Assembly (NCBI GenBank): GCA_963971305.1
Contig: OZ020305.1
Coordinates: 6,853,001-6,917,000 of the forward strand
DNA: 64,000 bases
Source of the DNA: Arcuatula senhousia
Lineage: Eukaryota > Mollusca > Bivalvia > Mytilida > Mytilidae
Reading direction: 5' to 3'
The notes under the pieces were generated by a model. It had not been told where the DNA came from. It saw only the letters and a program-made list of their open reading frames with translations, and did no database searches. The number at the start of each line of letters is the position of its first letter. Positions within the stretch are counted from its first letter, which is position 1. Positions 1 through 64,000 of this stretch are shown here, piece after piece. The position numbers and the translations under genes were made by a program.

Positions 1-489
1 ACTATTCAAAACTGAAATATAATTTTGGTGCATTCTTAACTACTGTAAGTTGTAATGAATTTTTTGTTGTTGATTTGCTTTGTGTATTGAATGCATAAAC
101 CATTTTGAAATTTGTGTGTATTTGAACAAATGTATTTGTATTAAACATTTCCATTTTATTTTATTTTTTATGTTTAAATATCCTTCAGTTAAAAAAATGT
201 GTTTTTATTTTTTTTAACTTTTTTTTTATTATTTATGTTAACATAGTTATTAATTTGTCATATCACAACACATTACCATTTGTATTACAACTAAGTTTAA
301 CATTTAGATCATGTATAATTTAAAGCTAAGTTTTTTAAATTTTTTTACCAAACCTTTGTCAACAGTAATGATGAGTTTTCTCTGACTTAATGTTCTCACT
401 AAGTTTGTTCTTCGTTGGTTTCTGTCCCTTGTTAGAATATCTACCTATCTAGGATCTTCTTAGGACTTCCCTACCTGTATGTGATTAGG

Positions 490-600
490 TTTGTCAGTTA
501 CCTGCCCAAGGTGGGTGGTTTCCTTCTGGGTACTCCTCCATCATTAAAACTGACCACCCTACATGGCCCAGGTGCGTCGATAAAGGGTGTTAAACACATA
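490..600 (+). repeat. Dispersed repeat, family A copy 1
   Basis: This stretch begins TTTGTCAGTTACCTGCCCAA, then has a phrase beginning CATTAAAACTGACC, and ends GTGCGTCGATAAAGG followed by a TTAAACAC motif. A shorter copy with the same order of words is in a NOC3L intron at 27412-27510. This is a short dispersed repeat; its class cannot be assigned from two copies. Confidence 0.6.
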
Positions 601-2785
601 CACTAGTCCATATTTTACCTTGAAGCTGATAGGGTGATAACAAGTTTTTCAGTTTTCTGTTTTACATGTTAATGTAAGGATAAGAATGATATTGGTCAGT
701 ATAAAGATACAGAGAAGAAAATTCCAAATTAGTTATCATACATGCATATCTCTTATGTACTCCTAAAGGCGTTTGTCTCTATTATTTACAAAAAATTGTT
801 TCTAGAATTACAAAAAATGTTAATCCAAACATGCTGTCAATGTTGTCATTTGTAAACTAAATCTTGAAAGTTAAAACCATGAAAATTAAGTCATGTTGAA
901 TTTATCTTAACATTCCATTATTTTGTTACAATAACCGTCCATATTTGTTGTGTATTTACATGTGTATTGTATAATTCTATTTTTAACGGATGTGCCAAAA
1001 TATTGTATTTGTACATGTATATTTATCTTTATGCACATCACTACTTGTATAACAATAGCAGGTTATTTTCATTGCATGGGTACAAATTTTGGTGTCTTAG
1101 ATACAAGTCGTTTTTTTAGCTGTTTTCTTCTTCAATTTTTCAATTGATTTCTATACAAAAATACTGACTTTTCACAGTGAAACATTTTCTTTTAAAAAAT
1201 CACAAATTTGACACTCATTTAAATAACTTGCACGTTAATGAACACCACCATAACCTGACTGGTGTTTCAAACATATTAGTTATCTCCCTTTCTCACTGTT
1301 ATGAAGTTTTGTTTTCCAAAACCCCCGGCCTAAACCGTTCATCATCTGCATCATAATTCTTTTGGTTTGTTTTAATATGAGGAAGAAATTAACAACCTAC
1401 CAAGATATACAGGCAAAACCATGACAATGTAGTTTAATGCAAAAATTAAGAATTGAAAAAAAGAAAATAAGTCAGAAAGCTCTAAAATGTATTTGTTGAA
1501 AATCTTTTAAAAAAAATTGTCTCTGTAAATTAAAGTAGATGTCATTTTTTTGCAAGATCTGAGATTACCAAAAATTGAAAGTAGAGTAAATCAATTTTAT
1601 TTTTGTACACAGAATATTCATAATTTTTCTTATTCATTATTTCATAATTGAATGATTTAGAATCAGTTGGTCATATTTAAGTATAAACAACAGTGCTACG
1701 TTTTGTGTGTTATCATTCCAAGTTTGTAATTAGAATACTAGTAGTTTATTTTATATTTTTTTCAGATTTTCTTGGTATATTTGTCTGTGATATTTTTGTT
1801 TTATCAATTATTTCAAGTCATTTTTTCAGCATTGTTGATGTAGTCATGCTCTGATATACCCAGTAGCATATTTGAAATTAAGGGTTTTTTCTGTTCATAT
1901 AGTTATAATTTCTGAAAGTTTGATCTTCAAAGCCAATTTGCTATAATGCCATATAAAATACTCGTAAGAAAATTTGTCACAAAGTCTTCCGTAAAATTTT
2001 GCATCAATTGTCTCCCTTATTAGGTAATAATCATGCTCTCCATTTTGAAAAATAAGAAGCAGGGATTTTTTTTATATTTTCCTCAAATTAACAAGCTATG
2101 TCCAAAATTCAGTTTTGATCAAGTCCATGTGATCAAATCCTTTCAAAATGATATTTTATGCAGCTTTAATATTTGTTTTACATAGAGCTACATAGATTAG
2201 CTGGTAAAATTTATATTTGGAGAGTACCTCCTATTTTTTAACAATTTTTGCTTCCTATCATAACAATTTTAGTTTAAAATTTACAAACATGAGAATCTCT
2301 GTTTGTTCATTTGATGTCATATGTTTAAAACATCATGCACATAAATTGATAAAATACAAGTATATAGTTAAGTTTGTTAAGTACTCATTTAAAAAAATGT
2401 GTTGCATTAAGAGAGAAAATTTTATAATTGTTTCTTAATCTTCATAGGGAGTTTTACTCAAATCCATTTGTAGAAATAAACCTCTAACAAAAGATTTGTT
2501 TTTAAAGAAAATATTATTCGGAATTCAAGCTTCTTTTTAATAGTTGTCATAAATGTTAGATCTTTTGAAATTAACACTTTTTACATGGTCTTACAGCTAT
2601 AACTTCCCTTCTACATATCGAAGCGTATTCCATGTTTGCACATTTTTACAAAGCACTCTGTTATTTGTTATACATGAAAATGTTTGTAAAAATCAAAATA
2701 TTTATAATTCACAGCAGCACTCTAGGTGTTGGATAGTCTTATCATTAAATGAGATCTATACTAGAATTTCTTCATATTTTTTATA

Positions 2786-3140
2786 GATCCACAAAGACAG
2801 TTTGGGGTATATAGGAATTACCCTGTCCATCTGTCCACATATCTCATAAGTCGAACTCCTCTTTAACCACTCTATGGATTTTGAAGAAACAGTAAATGAC
2901 TGAAGTACATCATATTGAGATATGCATGAAGAATTTTGGTTGTTGACAAGTATTGTTCAAGGGGGATAATTGGACGTTGGACTTTTTGAATATAGTGTTC
3001 AATAGGGGACCTTGTATGTGTAACTCCTCCTAAACCACTTGATGAAACTTTATAAGAACAAAATACATCATATGGAGTTGTGCATGGATAAATTTTATTG
3101 CCTCAGATATCATTCAGTGGAGAAATGTAATCTTTGTGGG
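2786..3140 (+). repeat. Dispersed repeat, family B copy 1
   Basis: This holds a GTCTGTCC-like phrase, CATATCTCATAAGT, 'CTTTAACCACT' and a 'GGGGGATAATTGGAC' block. The same words in the same order recur at 45427-45700 inside NOC3L. The block around 3575-3640 (GGGTATCC...CTCACAG...TCCTTGTTTA) matches the end of the second copy, so the family may run to about 3640, interrupted by another repeat. Confidence 0.5.
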
Positions 3141-3147
3141 TTTTTTA

Positions 3148-3560
3148 TGCCCCCGTGACGACATGTCAGGGGCCATTAAGTTTTACTCATGTCCGTCCAT
3201 ATCGTACGTATGTACAACCGTACGAATTTCCGTCAAGCTTTTCTCAGAAATCGTAAATGGGAATGACTTGAAACATGGTAGGATGGTTTAGTATGTCAAA
3301 CTATATGTCCTTAGCTAATATTAGACCTGTCGGACATCTACTTCCTGTTTGGGGCTGGATCGATACCAAAATCAACATGAAAATTTTCGTCAAGCTTTTC
3401 TCAGAAACCGTATATGGGAATGATTTGAAACTTGGTAGGATGGTTCAGTATGATAAACTATGCATCCTAAGCAACTTTCAGACCTGTCCGAGTTCAACTT
3501 TTTATTTGAGGCCAGCGGGGACATCCGTGTCCCATGGACACATTCTTTCTTTATTTGTGA
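3148..3560 (+). repeat. Dispersed repeat with an internal ~150-bp duplication
   Basis: The start reads TTTTATGCCCCCGTGACGAC. The phrase CGTCAAGCTTTTCTCAGAAA followed by a CGTA...GGGAATGA block occurs twice, near 3231 and 3388, so the element contains two units of about 157 bp. Related 'TTTTTATGCCCC' starts occur near 60570. No convincing coding capacity. Confidence 0.45.
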
Positions 3561-4497
3561 TATAGAATCCAATTTGTAGAGGAGGGTATCCTTTTTTGAC
3601 CTCGCTCACAGTTTTCCTTGTTTATAAACTGCCACGCTAAGCAATGGCAATTTATGATCAATTGGTTTGTGGTTCTTCTATCTGTCTGTCCTCTGATGGT
3701 ATCAAGGTGATAATTAGAAATCTCTATGACAGATTTTAATGAAATTTTCAGTGTACAATAAAATGAATGGGTTTTTTTATCAACAAATTTCAAAATATAT
3801 TTTTAAGCCCCTACAAAATAGATGGGCATGTTGTGATCAGGTCTGTTAATGCCTTTGTCTGCTCCAAATCATCTTCATCTTCAAGTTGAAGTGACTTCCA
3901 TGTTGTGAAATTGGACATTATATCTGCTTGAGCTGAGTTTAAGATCTGTACAAAGATGATCAAGATAAAATAAAGTTTGGATGATTTTATGTAGGAGTTC
4001 TTTAGAATGTGTTAAAATTGACTATTTTCACAGTTTCTGTTTAATATTTCGAAAAATGTCATTACAAAACTAGAACAAATTATGAAAGTTTGTTTGATGC
4101 AAACAAATGTCTGGAATTATAAAATAAAATAAAATTAAAATGAAGTTAATTTTCAACCAAAATCTGAACATTTCTTACAGAAAATTTTATAATTCAAGTG
4201 AGATAATTCAAATTAAACATTTTCTCTTTTGAAAGAGAAAAGCTGTTGTTGGCCTTAATGTTCTGTCCAAAAATCTCTACAAAAGTCTTCATAAGGAAGA
4301 AGGTTGCTGAATCCAGTATGTAGATAGAGAACTGCATTGAAAGGTAATCTCCTGCCCTTTGGATCGTTAATTTATATTGCTGAATCTTGTGTAAATTTAC
4401 AATCAATTATCATCTAGTGTCCGTCTCTTTTTAATGGCCAGGCTATATATAAATCAATGTATAGAATTATGCTTCTCCCTCTGTCCATCCCATTTTT

Positions 4498-5547
4498 TAG
4501 CTCACCTGTACCAAAGGTCCATGGAGCTATAGCCATCACTTGGCGTCCGTCGTTGTCTGTCGTCCGTTAACATTTTTTCAATAATCTTCTTCTCTGAAAC
4601 TAATGAACCTTGGTATGAATGATCCTTAGGGTGTCCTGCACCAAAGTTGTGTTTTGATTTTTGATCCGTTAAAAAACATGGCCATCATGACTAAAAATAT
4701 ACCAGGATGGTTGGCTTTTAAATCAAAAAGTATACGAGATAGATGAAATCTGATACCCCTACTGCTTCAACATCAAAAGTTCTACAAAAATCTCAATTTG
4801 GTCAATGTTATCAGGTGATCCCTTTTAGGGGTTACAGCCCCTTAAAGGTGAAAAAACGTGATTTTTTTCATGTTTTTGGCTTATAGAATGAAAACTATTG
4901 CAGATAGAGAAAAACTGTTGCTTGCTAAAATGTTCAGCTCATTAAGTTTTTCAAAAGTCTTTAGAGGGTGGAAGTTGTCGGATGACCCCTTATAGGGATT
5001 ACAGCCCCTAAATTAACCTGTTTTCATGTTTTTGGCCTGTAGAATGAAAACTATTGCATATAGAGAAAAGCGGTTGCTTGCTTAAATGTTCAGCTGATTA
5101 AGCTCTAAAAAGTCTCCAAAGAGTCAAAGTTGTCAGATGACCCCTTATAGGGATTGTGGCCTCTAAAGTAACATTTTTTAGGGTGGAAGTTGTCGGATGA
5201 CCCCTTATAGGGATTACAGCCCCTAAATTAATCTGCTTTCATGTTTTTGGCCTGTAGAATGAAAACTATAGCATATAGAGAAAAGCGGTTGCTTGCTTAA
5301 ATGCTCAGCTTATTTAGCTCTTCAAAAGTATCCATAGGGTGGAATCTGTCAGATGACCCCTTCCAGGGGTTACACCTTAAAGGTGAAAACCCCTTATAGG
5401 TGTGGTGAAAAATATTGGTTTTTTTTGCTTATTGAATGAAAACTATTGCAGATAGAGAAAAGTTTTTTCAGCTCATTTAGCTCTACAAAAGTCTTCATGG
5501 GATTGACATCAAGACCAGAGCGAATCAGTCTCCTGGGAGCCTCTTGT
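4498..5547 (+). repeat. Dispersed ~1 kb element, family C copy 1
   Basis: The copy starts TAGCTCACCTGTACCAAAGG and ends near CTCCTGGGAGCCTCTTGT. Inside, a unit of roughly 165 bp repeats several times with the words GACCCCTTATAGGG, GAATGAAAACTATTGCA and GTTGCTTGC. Start (GCTCACCTGG) and end (CCAGGTGAGC in intact copies) are inverted, suggesting a non-autonomous DNA element. Four other copies are in the window. Confidence 0.75.
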
Positions 5548-6297
5548 TTTGCTATTGCCATCACTGGGCGTCCGTCCTAGTTGGCGTCGTCGTTGTCGTC
5601 CATTAACAATTTTTTTTTCAAAAATCTTCTCCTCTGAAACTACTGAGCAGAATAAAATGAAACATGGTATGATTGATCATTAGGTTGACCTGCACAAAAG
5701 TTGTGTTTCGATTTTGATCCGTCAAAAAACATGGCCGCTGTTGCTAAAAATAAACCAGAGGGACCAGACAACTGTTTTTGACTTGTACATGAAATCATAA
5801 TGTACAAGAGATAAAATCTGATGCAACCATCCTTCTTCAGCATCAAAAGCTCTACCAAAGTCTTCATTGCGTCGAAGTTGTCAGATGACTCAAGTATATA
5901 TAAGAGTTATGGCCCCTTAAAGGTAAACAAATTTTTTTTCGTGTTTTTGGCCTATACATTTGAAGAAGATAAACTATATCAGATAGAGAAAAGATGTAGC
6001 TTGCTTAAACCTTTAGCTCATTAAGCTCTACAAAAGTATCACTTGGGTCGAAGCTGTCAGATAATCCCTTATAGGGGTTATGGCCCTTTAAAAAGTCAAA
6101 AATAGCATTTTTGCTCTATGGAATAAAAACTTGCAGATACAGAAAAGCTATTTGCTTGCTTATATCAAATTTCAGCTCTACAAAAGTCTTGATTGGGTCA
6201 GTTGTCAGATGGCCCCTCATAGGAATAATAGCTCTTAGAAGAGCCCTTATAGCTTAAGTACCAGGTGAGCGATTCAGGCTCATGTGAGCCTCTTGTG
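5548..6297 (+). repeat. Dispersed ~1 kb element, family C copy 2 (tandem with copy 1)
   Basis: It follows copy 1 directly, lacks the first ~40 bp (it begins at GCTATTGCCATCACTGGGCG) and ends CAGGTGAGCGATTCAGGCTC plus the CTCTTG tail. The head-to-tail arrangement suggests insertion into, or unequal exchange between, copies. Confidence 0.7.
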
Positions 6298-9144
6298 TTG
6301 ATGTTCAAAATTGTGTGCAAGGGAATATTTTGTCTTGTGAGAGAGCCCTTTCTTGTACCACAGATTCCAGTTATGTTGCTGTTGTCTATTCACTCTGTTA
6401 GTCTGTGAGGGTTCAGTGAAACCAAAAGATTATATTATTGGCAATTGCATCAGCTGAAGCCTCATTTAAACTCATCCTCCTAAAGTAAAATTAACCTTTA
6501 ATAAAAAGCCAAAGATTTAACTTAAGTTCACGAAGACAAAAGTAAATTCTCCTTTTAACCAATAGTACAAAAAAAGAGGTGAATTTTATACTTAAAGTAT
6601 TCTTTTCGCTAACGTACAATTATATGAGTATAGATTTTTGTTTGTCATAGGGTTTTGTTTTGTAGTGCATTACCAGATTAGTATAATCAACGCGACGTGT
6701 GTGTGTGTTGCAGCAAGCAGGAACTGCTTACCCTTTCGGAACATGAAATCAGACTCGTTATGACTTTAGTACAGTTGTTTTTTGTGTTACCTTTTTTTTC
6801 TTGTTGCTCTCTTTTTATCTTTGCCCTTTCGGACTTTTTACATTCGAATGCCTTTGTACCTCTCTGCTTTTTTTTTGTCTAAACAATGTTTCCTTCTGTA
6901 TCATGCTTTACAGATCTTCTCTGCAAGCAGTACTTCCGGCTCCAGGTTTTGAGACCGTTTTAACCGTTAATAGTATTTCAAGTTTATACTGTTTCCTTAT
7001 CATGGTTTTGTTGCAATTTAAATTTTACTTGTTCAAAGATTATTCTTTTACTTTGAATTTTATAAAGACATTAACATTTATATGAACCTATCTTAAACTT
7101 TAAGACAACAACTGAAATGAACTTTTTGATGAAACTATAAATAATACTTTATATCATCACAAGAGACCTTGTGCTCACTAGGAAAAATGTTCAAATCCCT
7201 TCATTTTGGAATTTATTTTAGTTCAAAGGTTTTAAATTTCAGTTCTTTTTTAATTCTTCTCATAAAACTTTTAAGAAAATGTAAAAGAAATTAGTCTGTT
7301 TAAAGATCTACGAACATTCATTTACATAATGCTGGTGAATTTGTAGGCGTTTTATCCAGAAATGTAAATGTTTTTCCTAACCTGTCTGACACTGTCTGGC
7401 TTTAAGATTTAAAAAAAGATCTAAGAAGTCAAAAGACTACCATCGTTCACAATCATGATTTGAATTCACCATCAAATTTCGGACCGTCCGCGGGGCCCGA
7501 CTTCGCATTCTTTTTTTTTTACAAGAACTTTGCTTTACTGGTTGCAATTTCGCTATTTTTGGGTTATAAAATGGTGGGCAAGAAATTTTCGTTAACAGTT
7601 TTCTCAGAAAATACCAATCACAGCCACCTGTTGATACTTTGTATACAGCATTTGGGGGTCCCATAACGTGGGAAACGAATTCAGGTCTGTCGCTCACCTA
7701 CTTCCTGTTTAACGAAATCTGGCCATTTTTTAACTTCGACAGATTTTTTTGTCGTGTTGTTGCCTTCAGCGTCCTTAGTTTGTCTTTGCTTTACAGACTT
7801 TGAAATTCCAGAGCAACTTTAAATTTACTTGTGTGTTTTTTTTAATACCACTGTCTTAAATTTATTAGATTGAGGAAGGTGGAAACAGTGTTCCCCTTTT
7901 TTCACATGGCCAAGGCATTTTAAAAGTACATGTATGATATATGATGGCGTATATGTTATCAATTGCTTCGGGTTTCACTAACTTAAATTGAAAGATTAGC
8001 ATTTTCCTCAATTACCTTTGTGCTTTACTTAGTTATAAAAGAACTTTGTCCCAAGAGATCGAATTTCTGAACTTCATGATGAAATTATGAATATAAGAGA
8101 AAGGTAAACATTAGAGTAAACACAGGCCTTCAGTTCCATCGATCCCAGTAGGTTTAGTTCAAGTAATTATTGATCTGTTAATTTCAATTTATTTATTCAT
8201 TTAAATTCTAAAATGACAATAATAACGGTAATAACAGCATTTCAAATCAATAAAAAGTTGGCAAGGGTAGATATGTTTTCTGTGAAAATATCACTTTTGT
8301 TGCACATTCATTACAGAAAATGATATACATGTTTCAGAATCAATTTATGCATGCATGTAAAACGATAATCAGAAAAGCTAACAATGGGGGAAATGATAAG
8401 AAAAGTTATTGACAATTTACAATGGTCCTGGCTTGGTACAGGCACAATAATTAAAATTCATGACATCAAACCATAAAAGGTTGAATTCAAATACCCGCAA
8501 GCTGACGTAATTAATTTCCTTTTCATATTCATATTCAACTTAACAGTATTTCAGAAACTAAATATTAGTGATATAAAATTTAATTATGACGAAAACATAG
8601 CTCATCTCAACTGCAAAAATGTAATAACAATGAATCACAGTATCTTAAATTTTACGTTTTGGAATCAAACTGCGTTATACTGAGTCTAGTAGATCAGCAA
8701 CAAGTGATGAAGTAGTTTCGTGGTTAATGATCTTTACTCTCATATATATATATATATGCTTTTTGCATATTATTTGACTAAATACAAATGTATAGGACCC
8801 CTTTTCGGATCTTATGCTCGAATCCATTGCCAGGAGTTCTATAACTTCATATGACATGTATATCCCATAGCAACTCTTCAACATAAATGTCAACTTAATT
8901 GTAAAATTTTGTTTTTGAAGACAATGTACAAAAAGACAAGAAACATTTGCCAAATTACTTATTTTGATAAAAGTTTAACCTTTGAAATTATTCACAAAGT
9001 CATTTTTCCAAGAGACAACTTCCTGCTGCTGTACTAGTTCCAAACTCCGCGCAGAATTCAAATTCCATTCGTGCACAACGCTGCTTTTTGTCTTATATTT
9101 ATTGCGCGAAGTTTTTCACCAGTCCCTGCCCCCTCCCTACCCGT

Positions 9145-12100
9145 TCACTGGTCCGGCGCTGTCTGACTAGCTATCACTTTCTGTTGTAACGTCTGTACTT
9201 GTTTTGAGAGTTCTTTAATCCTTTGGTCCAGTTTGGCGTTTTCCCGGTCGATCTGGTCGGACAGCGATCTATGCCTGCCTTCCAGCAGGGTTCGGAGGGA
9301 TTCGATATTTGTTTCAAACTCACTAGATTTGTTAGCATAGTCTGTTTTCACGGAATTAAGGTCCATTGTCAGGCGTTCTGACTGCGATTTACTTGTGTCC
9401 ATATAATTTTTCACAACCTGAAAGATGTTTCAAAGTCTACAGTCAAAAAGACTTAAGTGAATTGTAGTGACTTTTAGCGATTTTAAAAAGATTTTGTGTA
9501 TTTGGTTAGTTGGCTAATGTAGCCTTTTTTCAAAAGAACTACTCGGCAATATGTTTGGTACATGTTTCAAAAGTTCTTAGTTATAGAAATCCTAAGCTAT
9601 ATAATTCGAATTTTGTGCTCCGGCAGCCTATTAATACAATATTTAATCTCTATCATTTTTTTAAACCAAGTATGACAAATGATATTTTCAAAATATGACA
9701 TAAAACATATCATTTCAATAATTACCTTTCTGAATTCTTCGTTCGTACTTTTCTCTGTGGTGACGATGTCGTGGACATTTTCTAACTTTTTCACCATGGC
9801 ATCTATCAATCTCTTTGATTCTTCCTCTATCAGTGAAATACTTTGGTCAAGTCTTTCCATCTGTTCCTTCTCGTGCTTTGTCGCAGAATCCTGAAATAGT
9901 TATGCCAGAAACCGCTTTAAATATCATTTTATAAAAAGACTTGAGTTTGAAATCAAATAGGACAGACATTTTCCTTTGAACCTTTTAATACCATTTAGCT
10001 TTGTTGCAGAATCATAAACTGAATATAAAGAATTATAAAGAATAAAGTCGTCTTTAAAGAAAGCTGGCATTTCTGTTTAGAAGGTGCATATGATGTGAAT
10101 ATTTAAAACATAAAATAGGCCAAAAAAGAAAGGCACTAGTCCTTGTTGGAATGCGACAAAAATATGATACATTCAGGACTTCAAAACTTCCGAATATAGA
10201 GAAAGAGTGAACTCTGAATACAAAGAAAGGATAAACTCTTCATTTAACAAATTGGTGCAACCCTCTAACAAAAGCATTTTTACAATCGATTGTCCATCTA
10301 TTAATCAAATTTTCAGAATCAAATTTTCAGAATCAAATATTTCGTTATTAAAAGTTAAAACTACTGTCTGTATTTAACCTCGGTAAGTCTTTAAAGTTAA
10401 AACTATGGTCTGTAATTAAACCGCGGTAAGTTTTTTAAAGTTTCTTTAAAGTTTAAACTATTGTCTGTAATTTGACCTTGGCAAGCCTTTAAAATTAAAA
10501 CTATTGTCTGTAATTTAACCTCGGGAAGTTTTTAAAGTTTATTTAAAGTTTCAACTATTGTCTGTTATTTAACTTAGGCAAGTCTTTAAAGTTAAAACTA
10601 TTGTCTGTAGTTTAACCTCGGTAAGTTTTAAAAGTTAAAACTATTGTCTGTAATTTAACCTCGGCAAGTCATTAAAGGTACAACTATTGTCTGTAATTTA
10701 ACCTCGGCAAGTCATTAAAGGTACAACTATTGTCTGTAATTTAACCTCGGCAAGTCATTAAAGGTACAACTATTGTCTGTTATTTAACCTTGGTAGGTTT
10801 TTGAAAGTTAAAACTATTGTCTGTAGTTTAACCTCGGTAAGTCTCGAAAGTTAAAACTATTGTCTGTAGTTTAACCTCGGTAAGTCTCGAAAGTTAAAAC
10901 TATTGTCTGTAGTTTAACCTCGGTATTTTTTTTAATTTATAAATTTATTGTCTGTAGTTTAACCTCGGTAATTTTTTAATTCATAAATTTATTGTTTGTA
11001 GTTTAACCCTGGTAAGATTTTAGATTTATAAAACTATTGTCTGTAGGTTTTTAAATTTATAAAACTATTGTCCGCAGTTTAACCTCGGCAAGTCTTTAAA
11101 GTTAAAACTATTGTCATTAGTTTAACCTAGGTAAAATCTCGTCTGTAATTTAACAGTTAAAACTATTCTCTGCATCTTAAGATCTGTTAGCATTTAAACT
11201 AGAAACTATATTGTTTATAACATGACCTTAACCATACTAGTTTTTAAAATTGGAGAAAAACAGTCTCTGGTCCAACTATAGTCTTGGCATTATTGCATAG
11301 TTAACTGCCTAAATCTTCAACGTTGAGTAACTGTGATATATTTTCAAACAGACCTAAAGTTTTAGCTATCGAGCTTTTGTTTTAAATTCTATAGTTAAGG
11401 ACAAATAATACTTCTTTAAAGTATAACATTTCATTTTTTTTTTACCCCACAAACTAAAGAGCCATATACACTTTCCCCGATAATAGCCTAAACAACTAAA
11501 AAATCGACAATTTTAATTTGACTTATGCTTTTTTAAATATATCATTGTCATCATGGTTAACCAGATATAAATGATGAAGAAAATATTGGGAATGATGATT
11601 ACAAAAACATCATTTCTTCAAGACCCATTAAGAAAAAAAAAATCGAACTATAAGGATTTTGCAACATAAATTACTTACCAAACTTTGGCGCCAAACCATT
11701 CTTTCTTCTTTCAGATCGTCTGCTATTTTATTTTCCGTCCGACCTAGTGCCTCTTGGACTGCATTTTTCAACGTATGGAGGGCATTTTTGGTGTACGTGT
11801 CGAGTGTCTGTATCCTTGACCTTGCATCGTCCATCTCGATTCGTTTTCTCTCGTCTGCTGTTGTAATGTCTTTCTTGTAACTTGTTCTGAGTCCCTCTAT
11901 TTCAGCCCTGACTTTACTCAGTTCCATAACATACTGAAAATGGTCGTTAAAACTAATACGTTCAAGGATGTCGAATATGGATACATGTGTATTTGATAAA
12001 AGAAATGTACCCCTTCTTTTAATTGATATCTTAATTATATATAAATCTTTGGCTTTTGTTCTACTCACGTTTATGAAACAAAATTAAGAAAGAAGTACGA

Positions 12101-13728
12101 GCTATTTAATCTTATAGAATGTCTATGAATTTTTAACAAACGAATGTACGAAAATACAAACAAAATTAATACAAGTCACGCTAACCCATTCTCGACGCGT
12201 TTCCAATGCAATGTGAATTTTTCAAAGTAAAAAATTTTTTTTCAGGTCTGTGACTTACATCTTGATGTAGAATCAGTAATTTTGTAATTATATTAATAAA
12301 ATTGGCAAAGTTTATTATAGATAGTATAGAATATAATTTTAAAGATTTTTCAACAAGCTGAACCTTTTAGTTCCTTTTCGTTAACACAGGGATGATGAAA
12401 ATTGTGCGTTTTGTTTTGCCGACCCTTTCTCTTCTGTCCAAAGCATATCAGTTCCACAACTATCGTTTAAAGACACATCAAAACTTAAAGAGGACGTGAA
12501 AACTGACATGTACTGACAAGTAGTAGTGTCATATTATGCTACATACCTCGGCATTATTTTTCATGATGTGGTCCTCTATATCCTTTTTATTTTGGGAGGC
12601 TTGTATCACAGATTTTTCTATACTGTCTCTGTTTTGCTTTAGATCTTCGTAAGTCTCTCTGATTTTCTTATCACATGTAGCAGCCTTGGATGTCAAGTCT
12701 GTCATGACAGCACCGTAATATTTCTCCAACTTATTGTAGTTTGAGTTTATGTCTTGAAGAAGTGATTCGTGTCTTCGTATTACGTTTGAAGTTTTCTAGA
12801 ATTGAAAATAGACAATGAAACAAGGAAAGAAGTGCCAATGGGACTTTCGATTGTCAGACGTCTGTATTATAGAAAAGGACAAAAGACAAAATAAGTGGAT
12901 ACAAACGAAAACGACACGGAGATTCAGAAATGAATGATGCCGTGCTCAAGCATGAAAGTTGAAAAGTATGTACACATTTTGAATCAAATGTAATCTTTTA
13001 TATGAATCATTGTAGAAATAGTCACAAATCAACGTGTCTGGTGCTTTCATTGCTTTTGGTTCTTGTTCTATATGTATCATGCGTATGTTTTGTCTATCTT
13101 CATCGGGTGGACATAACATGTGTCCAACTCATGAAACGGTTGTGGCATTTGAATATAACATGTGCGATTCCGCAAATCAATTTGACATCAAACTGTTCAA
13201 TATGTGTAGTAAAACAATATGACAGTCTTATAAAATTTGAGTTTGTGTTAAATAATGTCAATGAAAATGGATATTATTCTTGTCCTCTCTGTAAATTTGT
13301 TAATAGAATTTGCTCGAAGGCCTAAAGCTAATAAAATAACTATAGAATCCATCGATTGGTCATTTCTTTAGAAAATTGTGCTATTAAAAGTGTGAAGAAA
13401 ACTTAATGGCACTTACCACGATATCATCTGAGATTCTCCTGAAAGAACTCTCCATCACACCCATGACCCATCTCTGTTGACGGCGTAGAAGTTCCTCGAA
13501 AAATAACTTATCATTAGAGTTTTGCTGGGGATAGTCTATAGGCGGACGGTCAGAACTGTTCCTACTCATCCTGTCTGAAGAAAAATACTGCTGGTTTCCC
13601 GCGGGAAGGGATTGACTCAGTCTCCCACTGTTTATATAGTTATAATCGGTATCGTAAGGCGCACGTAGGGGAGGAAGGTAAGACCGTCTCTCTGTCATGG
13701 CTTCGTCAAAGCTGCTCCGACTACTCAT
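9145..13728 (-). CDS. Coiled-coil protein, possibly FAM81-like (five coding exons)
   Basis: Coding exons in transcript order: 13728-13417, 12795-12547, 11933-11679, 9890-9726 and 9417-9145 (stop). All introns are GT-AG and phase 0, and the join gives 417 residues. The start was set at 13728 (MSSRSSFDEAM) because CTTCTTCTCAG, a good acceptor, lies just before it; an in-frame ATG at 13758 would sit within that acceptor. Residues 1-80 are polar and low-complexity (RRSYLPPLRAPYD). The rest is almost all charged helix typical of coiled coils (for example RIKELSKQVQTLQQKVIAS near the C-terminus). Length and a C-terminal ESLRTLLEG-type segment resemble the FAM81 family, but this is from memory and weak. 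No signal peptide or membrane segment. Function unknown. Confidence 0.75.
10345..11170. repeat. Minisatellite, ~43-bp unit, about 18 copies
   Basis: The phrase ACTATTGTCTGTAATTTAAC followed by CTCGG(C/T)AAGT recurs about 18 times. The best copies (10640-10800) have an exact 43-bp period; flanking copies vary from about 41 to 57 bp. The array lies in the intron between exons 11933-11679 and 9890-9726 of the coiled-coil gene. The gradient from homogeneous centre to decayed edges is typical of unequal exchange. Confidence 0.9.
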
Positions 13729-14569
13729 GATTGCTGAGAAGAAGTCTGGAAACAGCATGAATTGGCATTTAGCGAGAGAACTTCGAGTTGGTCACTTTTT
13801 CTTATATAAAATTTATAAAATTAACACCTTTGGTTTATTCCACACTTTTTATAAATCCTCTCAAACTGACAGTACTAGATATTGTAAACATCCATGCGGG
13901 AATCGATAATTAAAGAACAAACTACAAAAACTGGTTAGGATCTTGTTTGAAAATTGAAAATGTCAAACAACTGAAGCACATATAGTTACCATTAGATATA
14001 TTGATTTGTCTAATTAGAATTCCATCGGTGATTATTTCCGATATTCTGTTATGGCAAACTTTGAATAAAGTAGCAGCTAACACTCTGCTCTTTTTATTGT
14101 CACAAAGTCTTCACTGACATGGAATTTGAACTGTACACAGACTAAACTGTAGAAATAATGTTTTGACTTTCAAACATTGATTCTGTTGTAGTACATGGGC
14201 ATAAAAGTGTTACTATTAGTTTTGTCTCATTGATCCTCGTAATCTATTGGACATTTTTCGATTAACTGTTGCTGCGACAATGCAAATAGGTCTAAATAAA
14301 TCTTGATATAAAAATATTATAGGACTCGATCGAAGTTTGTATAACATATATTATACATGTACAACAATTAATTATAATTAGTCACCTAAAACAAATGATA
14401 TAAAGTTTACAAAAAGAAACGATTCAGGTAAGAACACAAAACGGAGAAGACAACAAAACAAAACCAAGACATGGCAGAACATAACACAGAACACAAAATA
14501 AAACATAATCATCAATTGTGAAACAGACATGATATAATGTACTGATTGCATAACACGACCCGGAGCATT

Positions 14570-15295
14570 AAGTTAATACCATGTGCAGAACGCATAACAT
14601 GACACACGGAACATTTAAATGATGTGCAGAACGCATAACATGACACACAGAGCATTTAAATGATGTGAAGAACGCATAACATGACACACAATCTAGCATT
14701 TAAATGATGAGAAGAGTCGATTTAAAAGCTCATTAGAGCTTGTGTTACTTTGTTATATATGCATCGACTTTAAATAAAACTTTGATTGATTGATTGAAAA
14801 CATGATACACAGAGCATTTAAATGATGCGAAGAACGTATAATATAACACACAGAGCATTTAAATGATGCGAAGAACGCATAACATAACACACAGAGCATT
14901 TAAATGATGCGAAGAACGTACAACATAACACACAGAGCATTTAAATGATGCGAAGAACGTACAACATAACACACAGAGCATTTAAATGATGCGAAGAACG
15001 TACAACATAACACACAGAGCATTTGAATGATGTGAAAAACGCATAACATGACACACAATCTAGCATTTAAATGATGCGAAGAACGCAAAACATGATACAC
15101 AGAGCATTTAAATGATGCGAAGAACGTACAACATAACAAACAGAGCATTTTCAAAATGGTGTGCAGAACGCAAACCATGACACACAGGGCATTTAAATGA
15201 TGTGCAGAAAGTATAACCTTAACACACTATAGCATTTAAATGGTGTGCAAAACGCACAGCATAACACAGTACATCGATATGATGTGCAGAACGCA
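14570..15295. repeat. Minisatellite, 41-bp unit, about 16 copies
   Basis: The unit contains GAGCATTTAAATGATGCGAA followed by GAACG(C/T)A and an ACA(A/T)AACA tail. Homogeneous copies at 14850-15030 have a 41-bp period. The array is interrupted at about 14707-14795 by a short retroelement-like 3' end. Confidence 0.9.
14707..14795 (+). mobile_element. Short retroelement 3' fragment with (TTGA)n tail
   Basis: About 85 bp of sequence unlike the surrounding minisatellite ends in TAAATAAAACTTTGATTGAT followed by more TTGA repeats. A poly-signal-like AATAAA plus a short-repeat tail is typical of SINE/LINE 3' ends. It sits inside the array, so it inserted after the array formed. Family not identified. 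Confidence 0.45.
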
Positions 15296-15328
15296 CAGAT
15301 CAATGACAAAGCGTTACAGAACACTTAC

Positions 15329-15374
15329 CGTTAATTAAACTACGAGCAGATTCATCATGATTGCTCACTTTATA
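15329..15374 (-). promoter_or_regulatory. Possible TATA box and 5' UTR donor of the coiled-coil gene
   Basis: On the minus strand, TATAAA reads at 15374-15369 and a good donor (ACG|GTAAGTG) follows at 15329. This could be the promoter and a very short non-coding first exon, spliced to the acceptor just before the 13728 start codon. The exon would be only about 15 nt if the TATA box sets the start site, so the call is weak. Confidence 0.2.
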
Positions 15375-15814
15375 CCTCCCTTTTCATGGGATGTATGATT
15401 TACACAATATCATATACTCATATAAAAATCTTCATTGTGGATCCGCAGAGACAACGTAACTCGACATGTAATATTTCGCTGGGTCAACAGTAACCGTTGG
15501 GTCGCATGGTAAGGTCACCTGCTCGTGAGATTTTTCTCTAGACATCTTAATTAAACTTTTGCCGTTTTATGTATTATGTTAATAAATATTAGATATGATA
15601 TAACAGTTTTCACCCTAGTTAATGTTTAACCCAAAGCTTCTTTCCCCTGAATAGTACTGAGGATAGCCTCCGGATGACCTTACTTTCTCGGGGAAGGAGC
15701 ATCTTTGTCACACACCAATTAGGGTGATAGTTGCATAATAATAGTGAATAAGTTAATAAACTAGATCTATTTAGTCCGGGTATCTAGTCTGTTTTACAGA
15801 TATCAAACACAAAT

Positions 15815-15852
15815 CATAGACCTGTATATAATATCTAATATACAGGTCTATG
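15815..15852. mobile_element. 38-bp minimal TIR element with 7-bp target-site duplication
   Basis: The sequence is almost only two terminal inverted repeats, CATAGACCTGTATAT and ATATACAGGTCTATG. It is flanked by a perfect CACAAAT duplication (15808-15814 and 15853-15859). The same TIR and a 7-bp duplication bound a 531-bp element at 46549-47079, so this is an internally deleted relative. Confidence 0.75.
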
Positions 15853-16343
15853 CACAAATCAGGAACATTTTAAAACGTGTTTATTTAATGTTCCTGCACA
15901 AATGAAGAACATAACGTTGCAGTCAACGAACTGAAAACGCCTGAACCTTCTTCCAAAATGAAATTTCCTGTAATGAGTGAGAAAGTAATGATTTTTAGGA
16001 AATACTTAAATTCGATAAAAAAGCTCAACTCCTGAAATATATTGAAACTCGATCCAATGATCCTGTCAGAACTCAAAACTTTTAGACCGTTGAAAGTAAA
16101 AATTTAAAAAGGAAAACAGTAAACTCTCAGGATAAACTCTTCTCTAAGTGTATAGAAAACGACCGGTAGATTTTGAAAATATAGATAAAAAAATGTTCGA
16201 AAATTGTCAGAAGCTTATTTTCCACTATGCACGTTTAGCGTGGAACAGATCTGACTGAGCAATTTACAACTGTTCCGTACTGTATTGTAATCATAAAAAG
16301 CTACGTTCCGGTCCCCTATACTTTTTATACTCCAAATAAAATA

Positions 16344-19300
16344 ATGGTAAGTTCACGTGTTTTGAAATTATTTTAGAACATAGCATACATTACATGTATA
16401 TAAACACCCTTCAACACCCTTAAAAGACCCAGTTTCATATTTAAGCAGTTGATTTCAAAACCATATACATTTGAATGGTCGAGGTAAAGGCTCCTCTAAA
16501 GCTCTTCTCTCATGTGTCATAACTTCATCCATGAAGTTCATGGCTTCATTAATTAGTCCTCCAGTAAATGTTTATACAATCATCAGGTTAATTACAGCAA
16601 TTAACCACCAGTCAACACTTCACCTATGAAATTTATGTCCTACCAAATTAACCAACACCCAAAACACTGAAAATGTTTTATTACTGAAGAAATAATGTCA
16701 TAAGGATACATGTGACAGACAGACCTCTCAAGTGTCACGCCACTCGCGTGAGACTCACCATCTAGTCGCCAATTTTGCGGCAAATTTCTTTGATCTTTTA
16801 ATTTTTTCCTTTGATCTTTTAATTTTTTGTCAAATCTCACGCATGCAGCTCATAAAAACTTGACAGCCCTGGACAGATCTGTGATACGAAAGCTGGAGAT
16901 TTTAATTTTTTTAGCTGGAGATTGGATGAATAAGCGGGAGATTTTCAGCAGTCTTTTAATTTACTTGAGGGCACTATAACATGTGCTAAAAATACTTACA
17001 TTTAGCTGAACTGCTTCATTTCTAATTGTTTATGTAATCACCAGGTTAATTATAGCAATTAATAAACCTTCAATTAACACTTTTACCTGTGAAATTAATG
17101 TCTTACTAAAGGAAACCCCTAGAAACCGGAAATCTTTAATGACTGAACAATTAAAATGTCTATGAAATTAACACTATGTAAAGTCTTGAAAAAGTGGGAG
17201 ATTTTACAAAAAGTAAGAAGTGTCATGTACATGTATGGTAAAGTAACACAATTTTGTCAAATCTTGGGAAAAATAGAGTTTACAAAAAATCAGGAGAAAG
17301 GAAGATGTGTAAATAAGTCAGAAGATCACAGGTATGGATATGGTTTAAAATCAAATGTGCGTTTTGAAATTACAGCACTCTTTCCAGGACATATAAGGAT
17401 AGGTGAATTGCTTAATTAAATGTATTCATAAAGATAACTTTTTGTTAGGTTGGCACAACATTTATATATTTGTCTTATTTATTTTAGTCAAAGCACAAAG
17501 GGAGGTCAAAAGGCTCTAAAACTAGTCATTCTAAGTTAGCAAATAAGAAATTTAATCGTTTGGCAAAACAAGGAAAGCTGAAGAAAAAGAAGAAGAAAGA
17601 CAAAGAAAGTAAACAACAGTCGCAACAAGACACAGCTAATGACCAGACTGGGAAACATGATGAGAATGTACCTTTAGATGATGAAGATGTCGGATTTTAT
17701 TCCACACCTGGTCAAAACAGTTTTGTTAAAACTGCTAAATCAAGGTAAACTTAAGACTTATGTTGGTTTTATTCTTCAATATATCATTACATATTAAAAT
17801 TTTATGATCTATGTCAATAAATTTTACTCTTCAAATAAGATTTTTGTATACTGTTGAAGCAGAAATATTTGTGGGGGGTTTAATCTTGTTTATTTCGTGG
17901 GGTAGAGAAATCCATGAAATTAAATCCCCACGAATTTAGAATATTTAGTTGAAGAGTGTACTTAAAAATTATGAATCCACGAAAATTTGTCCCTTCCAAT
18001 TCAGCTTTGTGCTTTTTACCACAAAATTTGATCCCCATGAAAATAAATGATTATACAGTACTTTCTCAACATATTTTGTGGTTGTTTTTTTTAAAATTGT
18101 TTATATTACTGTTTTACTTACTGTACACATGTCACATGTGTCAATTATTTCTGACTTCTTTATTCAAAGTTAACAAAAGGGCTGAGAAAAATAAGCTCTG
18201 TCCAATCTTGTGAAAAAAGAGTAATATCTTGACTAATTTAGAGTTTTCTCATCAAAGGCATTTGTATAACATTCACATGCTACATATGTATTATTTATAT
18301 CTGTGCCAATATGATTCAAAGCACATTGCAAAAATGAAAAAAAACATTTGCTTAGTGGATGAATTTCACATTTCTTAAATTGACCTATTGTCCAATTTCA
18401 CATGTTAGTTGGAAAACATATAACATTAGCAAAAATCTCTATGTGCATTGTACATATATTTTATTTTTATTCCCCATCTACATAAGTAGAGGGCATATAG
18501 TGTTTGGGTCCGTTTCTCTGTCCCTCCCAAATGTTGCAAGATGGGGCATTATGTCTGTTAGACATATTCTTGTTTATTTGATATTAATGAGCTTAAATGA
18601 TATTGTTTGATATTATGTACTTGATGATTTCACAATTTCTATTCCTGTTTTAAAATCTAATAATGCCTGGAGCTATTTTTCAGATTACTAAATGGTGAGA
18701 GACCAGGATTCAACAAAAAGAGACCTTCATCAGAGATTGAGGAAAACTATGAATCCCTCCCTAGGAAGGTATTCGCTGGACAAAGTAACGAGAAAGCTCT
18801 GTTACCAATCAAGACAAAGAAAGGAGTTATACCACAGTCTATTAAGGAAGGTTTGTAGATCCCTTAGAGTTATACCACAGTCTATCAAAGAAGGTTTGTA
18901 GGGATATTAGTTTTAAGTTAAGGCAAAAATATCAAATTGGATGCTTTTTCATGTTGAACTAAACAATTAGTATCATATTTTTATCTCATGATTTTTAGAT
19001 GTACATTTTTGTAACTTTCTTCATACTTTAACATTAAATAAGTTAATTTAACATCAATGAAAAACCAATTTACATTAATCATATTTTTTTAATTGATTTA
19101 TCATCCATGATATGAATGAAAGTAGCAACAAAATTATCAGACAGGAATGATAAATCTCAAACTTTCAAGAAGAAAAGTCAAAACAAGGCGATAACACACA
19201 TTGAAGAGAAATTTAAGACCACAAAAATGGTCCTTACTCAGCACAGGCATTTTAAAAGAAATTGATTTGTTAAAATTATCGATTTATCTGTCTTATGAAA

Positions 19301-22300
19301 ACAGTATAATTTTCAGAACCAGAAGAAACCAATGAAGAGTCAAGCATAGAAGACACAAAAGACATAGATCAGGAACCAGTTGAACCATTACCAGTGTTAT
19401 CTAACATTCAGATGCTAGTCAACCGTCAACACAAACTACAGGAGAGGAAGAAACAGATCGCTTTACTGGCCAGTGCTATCATAGAAAACCCTGAGGAAAA
19501 TGTAAGCTTAGAAGTCACAGAGTTATCAGAATGAATGGGGTATGGTGTATAGTAGTGTACTATTTTTGTGTTTGATTTTTGTGAAGTATATCTTATGATA
19601 TGAAAAAAAGGTAGATTTGGTGTAAGGTTTGGTCATTTGATTTGTATTATAATGTTTTCAATTACTTTGGATTCATTTATTTTCGTGGGTACCAATTTTT
19701 GTGGTTTGATGAAAAAGAATCACTTTGTGGATTCTTAAATATGTGGTCTGCAGCATACATGTACATATAAATGTTAAATTTCCTTTTCATGGGGTATCAA
19801 ATTTTTTGGGTCAATGCCACCAACAAAAACAACAAAAATTGACAACCAATGAATAATAATGAAACCACAGTATTCTTGAATTAAAGGAGAACACAGTCTA
19901 TAAAATTGTAGGGAGAAAATAAACAAAACTCTCTTCAAAAGTAGGGAGAAAATAAACAAAACTCTCTTCAAAAGTAGGGAGAAAATAAACAAAACTCTCT
20001 TCAAAAGTAGGGAGAAAATGAACACGTGACATCTGTCCATATAATGTAAATATTACTTACCAGGGTAATAATGTGGACATTACCAACATAGAAAAGGGCA
20101 TATTAAGCACAAAGATATTTAATATAAATCATTGGAAGAGAAAGGAAAGGGACAGTATGCATTTTATTTATTATATAAATTCCATATTTTAGGCACACCT
20201 ATGTCTGATTACATAATCAAAATAAAAATGGATGCAGTGTCTGAAATGAGGGCCAGGCTGGCCCGAAAATTTTTTTTTGGGCCAGTAGAAATTCTAGGCC
20301 AGTGGCCCAAATTACATGGTACTGGCCCAAAAAAAAGTCAAAATTTTTTACGGATCAAAAAGGTGAAAATAATAGAAAAAAATCAAGGTCTATTCCAAAA
20401 ATGTGTCCGCTGAGCAGAGACATGTACATATAATTTAGTTTTAACAACATTGACCAATACACCTATGAACAGAATTTCAAGTGTTCTTTGCCTAGGGTAC
20501 ATTGCTTTCTGGAATAAAGCACAGCAGATAAGTCATTGGGAATCTTGGATTGGTAAAAACGACATCAAGAGGGTTTATATTTATTTAAAATTATTCCTTG
20601 ATTAATCCTTCCTTCATGATCAGAGTAGTCTGAGTCAGCATCACATCCACTAATAATGATGGGATTAACTGACTCCCGAGACGAGGTGGTATCCACAATA
20701 GTCTCAAAATCGTCAACGGTCTCTGCAGCAGTTGTGTTGATAAATCATGCATGGCAATGAAAAATAAATGACTAAGATTAAAGAAAGTTTCAGGAGTCAT
20801 CTAATGAGAAACCAAAAAGGGGCTGGGCCTGGTATTCAATTACACACACTGGCAAGTTGAAAGACTAACTCAAGTTATTTTTATTACATATAGATTCTAT
20901 CATACAGCAGAGGTTTATGCTTTGAATTCTGCATTATTATAGTTGAGACAAGGGTGGGTTCTGGTATGCCAATGTGGGGGTCAACTTGGTGGGCGTACAG
21001 TACAGTAATTTTTATCTTGCCATATTGTCAAAAGGTTTATTTTATCAAATTTTGAAAAAATGATTTGTTTTTTTTTCAAAGTACAAATACATGTGATCAA
21101 TGTCAAAACATTTATAAAAATAGCAGTATTTAATCACCTTTCATGTGGCTTTGAAAGACCGACTCTCCCATAGAGGCGATATTAAAATCCTTTTTACTCA
21201 CTGAACATCGAGCTTTATTTGCGGAAACACCACTCAGCTTTAGCCACGGTTGATATTGTGTCTTTTCAAGCCAAACTTCGGCAAACTTGCATTTGCCCGG
21301 CATGTTTATATCAACGCTGATCTGAAGTTACCTTCTGTTGTATGATTTATCGTATATATACTTGACCAAATTAATTGACGATAATCTACAGCTTAAAGTA
21401 AATTAAAATGAACAAAAAAATCAAATTTAAATTTAAATTGTTTGGTTGCTAAACATTTCTACCCGAAGTCAGATTTATTTCGTGTCCGTGTCACTCATTA
21501 TCATAGAAATTACTACGCGTCTATTTACAGTAAAGAAGCTAATTTTAGAAAAGGGAAAATACGCGAAACTGTTACAACTCGGCCCAAACCGGGAGTGGCG
21601 ATCAATGCGTTATCTTTTACTTTTACGGGTCGAGTGGTATGGGTCGAAATGACACGTCAGTTTTCAAGTTATCTTCATTTCCGGTCAAAAAAAAACATTC
21701 GGTAGAAGATTTTCTTCGGCTTCATAGAAATCGATCGCCCAGAAACGATTAATCGCCCAGACATTTTTATTTGGGCCTGTAACTTCACACATTTTAAAAC
21801 TTTTAATCGCCCTTCCAAGGTTCTGGTCGCATTTGGCGACCGGGCGACCGGCAATTTCAGACACTGGGATGATTATGGAGAGAATATCGAAACAACTGAA
21901 ATACATAATAAACAAACACATTCGAGGGTATTTACTTTTTATTTCATAAAATAACAAACAGAACATCACATGAATAAAACTGAAATAGAAATTGCAGTAG
22001 TTTGTTAATGACCCAGATGAAGTCTTTGCTTGAAAACATCGATGTTTTCACACTGGTCCACCTGAAAATAAAAAAAAAATACACAGACTAGGCGCACCGG
22101 TGTACAAACCGCACCCAGAACTTTTCAGAAAAAAAATAACGGCTTATACACCGGAAAATACGGTACATTACATTGCAAATTTCTCCTTTTTAGCTCACCT
22201 GGCCAAAGGCCATGTGAGCTATTGCCATCACTTGGCGTCCGTCGTCCGTCGTCCTTCGTCGTCGTCGTTAACTTTTCTTCAAACTTCTTCTCCTCTGAAA

Positions 22301-25300
22301 CGGCTGCACAGATTCAAACCAAATTTGGTCTGGTGGTACTTTAGGGTATCCCCCACAGAACTGATGTGGGGATTTTTGATTCGTCAAAAAAACATGGCCG
22401 CCGTTGCTAAAAATAGACCAGGGGGTCAGACTACTGTTTTTGGCTTGTAAATCAAAAAGTATAAGAGATAGATGAAATCTGATGCCACCTCACTGCTTCA
22501 GCATCAAAAGCTCTACAAAAGTCTCCATTTGGTCCAAGTTGTCAGATGATCCCTTACAGGGGTTACAGCCCCTTAAAGGTGAAAAATAGCGTTTTTTCAT
22601 GTTTTTGCCCTATAGTATGAAAACTATTGCAGATAGATAAAAGCTGTTGCTTGCTTAAATGTTCAGCTCATTTAGCTCTACAAAAGTCTCCATAGGGTGG
22701 AAGTTGTTAGATGACCCCTTATAGGTGTTACGGCCCCTGAAATAATGTTTTTCATGTTTTTGGCCTATGGAATGAAAACTATTGCAAATAGAGAGAAGCT
22801 GTTGCTTGCTTTAATGTTCAGCTAATTTAGCTGTACAAAAGTCTCCATAGGGGCGAAGTTGTCAGATGACCCTTAATAGGGGTTAAGGCCCCTAAAATAA
22901 CCTTTTTCATGTTTTTGGCCTATAGAATGAAAACTAGAGCAGATAGAGAAAAGCTGTTGCTTGCTTAAATGTTCAGTGCATAAAGCTCTACAAAAGTCTT
23001 CATAGGGCCGAAGTTGTCAGAAAACCCCTTATAGGGGTTACGGCCCCTAAAATAACGGTTTTTCGTGTTTTTGGCCTATAGAATGAAAACTATAGTAGAT
23101 AGCTTGCTCAGCATTAAAACATTCTAATATTCTAAAATTCTAATTCTAATTATAGACAAAAAAATTGAAAGAACTTAGACTATTACTGGAAGAAAATGAT
23201 CCTGATGTTTTTATCACTGTACGGAAGTTGGTGATGTATTCATTGATGGAGATCTTTAAAGACATAATACCTGGCTACAGAATACGTCTTCTCACTCAAA
23301 CAGAAAAACAACAGAAGGTCAGTATAAATTCATATCCTTTTGCTTATTATCCAAGTTAAGGGCTTTCATTTCTTCTGATAAAGTAAAGTTTTTCCAGCGT
23401 ATTTTCATTGCTTAATTGAATCTGAACAAAATTGAAGGCATTGTTTTCCATAGTGAGAGGGGGCGGACCTCTTGTTTCATACATTTCCTAACCAAATTTT
23501 TTTGTCAAACAGGGGGGGGGGGGTATAAAAATTTTCACAAAGTTTCTAAAATTTCTTGAAATAAAATGTTTCTTTCTTAATTCCACTTTATTCTAATTCC
23601 AAAATTCCTTAAAAAATAAAAGATGTGAAATGTCTCACTGCCTGTCCGGTACTTTTTGTACATTTTCTAAACTAAATAAGTAAAAATTTATGCATATGTT
23701 TTGTTTATTAGATGAAAAAAGAGACAAAGTCGTTGTATGACTATGAACAGTCTTTGCTAATGAATTATAAAGGCTACTTGGAGTTCTTAGAAAAGTACTG
23801 CACAGGTTAGTACAAACAAACAAATCTATTATTATTTAAATACCCCTCAAAAGGGGTGAGTTTACGATTTCATTGAAGCCAAGGTTACAAAGTGTAATCC
23901 TTAAAATGTAATTAATTGGAGAACTGTAAACATATGTCTTTTATGGTAAATAATTTTTGTGCATTCAGTCTTCATGAAAATCATGCAGGTATTAATTTTC
24001 ATTGTCCCAGAATATTCTATAATTAATATATTAATATTATGTACATTTGTAGTATTTTCAAGGCCGTAAATTGCTTCCGATGAAAGAGGAGGCAGTACCA
24101 GAAGGCGGGGGTCTGCCGAGGCCCCCAGAAGCTTTGGATTTTTCAAGAAAACAAATCCAGCTTTCTCGCAAATCCTAATACCATTTTTATTATTAATTAA
24201 AGGTAGTTGTTATAATACAAAGATGAACGAGGAGCTGCTTAATGCAATCTATATTCATATCATAAATTGCAAAAAATCGAACTTTTATGACTTTAAACTT
24301 TAGAAACTAAGATGTTTTTTTAACAAGACCCACCATCGGGTGGTACTAAGGCCACTAATATGCTTATCTGTGTCTTGAACCCCGAAAACTAAGGGAGCAA
24401 AAAAACACGAAAATAATGATAGTGATTCTGTTTGTATGGTGCACCCATAGAGTTATGATATATCTCTCAGATAAGGACCATGAGGATACATATTGCATGG
24501 ACATATTGCCTATTTTAACATCCTTAAATCAAATATTAAGACAGGTAACACCATTGCAAAAACTCAGAAAGACACGTAATGGTATTAGATCGAATTGAAC
24601 AAAAACGGAAACTGAATCTTCCAACAGTCAGTAAAAAATGACAGACAAGTTAAATACAGTATTTGAAACGACAACATATTGTTAGAAAATCTAGAAAAAA
24701 GATATTTAACAAAAATGAAGTTATTTGCAAATATATATAAAAATGTAGTGGTCACTTTAAAACTATACAGTCATTCATTTATTAACTGATGTAACTTGAG
24801 CCGCAGACTGTTTGCAGAACTTTTACAGAGTTTTCAATTTCATTATTAAAAATGCATCAGAGCCTAAAATCATATAACCTATGAACGGTTTCACGGTAGC
24901 TTAAAAGAACATTCTCAATAGCAATCATCTGTATGATGCTTTTAAATATTTGCTACTGCTACTTTATAAGACCTTAGTAATTTTAGTATGAAAACTTTTT
25001 AAGTTTTTAATGGAACAATCAAAATGATGTTTGAAGACAGATTCCAACATGAAGTGGAGATACAAAGCAATCTTCTCTTAACCTTTTTTCTAGTTTTTTT
25101 TTTTTAAACTGAGGAGGCAGCTGCCTCCTCTGCCTCTATGTAATTTACGGCCTTGATTTTTCACTTATTTCATTGATTATAGCCAAAAGAAGTACACTGC
25201 AAAAATAACTAAATTTACAGCATGAAGACGACTATTAGTTTTATTACATCTCTGTAATTGAAATTCATTGACTTTTTGAATAGAAGTAAAATAATCAAAA

Positions 25301-28300
25301 TTTTACAGTTTGTTATTTGCTTTAAACATTTTTGTTATGATTCTCTTATCTGCAGGAAAGCACAATGAAAAAACAAAGAAACAGAGAAGAAATGGTGTAA
25401 AAACTCAAGACATTCCACCTGAAGTGGCTGAGGTATAGTCACAGTAACATCTAGTTTCTAAATAGTGGTACCTTTGTCAATTGAATATAAATGACACCAG
25501 GGGTGCTTTCCATTATGCGGTTTGCACCAGTTGAACCTTAGATTCGTGTTCCATTACCTGGTTCAGCACAAACGGTTTGCATCAAAAGACAAACCAGACG
25601 AACCGGTGACAACACAAAATAAACCGGTATGAACCGCATAATGGATAGCAACCCTTGTTTGGGAAATTTACATAGATCCAACTGATCATCGTATCCAATT
25701 GATTTCTTCCTGAATTGATATGCTTCATGAGTCATGACTTAGTACTAACAACAGGTGCTTCTTGGATCACCAACTTCACTGACCTCATAGTAACCCTATT
25801 TCTCTTCCTAAGACACCTAAATGCCCAACCTGTTGGTGTCATTTAAATTCAACTGAAAGAGGTGCCACTATAAATTAGCTGCAAAATTAAGATAAAAATT
25901 ATCTGAAAAATAGTAAATGTTTCTCTAATGATGCAGTCATGGATTGTTTTAAAAGTACAAAATATCTTAAATGATGCTATAAATTAAATTTAAAAATGTT
26001 TATAACCCCAAACAATGTTAAAAATGTAAAATATTTCCTGGTTTCTGCCTCCCCCTGAACTTTTCAAAGTAAGGGGGAGATAATCATCTATGTACATTGA
26101 TAGTACTTATTAATGGCTAGCATCAAAATTAGCCACAAATCTTAATTTGATGTGGAAGACGTGTACAAAATCGATTTCATTTATAATATGAAATTATTTA
26201 TTTTTCAAATTCAAAAACACTGGTGTAAGGTTTCAGTTTCATGCTTGTGTGTTTTTTATGACTAAGGTATGTATTGATATTACAGTTCATTATAAAAACT
26301 ATAGAACTACTGTTTATTTGTAGGTATTTACTGAGGTAGCTGTGCATTGTATGTGTGAAATGTTATCCACTCATCCCCACTTTAACTACAGAACCAACAT
26401 TATTACTGTGCTAGTGCCATTAATGAATAAACAGAAGCCAGAGGTGAGTTTTAATGCCAAGGTCATCAAGAGGTCAAAAAAGTTTTTTTTTGTCATTTGC
26501 ATTTCATTAATACATTTTGGTGTAAAGTAAGCAGTAAATGAAGTTCTATGTACCGTTTGAATAAGAAAAAGGTTTTCCTCAATAATTTAAAATAAGAGAT
26601 TCTGTTGATTTTTCTTATTTTGTCGTCTGCAACATGTTGCAAAGCGACATATAGGAGTCACTTTGGCACTATCCATCGTCTTGCGTCCTGCGGCATCACA
26701 AAACTTTCCCATACAGTTTCCTGGCAACTACATAACACAGCTTTTTGTTTGGCATGTAGCTTCCTCCTATAGTACTATATGGTGTCCAGCGATCTTATAG
26801 CTGTAACTTATCTACTTCCTGTTTACCAAATATTTTAAAACGCAGGCAACATATGTCTTCCATGGAAGACTGCCATTCTAGTTTTGCATTGATATTATAT
26901 CAGATTTAAAGGTAGTCCATGTGGTCCCCTAAGTCAGTAATCTGTTATACTGATCTGTGACACATTTTTGAAAAATAGTGGCAGGTGGCATTGGCACTGG
27001 TCAGGGAAAAATTGTAACAGTTTTATAAGAAACTGCTAATTACAGTATCTTGATATTTGGTACATGTATGTGGCATCAGCATGGGGGGGCATATTGTGGG
27101 ATTTAATTACAGGTCTGTCGCACACCTACTTCATGTTAAACAAAACCTTTGACAGATGGTAGAATTCTTCAATCTTGCTGTAGTAAAATTTTCAGTATAT
27201 AAATATTTATGGATAAATCTTCATTGTATATCCAAGTCTGGTTTATTTCAGATATCAGATACAGTCTGTCGAGCAATATCAAAGGTTTTCTCCAATGACA
27301 AATCTGGTGAAGTATCATTAGAGGTAAGAATTGTACATTTGAAAATCATGTATTGGGAAGGAATGCTAAAAATTAACAGAAAAGGGACTTCCCCAATTAT
27401 ATTTGATAAAGTTTGTCAGTTACCTGCCCAAGGTACTCTGGTTTCCTCCACCATTAAAACTGACCGCCCTACATGGCTAATGTGCGTCGATAAAGGACGT
27501 TAAACACCAACACACACACATAAAAATAAACATTATGCCAAAATGGAAACATAAACAGTGATTAGTGTGATGAAAGAAAGAATGGCCATTATAAGTCTCA
27601 GACAGTTTTTGCTTAAAATTAGTTTGTTAGTAATAAGTTTATAATAATCACAATGGTCCTGACTTTGTACAAGTATTGATGGATATCAGGTTATAATGTC
27701 CTGTGTAAAAATGTGTAATTATCAGATGATTGGTCCTCTCATTTTGTAGACTTTTCAGTGATTACTGGTTAGTAAAAAAAAATGTAGTACATTTTATATA
27801 TGTATGTCTAGTGCTATGATTCAAGTTAACTTTGTTTTTACAGATAGTTAGACTAATAGGGAAAATGATAAAAGCTAGAGATTTCAAGATTCAAAGAAAG
27901 GTGAGACATTTAAGATATTGCTATACCATAACAAGGTTTATTTTCTTCGCTTTATCAGTCGCTGTGTCTGTCTGTCTATTTTTCACTCTGTTTATCCACA
28001 TATCTTTTATTAAAGCACAACTAGAACTGCTTATTGGAATTTTATGAAACTTTGCACAAAGAAAGTTCATTATCATTATCATTCAGGGGAAATAAATTGT
28101 GTAGAAAAATAGAAAAGTGTGGATAAAAGGATTCTTTTAAATTTTCAAGGTGCTGGATACCTTCCTATCATTAAAGATTAAAGAAATAGATATGTCTGGA
28201 GAAACAAAAGAAAAAAAGAAGAAGAAAAGAGAAATGATGTCAAGGAAAGAAAGAAAGGTTAGTTAGAAAAAAAAAGAACTACAGTCACAAAGGGTTATCC

Positions 28301-31300
28301 TCGAAGCTCTTACAAAATGCTGCGATAGAATATTATACATATTTAATTGCAGCCATTCCATCTTAGTATAAGAGAGGCTATACTGGTTTAGCTGTGTTTT
28401 TGCCCCTTTTTCTACCTCACCTTGGCCCAGTCTTCATAAATTTATAGCTGCTATTTCTAGGTTGCTGATATTTGTTCAGAAGGTTTATATCGACATGCTG
28501 TATTATGCTATATTTGTACTACCATCTTATATGTAAACTTTTAGCTTTATGCAATGCATATTTGTGAAAGTGGAGGTATTGCTAGTTAGCAATAATGGTC
28601 ACATAATTACTTGCTAAGAATGTGCATGAGTTCATCCATTTGTACCTTCAGATATCTCTTCTTTATAAGCCCATTTTTGTGGAACGAATCAGATCTTCAT
28701 GAAACATTCCACACCATTATGACACAACATTCATGACATATTCCTCTCTATTATAAAACTTAGCATTCCTGTAAAAAGTGTTGAGTTTTGTCATATATGG
28801 GAAGTGCCAATCTGTGTTTTTAAAGTTTATTGTTTGATAGACTAAATCTGTAATGACATTGATCAAATTTTATTGTACAGAAACGAAAGAAGATGGCAAC
28901 ATTGGAGCATGAGCTGTTAGAAACCAAAGCCACAGAGGATAAAAATAAGAAGCTTCAGTTGGTAAGTTTAAACTTTATCATTATGATAAATTATTTTAAT
29001 GCATTATTTATAAAGTTATTAGGTGGGTCAGTATCCTTACCAAGGTCTGTAGTAACTTCAGTTTCTTCCACTATTAAAAACTAACCTCACCACAATATAC
29101 TGTAGATTCATTTATTTTCGTTGGTATCAATTTTCGTGGTTTGGTGAAAAGGATCAGTTTGTGGATTCTTAAATTCCTGGTTCTGAAGTCTTCAGTATTC
29201 ATATCAATGTTAAATTTCCCTTTGGTGGGGTATCAAATTTCATGGGTCAAGGCCACCCATAAAAATTACAAAAATTGATACCCCATGAATAATAATGAAA
29301 CCAAAGTATTCAATGTGTGTTACAGGCATTAATCCTTATACTTTACTCATTCAATTTACACAATATATTATGTTATCACACACCCACAGGAAAAGTTATT
29401 GAATTTCAATTTGAATTTGGAATTGCTTTCAGAACATTGTTAGATAAATCTTTTTTTATAGATATTAATATATGACCTTAAAAGTGGTGAAAATAACCAT
29501 GAAAAGTCCCAGAAAAAACTCGTGATATTTCTGCTAAAAATTGAGTGGGAACTTTTGTGTATATTTATTAAGAAATACTGTGGATTCATTTATTTTCACG
29601 GGCATTTATTTTCATGGTTTGATAAAAAAAGGATAAGTCCGTGGATTCTTAAATAAGTGGTTTTGAAGACTACTGAAAAACGGATCAATGTTAAATTTCT
29701 TTCTCATGGGGTATCAATTTTGGTGGGTAAAGGCAAACCATGAAAACCACAAACATTGATATCCAATGAATAATAATGAAACCAAAGTACAAGAAAAGGT
29801 AATTTATCATTTTGTACTTACTCCTTATTGTAAATAGATTTATAATATATAACATTAATTGCTGTAATATAGTACAAATAGAGCAATAGAAAAATCATAA
29901 AGGTTGTTTTTTTTAACAAAAAAGCCAATTTTATAATAAATGAAACTAATTGGATGTGTATTTCCTTTTCAGCATACAGAAATCATTGGTGCAGTGTTTT
30001 TAGTTTACTTCAGAATTTTAAAGAATTACAGAAGTTCATCATTACTACCAGCAGTTCTAGAAGGTCTTGCAAGGTAAAGACTACTAAGATTGAATGGAGT
30101 ATTATCTTTTCCCATGAGAAATTTCAGTTCTTGATGTTTAAAAGTCTGGTGTAACAAGATTTTTAATAAATAAAGACAGAAGACAAACATTATTTGTAGG
30201 TGTGGATAAGAAGATTAATAAATGTCGAACTAGAAGATAATTTGGCATATGCATTTCATATTATGTATAACAAAGATATAAAATGCATAAAACTATCATT
30301 TTAGGAGTCTTTCTTTAAAATGGCAGCATATTTGATCAAAATGGATAAAAAATTAAAGATAAAATTGGCCCACCCGCCCCTTATTTTCAAGAAATTTGGA
30401 TGAGAATCTAGAGATTATTTTATTATGGTCTTAGTATAAATATTATTTTTTTCTTTTTGTAGATTCGCTCATTTGATAAATATCGACTTCTTTGATGATC
30501 TGTATAAGGTGTTTAATGAACTGATTGAGGCAGAGGTACGTTTAAACACACAAAATGTTTACGTCAAACAATTTCTTTTTCATGAAATTGTAAAAAGTCT
30601 ACTTTTTTGTTGAACCAAAGAAAAAAAAAGAAAAACTTTCATATATTTTTGCAGTTTCAATGAATTTGTCAGAAAAAAAATATTGCATCATGTACTAAGT
30701 CAGGACTATTGTGATCTTCAATTTCTAAAAGAAGCTAAGAGGCACCATTGGGGCATTTGAATGTCAAAAGTCTGAATGGGCAATGACAAAACTGGCAAAC
30801 ACAAACAAGAACAGCATGAAGAAATACAAAACACAAAATCAACCGAACTGAAATCAATCAACTCAAGTCGTAACAAGAGTGAACTCAGGTGCTCCGGAAG
30901 AGTAAACTATAGCACACCTGTTGTGTTGCTAATTTCCAATTCAGTGTGTCAAATCCAGTAAAGGAAGACCAAACAAATTTCTATGATATAAGTATGTCTT
31001 TGGCCCAGATCTTTTGGTAATTGAAAATGTAATTGTCTTGTTTTATCGACTCCTTAACACTAAAATTGATCATCCCAGTTCATTAAATTTGTTATTACCT
31101 TTTAATTATTTAAAGCATTTTATTTTGTAGGAGCTGACCTATCGAGAATCGCTTCATGTGATATTAACTGCCTTTACCATCCTCTGTGGACAAGGAAGTG
31201 CACTAAATATTGACCCCATGAACTTTTATACACACATGTATAACACACTAATGCACATACATGCTGGTATGTAATTACACAGTTGTGTTATAAAACTTTA

Positions 31301-34300
31301 TTTTGTTTGTTTAAGGTTTGTGGCTATAAAAGGAATTGTAGTTAGCATTGCAAACACATGCTGTGCTATATGTTTAGAGCTATAGTGTATTTTCCATTTA
31401 TTTACGTCTAATCTGAAGACTAGAAAAACTGTGTACTGTATGGAAGGTAGTAGCCTAAGATAACCAAACAGAAAACTTTTGAAACCACCTTGAGCAATAA
31501 CTGGTTACATTGAAGGCTGCTGACTTTTTATGTCGCCTCCAATGTGTTGTCACTTTGACCACTATCCGTCGTCCTGCGGCATCACAAAAATTTCCGTCGC
31601 AGTTTCCGGGCAACCACTTTCTACAACCTCTTTATATTTGGTACATGTATGTAGCTTCCTCCTATAGTACTATATGGTGTAAAGCGATTTTATGCCCATA
31701 ACTCATCTACTTCCTGTTTACCAAATATTTTAAGAGGCCGGCAACATGTGTCTTCCATGGAAAACCGCCATTCTAGTTTCCATTATGGATTCTTAAATTG
31801 TTGTTGATTTTTTTTAGGTTTGGTCACATACCTTAGAACCCTAAGAGATAAAATAAGAACTTCTACAGATCTCAATCATATAACTTTTAAATACTATTAG
31901 AAATTTGTATTCTGGATTTCATTTTTTTTCTCATAAATAATTAATATACATTTACTGGTATTTGTTTTTTTTTCATTCTAGGGAATTCCTCAGAAGATAT
32001 GCCATTAGTGATAGATTGTATACATTGTATGATGAACAGGAGAAAGAGATTAGTAAGGACTGGTGGTTCATTTAACTATTATAAAAAGATAGATTAACCC
32101 CAATGTATTTAGTCAGAAATTATATTGCAGCTAAGCTTAAGAGTTTTTGATAGATTTTTTAAAGTGTGGTTTCAAGGGGTTATTTTCAGCAGTAATTTTA
32201 AAGGTCTTTTGGGAATTAATGCACTGAATCCAATTAAAAACAATATTTTCCTACAAGTCTGAAAAGTTTTCACCACACCAGTTACCTCTAAAATCAATAT
32301 TACACTGACTGTAAAGAAACCCAAAATCAGTACTCTGTGAAAAAAGTACAATAGCTAGGACCGATACATCTATCAATGCTAAAACCGTTGAATATGCTTT
32401 TAAATTTTAAAATTCTAAAAAAAAAATAATTCTTAATTTTTAGATTTGGAAATTTGAGACCATTCTATTGCATTATGGAATTACAAGCAAATAGACCATA
32501 GAATCCCATATACAGTATTTACCTTCTTTCTTGTATTGCTTTTTAATCTATTGTTAATGTATTTATGACAGGTTTCCCAGCAAAGAATATTGGCCTATAC
32601 AAAAAGGTTATCTACACTGTGTTTACACCAGTTACCCAGTGGTACAATGGCATATCTAGCCCTCATCAGAAACTTTATGCTGGTAAGTCTACACTGTGTT
32701 TACACCAGTTACTGAGTGGTACAATGGCATATCTAGCACACATCAGAAACTTTATGCTGGTAAGTCTACACTGTGTTTACACCAGTTACCCAGTGGTACA
32801 ATGGCATATCTAGCTCTCGTCAGAAACTTTATGCTGGTAAGTCTACACTGTGTTTACACCAGTTACCCAGTGGAACAATGGCATATCTAGCCCTCGTCAG
32901 AAACTTTATGCTGGTAAGTCTACACTGTGTTTACACCAGTTACCCAGTGGTACAATGGCATATCTAGCCCTTGTCAGAAACTTTATCCTGGTAAGTCTAC
33001 ACTGTGTTTACACCAGTTACCGAGTGGTACAATGGCATATCTAGCCCTCGTCAGAAACTTTATGCTGGTAAGTCTACACTGTGTTTACACCAGTTACCCA
33101 GTGGTACAATGGCATATCTAGCCCTCGTCAGAAACTTTATACTGGTAAGTCTACACTGTGTTTACACCAGTTACCCAGTGGTACAATGGCATATCTAGCC
33201 CTCGTCAGAAACTTTATGCTGGTAAGTCTACACTGTGTTTACACCAGTTACCCAGTGGTACAATGGCATATCTAGCCCTCGTCAGAAACTTTATGCTGGT
33301 AAGTCTACACTGTGTTTACATCAGTTACCCAGTGGTACAATGGCATATCTAGCTCTCGTCAGAAACTTTATGCTGGTAAGTCTACACTGTGTTTTCACCA
33401 GTTACCCAATGGAACAATGGCATATCTAGCCCTCGTCAGAAACATTATGCTGGTAAGTCTACACTGTGTTTACACCAGTTACCCAGTGGTACAATGGCAT
33501 ATCTAGCTCTCGTCAGAAACTTTATGCTGGTAAGTCTACACTGTGTTTACATCAGTTACCCAGTGGTACAATGGCATATCTAGCCCTCGTCAGAAACTTT
33601 ATGCTGGTAAGTCTACACTGTGTTTACACCAGTTACCCAGTGGTACAATGGCATACCTAGCCCTCGTCAGAAACTTTATGCTGGTAAGTCTACACTGTGT
33701 TTACACCAGTTACCCAGTGGTACAATGGCATATCTAGCTCTTGTCAGAAACTTTATGCTGGTAAGTCTACACTGTGTTTACATCAGTTACCCAGTAGTAC
33801 AATGGCATATCTAGCCCTCATCAGAAACTTTATGCTGGTAAGTCTACACTGTGTTTACATCAGTTACCCAGTAGTACAATGGCATATCTAGCCCTCGTCA
33901 GAAACTTTATGCTGGTAAGTCTACACTGTGTTTACACCAGTTACCCAGTGGTACAATGGCATATCTAGCCCTCGTCAGAAACTTTATGCTGGTAAGTCTA
34001 CACTGTGTTTACACCAGTTACCCAGTGGTACAATGGCATATCTAGCCCTCGTCAGAAACTTTATGCTGGTAAGACATTATCTACACTGTGTTTACACCAG
34101 TTACCCAGTGGTACAATGGCATATCTAGCCCTTGTCAGAAACTTTATGCTGGTAAGTCTACACTGTGTTTACATCAGTTACCCAGTGGTACAATGGCATA
34201 TCTAGCCCTTGTCAGAAACTTTATGCTGGTAAGTCTACACTGTGTTTACACCAGTTACCCAGTGGTACAATGGCATATCTAGCCCTCGTCAGAAACTTTA

Positions 34301-37300
34301 TCCTGGTAAGTCTACACTGTGTTTACACCAGTTACCCAGTGGTACAATGGCATATCTAGCCCTCGTCAGAAACTTTATGTTGGTAAGTCTACACTGTGTT
34401 TACACCAGTTACTGAGTGGTACAATGGCATATCTAGCCCTCGTCAGAAACTTTATCCTGGTAAGTTTACACTGTGTTTACACCAGTTACCCAGTGGTACA
34501 ATGGCATACCTAGCCCTCGTCAGAAACTTTATGCTGGTAAGTCTACACTGTGTTTACACCAGTTACTGAGTGGTACAATGGCATATCTAGCCCTCGTCAG
34601 AAACTTTATGCTGGTAAGTCTACACTGTGTTTACACCAGTTACCCAGTGGTACAATGGCATATCTAGCCCTCGTCAGAAACTTTATGCTGGTAAGTCTAC
34701 ACTGTGTTTACATCAGTTACCCAGTGGTACAATGGCATATCTAGCCCTTGTCAGAAACTTTATGCTGGTAAGTCTACACTGTGTTTACACCAGTTATCCA
34801 GTGGTACAATGGCATATCTAGCCCTCGTCAGAAACTTTATGCTGGTAAGTCTACACTGTGTTTACACCAGATACCCAGTGGAACAATGGCATATCTAGCC
34901 CTCGTCAGAAACTTTATGCTGGTAAGTCTACACTGTGTTTACACCAGTTACCCAGTGGTACAATGGCATATCTAGCCCTCGTCAGAACCTTTATGCTGGT
35001 AAGTCTACACTGTGTTTACACCAGTTACCTAGTGGTACAATGGCATACCTAGCCCTCATCAGAAACTTAATGCTGGTAAGTCTACACTGTGTTTACACCA
35101 GTTACCGAGTGGTACAATGGCATATCTAGCCCTCGTCAGAAACTTTATGCTGGTAAGTCTACACTGTGTTTACACCAGTTACCCAGTGGTACAATGGCAT
35201 ATCTAGCCCTCGTCAGAAACTTTATGCTGGTAAGTCTACACTGTGTTTACACCAGTTACCCAGTGGTACAATGGCATATCTAGCTCTCATCAGAAACTTT
35301 ATGCTGGTAAGTCTACACTGTGTTTACACCAGTTACCTAGTGGTACAATGGCATATCTAGCCCTCGTCAGAAACTTTATGCTGGTAAGTCTACACTGTGT
35401 TTACACCAGTTACCCAGTTGTACAATGGCATATCTAGCCCTCGTCAGAAACTTTATGCTGGTAAGTCTACACTGTGTTTACACCAGTTACCCAGTGGTAC
35501 AATGGCATACCTAGCCCTCGTCAGAAACTTTATCCTGGTAAGTCTACACTGTGTTTACACCAGTTACCCAGTGGTACAATGGCATATCTAGCCCTCGTCA
35601 GAAACTTTATGCTGGTAAGTCTACACTGTGTTTACACCAGTTACTGAGTGGTACAATGGCATATCTAGCCCTCGTCAGAAACTTTATGCTGGTAAGTCTA
35701 CACTGTGTTTACGCCAGTTACCTAGTGGTACAATGGCATATCTAGCCCTCGTCAGAAACTTTATGCTGGTAAGTCTACACTGTGTTTACACCAGTTACCC
35801 AGTGGTACAATGGCATACCTAGCCCTCGTCAGAAACTTTATCCTGGTAAGTCTACACTGTGTTTACACCAGTTACCCAGTGGTACAATGGCATATCTAGC
35901 CCTTGTCAGAAACTTTATCCTGGTAAGTCTACACTGTGTTTACACCAGTTACTGAGTGGTACAATGGCATACCTAGCCCTCGTCAGAAACTTTATCCTGG
36001 TAAGTCTACACTGTGTTTACACCAGTTACTGAGTGGTACAATGGCATATCTAGCCCTCGTCAGAAACTTTATGCTGGTAAGTCTACACTGTGTTTACACC
36101 AGTTACCCAGTGGAACAATGGCATATCTAGCCCTCCTCAGAAACTTTATCCTGGTAAGTCTACACTGTGTTTACACCAGTTACTGAGTGGTACAATGGCA
36201 TATCTAGCCCTCGTCAGAAACTTTATGCTGGTAAGTCTACACTGTGTTTACACCAGTTACCCAGTGGTACAATGGCATATCTAGCCCTCGTCAGAAACTT
36301 TATGCTGGTAAGTCTACACTGTGTTTACACCAGTTACCCAGTTGTACAATGGCATATCTAGCACACGTCAGAAACTTTATGCTGGTAAGTCTACACTGTG
36401 TTTACACCAATTACCCAGTGGTACAATGGCATATCTAGCTCTCATCAGAAACTTTATGCTGGTAAGTCTACACTGTGTTTACACCAGTTACCCAGTGGTA
36501 CAATGGCATATCTAGCCCTCATCAGAAACTTTATGCTGGTAAGTCTACATTGTGTTTACACCAGTTACCCAGTGGTACAATGGCATATCTAGCTCTCGTC
36601 AGAAACTTTATGCTGGTAAGTCTACACTGTGTTTACACCAGTTACCCAGTGGTACAATGGCATATCTAGCCCTCATCAGAAACTTTATGCTGGTAAGTCT
36701 ACACTGTGTTTACACCAGTTACCCAGTGGTACAATGGCATATCTAGCCCTTGTCAGAAACTTTATGCTGGTAAGTCTACACTGTGTTTACACCAGTTACC
36801 CAGTGGTACAATGGCATATCTAGCCCTTGTCAGAAACTTTATGCTGGTAAGTCTACACTGTGTTTACACAAGTTACCCAGTGGTACAATGGCATATCTAG
36901 CCCTCGTCAGAAACTTTATGCTGGTAAGTCTACACTGTGTTTACATCAGTTACCCAGTGGTACAATGGCATATCTAGCCCTCATCAGAAACTTTATGTTG
37001 GTAAGTCTACACTGTGTTTACATCAGTTACCCAGTGGTACAATGGCATATCTAGCCCTCGTCAGAAACTTTATGCCGGTAAGTCTACACTGTGTTTACAC
37101 CAGTTACCCAGTGGTACAATGGCATATCTAGCCCTCGTCAGAAACTTTATGCTGGTAAGTCTACACTGTGTTTACACCAGTTACCCAGTGGTACAATGGC
37201 ATATCTAGCCCTCGTCAGAAACTTTATGCTGGTAAGTCTACACTGTGTTTACACCAGTTACTGAGTGGTACAATGGCATATCTAGCCCTCGTCAGAAACT

Positions 37301-40300
37301 TTATGCTGGTAAGTCTACACTGTGTTTACACCAGTTACCCAGTGGTACAATGGCATATCTAGCCCTCGTCAGAAACTTTATGCTGGTAAGTCTACACTGT
37401 GTTTACACCAGTTACCGAGTGGTACAATGGCATATCTAGCCCTCGTCAGAAACTTTATGCTGGTAAGTCTACACTGTGTTTACACCAGTTACCGAGTGGT
37501 ACAATGGCATATCTAGCCCTCGTCAGAAACTTTATGCTGGTAAGTCTACACTGTGTTTACACCAGTTACCCAGTGGTACAATGGCATATCTAGCCCTCGT
37601 CAGAAACTTTATGCTGGTAAGTCTACACTGTGTTTACATCAGTTACCCAGTGGTACAATGGCATATCTAGCCCTCATCAGAAACTTTATGCTGGTAAGTC
37701 TACACTGTGTTTACACCAGTTACCCAGTGGTACAATGGCATATCTAGCCCTCGTCAGAAACTTTATGCTGGTAAGTCTACACTGTGTTTACATCAGTTAC
37801 CCAGTGGTACAATGGCATATCTAGCCCTTGTCAGAAACTTTATGCTGGTAAGTCTACACTGTGTTTACATCAGTTACCCAGTAGTACAATGGCATATCTA
37901 GCCCTCGTCAGAAACTTTATGCTGGTAAGTCTACACTGTGTTTACATCAGTTACCCAGTGGTACAATGGCATATCTAGCCCTCGTCAGAAACTTTATGCT
38001 GGTAAGTCTACACTGTGTTTACACCAGTTACCCAGTGGTACAATGGCATATCTAGCTCTCGTCAGAAACTTTATGCTGGTAAGTCTACACTGTGTTTACA
38101 CCAGTTACCCAGTGGTACAATGGCATATCTAGCCCTCGTCAGAAACTTTATGCTGGTAAGTCTACACTGTGTTTACACCAGTTACTGAGTGGTACAATGG
38201 CATATCTAGCCCTCGTCAGAAACTTTATGCTGGTAAGTCTACACTGTGTTTACATCAGTTACCCAGTGGTACAATGGCATATCTAGCCCTCGTCAGAAAC
38301 TTTATGCTGGTAAGTCTACACTGTGTTTACACCAGTTACCCAGTGGTACAATGGCATATCTAGCCCTCGTCAGAAACTTTATGCTGGTAAGTCTACACTG
38401 TGTTTACACCAGTTACCCAGTGGTACAATGGCATATCTAGCCCTCGTCAGAAACTTTATGCTGGTAAGTCTACACTGTGTTTACACCAGTTACCCAGTGG
38501 TACAATGGCATATCTAGCCCTCGTCAGAAACTTTATGCTGGTAAGACATTATCTACACTGTGTTTACACCAGTTACCCAGTGGTACAATGGCATATCTAG
38601 CCCTCGTCAGAAGCTTTATGCTGGTAAGTCTACACTGTGTTTACACCAGTTACCCAGTGGTACAATGGCATATCTAGCCCTTGTCAGAAACTTTATGCTG
38701 GTAAGTCTACACTGTGTTTACACCAGTTACCTAGTGGTACAATGGCATATCTAGCCCTCGTCAGAAACTTTATGCTGGTAAGTCTACACTGTGTTTACAC
38801 CAGTTACCTAGTGGTACAATGGCATATCTAGCCCTCGTCAGAAACTTTATGCTGGTAAGTCTACACTGTGTTTACACCAGTTACCCAGTGGTACAATGGC
38901 ATACCTAGCCCTCGTCAGAAACTTTATCCTGGTAAGTCTACACTGTGTTTACACCAGTTACCCAGTGGTACAATGGCATATCTAGCCCTCGTCAGAAACT
39001 TTATGCTGGTAAGTCTACACTGTGTTTACACCAGTTACTGAGTGGTACAATGGCATATCTAGCCCTCGTCAGAAACTTTATGCTGGTAAGTCTACACTGT
39101 GTTTACACCAGTTACTGAGTGGTACAATGGCATATCTAGCCCTCGTCAGAAACTTTATGCTGGTAAGTCTACACTGTGTTTACACCAGTTACCTAGTGGT
39201 ACAATGGCATATCTAGCCCTCGTCAGAAACTTTATGCTGGTAAGTCTACACTGTGTTTACACCAGTTACCCAGTGGTACAATGGCATACCTAGCCCTCGT
39301 CAGAAACTTTATCCTGGTAAGTCTACACTGTGTTTACACCAGTTACTGAGTGGTACAATGGCATATCTAGCCCTCGTCAGAAACTTTATGCTGGTAAGTC
39401 TACACTGTGTTTACACCAGTTACCCAGTGGAACAATGGCATATCTAGCTCTCATCAGAAACTTTATGCTGGTAAGTCTACACTGTGTTTACACCAGTTAC
39501 CCAGTGGTACAATGGCATATCTAGCACACGTCAGAAACTTTATGCTGGTAAGTCTACACTGTGTTTACACCAGTTACTGAGTGGTACAATGGCATATCTA
39601 GCACACGTCAGAAACTTTATGCTGGTAAGTCTACACTGTGTTTACACCAATTACCCAGTGGTACAATGGCATATCTAGCCCTCGTCAGAAACTTTATGCT
39701 GGTAAGTCTACACTGTGTTTACACCAGTTACCCAGTGGTACAATGGCATATCTAGCTCTCGTCAGAAACTTTATGCTGGTAAGTCTACACTGTGTTTACA
39801 CCAGTTACCCAGTGGTACAATGGCATATCTAGCTCTCGTCAGAAACTTTATGCTGGTAAGTCTACACTGTGTTTACACCAATTACCCAGTGGTACAATGG
39901 CATATCTAGCCCTCGTCAGAAACTTTATGCTGGTAAGTCTACACTGTGTTTACACCAGTTACCCAGTGGTACAATGGCATATCTAGCACACGTCAGAAAC
40001 TTTATCCTGGTAAGTCTACACTGTGTTTACACCAGTTACTGAGTGGTACAATGGCATATCTAGCCTTCGTCAGAAACTTTATGCTGGTAAGTCTACATTG
40101 TGTTTACACCAGTTACCCAGTGGTACAATGGCATATCTAGCTCTTGTCAGAAACTTTATGTTGGTAAGTCTACACTGTGTTTACACCAGTTACCCAGTGG
40201 TACAATGGCATATCTAGCCCTTGTCAGAAACTTTATGTTGGTAAGTCTACACTGTGTTTACACCAGTTACCCAGTGGTACAATGGCATATCTAGCCCTCG

Positions 40301-43300
40301 TCAGAAACTTTATGCTGGTAAGTTTACACTGTGTTTACACCAGTTACCCAGTGGTACAATGGCATATCTAGCTCTCGTCAGAAACTTTATGCTGGTAAGT
40401 CTACACTGTGTTTACACCTGTTACCCAGTGGTACAATGGCATATCTAGCCCTTGTCAGAAACTTTATGTTGGTAAGTCTACACTGTGTTTACACCAGTTA
40501 CCCAGTGGTACAATGGCATATCTAGCCCTCATCAGAAACTTTATGCTGGTAAGTCTACACTGTGTTTACACCAGTTACCCAGTGGTACAATGGCATATCT
40601 AGCCCTCGTCAGAAACTTTATCCTGGTAAGTCTACACTGTGTTTACACCAGTTACCCAGTGGTACAATGGCATATCTAGCCCTCGTCAGAAACTTTATCC
40701 TGGTAAGTCTACACTGTGTTTACACCAGTTACCCAGTGGTACAATGGCATATCTAGCCCTCGTCAGAAACTTTATCCTGGTAAGTCTACACTGTGTTTAC
40801 ACCAGTTACCCAGTGGTACAATGGCATATCTAGCCCTTGTCAGAAACTTTATCCTGGTAAGTCTACACTGTGTTTACACCAGTTACCCAGTGGTACAATG
40901 GCATATCTAGCCCTCGTCAGAAACTTTATGTTGGTAAGTCTACACTGTGTTTACATCAGTTACCCAGTGGTACAATGGCATATCTAGCCCTCGTCAGAAA
41001 CTTTATCCTGGTAAGTCTACACTGTGTTTACACCAGATACCCAGTGGTACAATGGCATATCTAGCCCTCGTCAGAAACTTTATGCTGGTAAGTCTACACT
41101 GTGTTTACACCAGTTACCGAGTGGAACAATGGCATATCTAGCCCTCGTCAGAAACTTTATCCTGGTAAGTCTACACTGTGTTTACACCAGTTACCCAGTG
41201 GTACAATGGCATATCTAGCCCTTGTCAGAAACTTTATGCTGGTAAGTCTACATTGTGTTTACACCAGTTACCCAGTGGTACAATGGCATATCTAGCCCTT
41301 GTCAGAAACTTTATGTTGGTAAGTCTACACTGTGTTTACACCAGTTACCCAGTGGTACAATGGCATATCTAGCTCTCGTCAGAAACTTTATGCTGGTAAG
41401 TCTACACTGTGTTTACATCAGTTACCCAGTGGTACAATGGCATATCTAGCCCTTGTCAGAAACTTTATGCTGGTAAGTCTACACTGTGTTTACACCAGTT
41501 ACCCAGTGGAACAATGGCATATCTAGCTCTCGTCAGAAACTTTATGCTGGTAAGTCTACACTGTGTTTACATCAGTTACCCAGTGGTACAATTGCATATC
41601 TACTTGTCAGAAACTTTATGCTGGTAAGTCTACACTGTGTTTACATCAGTTACCCAGTGGTACAATTGCATATCTACTTGTCAGAAACTTTATGCTGGTA
41701 AGTCTACATTGTGTTTACACCAGTTACCCAGTGGTACAATGGCATATCTAGCCCTCGTCAGAAACTTTATGCTGGTAAGTCTACACTGTGTTTACACCAC
41801 TGACCAGTTACCGAGTGGAACAATGGCATATCTAGCCCTCGTCAGAAACTTTATCCTGGTAAGTCTACACTGTGTTTACACCAGTTACCCAGTGGTACAA
41901 TGGCATATCTAGCCCTCGTCAGAAACTTTATGCTGGTAAGTCTACACTGTGTTTACACCACTGACCAGTTACCCAGTGGTACAATGGCATATCTAGCCCT
42001 CATCAGAAACTTTATCCTGGTAAGTCTACATTGTGTTTACACCAGTTACCCAGTGGTACAATGGCATACCTAGCCCTCGTCAGAAACTTTATGCTGGTAA
42101 GTCTACACTGTGTTTACACCAGTTACCCAGTGGTACAATGGCATACCTAGCCCTCGTCAGAAACTTTATGCTGGTAAGTCTACACTATGTTTACACCAGT
42201 TACCCAGTGGTACAATTGCATATCTACTTGTCAGAAACTTTATCCTGGTAAGTCTACACTGTGTTTACACCAGTTACCCAGTGGTACAATGGCATACCTA
42301 GCTCTCGTCAGAAACTTTATGCTGGTAAGTCTACACTGTGTTTACACCATTTACCCAGTGGTACAATGGCATATCTAGCCCTCGTCAGAAACTTTATGCT
42401 GGTAAGTCTACACTGTGTTTACACCAGTTACCCAGTGGTACAATGGCATATCTAGCCCTCGTCAGAAACTTTATGCTGGTAAGTCTACACTGTGTTTACA
42501 CCAGTTACCCAGTGGTACAATGGCATATCTAGCCCTCGTCAGAAACTTTATGCTGGTAAGTCTACACTGTGTTTACACCAGTTACCCAGTGGTACAATGG
42601 CATATCTAGCCCTCGTCAGAAACTTTATGCTGGTAAGTCTACACTGTGTTTACACCAGTTACCCAGTGGTACAATGGCATATCTAGCCCTTGTCAGAAAC
42701 TTTATGTTGGTAAGTCTACACTGTGTTTACACCAGTTACCCAGTGGTACAATGGCATATCTAGCCCTCATCAGAAACTTTATGCTGGTAAGTCTACATTG
42801 TGTTTACACCAGTTACCCAGTGGAACAATGGCATATCTAGCTCTCGTCAGAAACTTTATGCTGGTAAGTCTACATTGTGTTTACACCAGTTACCCAGTGG
42901 TACAATGGCATACCTAGCCCTCGTCAGAAACTTTATGCTGGTAAGTCTACACTATGTTTACACCAGTTACCCAGTGGTACAATGGCATATCTAGCCCTCG
43001 TCAGAAACTTTATGCTGGTAAGTCTACACTGTGTTTACATCAGTTACCCAGTGGTACAATGGCATATCTAGCTCTCGTCAGAAACTTTATGCTGGTAAGT
43101 CTACACTGTGTTAACACCAGTTACCCAGTGGTACAATGGCATATCTAGCCCTCGTCAGAAACTTTATGCTGGTAAGTCTACACTGTGTTTACACCAGTTA
43201 CCCAGTGGTACAATGGCATATCTAGCCCTCGTCAGAAACTTTATCCTGGTAAGTCTACACTGTGTTTACACCAGTTACCCAGTGGTACAATGGCATATCT

Positions 43301-46300
43301 AGCCCTCGTCAGAAACTTTATCCTGGTAAGTCTACACTGTGTTTACACCAGTTACCCAGTGGTACAATGGCATATCTAGCCCTCGTCAGAAACTTTATGC
43401 TGGTAAGTCTACACTGTGTTTACACCAGTTACCCAGTGGTACAATGGCATATCTAGCCCTCGTCAGAAACTTTATACTGGTAAGTCTACACTGTGTTTAC
43501 ACCAGTTACCCAGTGGTACAATGGCATATCTAGCCCTCGTCAGAAACTTTATGCTGGTAAGTCTACACTGTGTTTACACCAGTTACCCAGTGGTACAATG
43601 GCATATCTAGCCCTCGTCAGAAACTTTATCCTGGTAAGTCTACACTGTGTTTACACCAGTTACCCAGTGGTACAATGGCATATCTAGCCCTCGTCAGAAA
43701 CTTTATGCTGGTAAGTCTACACTGTGTTTACACCAGTTACCCAGTGGTACAATGGCATATCTAGCCCTCATCAGAAACTTTATACTGGTAAGTCTACACT
43801 GTGTTTACACCATTTACCCAGTGGTACAATGGCATATCTAGCTCTCGTCAGAAACTTTATCCTGGTAAGTCTACACTGTGTTTACACCATTTACCCAGTG
43901 GTACAATGGCATATCTAGCCCTCGTCAGAAACTTTATGCTGGTAAGTCTACACTGTGTTTACATCAGTTACCCAGTGGTACAATGGCATATCTAGCCCTC
44001 GTCAGAATTTTTATGCTGGTAAGTCTACACTGTGTTTACACCAGTTACCCAGTGGTACAATGGCATATCTAGCCCTCGTCAGAAACTTTATGCTGGTAAG
44101 TCTACACTGTGTTTACACCAGTTACCCAGTGGTACAATGGCATATCTAGCCCTCGTCAGAAACTTTATGCTGGTAAGTCTACACTGTGTTTACACCATTT
44201 ACCCAGTGGTACAATGGCATATCTAGCTCTCGTCAGAAACTTTATGCTGGTAAGTCTACACTGTGTTTACACCAGATACCCAGTGGTACAATGGCATATC
44301 TAGCCCTCGTCAGAAACTTTATGCTGGTAAGTCTACACTGTGTTTACACCAGTTACCCAGTGGTACAATGGCATATCTAGCTCTCATCAGAAACTTTATG
44401 CTGGTAAGTCTACACTGTGTTTACACCAGTTACCCAGTGGTACAATGGCATATCTAGCCCTCGTCAGAAACTTTATGCTGGTAAGTCTACACTGTGTTTA
44501 CACCAGTTACCCAGTGGTACAATGGCATACCTAGCCCTCGTCAGAAACTTTATGCTGGTAAGTCTACACTATGTTTACACCAGTTACCCAGTGGTACAAT
44601 GGCATACCTAGCCCTCGTCAGAAACTTTATGCTGGTAAGTCTACACTGTGTTTACACCAGTTACCCAGTGGAACAATGGCATATCTAGCCCTCGTCAGAA
44701 ACTTTATCCTGGTAAGACAATATCTTGTTTTGTGGAAAGGTAGCTTTAGGTCAAGTCCTAAATGTATGGTAGTTTGATTTAAACACATTTAATTTGTCAA
44801 TATATAGGAAACAAGTAAAAATACATGTTAAAAAATATTGACCTAAGCTGATTACCAGTAATCTTAAAAATTAAAGACTACCAGACAAAAAAGTTCTTAC
44901 AACTAGTTAAGCATGACAAAACTATTGCTTACAACTAGTTAAGCATGACAAAACTATTGCTACAGAGAACTGCTATTAATAACATCCAAAAAAGTCAATG
45001 TAGAACCATCCAAAAAAAACCCAACAAAAAAACAAGAGCAATTTGAATCCCAAAAATTGGGAGAGAAAAATGATGCACATTTAATTACATTTTATCTGAA
45101 ATTGTAACTAGAGAGTTCATAACTACAGCTATTGAATGATATTTACCTTTTTAGACATATAAATACACAGAGATATTATTTGACAATGAGAGCCAGGGAA
45201 GTGGCGTATATCTACCAGAATTAATGGAACCAGAACACTGTCATGCTCAGAACACCATGTTATGGGAACTCTCTTTTCTGAAGGTAAATAAGAACCTTTT
45301 AAAAATGAAACTTTATTTCTTGGGTGTATTGTCCTTGCAATTTTTAACTGATAGTTTCATGGAGGAACTATCATTTTGACTGGAATCACCACATTTATTT
45401 CTTATTTGAACATCTTATTTTTATACCAGCTGCAAACAAAGTTTTGGGGGTACAAAGAAATCACCTTGTCTGTCTGTCCACCTATCTCATAAGTGCACCT
45501 TCTTCTAAACTGCTTGATTGACTTTGTTGAAACCTTTAAATAAAGAAAGTACATCGTAGAGGTGTGCATGAAGAAATTCCATGGCTCTCTGATTCAGGGG
45601 GAGATAATTGGACTTTAGTGGTTTTGTAATATTGAGTTTAATGTGAAGCAGGGGTATCCTTTTATGAGCTTGCTCACAGTATTCCTTGTTTAAACATCTT
45701 ATTTTTCTCTCCTGTGACATTTTAGAAACATTACCACCCTGGAGTACAAAAGTATGCTGTCCATGTGGCTAGGATGGCACCAGTGACAGGTGAAGGTCAA
45801 CTTCCTGTAGAGTTTAAAAGGTAAATTCAACTACTACTTCAAGGCCTTTGATCTGCAGTATGAATGCATAACACATAATTCAAGTTGCTAATACATTCAT
45901 AGTATCTTGCATTTTGAAACAAGTGAAATTCTTTAAAATCTTAAATGAGTTGTTTTGGTTTATTGGTACTAAGTAGGTTAACTAATAATGTCATCAGTCT
46001 ATATTTGGATGATAAAGAGATGTGGAATAAGTGTATGCGACACAACCAACATTAAAGAAACGGCAATTTAATAAATCCCAATGGAAAACAGCCAGCAGTC
46101 TTCAACATGACCAGAGGTTGCTGCCCTGCTGTCTTGCATTGGCCTAAAATACAATATAAAAGATTCAAACAAATCCCTAGATTATTAATGAAAGACCCAT
46201 TTCGTGACATTTCTGTACCCATTGTTCAAAACTAAACATAACACTTGATTTAGGAACGCTTAAAAAATTAATACAACACAATGCAGGAAAAGACAACAAA

Positions 46301-48585
46301 GACACATGTAAGGATACAATTACAAAGCAATCAACAAAGTAAACTTCTGTGAAAACTTAGATGTGCTAGAAGTTTAAGCATAACCTGCTTATTGCAAAAT
46401 ATTCATAGTGTTGCCATTGACAAGTTTGTTGTTTTAGAAACTGAGAAGAAGATGATCAATACCAAAAACAATTTTAGATATTCATTAATTTTTTTATTAT
46501 CCATACTTCATAAAGAAATGATAAAAGACAACATTGATAACATGACACCATAGATCTGTATATTAAATAGATTTGCAAATTGGTGAAATCTCACAATATC
46601 TCATGCCAATAAACGAGATTTCATACAAAATAAACAATTTGAAAAGTACAACTTTATACTGTAATATCTCAAAAACCATTTAAGATTTTTACATGATTCT
46701 TTTTTACAGCCATCCTTAAATGTTTTAAGATTTCACTTGTGTTAAAATAACTTCTATAACATTTGGCACTTCAGAGGAGTTTCAAAAGAGCCTATACTAC
46801 CCTAGTTTTTATGAAAATAAAATATTTTACAAAATTTTCGTAAAGTTATCACTTTAAATTGTCACAAAATCTTTATTTCTCAACCAAAAAAATTGAAATT
46901 TTCACACAGATATTCCCTAATCTTTTCTCTGTTAAATGCAATTTATTCTGATTAATTCCATAGAAAGGCATTGAAGTAGTTAAAAAAATAAACCAACTCT
47001 CATTTATCAACCAGTGATATTTTCACACATATACTGGACAATTAACAAGTTGCAAATCTATTTAATATACAGGTCTATGATGACACATTGGTAATTTCTT
47101 CTTTGTAAATTTTTTGTATTTGTGATGTTTTTGTTGTAGTAAATCACCAAAAGACTTGTATGAAGAAATGGAGAAGGAGGATTTATTCAGTGATAAAATC
47201 TTATCAAAGGCTACTGGTAGACACAAGAGGAAGAAGGTACAATCTATATATTATATGAAATGTTTCTGATTTCAAAAAACAAATTAATCTGTGAGAAAAC
47301 AGTGCCAGCAAATAGCCCTACTACATGAAATTCCATATACTGTGGATTCATTATTTTCATGGATATCAATTTTCATGATTCACCAATTCATTGCATTTTT
47401 AATTCCATGGTTTTCATATGTTATGAAAAAATAACACTTCCTTGGTACAGAACACCTAAGGTAAATAACTCTTAAAAAATCATTTGAATGGTTTACTTGA
47501 TTACATTTAATCAAAGAAATCAAGCTTCTCAGTGCTCAAAATAGGAAATGTTATTATGTTCGACAAAAAAATTCTAAAGAAACCTATGGTTCAATTTTCC
47601 TAAAATTTATCAGTTTAATTTAAATTTTTTAAGTCCATATCTAGGCAAATTTTGAAGAATATTTAAGTGAAAAACTGCATAAAGCAAAATTCAAAATATC
47701 AGCATTCTGCATGGTGTAGTTACTGAGAAAAGTATTTTTACAGCCAAACAAATAGACAAGCGTACACAGGCAATTTGTCTTAACGTTAAATTAACGTTAA
47801 GCTCGATTAACACTAATTTAACGTTAATGCCACACTAATTTAATGTTAAATTTAGGTTAGATTAACGTTAAAAATTTTAACATTAATTTAGGGTTAAATA
47901 TTAACGTTAATTTAGTGTTAAACTTTTTTTACATTAATTTTCCCGTTGAATATCGTGATGTCAAATGTTAAGATTTTAACGTTAAATTAACAATCGAAGC
48001 TCGATTAACACTATTTGATGTTAAACATTAAAAAAATTGCCTGTGTAAAACCTTTTACATCATTCTTCTTTCAAATGGAAGTGTAATTAGATTGATTTTC
48101 TTTTTGTTTACACAACATGAGAATTGTTTACATTTTCATCTATACATTAATTTTACATCTTTAGAAACTTTTTTTGTACAGCCATTTTTAGCCAGGATAA
48201 TCACTGTAGCAATTAGCCACAGCTATAGTTACAATAGCCTTTCAGTAGCTGACCAATCAAAAGCTAGCAGATGGTCGTGTTGCTTCATCACATATCAATA
48301 CACCTTGGCAATATAGTTCCTTTTTCAATGTCCAATTACTACTCTACTTTTATACTAAACATAAACAATCTTTAAAATTGGTAGATTAGTACTCTCAGTA
48401 GTTTGATTTGTTGTTCTGCATGTTCTTCTTATATTTGATTGATTAGATGACAGTTATTAAAGTACCGGTAATAAAATTTTATGTATTGAATTTTTCATCT
48501 TTTGTAGGGCCAGGCATTTTTACAAAAGGAACTTGTAAAGACAGTAGAAAGTGTAATGGGAATAGATCATGAAAACCCTGGATAA
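16344..48585 (+). CDS. NOC3L: NOC3L, nucleolar complex protein 3 homologue (21 coding exons)
   Basis: Exons: 16344-16346 (ATG only), 17488-17744, 18684-18850, 19317-19501, 23156-23317, 23712-23805, 25356-25432, 26324-26443, 27252-27323, 27844-27900, 28150-28257, 28881-28961, 29973-30073, 30463-30535, 31131-31266, 31982-32052, 32572-32682, 45155-45283, 45726-45820, 47140-47236, 48508-48585. All are GT-AG and in phase, giving 757 residues (animal NOC3L is about 800). The N-terminus is Lys-rich ([11 protein letters not shown]), fitting nucleolar targeting. The NOC3 domain starts about residue 205 ([20 protein letters not shown]); the CBF/Mak21-type region covers about 465-690 ([37 protein letters not shown]). 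Known family role: with NOC2, early nucleolar assembly and export of pre-60S particles, and a reported link to replication initiation. AATAAA-like sequence follows the stop. Oddities: the ATG-only first exon (inferred), a duplicated donor at exon 3, and the 12-kb exon-17 array. Confidence 0.93.
16640..16960. repeat. Repeat-like tract in NOC3L intron 1
   Basis: A TTTGATCTTTTAATTTTTT motif occurs twice in tandem (about 16790-16830), between an AAGTGTCACGCC block and a TTGACAGCCC block that are loosely inverted. It is non-coding, and I could not define the element's ends. Confidence 0.35.
18824..18909 (+). repeat. 43-bp tandem duplication of NOC3L exon 3 end plus 5' splice site
   Basis: Copy 1 begins at 18824 and copy 2 at 18867. 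Each holds GAGTTATACCACAGTCTAT, the AAG exon end and donor GTTTGTAG. The donor used by the protein model is at 18851 (exon ends 18850), with a second at 18894. Reading past the first donor meets an in-frame TAG (GAA GGT TTG TAG), so only the first gives NOC3L protein. The 86-bp span is two units, and the second carries few changes (ATTAAGG to ATCAAAG). Confidence 0.9.
19662..19872. mobile_element. MITE-like ~210-bp palindromic element, family D copy 1
   Basis: Ends are inverted: a TGGATTCATTTATTTTCGTG start and, on the opposite strand from the end, TACTGTGGTTTCATTATTAT. Most copies are bounded by TA. Copies are also at 29098-29309, 29576-29790, 55171-55361 and, as a half copy, near 47337. It fits a TA-inserting MITE; family inferred. 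Confidence 0.75.
19908..20028 (+). repeat. Short tandem repeat, 33-bp unit, about 3.6 copies
   Basis: Copies start at 19908, 19941, 19974 and 20007, each beginning GTAGGGAGAAAATAAACAAA. The first three are nearly identical. The site is intronic (NOC3L intron 4). Confidence 0.95.
20235..21866. mobile_element. 1.63-kb TIR element with 5-bp target-site duplication (hAT-like?)
   Basis: Ends are inverted: CAGTGTCTGAAAT at 20235-20247 and its complement ending at 21866. Both flanks carry GGATG (20230-20234 and 21867-21871). CAGTG termini are common in hAT transposons, some of which make 5-bp duplications, so hAT-like is an inference. The left end has repeated GGCCAG/TGGCCC words, the right end CGCCCAG words. 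I see no intact transposase. Confidence 0.6.
22191..23107 (+). repeat. Dispersed ~1 kb element, family C copy 3 (3' truncated)
   Basis: Starts TAGCTCACCTGGCCAAAGGC and carries four internal units with GACCCCTTATAGG and GAATGAAAACTAT words. The terminal AGGTGAGC...CTCTTG part is missing. It ends about 48 bp upstream of NOC3L exon 5 (23156), so exon 5's branch-point region borders the repeat. Confidence 0.8.
24059..25155. mobile_element. 1.1-kb TIR element in NOC3L intron 6
   Basis: Termini are inverted: CAAGGCCGTAAATT at 24059-24072 and its complement at 25142-25155. Flanks both read ATTTT (24054-24058 and 25156-25160), a possible 5-bp duplication but low in complexity. GAGGAGGCAG words occur near both ends. 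No coding capacity seen. The CAAGGCCG start is hAT-like, by inference. Confidence 0.6.
25501..25654. mobile_element. 154-bp MITE-like inverted-repeat element
   Basis: The left end GGGTGCTTTCCATTATGCGG is mirrored at the right end, whose complement reads GGGTTGCTATCCATTATGCG. Inner GGTTTGC/CGGTATG words are also inverted. It lies in the NOC3L intron after exon 7. No clear target-site duplication was found. Confidence 0.7.
26622..26886 (+). repeat. Dispersed repeat, family E copy 1
   Basis: Shares, in order, CGTC(C/T)TGCGGCATCACAAA, AGTTTCC(T/G)GGCAA, TAGCTTCCTCCTATAGTACT, CTACTTCCTGTTTACC and a CCATGGAA...CCATTCTAG end with 31527-31782. Both copies are in NOC3L introns in the same orientation. 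Confidence 0.8.
27412..27510 (+). repeat. Dispersed repeat, family A copy 2
   Basis: Same block order as 490-600 (GTTTGTCAGTTACCTGCCCA, CCATTAAAACTGACC, GTGCGTCGATAAAGG). It lies in the NOC3L intron after exon 9. A CA-rich tail follows. Confidence 0.65.
29098..29309. mobile_element. MITE-like palindromic element, family D copy 2
   Basis: Begins TACTGTAGATTCATTTATTT and ends AATAATGAAACCAAAGTA, with the ends inverted and TA-bounded. It is about 270 bp from a second copy in the same NOC3L intron. Confidence 0.75.
29576..29790. mobile_element. MITE-like palindromic element, family D copy 3
   Basis: Begins TACTGTGGATTCATTTATTT and ends AATAATGAAACCAAAGTA. It has the same length and orientation as copy 2 in the same intron. 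Confidence 0.78.
31527..31782 (+). repeat. Dispersed repeat, family E copy 2
   Basis: Shares its word order with 26622-26886, including CGTCCTGCGGCATCACAAAA and TAGCTTCCTCCTATAGTACT. It lies between NOC3L exons 15 and 16. Confidence 0.8.
32572..32682 (+). CDS. NOC3L: NOC3L exon 17, the parental copy of the 12-kb array
   Basis: This 111-nt exon encodes 37 residues starting [20 protein letters not shown], after a TTTATGACAG acceptor. It is phase 0 at both ends. Residues VSQQR...A..KRL and the following helix match the conserved NOC3L stretch after the MNRRKRL of exon 16. The first 39 nt occur once only; the last 72 nt plus donor recur about 156 times downstream. Only this copy has the true acceptor, so normal protein needs its donor (32683) joined to 45155, skipping the whole array. 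The exon 18 start ([10 protein letters not shown]) follows RNFML in the protein. Confidence 0.92.
32683..44711 (+). repeat. 12-kb tandem array of NOC3L exon-17 end plus 5' splice site (156 units)
   Basis: The unit is 77 bp: GTAAG, then 72 nt of exon 17 from TCTACACTG to the last codon CTG. The span is 12,029 bp = 156 x 77 + 17. The 17 comes from two 83-bp units (junctions near 34069 and 38541), two units with a 7-bp CTGACCA-type insert (near 41797 and 41959) and three 74-bp units lacking GCC (near 41600, 41675, 42220). Common variants: CCCAG to CTGAG/CCGAG/CCTAG, GGTAC to GGAAC, CATATCTAG to CATACCTAG, GCCCTCG to GCTCTCG or GCACACG, ATGCTG to ATCCTG. Nearly every unit keeps CTG|GTAAGT or CTG|GTAAG. 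The last unit joins GTAAGACAATATC, which continues into unique intron and looks like the native donor. Each repeat frame is open for about 64 codons, but those frames are artefacts of periodicity, not genes. Confidence 0.98.
45427..45700 (+). repeat. Dispersed repeat, family B copy 2
   Basis: Shares CTATCTCATAAGT, a two-word CTTCTTCTAAACTGCTTGAT block, GGGGGAGATAATTGGACTTT and GCTCACAGTATTCCTTGTTT with 2786-3640. It lies between NOC3L exons 18 and 19. Confidence 0.55.
46549..47079. mobile_element. 531-bp TIR element with 7-bp target-site duplication
   Basis: About 30-bp inverted ends, starting CATAGATCTGTATATTAAAT and, from the right, CATAGACCTGTATATTAAAT, differ at one position. Both flanks read ATGACAC (46542-46548 and 47080-47086). 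The 38-bp insertion at 15815 shares the TIR and also has a 7-bp duplication. No transposase is visible, so it is non-autonomous. It lies in the NOC3L intron between exons 19 and 20. Confidence 0.85.
47337..47410. mobile_element. Partial MITE, family D (left half only)
   Basis: Starts TACTGTGGATTCATTATTTT and keeps the left arm (ATGGATATCAATTTTCATG). No matching right arm follows. Confidence 0.5.
47764..48046. mobile_element. MITE with ACACAGGCAATTT ends and AACGTTAA-rich interior
   Basis: Left ACACAGGCAATTT (47764-47776) is inverted at the right (AAATTGCCTGTGT, ending 48046). TA lies at both edges when the TIR is read as CACAGG...CCTGTG, as in Tc1/mariner insertions (inference). The interior repeats (T)TAACGTTAA and TTAACACTAATTTAA words many times. 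It is in the last NOC3L intron. Confidence 0.75.
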
Positions 48586-48714
48586 AATAATAAAATTGTT
48601 TTATTTTTATTGTTAATCATGTTTTATTGAAAGAAATACTGATTAAGTAAAATGGATGGCAATGGTTTTATCATCTCGTCAGCGTAATGGTTTGACAAAT
48701 TAATATATATAATA

Positions 48715-49140
48715 GCAATGTTAAAGTTTTATATGCAGCTCCATATCGCAAGAACTATAACTCTTAGATTGATGAAACTTTATTGGTTGCATATGCCCGC
48801 TGCATCCCTACTTTTGACCTAAATGATGAATTTCCTGTTACATATGATACCCATGTTAAAGTTTTATGAGCGCCTCCATTTCTCAAAAATTATAAGTCTT
48901 AGGTTGATGAAAATTGGTATGCATATGCCACAGTTTCAACTCCATATTTTAACCTTGACCTTGATTTTCTAGTTTAGATACAATTTTGCAATACACATGT
49001 ACATATAATGGGAATTTTATAGATTTATGAGCACCTTCATATTTCAAGAACTTTTAGTTTTAGGTCAATGAAACTTAGTATACATATGATTAAGTACAAG
49101 ACCAACACTGCTGTATCCATATCTTTTCACACTAAGTTTC
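48715..49140 (+). repeat. Degenerate tandem repeat, ~140-160-bp unit, about 3 copies
   Basis: The word series GTTAAAGTTTTAT(G/A), CTCCAT...CAA(G/A)AA(C/T)TATAA and (G/T)TTGATGAAA...GCATATGCC recurs near 48720, 48855 and, more decayed, 49015. Non-coding. Confidence 0.6.
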
Positions 49141-49519
49141 TGGTTGAAAGATTTGAAAATTTACAATAGATATACATCTAATAGCAATCTGGTGGTGCTT
49201 GCAGGGTAACAATATTTCTCTTAGACAGTGTAATGTTGTTCAGGTTTTAATGGCCTTTGAACATGTGTGTTTCATAGGGCAGCCAGTTTTATTGGCAGAG
49301 GAAATGGACGTACAACATGAAAACTGTCAACCTTTGCAGTCTTCAGGAAACTGCCTTTTTTTTTGCTTTGACACTGCTGTGACAAAGTAGTCAGAAAGTC
49401 ATATGGGAATATTTTTCTTGACTTCTACTAAGATGAATTATTTCAAAACTTATGTAACATGTGTTGTACAGTGCTTTTCCTTTCCGTGACAGTGCAACAT
49501 CTACATCCTGTTTATCCGA

Positions 49520-51737
49520 TTAAAGGAGTAGGTTTGCGAACCTTCATATTTGGCCGTAAAATTTCAAGTATTAGATAATCATGTAATATTTGTTGTAGAT
49601 ATAGTACTATGGTTATATGTAAGACATATGCATTTGAAAGTATGATTTGTGACATAGCTACGTCGCAGTGACGTCACAATCTTCGGTATTTTGCAAAAAA
49701 ATATTAAAATCTTTGAATTTTGCCTTTTTTTCAATGCAAATTTGTGCTTTGGAAATATAGAGCGCACTCAAGGACACCCTTCATAATTAAACAGATTATA
49801 ATTATGACCATATTACAGCTAAAAACGAACTATAATCCACTTGTTTATATTTGTACTCCTCAAAGAAAATAGGTAAACTACAACTTAATCCCTCTATTGA
49901 AATTTGCAACAATGGAAGATGATTACTGTGATCAGTAAAATTGATATCTATACAGAGGAGATTAACTTGCTATGGGTATGAATTTTTTTGCTTGAAGGAA
50001 AAAAACTCCTACACTGAAGGAAAAAAATTCCTTCACTTTAGGAAGAAAACTCCTACTCTGAAGGAAGAAAATTCTTCATCAAAGATGATAATATGACCAC
50101 CAATTGGATAGTTTCTTACTTTTTAAATCAAAATCTGTTTAATATAATGTTACACTAAGGACATAATTCTTTGTATTTATGAGGAGGGGTAGGACCTTTT
50201 TCGGGACACCGGGATTGGCCATATTTAACCTCGGGATTCCGGGATTTGGACAATTTAAGTTTGGGATTCCGGGATAAAATTATATCAACTTTACCCGGCT
50301 TTGGGATTTTCTCATTTTTAAGTCGGGATGACGGGATTTTGTAAAAATTAGTTCGGGATGACGGGATAAGACCCCCTCTTAACGCCCCCCCATTTATATA
50401 TCATTTATATTTACACCATCAAAGACCATAGCATAGCATGTTAAAAAAGTGAATCTTAAATTGAAAAAAACAAAGCTATTACATGAAAAGATTTTTCTTT
50501 CTATGAAAATGAGAGTTTTTCTTTAAACCAATTAAAGAATAGAAAGGAAGTTTGAAGATGACGATTTTAAAAATACATGTAAGCCAGAGCATGTAAGCTA
50601 AACATTTTGATTTTACTGTATTTTTGTTTAAAAGATAATAAGAGTTTATTCGGGAAAAGATTGTCGTTGTCTTTTTCATGGCTTTAAGCTTTAATTAACA
50701 TATAATAGCATAACATAAGAATTTGAAGAAAAACATATATTTATGATGAAGACCTCAAACGGAAGAGAATGAAGCTACCCTGCAAACATTTTTAATCTTA
50801 TAATAACAAAAAAAAAACTGAAGATTAAAAAAAAGTTAAAAATCCCAAAATTTTATAGTATTCAGCTACTGCTCGCACAATCAGTTTACCCCACTACAAC
50901 CAAAATTAAATTACGCAAACCTAAAATAATATAATTTCAGGTAAAAGAAAATGAGTTATATCGTGTAAATTTTATATTATATTTCATGTATTTTTTAATT
51001 CACCTCAAGAAACAGGCTAACATTTTAATGGAATCTACACTAAAGACAAATACAAATAATGAAAAGCGCAAATCTGTATCTTTTAAGCTCTTAATAAACT
51101 CAAAACTGCAAAATAAGCAAGATTTTTTCCAACAATTTCAAGTAGCAGTTACAGCAAACAAAGCTACAATGAAAACTGTCATCTTTGTATTGTACACTAA
51201 TCTTCTTTCTATTGTAGACTAATCTGACTTTTCAAATTGAAAATTCAACAGGTAATTTTTTCCTGTAGGTAAATTTCTCCTTCCAAGAACAAGTTAATCT
51301 CCTCTGTATGGATGTCAATTTTACTGATCACAGAGATCATCTTCCATTGTTGCACATTTCAATAGAGGGATTAAGTTGTAGTTTACCTAATTTCTTTGAG
51401 GAGTACAAATATAAACACATGGATTATATAGTCCATTTCTAGCTGTAAAGGTTTTCTGAAAATATGAAGGGTGCCCTTGATTGTGCTCATATTTTTCTTG
51501 ACCAATTTAGAACCAAAAAGTAGCAAAATATGGTGAAATTTGGGTTTTTTCGTTAAATTTCCCAAGTTTGACCCCTATGGTTGAATTGTTCTTTTATAAT
51601 ACGTCAAAAAGAAGTTCAGAATTAGAGAAACCAAGCACATGACTATACTTACTAAGAATTATAACATGAAATATTTAAGTTAAGATTTTTGCCAAATTGT
51701 AGGCCAAATAAGGGTGTTCGTGAACCTTCTCCTTTAA
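49520..51737. mobile_element. 2.2-kb TTAA-flanked element with ~460-bp inverted arms
   Basis: TTAA at 49520-49523 and 51734-51737 flank inverted termini AGGAG(T/A)AGGTT. The arms (about 49524-49985 and 51278-51733) match when inverted: CTCAAGGACACCCTTCAT pairs with CAATCAAGGGCACCCTTCAT, and GTAAACTACAACTTAATCCC is mirrored near 51370. The middle holds an ACTCCTACACTGAAGGAA short repeat and a CGGGATTCCGGGAT tract (50200-50380). TTAA duplications are known for piggyBac and Kolobok transposons; no transposase is seen. Confidence 0.8.
50200..50380. repeat. CGGGATTCCGGGAT degenerate tandem tract
   Basis: The word TCGGGAT(T/G)(C/A)CGGGATTT recurs every 30-50 bp between AATT-rich spacers. It ends ...GGGATAAGACCCCCTC. 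It lies inside the TTAA-flanked element, probably as a nested repeat. Confidence 0.65.
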
Positions 51738-51975
51738 GCTACTTAAAGGGCAAAAATTTTATGACAAAATTCTTGGCTTCTTATGAAGGGATTGGCAGAT
51801 TTAAAATTTGGTTTTCAGCTTGATTCATACCATGCTACACTTTTCCAGATCTGCATACTTCAACTTTCTGGTTATTAATAATTGGCATTAATAAATGTGC
51901 AATGCCTTTCATGAGTTACTGTATTTATTTTGTACATATATCACAATATAAGATAACTGTTCTGTTATATATCTA

Positions 51976-53376
51976 TTAATTTATTTTGAATGGATCAAAC
52001 AGTTTAGGATCTTCTAAATAGTCACTTTTCTTGTAGGTGTATGGCATAAAACCTGCAAATAGACAAATGAAAACAACATGTTACTACAAACAGATGAAAA
52101 CAAGAGGCTCCCAGGAGCCTAAATCGCTCACCTGGTCTTGATGTTGACCCTATACTTTTGTAGAGCTAAATGAGCTGAACATTTAAGCAAGCAACAGCTT
52201 TTCTCTACCTGCAATAGTTTTCATTCTATAGGCCAAAAACACCATTTTCACCTATAGGGGGCCATAACCCCTATAAGGAGTCATCTGACAACTTCGACCC
52301 TATGGAGACTTTTGTAGAGCTAAATGAGCTGAACATTTAAGCAAGCAACAGCTAATCTCTATCTGCAATAGTTTTCATTCTGTAGGCCAAAAACATGAAA
52401 AATCGCTTTTTTCAGGGGCCGTAACCCCTATAAGGGGTCATCTGACAACTTCGACCCTAGGAGAATTTTGTAGAGCTAAATGAGCTGAACATTTAAGCAA
52501 GCAAAAGCTAATCTCTATCTGCAATAGTTTTCATTCTGTAGGCCAAAAACATGAAAAATTGCTATTTTTCAGGGGCCGTAACCCCTATAAGGGGTCATCT
52601 GACATCTTCAACCCTATGGAGAATTTTGTAGAGCTAAATGAGCTGAACATTTAAGCAAGCAACAGCTAATCTCTATCTTCAATAGTTTTCATTCTGTAGG
52701 ACAAAAACATGAAAAATCGCTATTTTTCATGGGCCGTAACCCCTATAAGGAGTCATCTGACAACTTCGACCCTATGGAGACTTTCATAGAGCTAAATGAG
52801 CTAAACATTTCAGCAAGCAACAGCTAATCTCTATCTGCAATAGTTTTCATTCTGTAGGCCAAAAACATGAAAAATGGCTATTTTTCACCTTTAAGGGGCC
52901 GTAACCCCTGTAAGGGGTCATCTGACAACTTCGACTCTAAGAGACTTTTGTAGAGTTAAATGAGCTGAACATTTAAGCAAGCAACAGCTAATCTCTATCT
53001 GCAATAGTTTTCATTCTGTAGGCCAAAAACATGAAAAAATGCTATTTTTCACCTTTAAGGGGCCGTAACCCCTATAAGGGGTCATCTGACAACTTGGACC
53101 GAATGGAGACTTTTGTAGAGCTTTTGATGCTGAATCAGTAGCATGGCCTCAGATTTCCTCTATCTCTTATACTTTTTGATTTATAAGCCAAAAACAGTAG
53201 TCTGACCCCCCTGGTCTATTTTTAGTAACGGTGGCCATGTTTTTCGACAGATCAAAAATCGAAACACAAGTTTGGTGCAGGACACCCTAAGGATCAATCA
53301 TACCAAGTTTCATTCAATTCTGTTCAGTAGTTTCAGAGGAGAAGATTTTTGAAAAATTGTTAACGGACGACGACAC

Positions 53377-53409
<33 letters not shown>

Positions 53410-56400
53410 ACGCCAAGTGATGGCAATAGCTCACATGGACCTTTGGTCCAGGTGAGCTAAAAAGTTATATTTAAAAGAGTTGAAAACTAATTTAAAATAA
53501 TGAAATAATATGACTATGTGCTCTTCTGTAGTATACAATGTTTTAATTGTCACAAGAAGAGAGACTAAACATTATGTGGGCTTGAAGTGCAAAAATGTTC
53601 AAACTAACAATTTATTTAAGGAGGTTTGCTCCTCATATTTGAGATTTTTGTCAGATTTTCGAGATCCTCGGGGTTTATCCATCTATTATGCTTGAAATTT
53701 TTTGCCCATAAACCCCCTATTTTCTTTTTCTTATTCAAAAATATGTCCACCAAATATGCATTTCCAAATTTTTTATGAAATTTTATTTACTCTGTCATAC
53801 CTTTTAAAGAGTTTAAAGATACCAATCTGTGGCAATGCAAAAGTAATGAAAACTCTAGAAAGAACATATTTCCCGCCAAAATTATAAACGCTTATAGCAT
53901 AAAAACAAGCACATGGACCTACATTTTTTTCTTGCTTATTTTGATCATTTGTCCATATTCTTTAAAAAAGATGCAATTTTATCCATTTTTATTAGCTCAC
54001 CTGGACCGAAGGTCCATGTGAGCTTTTACCATCACTTGGCGTCCATCGTCGTCGTCTGTCGTCGTCGTCTGTCGTCGTCGTCGTCTGTTAACAATTTTTC
54101 AAAAATCTTCTCCTCTGAAACTACTGAACAGAATTTAATGAAACTTGGTATGAATGATCCTTAGGGTGTCCTGCACCAAACTTGTGTTTCAATTTTTGAT
54201 CCGTCAAAAAACATGGCCACCGTTACTAAAAATAGACCAGGGGGGTCAGACTACTGTTTTTGGCTTGTAAATCAAAAAGTATAAGAGATAGATGAAATCT
54301 GATGCCACGCTGCTGCTTCTGCATAAAAAATTCTACAAAAATCTCCATTTGGTCGAAGTTGTCAGATGATACCTTATAGGAGTTACAGCCCCTTAAAGGT
54401 GAAAAATAGCGTTTTTGCATGTTTTTGGCCTATAGAATGAAAACTATTGTAAATAGAGAAAAGCTGTTGCTTGCTTAAATGTTCAGCTCATTTAGCTCTA
54501 CAAAAGTCTCCATACGGTCGAAGTTGTCAGATGACCCCTTATAGGGGTTACAGCCCCTTAAAGGCAAAAAATAGCGTTTTTGGCCTGTAGAATGAAAACT
54601 ATTGCAAATAGAGAAAAGCTGTTGCTTGCTTAAATGTTCAGCTCATTTAGCTCTACAAAAGTCTCCATAAGGTCAAAGTTGTAAGATGACCCCTTATAGG
54701 GGTTACAGCCCCTTAAAGGCAAAAAATAGTGAATGAAAACTATTGCAAATAGAGAAAAGCTGTTGCTTGCTTAAATGTTCAGCTCATTTAGCTCTACAAA
54801 AGTCTCCATAGGGTTGAAGTTGTCTGATAACCCCTATAACAGCCCCTTATTGTTTTTTGATTAATTAGAATGAAAGCAGTTGCAAATAGAGAGAAGATTT
54901 TTCATGCTTATAAACATTCAGCTCATTTAGCTATACAAAAATCTTCATAGGGTTGACATCAAGACCAGGTGAGCGATTCAGGCTCCTGGGAGCCTCTTGT
55001 TTACTTTAAGATACAGGAGCAAACCACCTTAAGTAAAGAGGAAGTTAAGTAAAACAGTCTTTATCATGGAACTTTTGAACCTTCAACTGCTGTAGTATTC
55101 TATATAGCTACATGCTTTCATCTTTTAGGTATATAAAGTAGGTCCCTGGGACCAATCTGTATACATGTATTACTGTGGATTCATTTATTTTCATGGGTAC
55201 CAATGATCATTTCATGGATTCCTAAATGTGTGGTTCTAACGACTGATGCATATAGATCAATGTTAAATTCCCTTTTTGTTTTGTATCAAATTTCATGGAT
55301 TAAGGCCATCCACAAAAACCAAGAAAATTGATACCCCACAAATATTAATGAAACCACAGTATGCTAATGTGAAAATGATTTATTATTAAAAAAATGACCT
55401 GCACATTATATAAATTTAATGGTGTTCAATTCTTTTTAAATGAAAAATAATTACAGAGCTTCCTTACCTATAAATACAGAAAATTATTTTAACAGTAAAA
55501 GTTAATCAGCTCTGGTATTGATTTCGTTATGGTCAAAGGGATATAACTCTGACCAATACATTTGTACTTTTCAAACACATTCAATGTATTTATGATGCAA
55601 TTTATAAATGAAATCCATAAAGTATTTTAGGTACAAGAGAGCTCACAAGAGTGTGATGGACAACATTCTATGTAACTGCTATGTTTTCTAGTATGAACCA
55701 GCTTACCAAAATATCTAGATTGTTTGATGATGTTTGATAGATGTTTCTGCATGGGTATACACAGCCCTGTGACTTTCCTTCCATATATCCGTCCTGTGTA
55801 GGGTGATACAAACTGACTCAATAGACGAGCATTCTATAAGATAAATAACAACTGAATTATACTACAAACTGTAAATAGAGAAATGACAATGTTACAGAAT
55901 TTGTAAACAAGATTACATGGTACCCTCTGGAAGAAACGTTTGAACTGCTTGTGTTGCAATAAACAGGAACTGGTACCTCTCCCTTGACTTATTAACTGAC
56001 ATTTTTAAATATGCTAGGTCCTGGGTTATCAAAGAAGAATTTGACACATTTAAATATGAAGATGCATTTGTTAAAATTATTTGTTACTTTTAGACAAGAA
56101 CATTTGATTTTCTCTTTCATACAATTAAACTTAACCAACTTATAAATGGTAAACAATTTTCCACACTGCCTTATTTTTCATTGAGAACATGAAATTTTTG
56201 CAATCTAAGACTTTAAAATCTGAATAGCCAACTTACTCAAATATAAATGGAGTACCGTTATAAATATTATGTGTTTGTATCTGACTAGGGTTCATGAACT
56301 TTTACCTTATAATCAAGTGTAACATTATACTGACAGAGAATACATCTCTTATAGTCTTCTACATATGGGTTGATCATATTTGGGCTAGGCTGGAATGAAA

Positions 56401-58812
56401 AGAAAGAAAAAAGTAATTGCATTTGAAATAATATTAAAAACGAAAGAAGCATTTAAAATAGGCTACATTTTTTCTATTTTCAATTTGATTATTCCAATTC
56501 CTACTTAAATTATAATAACACAAAATTGTTCTTTTAACTGTTTGCTGTAAATATTGATATATAGATCTATGTAAAAACATCATTAGCATGACATTTATCC
56601 TTGGTTTTGCCAGTGTATTTTTTGTGATTCTTCAATTCATAAAACAAATATAACTATACACTTATGTAATGTTTGTCTGTATCATGGTTGTAATTTTCAT
56701 TACATAAAATTGTTTAAGGTAACTTCAACACCCAGGGATAAACTTATTTAGCTTACCATATCATCTTCATAATCTACTTTTTCTTCAATAGACTTCAATA
56801 ACTTTTCCACCCGTTCCATTGAGAATGTTGAATCATCTTCATCATCAAGCTTCACACGATCTGGCCACCTCTCCCGTAAATAGGAAGATCTTCGAGGCTT
56901 TAGTGGCTTAAATGGACCTTTGTTCTCATCTAAAGGAGCTTTAACAACTTTAAGTTTGTAGCGTGGAGAACTTGTTGAAATTGTCTGTTTTTGTTGTGAA
57001 ATAGTTAGCACGCCTGAAATAAAGAAAAGGAATCAGAAAAATCATTAAAAAAAGTAATTTCATGTTTACAATAAATTTAAATTTGACCTAAGTTTTTAAC
57101 GTCTCACAATACATACTGTTCTAATAAAACTACATCTTTGGATTCCAAACTTATTAATCTTATACATTATTTGTTAGTTTCAAAATGGTCTAACATTTAG
57201 AGAAGAAATAATATAACTGGACAACAAGAACAATTTTATAATACTTTTAAGTCTATCTTTTTCAAATGAAAGAACATTATTGAGCCTGCTCACATACCCC
57301 ACACATTCCACTATTTGACCATAAAAAATAACTATATGCTTGTCAATTTTTGAGAGAAAAAAAAATTGTGATAACATGCACAAGTATATATGTTATAGTT
57401 CTTGCATACTAAGTTTCATTAAATTTTGTTCAGTACATGTAGTTTCAGAGGAGTTGTGTCCACAAGAGATTTGCAAATTTCTATGTCCAAAGGGCCATAA
57501 CTCCCACAAAATTTTGCAAATAAAAAATTCCTGGTAATATGCATGACAACACAGGGTGTATTTTTTGCATTACACATAATATTAAATTCTGTGCAGTAGT
57601 ATCAAAGGACTTGCGTCTACAAGGTGATGAATCAGGATTTTTGGTTAATTTCTAAGTCCAAAGGGCCATAACTCCCACAAATTCCTGGTAACTTGCAAAT
57701 TTGCATAGTGTGTACTTCTTGCTAAATTCTGTTCAGCAATTTCAGAGGAGTTACGTCCACTAGATGATGAGTCAAGATTTTTGGCTAATTTCTAAGTCCA
57801 AAGGGCCACAACTCCAATACAAATTTATGGATTCAATATTCCTAATTGTATGCACAACTACATATGGTGTACTTCTTACATACTAATTTTTATAAATTCT
57901 GATGAGTGGTTTCAGAGGAGCTGCCTCCTCTAACTGTGATCACAGATGGACCAGTCAAAAACATTATACCCTCTGCAACTTTGTTGCATGGGGTATAATA
58001 ACCTTAACACAGGGTAATAGCAATACAATATTCTTATGTGAGATGTTGAGATAAGCAAGCTTTTGATATCAGGATAAGTGGCATTTAATGCTTTGAATCA
58101 TTTTAAATTCAAAGTAAAAATTCGTGCCCAATTTAAACTATCCAATCCAAGCTATATTGTCCTTGTTTACATCCCAGGGACATCAGCCTTAAAACTATAA
58201 GGTGTTTCCCATCTACAATTTCATATACATTTCTTGAAAAAGATATTGAATTATGCCCTGTTGCAACTATATTGTATGTGATAGTTTTTTCATCAACAAT
58301 TCATCTTTATGGAAGCCCCGATGTGCCACAAACAAAAAATATTCTTATTGTTCCGGTCATAAATGATTTGGTCTCTGTTTTGTCATCTGTTCCCCATTTT
58401 CGTCTTTGAAATAAAAGTTTTTAAAATTTTTTATCCAAGTGTATAGTCAAACGCTCATGTAACCCACTCTGTGACTTTCCAAAACAAATATGACAGAAGA
58501 CAGAATTTACTGAAAGGCAACTCCAACTACATGCATGGGTGTTTGCCAAATTTACCCGATCTGGACAAAGTATGTTCTTTAGTTGGATAAAAATCATTAT
58601 TGGACTGGGATGAAACTAGACTGGGGTTGTAAACACACTGCCACTGAGAGTGACTGGCCTTCCGGACTGGCGGCCAACAGGATACGTTGTGGATCACAGG
58701 ATGTGGACCTCACTATAGAATAAACAGTACATGCAGTGGTAAGGCAAAACCAATATTTTTGACCAAGTCCAAGTTACAACTTACGTCCTTCAAACAGGTT
58801 TGCCTGTCTCAT
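51976..58812 (-). CDS. MRPS18C: Mitochondrial small-subunit ribosomal protein bS18m (five coding exons)
   Basis: Exons in transcript order: 58812-58785, 57013-56757, 56389-56306, 55833-55707, 52052-51976. All are GT-AG and in phase (573 nt, 190 residues). The core is diagnostic of the S18 family: INPYVEDYKRCILC, LLSQFVSPYTGRIYGRKVTG and GFMPYTYKK with a DPKL end. Among animal S18 paralogues the CILC...DYK...LLSQFVSPYTG pattern fits MRPS18C best. Residues 1-95 are a longer, basic-to-acidic N-terminal part, expected to include a mitochondrial targeting peptide (MRQANLFEG start). The start has an in-frame TAA 12 codons upstream; this first exon is the least certain piece. Known role: part of the mitoribosomal small-subunit platform next to bS6m. 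Cys pair CILC at residues 111 and 114. Confidence 0.9.
52101..53462 (-). repeat. Dispersed ~1.4 kb element, family C copy 4 (reverse)
   Basis: Reads CAAGAGGCTCCCAGGAGCCT at its left edge and CTTTGGTCCAGGTGAGCTAA at its right, so it is reversed relative to the other copies. It holds about six internal units with GGGGTCATCTGACAACTTCG and a long (CGA)n tract at 53370-53410. It lies in the last MRPS18C intron. Confidence 0.85.
53993..55000 (+). repeat. Dispersed ~1 kb element, family C copy 5 (forward)
   Basis: Starts TAGCTCACCTGGACCGAAGG and ends AGGCTCCTGGGAGCCTCTTG, with a (CGT)n tract near 54045-54090. It is inverted to copy 4, 530 bp away, in the same MRPS18C intron. Confidence 0.85.
55171..55361. 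mobile_element. MITE-like palindromic element, family D copy 4
   Basis: Begins TACTGTGGATTCATTTATTT and ends ATTAATGAAACCACAGTA, TA-bounded, with the ends inverted. In the last MRPS18C intron. Confidence 0.75.
57390..57990 (+). repeat. Degenerate tandem repeat, ~130-170-bp unit, about 3.5 copies
   Basis: Each unit has GTTTCAGAGGAG(T/C)TG, GTCCA(C/A)(A/T)AGA and GTCCAAAGGGCCATAACTCC. It ends TTGTTGCATGGGGTATAATA. It fills part of MRPS18C intron 1. Confidence 0.7.
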
Positions 58813-60782
58813 AATAACAAATGGTTGTGATTTTTTTGTAATAACTTAAATAAGTTTCGCCACTGACTGATAAGAATTTCTTATTGTTACGGTTTTGCGG
58901 TAATCGTATCCTGTGCCGTAAGGGTAAACTGGACCACCTGTTGTTATTTGCTTATTGGCTCTACATACAAAAAGAAAGGGGTAATAAATAGGGTATGATT
59001 TTTGGCCCGATTTTATCTCTGCCATTGCTCGTGATGGCCGTATTACCATGCTGGGCTTATCACTCATTTGACAATTGTGTTAAAGATTTCTTTAGATAAA
59101 ACTCATTATCACATAAACAACACCTTCTTCTTATGTCTCTTATTTTATAATAAGTAAGTTAGAAACATCTGAAAGATCTGCTTAATTTTATCAGCTAATT
59201 AATTAGCATCAATTTATATGCTCCCAAAGGAAGTGTTAATGGTAGAAATTTCAATCAATTAGTTGTACTATGAGTATGAGCTGAATTTTCCTTCAATGTC
59301 CAGTTTAGCACGCTTATTTTCCTGAACTTTCGACTTCTTTTTAACGCTTTTGTCTTTGAAAATTTTAGACGTCACTAAATGTAAGCGAAACACACGCGTA
59401 ACCCACAAGAAAAGCTAATTTGCTTTTATTTTCAGACAAAAAATGAGTAAAATTAATTGTAACTTTGAGAGCGTCACAGGTTTAACCTGCCTCATATAGA
59501 CCAATCGCGAGTTTATCCATTCCGGAACATTCCGGATATTAGAATGTCCAAAAGTCAAAGGTCAACTGAGGTAAGATCTGACGTCAGAACATTGGGAGCA
59601 ATGGAAGCAACATGTTTACCGATTTATTTTAGGAAAATTTGAAAGAAAATTGAATAAAAAGTTTTGTTCATCAATTTGTAACGGTTAAAGAAATTTAAAA
59701 ACAAACATTTCCAAGGGATTAGAGTGAAAGGACAAGGTTTCCTTGTTTGATTTATCACAGAATAGGTACAAGTTTTCCAGTAAAATCGAGGTAAAATGGC
59801 GTCTATTTTGGAACTCGCGATCCGGGTATTACATGTAGACTGGAGAAAGGATAACATAATTTTCTAGCCAATCATAATTGGGGATCCATTACCCTTTATG
59901 CCTTATATGTTGTATTTCACAACGTAACAGAAGTTCAGTTTCAGTTTACCCCCAGTAAGGCTAGGGGTAAACTTTTACCTTAAACTTAATGGCAAATCTC
60001 ATTTTGAGGACTGTGCACAATTTGAACTTACCACATTGTGTAGATAAGTCTGGAATCAGTTTAATTTTTGTAGTCTTTACATTACATTCTAAAATTTGAA
60101 GACTTTTGCCTGTGACTCTTTTCCACATGTTTCAGTTTGACTTTTCTTTAGTTTTCTTTATTTTCAGTGTCAAAATAGATTAAACTGCAATATGTATAAT
60201 TTGTACTGGAATAAACGCATTTCTGATCAAGAGTGTAAATATTTTCGGAATACTTCTATATCTTTCATTAAAACCAAACGAAAAAGCCTGTTGACCAAAA
60301 AGATTATTTACAAATGGCTGTCAAAATTTCCTGACGACCTGTGGGCTCCCATTTCCCCCATCAATCTAGTTTTCAGACTCAGTAATTAAAACATTTAGTG
60401 ATTTTTATTCAAGAATGTTAATTATTAGATCAGCAATATTGTTTTCACGCAGAACAGTAGACGTGTCTCATATTCATAAAATCATGTCTATAATTTCACT
60501 TTCACTGTTTCAGTATCCATATTTGTCATGATAGGTAGCATGGTAGAAAGTACAGCCTTTTTAATACATTTTTTATGCCCCATCTTCGAAAGTAGATCAA
60601 AAGGGGCGTGTAGTGTTAAGGTCTGCTTGTCCGTCTGTTTGTCAGTCCCTGTCTTCTGTACATGTCAAAAATTTTAGACACTGGTGACTGGATTATCACT
60701 CCTGTAATTGTATAATAGGTACAAAATGTATCAGGACACTTCGGTACCTGGTCACTTCGGTACCTAGACACTTCGGTACTGG
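58813..60782. other. Upstream region of MRPS18C with candidate regulatory sites
   Basis: No certain gene. It contains the HSE/DR1/CRE cluster near 59500-59590 and two unproven candidate exons, one minus-strand (59268-59374) and one plus-strand (60168-60389). A CGGTAC-rich short repeat lies at about 60730-60782. Confidence 0.4.
59500..59590. promoter_or_regulatory. Promoter-like cluster: CCAAT, HSE, DR1 and CRE motifs
   Basis: In order: GACCAATCGCG (CCAAT-type), ATTCCGGAACATTCCGGAT at about 59519-59537 (three alternating TTC/GAA heat-shock pentamers plus part of a fourth), AAGTCAAAGGTCA at 59552-59564 (DR1-type nuclear receptor site) and palindromic TGACGTCA at 59579-59586 (CRE). Motif matches alone do not prove a promoter. 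It lies about 700 bp upstream of the MRPS18C start codon and could also serve a plus-strand transcript. Confidence 0.35.
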
Positions 60783-62603
60783 CTAAGAACAGAACAGAAC
60801 AGAACAGATTTTTATTGACCAATTAAAGCTAGGTGCCCGTTACAGGCAGAATGAATTACAATTCAATTATACATAAGAAACATAAAAATAAATCATAATA
60901 AACAAACAAAAAAAAAAGTTTAATTTTAAGATAATTGTAGTAATTATAAGAACATATACATATACATTAGGTAATGAGGATATCCAGTAAGGACAAGGCA
61001 AGGGGAGACAACTCTATCATTTTTTAATCCATTTTAATTAATTAATGCTTGACGTTTTTCTCTCAAATCGGAAACTAATTTCAATAAAAGTTTTATAACA
61101 TATGTGTCTTCATTGCTCATTAACCATAAGAACTTATTATTAATACAAAGGTTTTTAAAATTATAAAATCTATCATTCATTTCTTCAATAAAAGGTTTTC
61201 TAATTTCTTCTAAGTTTTGACAATTTAATAAAAAATGTTTCTCATCTTCCACTTCAGCTTTACACATGCAGCATATTCTTTGGTGTATTTCTAAGTTGGT
61301 ATATCTACCTCTTTCTATGTTTAAATCATGGTCACTGAGTCTTAGTTTTGTTAAGTATTTTCTTTGATTTTCAGAACCTATATTTAGATATGGTTCAAGT
61401 TTATATATGTATTTAAATTTTCTGTATGTTCTTAATTTATTTCCTATTTTGGCTTTTCTTTTATTGTCATTATTTATATTTTCAAACCAAATATCAATAA
61501 GCTTTATCTTTTAGCTATTTTTAATTTTATTAATAATATATGTATGTTTATAATTGGTCACATTCAAATATAAATGTTCAAGGTTTAGTAATTTAAATAT
61601 TGTTTGAATACAGTTTAACCAAGATTCTTGGTTATTATTTGCCATGTATTCTGATTCTTTAAAGGCGGCTTTTAATATTATATAATTTTCCTTTTTTTTA
61701 TTATTAGTGTTGCCATAACTTATATCATGGAGTCTTAACCAATATTTAACCATGTTTATGTATACATCAAAAATTAGTGGTAGGCATCCAAGCTCTCCTC
61801 TCATGCCATTTTTTGAAGTTTTGGAGCTTACTCCTAAAGCATATTGACAAAATTTCAAATGAATACTCTCCTGTTTCAGTTTTTCCATATTTTTTGCATA
61901 GAAATTTTCGTTATCTTTTTGGGTAGATTTTACTGAAAACTCACCCCATATTTCTGAACCATAGAGCAATACTGGTTTTACAGTATGATTAAAAATATGG
62001 ATTAAAGTTGATATTCCTGGTTTCCCTGAAGAAAATGTCTTTTTCAGCTTATAAAATGCTTTTAAACCTTTATTATGAATGTCTAATTTTGCATATGAAA
62101 ATGTGCCAGAGGCAGCAAAAGTTATTCCTAAATAAGTATATCTTTGTACTTGCTCAATTACAACATTATTGTATGAAAATAAAATATTTTTTTTTAATCT
62201 ACCAGCCTTATTAAATATCAAGACTTTAGTTTTAGAGGCATTAATTTCCAAATGCCACTCTTTAGCAAATGCTGATAATTTATTAATAGCATTTTGTAAA
62301 CCGGTTTTACTGGATGATAATAGAACTAAATCATCTGCATATAATAAGCAACTTAGAGTTGTATTATTTAATACCACAGGATCACAAGATGAATCAAAAT
62401 ATGATGGTAGATCACTAAGATACAAGTTAAACAAATTAGGACTTAAATTGTCACCTTGTCTTACACCTATGGAGGATTGAAAAAAATCTGTTCTTCTATT
62501 TCCAATTTTGACACATATTTCTATATTACTGTAAAGGGACTTTATAATGTTATAAAATTTTGTACCAACTCCAGCTTGTTTAAGTTTATAAACATTTCTG
62601 TAC
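60783..62603 (-). mobile_element. 5'-truncated non-LTR retrotransposon (LINE)
   Basis: The minus strand codes for reverse transcriptase from about 62603 to 61034. Then comes a ~230-bp 3' UTR ending CAATAAAAATCTG and a (TTCTG)n tail at about 60808-60786. The 10-bp TCGGTACTGG lies on both sides (60773-60782 and 62604-62613), as expected for a target-site duplication. It inserted in a CGGTAC-rich repeat, so the exact ends may shift a few bases. Confidence 0.85.
61034..62603 (-). pseudogene. LINE reverse transcriptase ORF, 5'-truncated with one in-frame stop
   Basis: Visible motifs in order: SSIGVRQGDNLSPNLFNLYL (RT motif with R-Q-G-D), LLYADDLVLL (the catalytic YADD at about 62332-62343), WHLEINASKTKVLIF and YTYLGITF. 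A C-terminal ICCMCKAEVEDEKHFLLNC resembles the Cys/His knuckle of many LINEs. A single TAA at 61511-61513 splits the frame, which stays the same on both sides to the final stop at 61034. The endonuclease and N-terminal RT are absent. The style suggests the CR1/L2/Jockey side of LINEs, but the clade was not determined. Confidence 0.88.
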
Positions 62604-62613
62604 TCGGTACTGG

Positions 62614-63622
62614 ACAGTTCAGTACTAGGTATTGGACACTTCGGTACCGACCAAAAAAAAAATGAATATTGCAACATTGGATAGTAATTTAATAATAATA
62701 AGTGTTAAATTTACGATTTTTATTGGTATTTTAAGGGTAATGAATGGTAAATTGAAAAATAGCGACGTACACAAAGAAGTATGATTATGTATGACTATGA
62801 TGGAAGTGAATATTTATGTTTGCTAGAATTAGTTTTTCAACTACATTTTCTAGATCTGTTCATGTAAATATTTTTTTAATGATTGGTCATTTACCTTTTT
62901 TTTAATTCTGGTAACTAAATGAATATATTTTAATTGGCGGATATCATTTTTTTACTATTCACAGTCATGAAGATCTCTTTTTGTCATCGTAAAATTAGTT
63001 CATTTTGGGTACATGTATCCTCTTTTATGGGGGCGTTTTCTGAAACCCATTTTCTTTCTACAGAATTTGAATAAGTTTCAAGTGTCATAAATCTGTTTTT
63101 AACAGATAACATTTTATATTAATTGTAATTGAATTAAATGGTTGTATGGCTTTGCTAATTGTGATCTGTTAATTGTGACCCCTATCATATGGCTTCTAAT
63201 TGAGTAATAACATTATAAGTGTTTAATGGGAGTAATTAATTGCATAATTGGATTGAAGGACTTGATCTAATCAGAAATTGATTGACTGTTTCTGAATAAA
63301 GGAAAGTAAACTATTTTATTTTTATACATCTTAATTATACATCTATGTCAACAAACAATATACAAAGAAACAATAACAAAACAATGCCACCGTATATGAA
63401 AGAATTATAAACTTAATACCTTGTATTTTAATTTGTAATGAATCATAAAATATGTACATGGATGGCACACTGAATACACGTTTTTTTTTTTTTCTTTTTT
63501 CTTCTTAAGGTATTTCGGGAAAGGGGGCTTTAAGTTACAAAACAAAAACAAAAAATGGGGTTGTGGACTGGGGCTTATCTCCCCCTTTATTAATAACAAA
63601 GTTAAACTTCTGTCTTTTGTCT
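62614..63622. other. Intergenic, no gene seen
   Basis: AT-rich sequence with the remaining CGGTAC-type repeat words to about 62650. The right part probably contains the 3' UTR of the minus-strand edge gene; a long T tract lies at 63480-63500. Confidence 0.45.
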
Positions 63623-64000
63623 TCACCAATTATGTTGATCTTTGTTTAATCTTTCAAAAGTTATTGGCATTTGCTCAACTTCATCTAGTTGCAAGTGGTG
63701 TTCCTTTGCTATATCTAAGACATCTTTCTCTCTCTGTTTGTTGTACACAAAGTTAGCTCTGCATCTTATGGCTTCACCAGGGTTGTCCTCAGTTTTTCCA
63801 GCGGTGTCTTTTGGCGATGGTACGGCCGACGTCTGAGTGTCAGTCTGTTCTTTCTTAGTGACTGGTTCTGACGGACTGTCCTCTTCTGAACCATCACTTG
63901 CTGATGAAGCGGTGTCAGAATCATCTGTACCAGTGTCAGAGTTAACTGGAGTTTCAGTCATCTCTTCATCATCAGTCGCAGTTGTCTGTTCCTTTTCTTC
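63623..64000 (-). CDS. Terminal exon of an unrecognised acidic protein (partial)
   Basis: The frame is open from the window edge (64000) to a stop at 63623-63625, showing the last 125 residues. The first ~75 are acidic, Ser/Thr-rich and probably disordered (TDDSDTASSASDGSEEDSPS). The last 50 look folded: GEAIRCRANFVYNKQREKDV, then DIAKEHHLQLDEVEQMPITF and a C-terminal HNW. Sequence remains open upstream with no acceptor seen, so the true exon start is outside the window. I do not recognise the family. Confidence 0.65.
   Translation of the reverse strand, partial: EEKEQTTATDDEEMTETPVNSDTGTDDSDTASSASDGSEEDSPSEPVTKKEQTDTQTSAVPSPKDTAGKTEDNPGEAIRCRANFVYNKQREKDVLDIAKEHHLQLDEVEQMPITFERLNKDQHNW

Follow-up and report, generated by a model that had tools for sequence, protein, structure and literature searches.

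An intron of NOC3L in the bivalve Arcuatula senhousia filled with copies of the preceding exon end and its 5' splice site

Background

Which 5' splice site is used when an exon is followed by 156 further copies of its own end and donor, and how could such an arrangement arise? The question is raised by a locus in Arcuatula senhousia, contained in a stretch of 64,000 nucleotides (contig OZ020305.1, positions 6,853,001 to 6,917,000, + strand) which we call the window and whose numbering is used below. The gene concerned is NOC3L, a conserved gene of ribosome assembly. In the literature searched, which covers subscription journals thinly, we found no description of an array of exon ends with donors filling an intron.

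The NOC3L gene and its array

The gene matches the CBF/Mak21 family (PF03914, E 2e-20) and human NOC3L (E 7.4e-153). Its closest named relatives are the NOC3L proteins of Mytilus, with 75% identity, and its coding blocks lie on the + strand, most of them with splice signals. By sequence similarity it is assigned to NOC3L / NOC3 of the CBF/Mak21 family. The preliminary description of the window had identified the gene and the exon in front of the array correctly, while its label "exon 17" goes no further than being consistent with the coding blocks found. The translation of this exon runs without a gap into that of the next one when aligned to residues 618-728 of human NOC3L (8fkv_SU, E 1.2e-34). 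Another exon of the gene lies before it, at 31984. The main features are as follows.

32572..32682, + strand: NOC3L coding exon of 37 codons, starting and ending in phase 0; copy 1 of the array is formed by its final 72 nt
32611..44716, + strand: array of 157 copies of a 77-nt unit (Tandem Repeats Finder, wrap-around alignment), the only place in the assembly with the exact junction 31-mer
32683..45154, + strand: intron of 12,472 nt, GTAAGT to TTTTTAG
45155..45283, + strand: next NOC3L exon (human NOC3L alignment, coding blocks)
45726..45820, + strand: following NOC3L exon, with its last codon split (human NOC3L alignment)

Tandem Repeats Finder gives 157.0 copies with 96% matches at 32611-44716 on the + strand. 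By wrap-around alignment, 150 of the 157 copies are 77 nt long, three are 74, two are 83 and two are 84. The 77-nt unit is the 72 nt of the NOC3L exon end plus GTAAG, in sense orientation. Copy 1 is exonic (24 whole codons at 32611-32682, then GTAAG at 32683-32687) and differs from the array consensus by one base; the remaining 156 copies are intronic. The array totals 12,106 bp; leaving out copy 1, 12,029 bp remain (32688-44716). The latter figure is the span that had been given earlier, and the expected 156 or so extra copies and about 157 near-identical sense junctions are likewise present in the assembly sequence; the start at 32572 was set too early by 39 unrepeated exon bases, but the array itself is real in that sequence and begins at 32611. 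When a 23-mer across the junction was searched with at most three mismatches, 154 matches were obtained, and none in 100 shuffles. Without the array the intron would measure 443 nt. Seven other introns starting with GT measure 391-1,012 nt, and an eighth, with its boundary slightly off, about 249 nt.

Donor sites and the choice among them

GGTAAG is intact in 157/157 copies, a natural set of intact donors in front of one acceptor. The three bases preceding GTAAG are CTG, TTG or CCG in every copy, mostly CTG, and position +6 is T in 154 copies (GTAAGT) and A in three (copies 19, 77 and 157). Five sites need to be distinguished.

32683..32688, + strand: first donor GTAAGT, the sole one of the 157 predicted to give full-length NOC3L
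32713..32715, + strand: TGA in copy 2, the stop common to all 156 alternative-donor transcripts by translation of the sequence
33997..34079, + strand: copy 19, 83 nt, then TCTACAC; its junction is GTAAGACA joined to TTATCTACAC
38469..38551, + strand: copy 77, 83 nt, with the same junction as copy 19
44712..44724, + strand: putative old donor with the first bases of the intron, GTAAGACAATATC, behind copy 157, its ancestral status being suggested by its position

As translated, a transcript using any of the 156 alternative donors reaches the same early stop after ten foreign residues. Full-length NOC3L would therefore need the first donor, as had been proposed for position 32683. The predicted pairing with U1 is -9.1 kcal/mol for the first donor and -8.0 kcal/mol for the old one; of the 11 further donors of NOC3L that were scored, one exceeds the first donor (-10.8), one equals it and nine are weaker. 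In the two 83-nt copies, 8 nt of the old intron are followed by exon sequence that starts three bases earlier than it does in the 77-nt unit. The preliminary description included neither these junction copies nor the old donor beyond the last copy, nor the reading-frame signature treated below. As for a possible role of U1 in guarding against premature polyadenylation, the + strand of the array lacks both AATAAA and ATTAAA. We also considered selection on the donor itself. Seven invariant unit positions surround it (P 0.016 plain, 0.020 stratified by base), but this is weak and no claim is made, as the copies are not independent, and the seventh position is the first T of the next unit, which serves as +6 in 154 copies only.

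Our main reading, to which we give a probability of about 0.8, is as follows. A short stretch over the NOC3L exon end and its 5' splice site would have been duplicated in tandem and then amplified to 156 extra copies within the intron. The duplication would have put GTAAGT where GTAAGA stood before, and the old donor would have moved to the far end. Since the upstream 3' splice site is only 111 nt from the first donor, the real exon is probably defined first in the RNA, as published results on exon definition suggest; the first donor would then be joined to the 3' splice site far downstream, at 45154, and the remaining 156 donors would be removed with the intron as decoys. Whichever later donor was chosen by mistake, the outcome would be an identical truncated frame and the loss of that transcript only, so that growth of the array could be nearly neutral. 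Sequence is probably still exchanged between the exon and the intronic copies.

Does the first donor really win? The published exon-centric proximity rule predicts that it does. PMC9225289 reports five minigenes, each with a pair of identical GUAAGU donors, in which the upstream site was used exclusively under exon definition. The same paper describes an intron-centric rule, valid for short introns, which predicts the opposite choice, namely the last donors, and reports that about 60% of human alternative-donor events (all events, before the filter for equal strength) prefer the downstream site. Two competing donors are also described in DOK7 (PMC5585400). If the donors nearest the 3' splice site won, most transcripts would be truncated and NOC3L would be low, perhaps in a regulated way through splicing coupled to decay. 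The last donor has kept its sequence and stands 443 nt before the acceptor, and one stop serves all 156 alternatives, which would suit this alternative. The introns flanking the exon, of 519 and 12,472 nt, nevertheless suggest exon definition, the setting in which the minigenes used the upstream donor exclusively. We consider choice of the intron-proximal donors unlikely, at roughly one chance in eight, and prefer the reading in which the exon is defined first.

Is the array itself reliable? Its copy number is taken from the genome assembly, and assemblers find it hard to get the number of copies right in arrays of this kind, so that a much shorter array, or copies multiplied by the assembler, has to be weighed. 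However, the units comprise 74 distinct sequences in irregular order, and the array sits in a contig of 74.6 Mb. We searched for large block duplications and found none beyond those in shuffles: the longest shared run of identical consecutive units is three, as in many of 500 shuffles. An assembly artefact is thus quite improbable.

Reading-frame signature of the array variants

Is there any trace of the protein in the intronic copies? Among array variants present in at least five copies, 10/14 are synonymous in the NOC3L frame, compared with 3/25 of the rarer ones (Fisher 0.0003); common synonymous variants occur, for example, at unit positions 18, 27, 33, 45, 51 and 54. The five other frames give Fisher values of 0.28-0.98, with one reverse frame at 0.049 by Mann-Whitney. 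Note that the test is post hoc, having been set up after looking at the data. It gives 0.010 when stratified by exact mutation class and is not significant (0.064) at a cut-off of 14 copies. Over all variants there is no clear coding constraint, with 13/39 synonymous where 11.0 would be expected (P 0.28); taken together the copies therefore look neutral, and the signal lies only in the frequency split. Similarity to the exon shows no gradient along the array (Spearman -0.02, P 0.82).

What could produce such a split? Under neutrality it hardly ever arises, Fisher 0.0003 being reached in one of 8,504 kept runs. The mechanisms simulated reproduce it poorly. Two models in which the exon is the sole, undeletable source and no extra exon alleles enter reached it in 0/1,775 and 0/721 kept runs, and were rejected. 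When a twenty-fold inflow of exon alleles was added to the exon-source models, the value was reached in 1.0% of 1,341 and 0.7% of 1,715 runs, and a synonymous share of at least 10/14 in 14% and 11%; in these runs the exon differs from the consensus by 2.3 and 5.0 bases on average, where one was observed.

Exchange between exon and copies would explain the predominance of synonymous changes, as read in the NOC3L frame, among the common variants, and the signature suggests that the two do exchange sequence and that selection on the protein reaches the array. A more specific form of this idea is tentative, and we put it at somewhat worse than even odds: the exon and its 156 copies would form one exchange system through gene conversion or unequal exchange, with the exon being overwritten by copies and new copies being seeded by alleles of the exon. 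Common protein-changing variants would harm their carriers through transfer into the exon and be removed, while rare ones would be nearly neutral. If so, protein-coding selection would act on an untranslated satellite, the more strongly the commoner a variant is.

The same bias could be explained by protein selection if the copies were exons themselves. The CAG at unit positions 19-21 would then act as a 3' splice site and each unit as a 51-nt, phase-0 exon of 17 codons, with the protein gaining repeats; CAG is kept in 148/157 copies and the donor in 157/157. But the intron within one unit would be 26 nt, which is too short, and skipping to later units would be needed; the lack of a clear synonymous excess over all distinct variants (the 13/39 above) also speaks against it. 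Moreover, a crude motif for the unit peptide occurs more than once in 0/120 NOC3L relatives, none of them known to be from the same species. We regard in-frame mini-exons as very improbable, and retain decoy donors that leave with the intron.

Origin of the unit

Where does the unit come from? Its 24 codons align without gaps to human NOC3L, and to the NOC3L of relatives in 38 of the 39 rows printed. Because the codons align to both human and molluscan NOC3L, the exon is the ancestor of the array: by its sequence the unit derives from the exon, while the duplication and amplification are the events that would have led from one to the other. An exact search of the 1.04-Gb assembly with a 31-mer across the junction gives 91 matches, all within the NOC3L array, their number and ends being the same as in the window; such a search sees exact matches and is blind to diverged copies elsewhere. 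In a search of the assembly with the NOC3L protein, 159 matches were counted, and all those listed lie at C3:6883452-6898821, which is the NOC3L gene itself; no retrocopy or second copy of NOC3L was among the matches listed, which cover all but the last few of the 159 (150 of 164 candidates scored). The preliminary description had recognized the unit as the last 72 nt of the exon plus the first 5 nt of the intron instead of an unrelated satellite, and the conserved codons and the unique junction agree with it. High-copy satellites are common in bivalves, but insertion of one from elsewhere that supplied the exon end can be dismissed, since the 72-nt repeat codes, in frame, for conserved residues of NOC3L and the exact junction 31-mer is restricted to this array, diverged copies being invisible to that search.

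Comparison with known systems

How does the locus relate to known systems? A close case is that of polyubiquitin UBC and similar genes, where introns embedded in tandem repeats are spliced by dual-specific AGGT sites (PMC10809524). What the two systems share is a repeat unit with a splice site inside coding sequence, and an expansion that can be tolerated since splicing takes it out of the RNA. In the UBC type as described there, one site is both donor and acceptor and the intron is a multiple of the unit; in NOC3L only the donor is repeated, with CTG, TTG or CCG in place of AG before GTAAG, the acceptor lies outside the array, and the intron is no multiple of the unit (12,472 = 161 x 77 + 75). 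The unit of 77 is not a multiple of three, and 156/157 copies are intronic. The minigenes of PMC9225289 similarly have identical GUAAGU donors competing for one exon, but the constructs contain two sites with CAG at -3 to -1, as against 157 sites, mostly with CTG there, in a natural gene. The spliced-leader satellite MelSat01 of Meloidogyne also has a conserved exon and donor site in its unit (PMC9673304); it is a gene for spliced-leader RNA in trans-splicing, while the NOC3L array is an intron of a protein gene.

The locus may serve as a natural experiment on 5' splice site choice, with 157 nearly identical donors at known spacing in one transcript, for which two published proximity rules predict opposite outcomes. 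Since each alternative lengthens the exon by a different amount and all share one stop, wrong choices could be counted. It also shows that a satellite can start from the end of an exon, and suggests that such an event can leave the gene with a donor that pairs better (GTAAGT instead of GTAAGA). Should the reading-frame signature hold, it would show selection on a protein acting on untranslated repeats through their exchange with the exon.

Like intronic minisatellites or VNTRs in general, the array consists of near-identical units in an intron, one unit in tandem and, by the exact 31-mer, confined to one locus; it differs from ordinary ones in having the exon end and donor as its unit and variants with a reading-frame signature. 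GGTAAGTC is present as well in another tandem array of the window, with a 43-bp unit, at 10351-11134, but the coding-like pieces closest to that array lie on the opposite strand, and we take this as coincidence.

The array and the gene that carries it

NOC3L lies on the + strand of the window, C3:6853001-6917000 of an assembly of 1.04 Gb. When the translated blocks in 17488-47242 are joined, residues 22-263 and 263-662 of this 682-residue query align with human nucleolar complex protein 3 homolog (8fkv_SU; E 7.4e-153), and the translation contains a CBF domain. The closest named proteins are Mytilus NOC3L, at 75% identity; one further sequence reaches 77%. By these matches the carrier is probably a mytilid or a near relative of that family. 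The gene model is incomplete at its first and last exons, and its upstream exon limits are in part approximate. The three exons flanking or including the array start align with human NOC3L without gaps (E 1.2e-34).

32611-44716, + strand: 77-nt array, 157 copies
Within this array, + strand: copy 1, the last 24 codons of exon 32572-32682 plus GTAAG
41555-41702 and 42179-42252: 3-nt deletions in three copies (117, 118, 125)
41780-41863 and 41941-42024: 7-nt insertions in two copies (120, 122)

The preliminary description held that the unit is the last 72 nt of a NOC3L exon plus 5 nt of intron, with 156 copies beyond the exon and about 157 near-identical exon/donor junctions. The recount agrees with it on these points. 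The 156 intronic copies occupy 12,029 bp, nearly the whole of the 12,472-nt intron, and the remaining 443 nt is similar to seven other introns (391-1,012 nt). GGTAAG is intact in 157/157 copies, followed by T in 154 (GTAAGT) and by A in 3 (GTAAGA). The copies fall into 72 types when aligned, or 74 counting insertions, and the types follow one another irregularly. Of the aligned copies, 29 are identical to the consensus unit, and the mean number of differences from it is 1.54. The copy number is that of the assembly sequence. Blocks of unit types are not duplicated along the array more than chance would give, and at 74.6 Mb the contig has the size of a chromosome; both points argue against a gross assembly error. 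The five copies with a length change in the exon part all cluster within 41.5-42.3 kb, as a local group either of indels or of recent exchange. Just downstream of the array, a 32-bp unit in 2-2.5 copies (44884-44961) is a second, smaller tandem duplication in the same intron.

Origin of the array

Where do the copies come from? The 24 repeated codons can be aligned with human NOC3L, over the exon junction, without gaps, and show no gap in 38 of the 39 alignment rows shown for relatives' proteins (the row of protein P0021 is gapped). This conservation marks them as inherited gene sequence, from which, judged by the alignments, the intronic copies derive. An exact search of the assembly with a 31-mer spanning the junction gave 91 hits, every one on this contig (C3) and inside the array, diverged copies being invisible to such a pattern; the count in the window is also 91, with identical first and last positions. 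A NOC3L protein search of the assembly, which recovers array units well, gave nothing outside the NOC3L gene among the matches listed (all but the last few of 159; 150 of 164 candidates scored). We regard the array as confined to this intron. It is no unrelated satellite, as the preliminary description had said; the codon alignments and the confinement of the exact junction both support this.

The intron after copy 157 reads GTAAGACAATATCTTG. In copies 19 and 77, each of 83 nt, the junctions read GTAAGACATTATCTACAC, that is, the first eight bases of this old intron and then the exon sequence TTATCTACAC leading into copy 1. In the common 77-nt unit GTAAG runs straight into TCTACAC, the six bases ACATTA being absent. 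The 83-nt form may be the founding junction, from which a deletion made the 77-nt form; otherwise several joins took place. Under either history the array reads as a tandem duplication of the exon end and donor, by which the donor preceding it became GTAAGT instead of GTAAGA. Computed U1 pairing is -9.1 kcal/mol for this first donor (32683) against -8.0 for the old donor; among 11 other NOC3L donors, a set leaving out those of several upstream exons, one surpasses it, one ties with it and the remaining nine pair more weakly.

Donor choice

Which donor is used? Read from the sequence, a transcript that joins 32682 to 45155 encodes intact NOC3L. Any later donor leads to the same TGA after ten foreign residues in 156/156 alternatives, because each reads through copy 2 first. 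The claim that full-length NOC3L needs the first donor is thus borne out. No open frame through the array exceeds 94 residues on either strand. With introns of 519 and 12,472 nt around the array exon, exon definition would be expected. In the published results cited here, the upstream donor alone was used in five minigenes that each carried a pair of identical GUAAGU donors and 365-nt flanking introns, and near-equal donors flanked by long introns favour the upstream site (PMC9225289). However, the same source gives a downstream preference in about 60% of all human events, before an equal-strength filter, and an older intron-centric rule would choose the last donors. From the minigene and near-equal-donor results, we infer that the first donor is used.

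Introns within tandem repeats whose units carry splice sites are already known, in human UBC and others with dual-specific AGGT sites; tandem repeats surround 792 introns in the human genome (PMC10809524). As that account describes the UBC-type group, intron length is a multiple of the unit, whereas the NOC3L intron is not, and AG before GT is absent in 157/157 copies here. Literature searches for such arrays, mainly among titles and abstracts, showed none in which an intron consists of repeats of its own exon end and donor while the acceptor lies beyond them; this is what appears new.

Reading-frame signature of the variants

The 72-nt part holds 39 distinct variants relative to the consensus. 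As a whole set they look neutral, with no synonymous excess in the NOC3L frame (13 against 11.0 expected, P 0.28). Among variants in at least 5 copies, 10/14 are synonymous, against 3/25 of the rarer ones (Fisher 0.0003; Mann-Whitney 0.0002). At copy cut-offs of 2, 3, 4, 7, 10 and 14, Fisher values are 0.0028, 0.0007, 0.0008, 0.0021, 0.024 and 0.064. Stratification gives P 0.010 by exact mutation class and 0.001 by coarse class, and omitting positions 54-55 (a CpG) gives 0.0004. Two of the four common non-synonymous variants give residues carried at the same site by some of 120 relatives: M to I (I in 15) and a V/I site (I in 19, V in 15). For the other two, P to L and L to H, the new residue occurs in no relative and in at most one, respectively.

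This frequency test is post hoc, prompted by variant copies piling up at third codon positions, and was checked by wrong-frame controls and simulations. In the five other frames the Fisher values range from 0.28 to 0.98, and one Mann-Whitney result is 0.049. In simulations of a neutral exchanging array, Fisher 0.0003 was reached in 1 of 8,504 kept runs, those outside 25-60 variants being discarded and uncounted. It was reached in none of the 5,109 kept runs with 9-20 common variants, one of which had at least 10 synonymous and at most 4 other common variants; the mean synonymous share of common variants there is 0.27, against 0.71 observed.

What could cause the signature? If the first donor is used, the array is untranslated, so selection on the protein must act via the exon. 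We tentatively favour exchange between exon and array. Copies could convert the exon, and common damaging variants would then be hazardous in proportion to their number; this fits the dependence on copy count and large populations, which are usual in mussels. Exon alleles could also seed copies repeatedly. An undeletable exon seeding copies is insufficient alone, Fisher 0.0003 appearing in 0/1,775 and 0/721 kept simulated runs. Under a twenty-fold inflow of exon alleles, simulated in sets of 1,341 and 1,715 runs, the 10/14 share was reached in 14% and 11% and Fisher 0.0003 in 1.0% and 0.7%; the exon then differs from the consensus by a mean of 2.3 and 5.0 bases, whereas the real one differs by 1. 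That units are spliced in as mini-exons would explain a synonymous bias, but finds little support in 13/39 against 11.0 (P 0.28).

Other repeats in the window

4865-5155, 22509-23102, 52154-53122 and 54332-54956, both orientations, dispersed: short arrays of a similar-looking 155-158-bp unit
10351-11134: 43-bp unit in about 18 diverged copies; GGTAAGT occurs in several of them on the + strand
14581-15295: 41-bp array, about 17 diverged copies
61514-62704, minus strand: open frame of 397 codons with a YADD stretch

Arrays like the first are carried in bivalves by mobile elements with tandem cores. The 43-bp array sits among minus-strand coding-like pieces, which the 41-bp array also adjoins. 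The YADD stretch is reverse-transcriptase-like, and its open frame is probably a LINE fragment.
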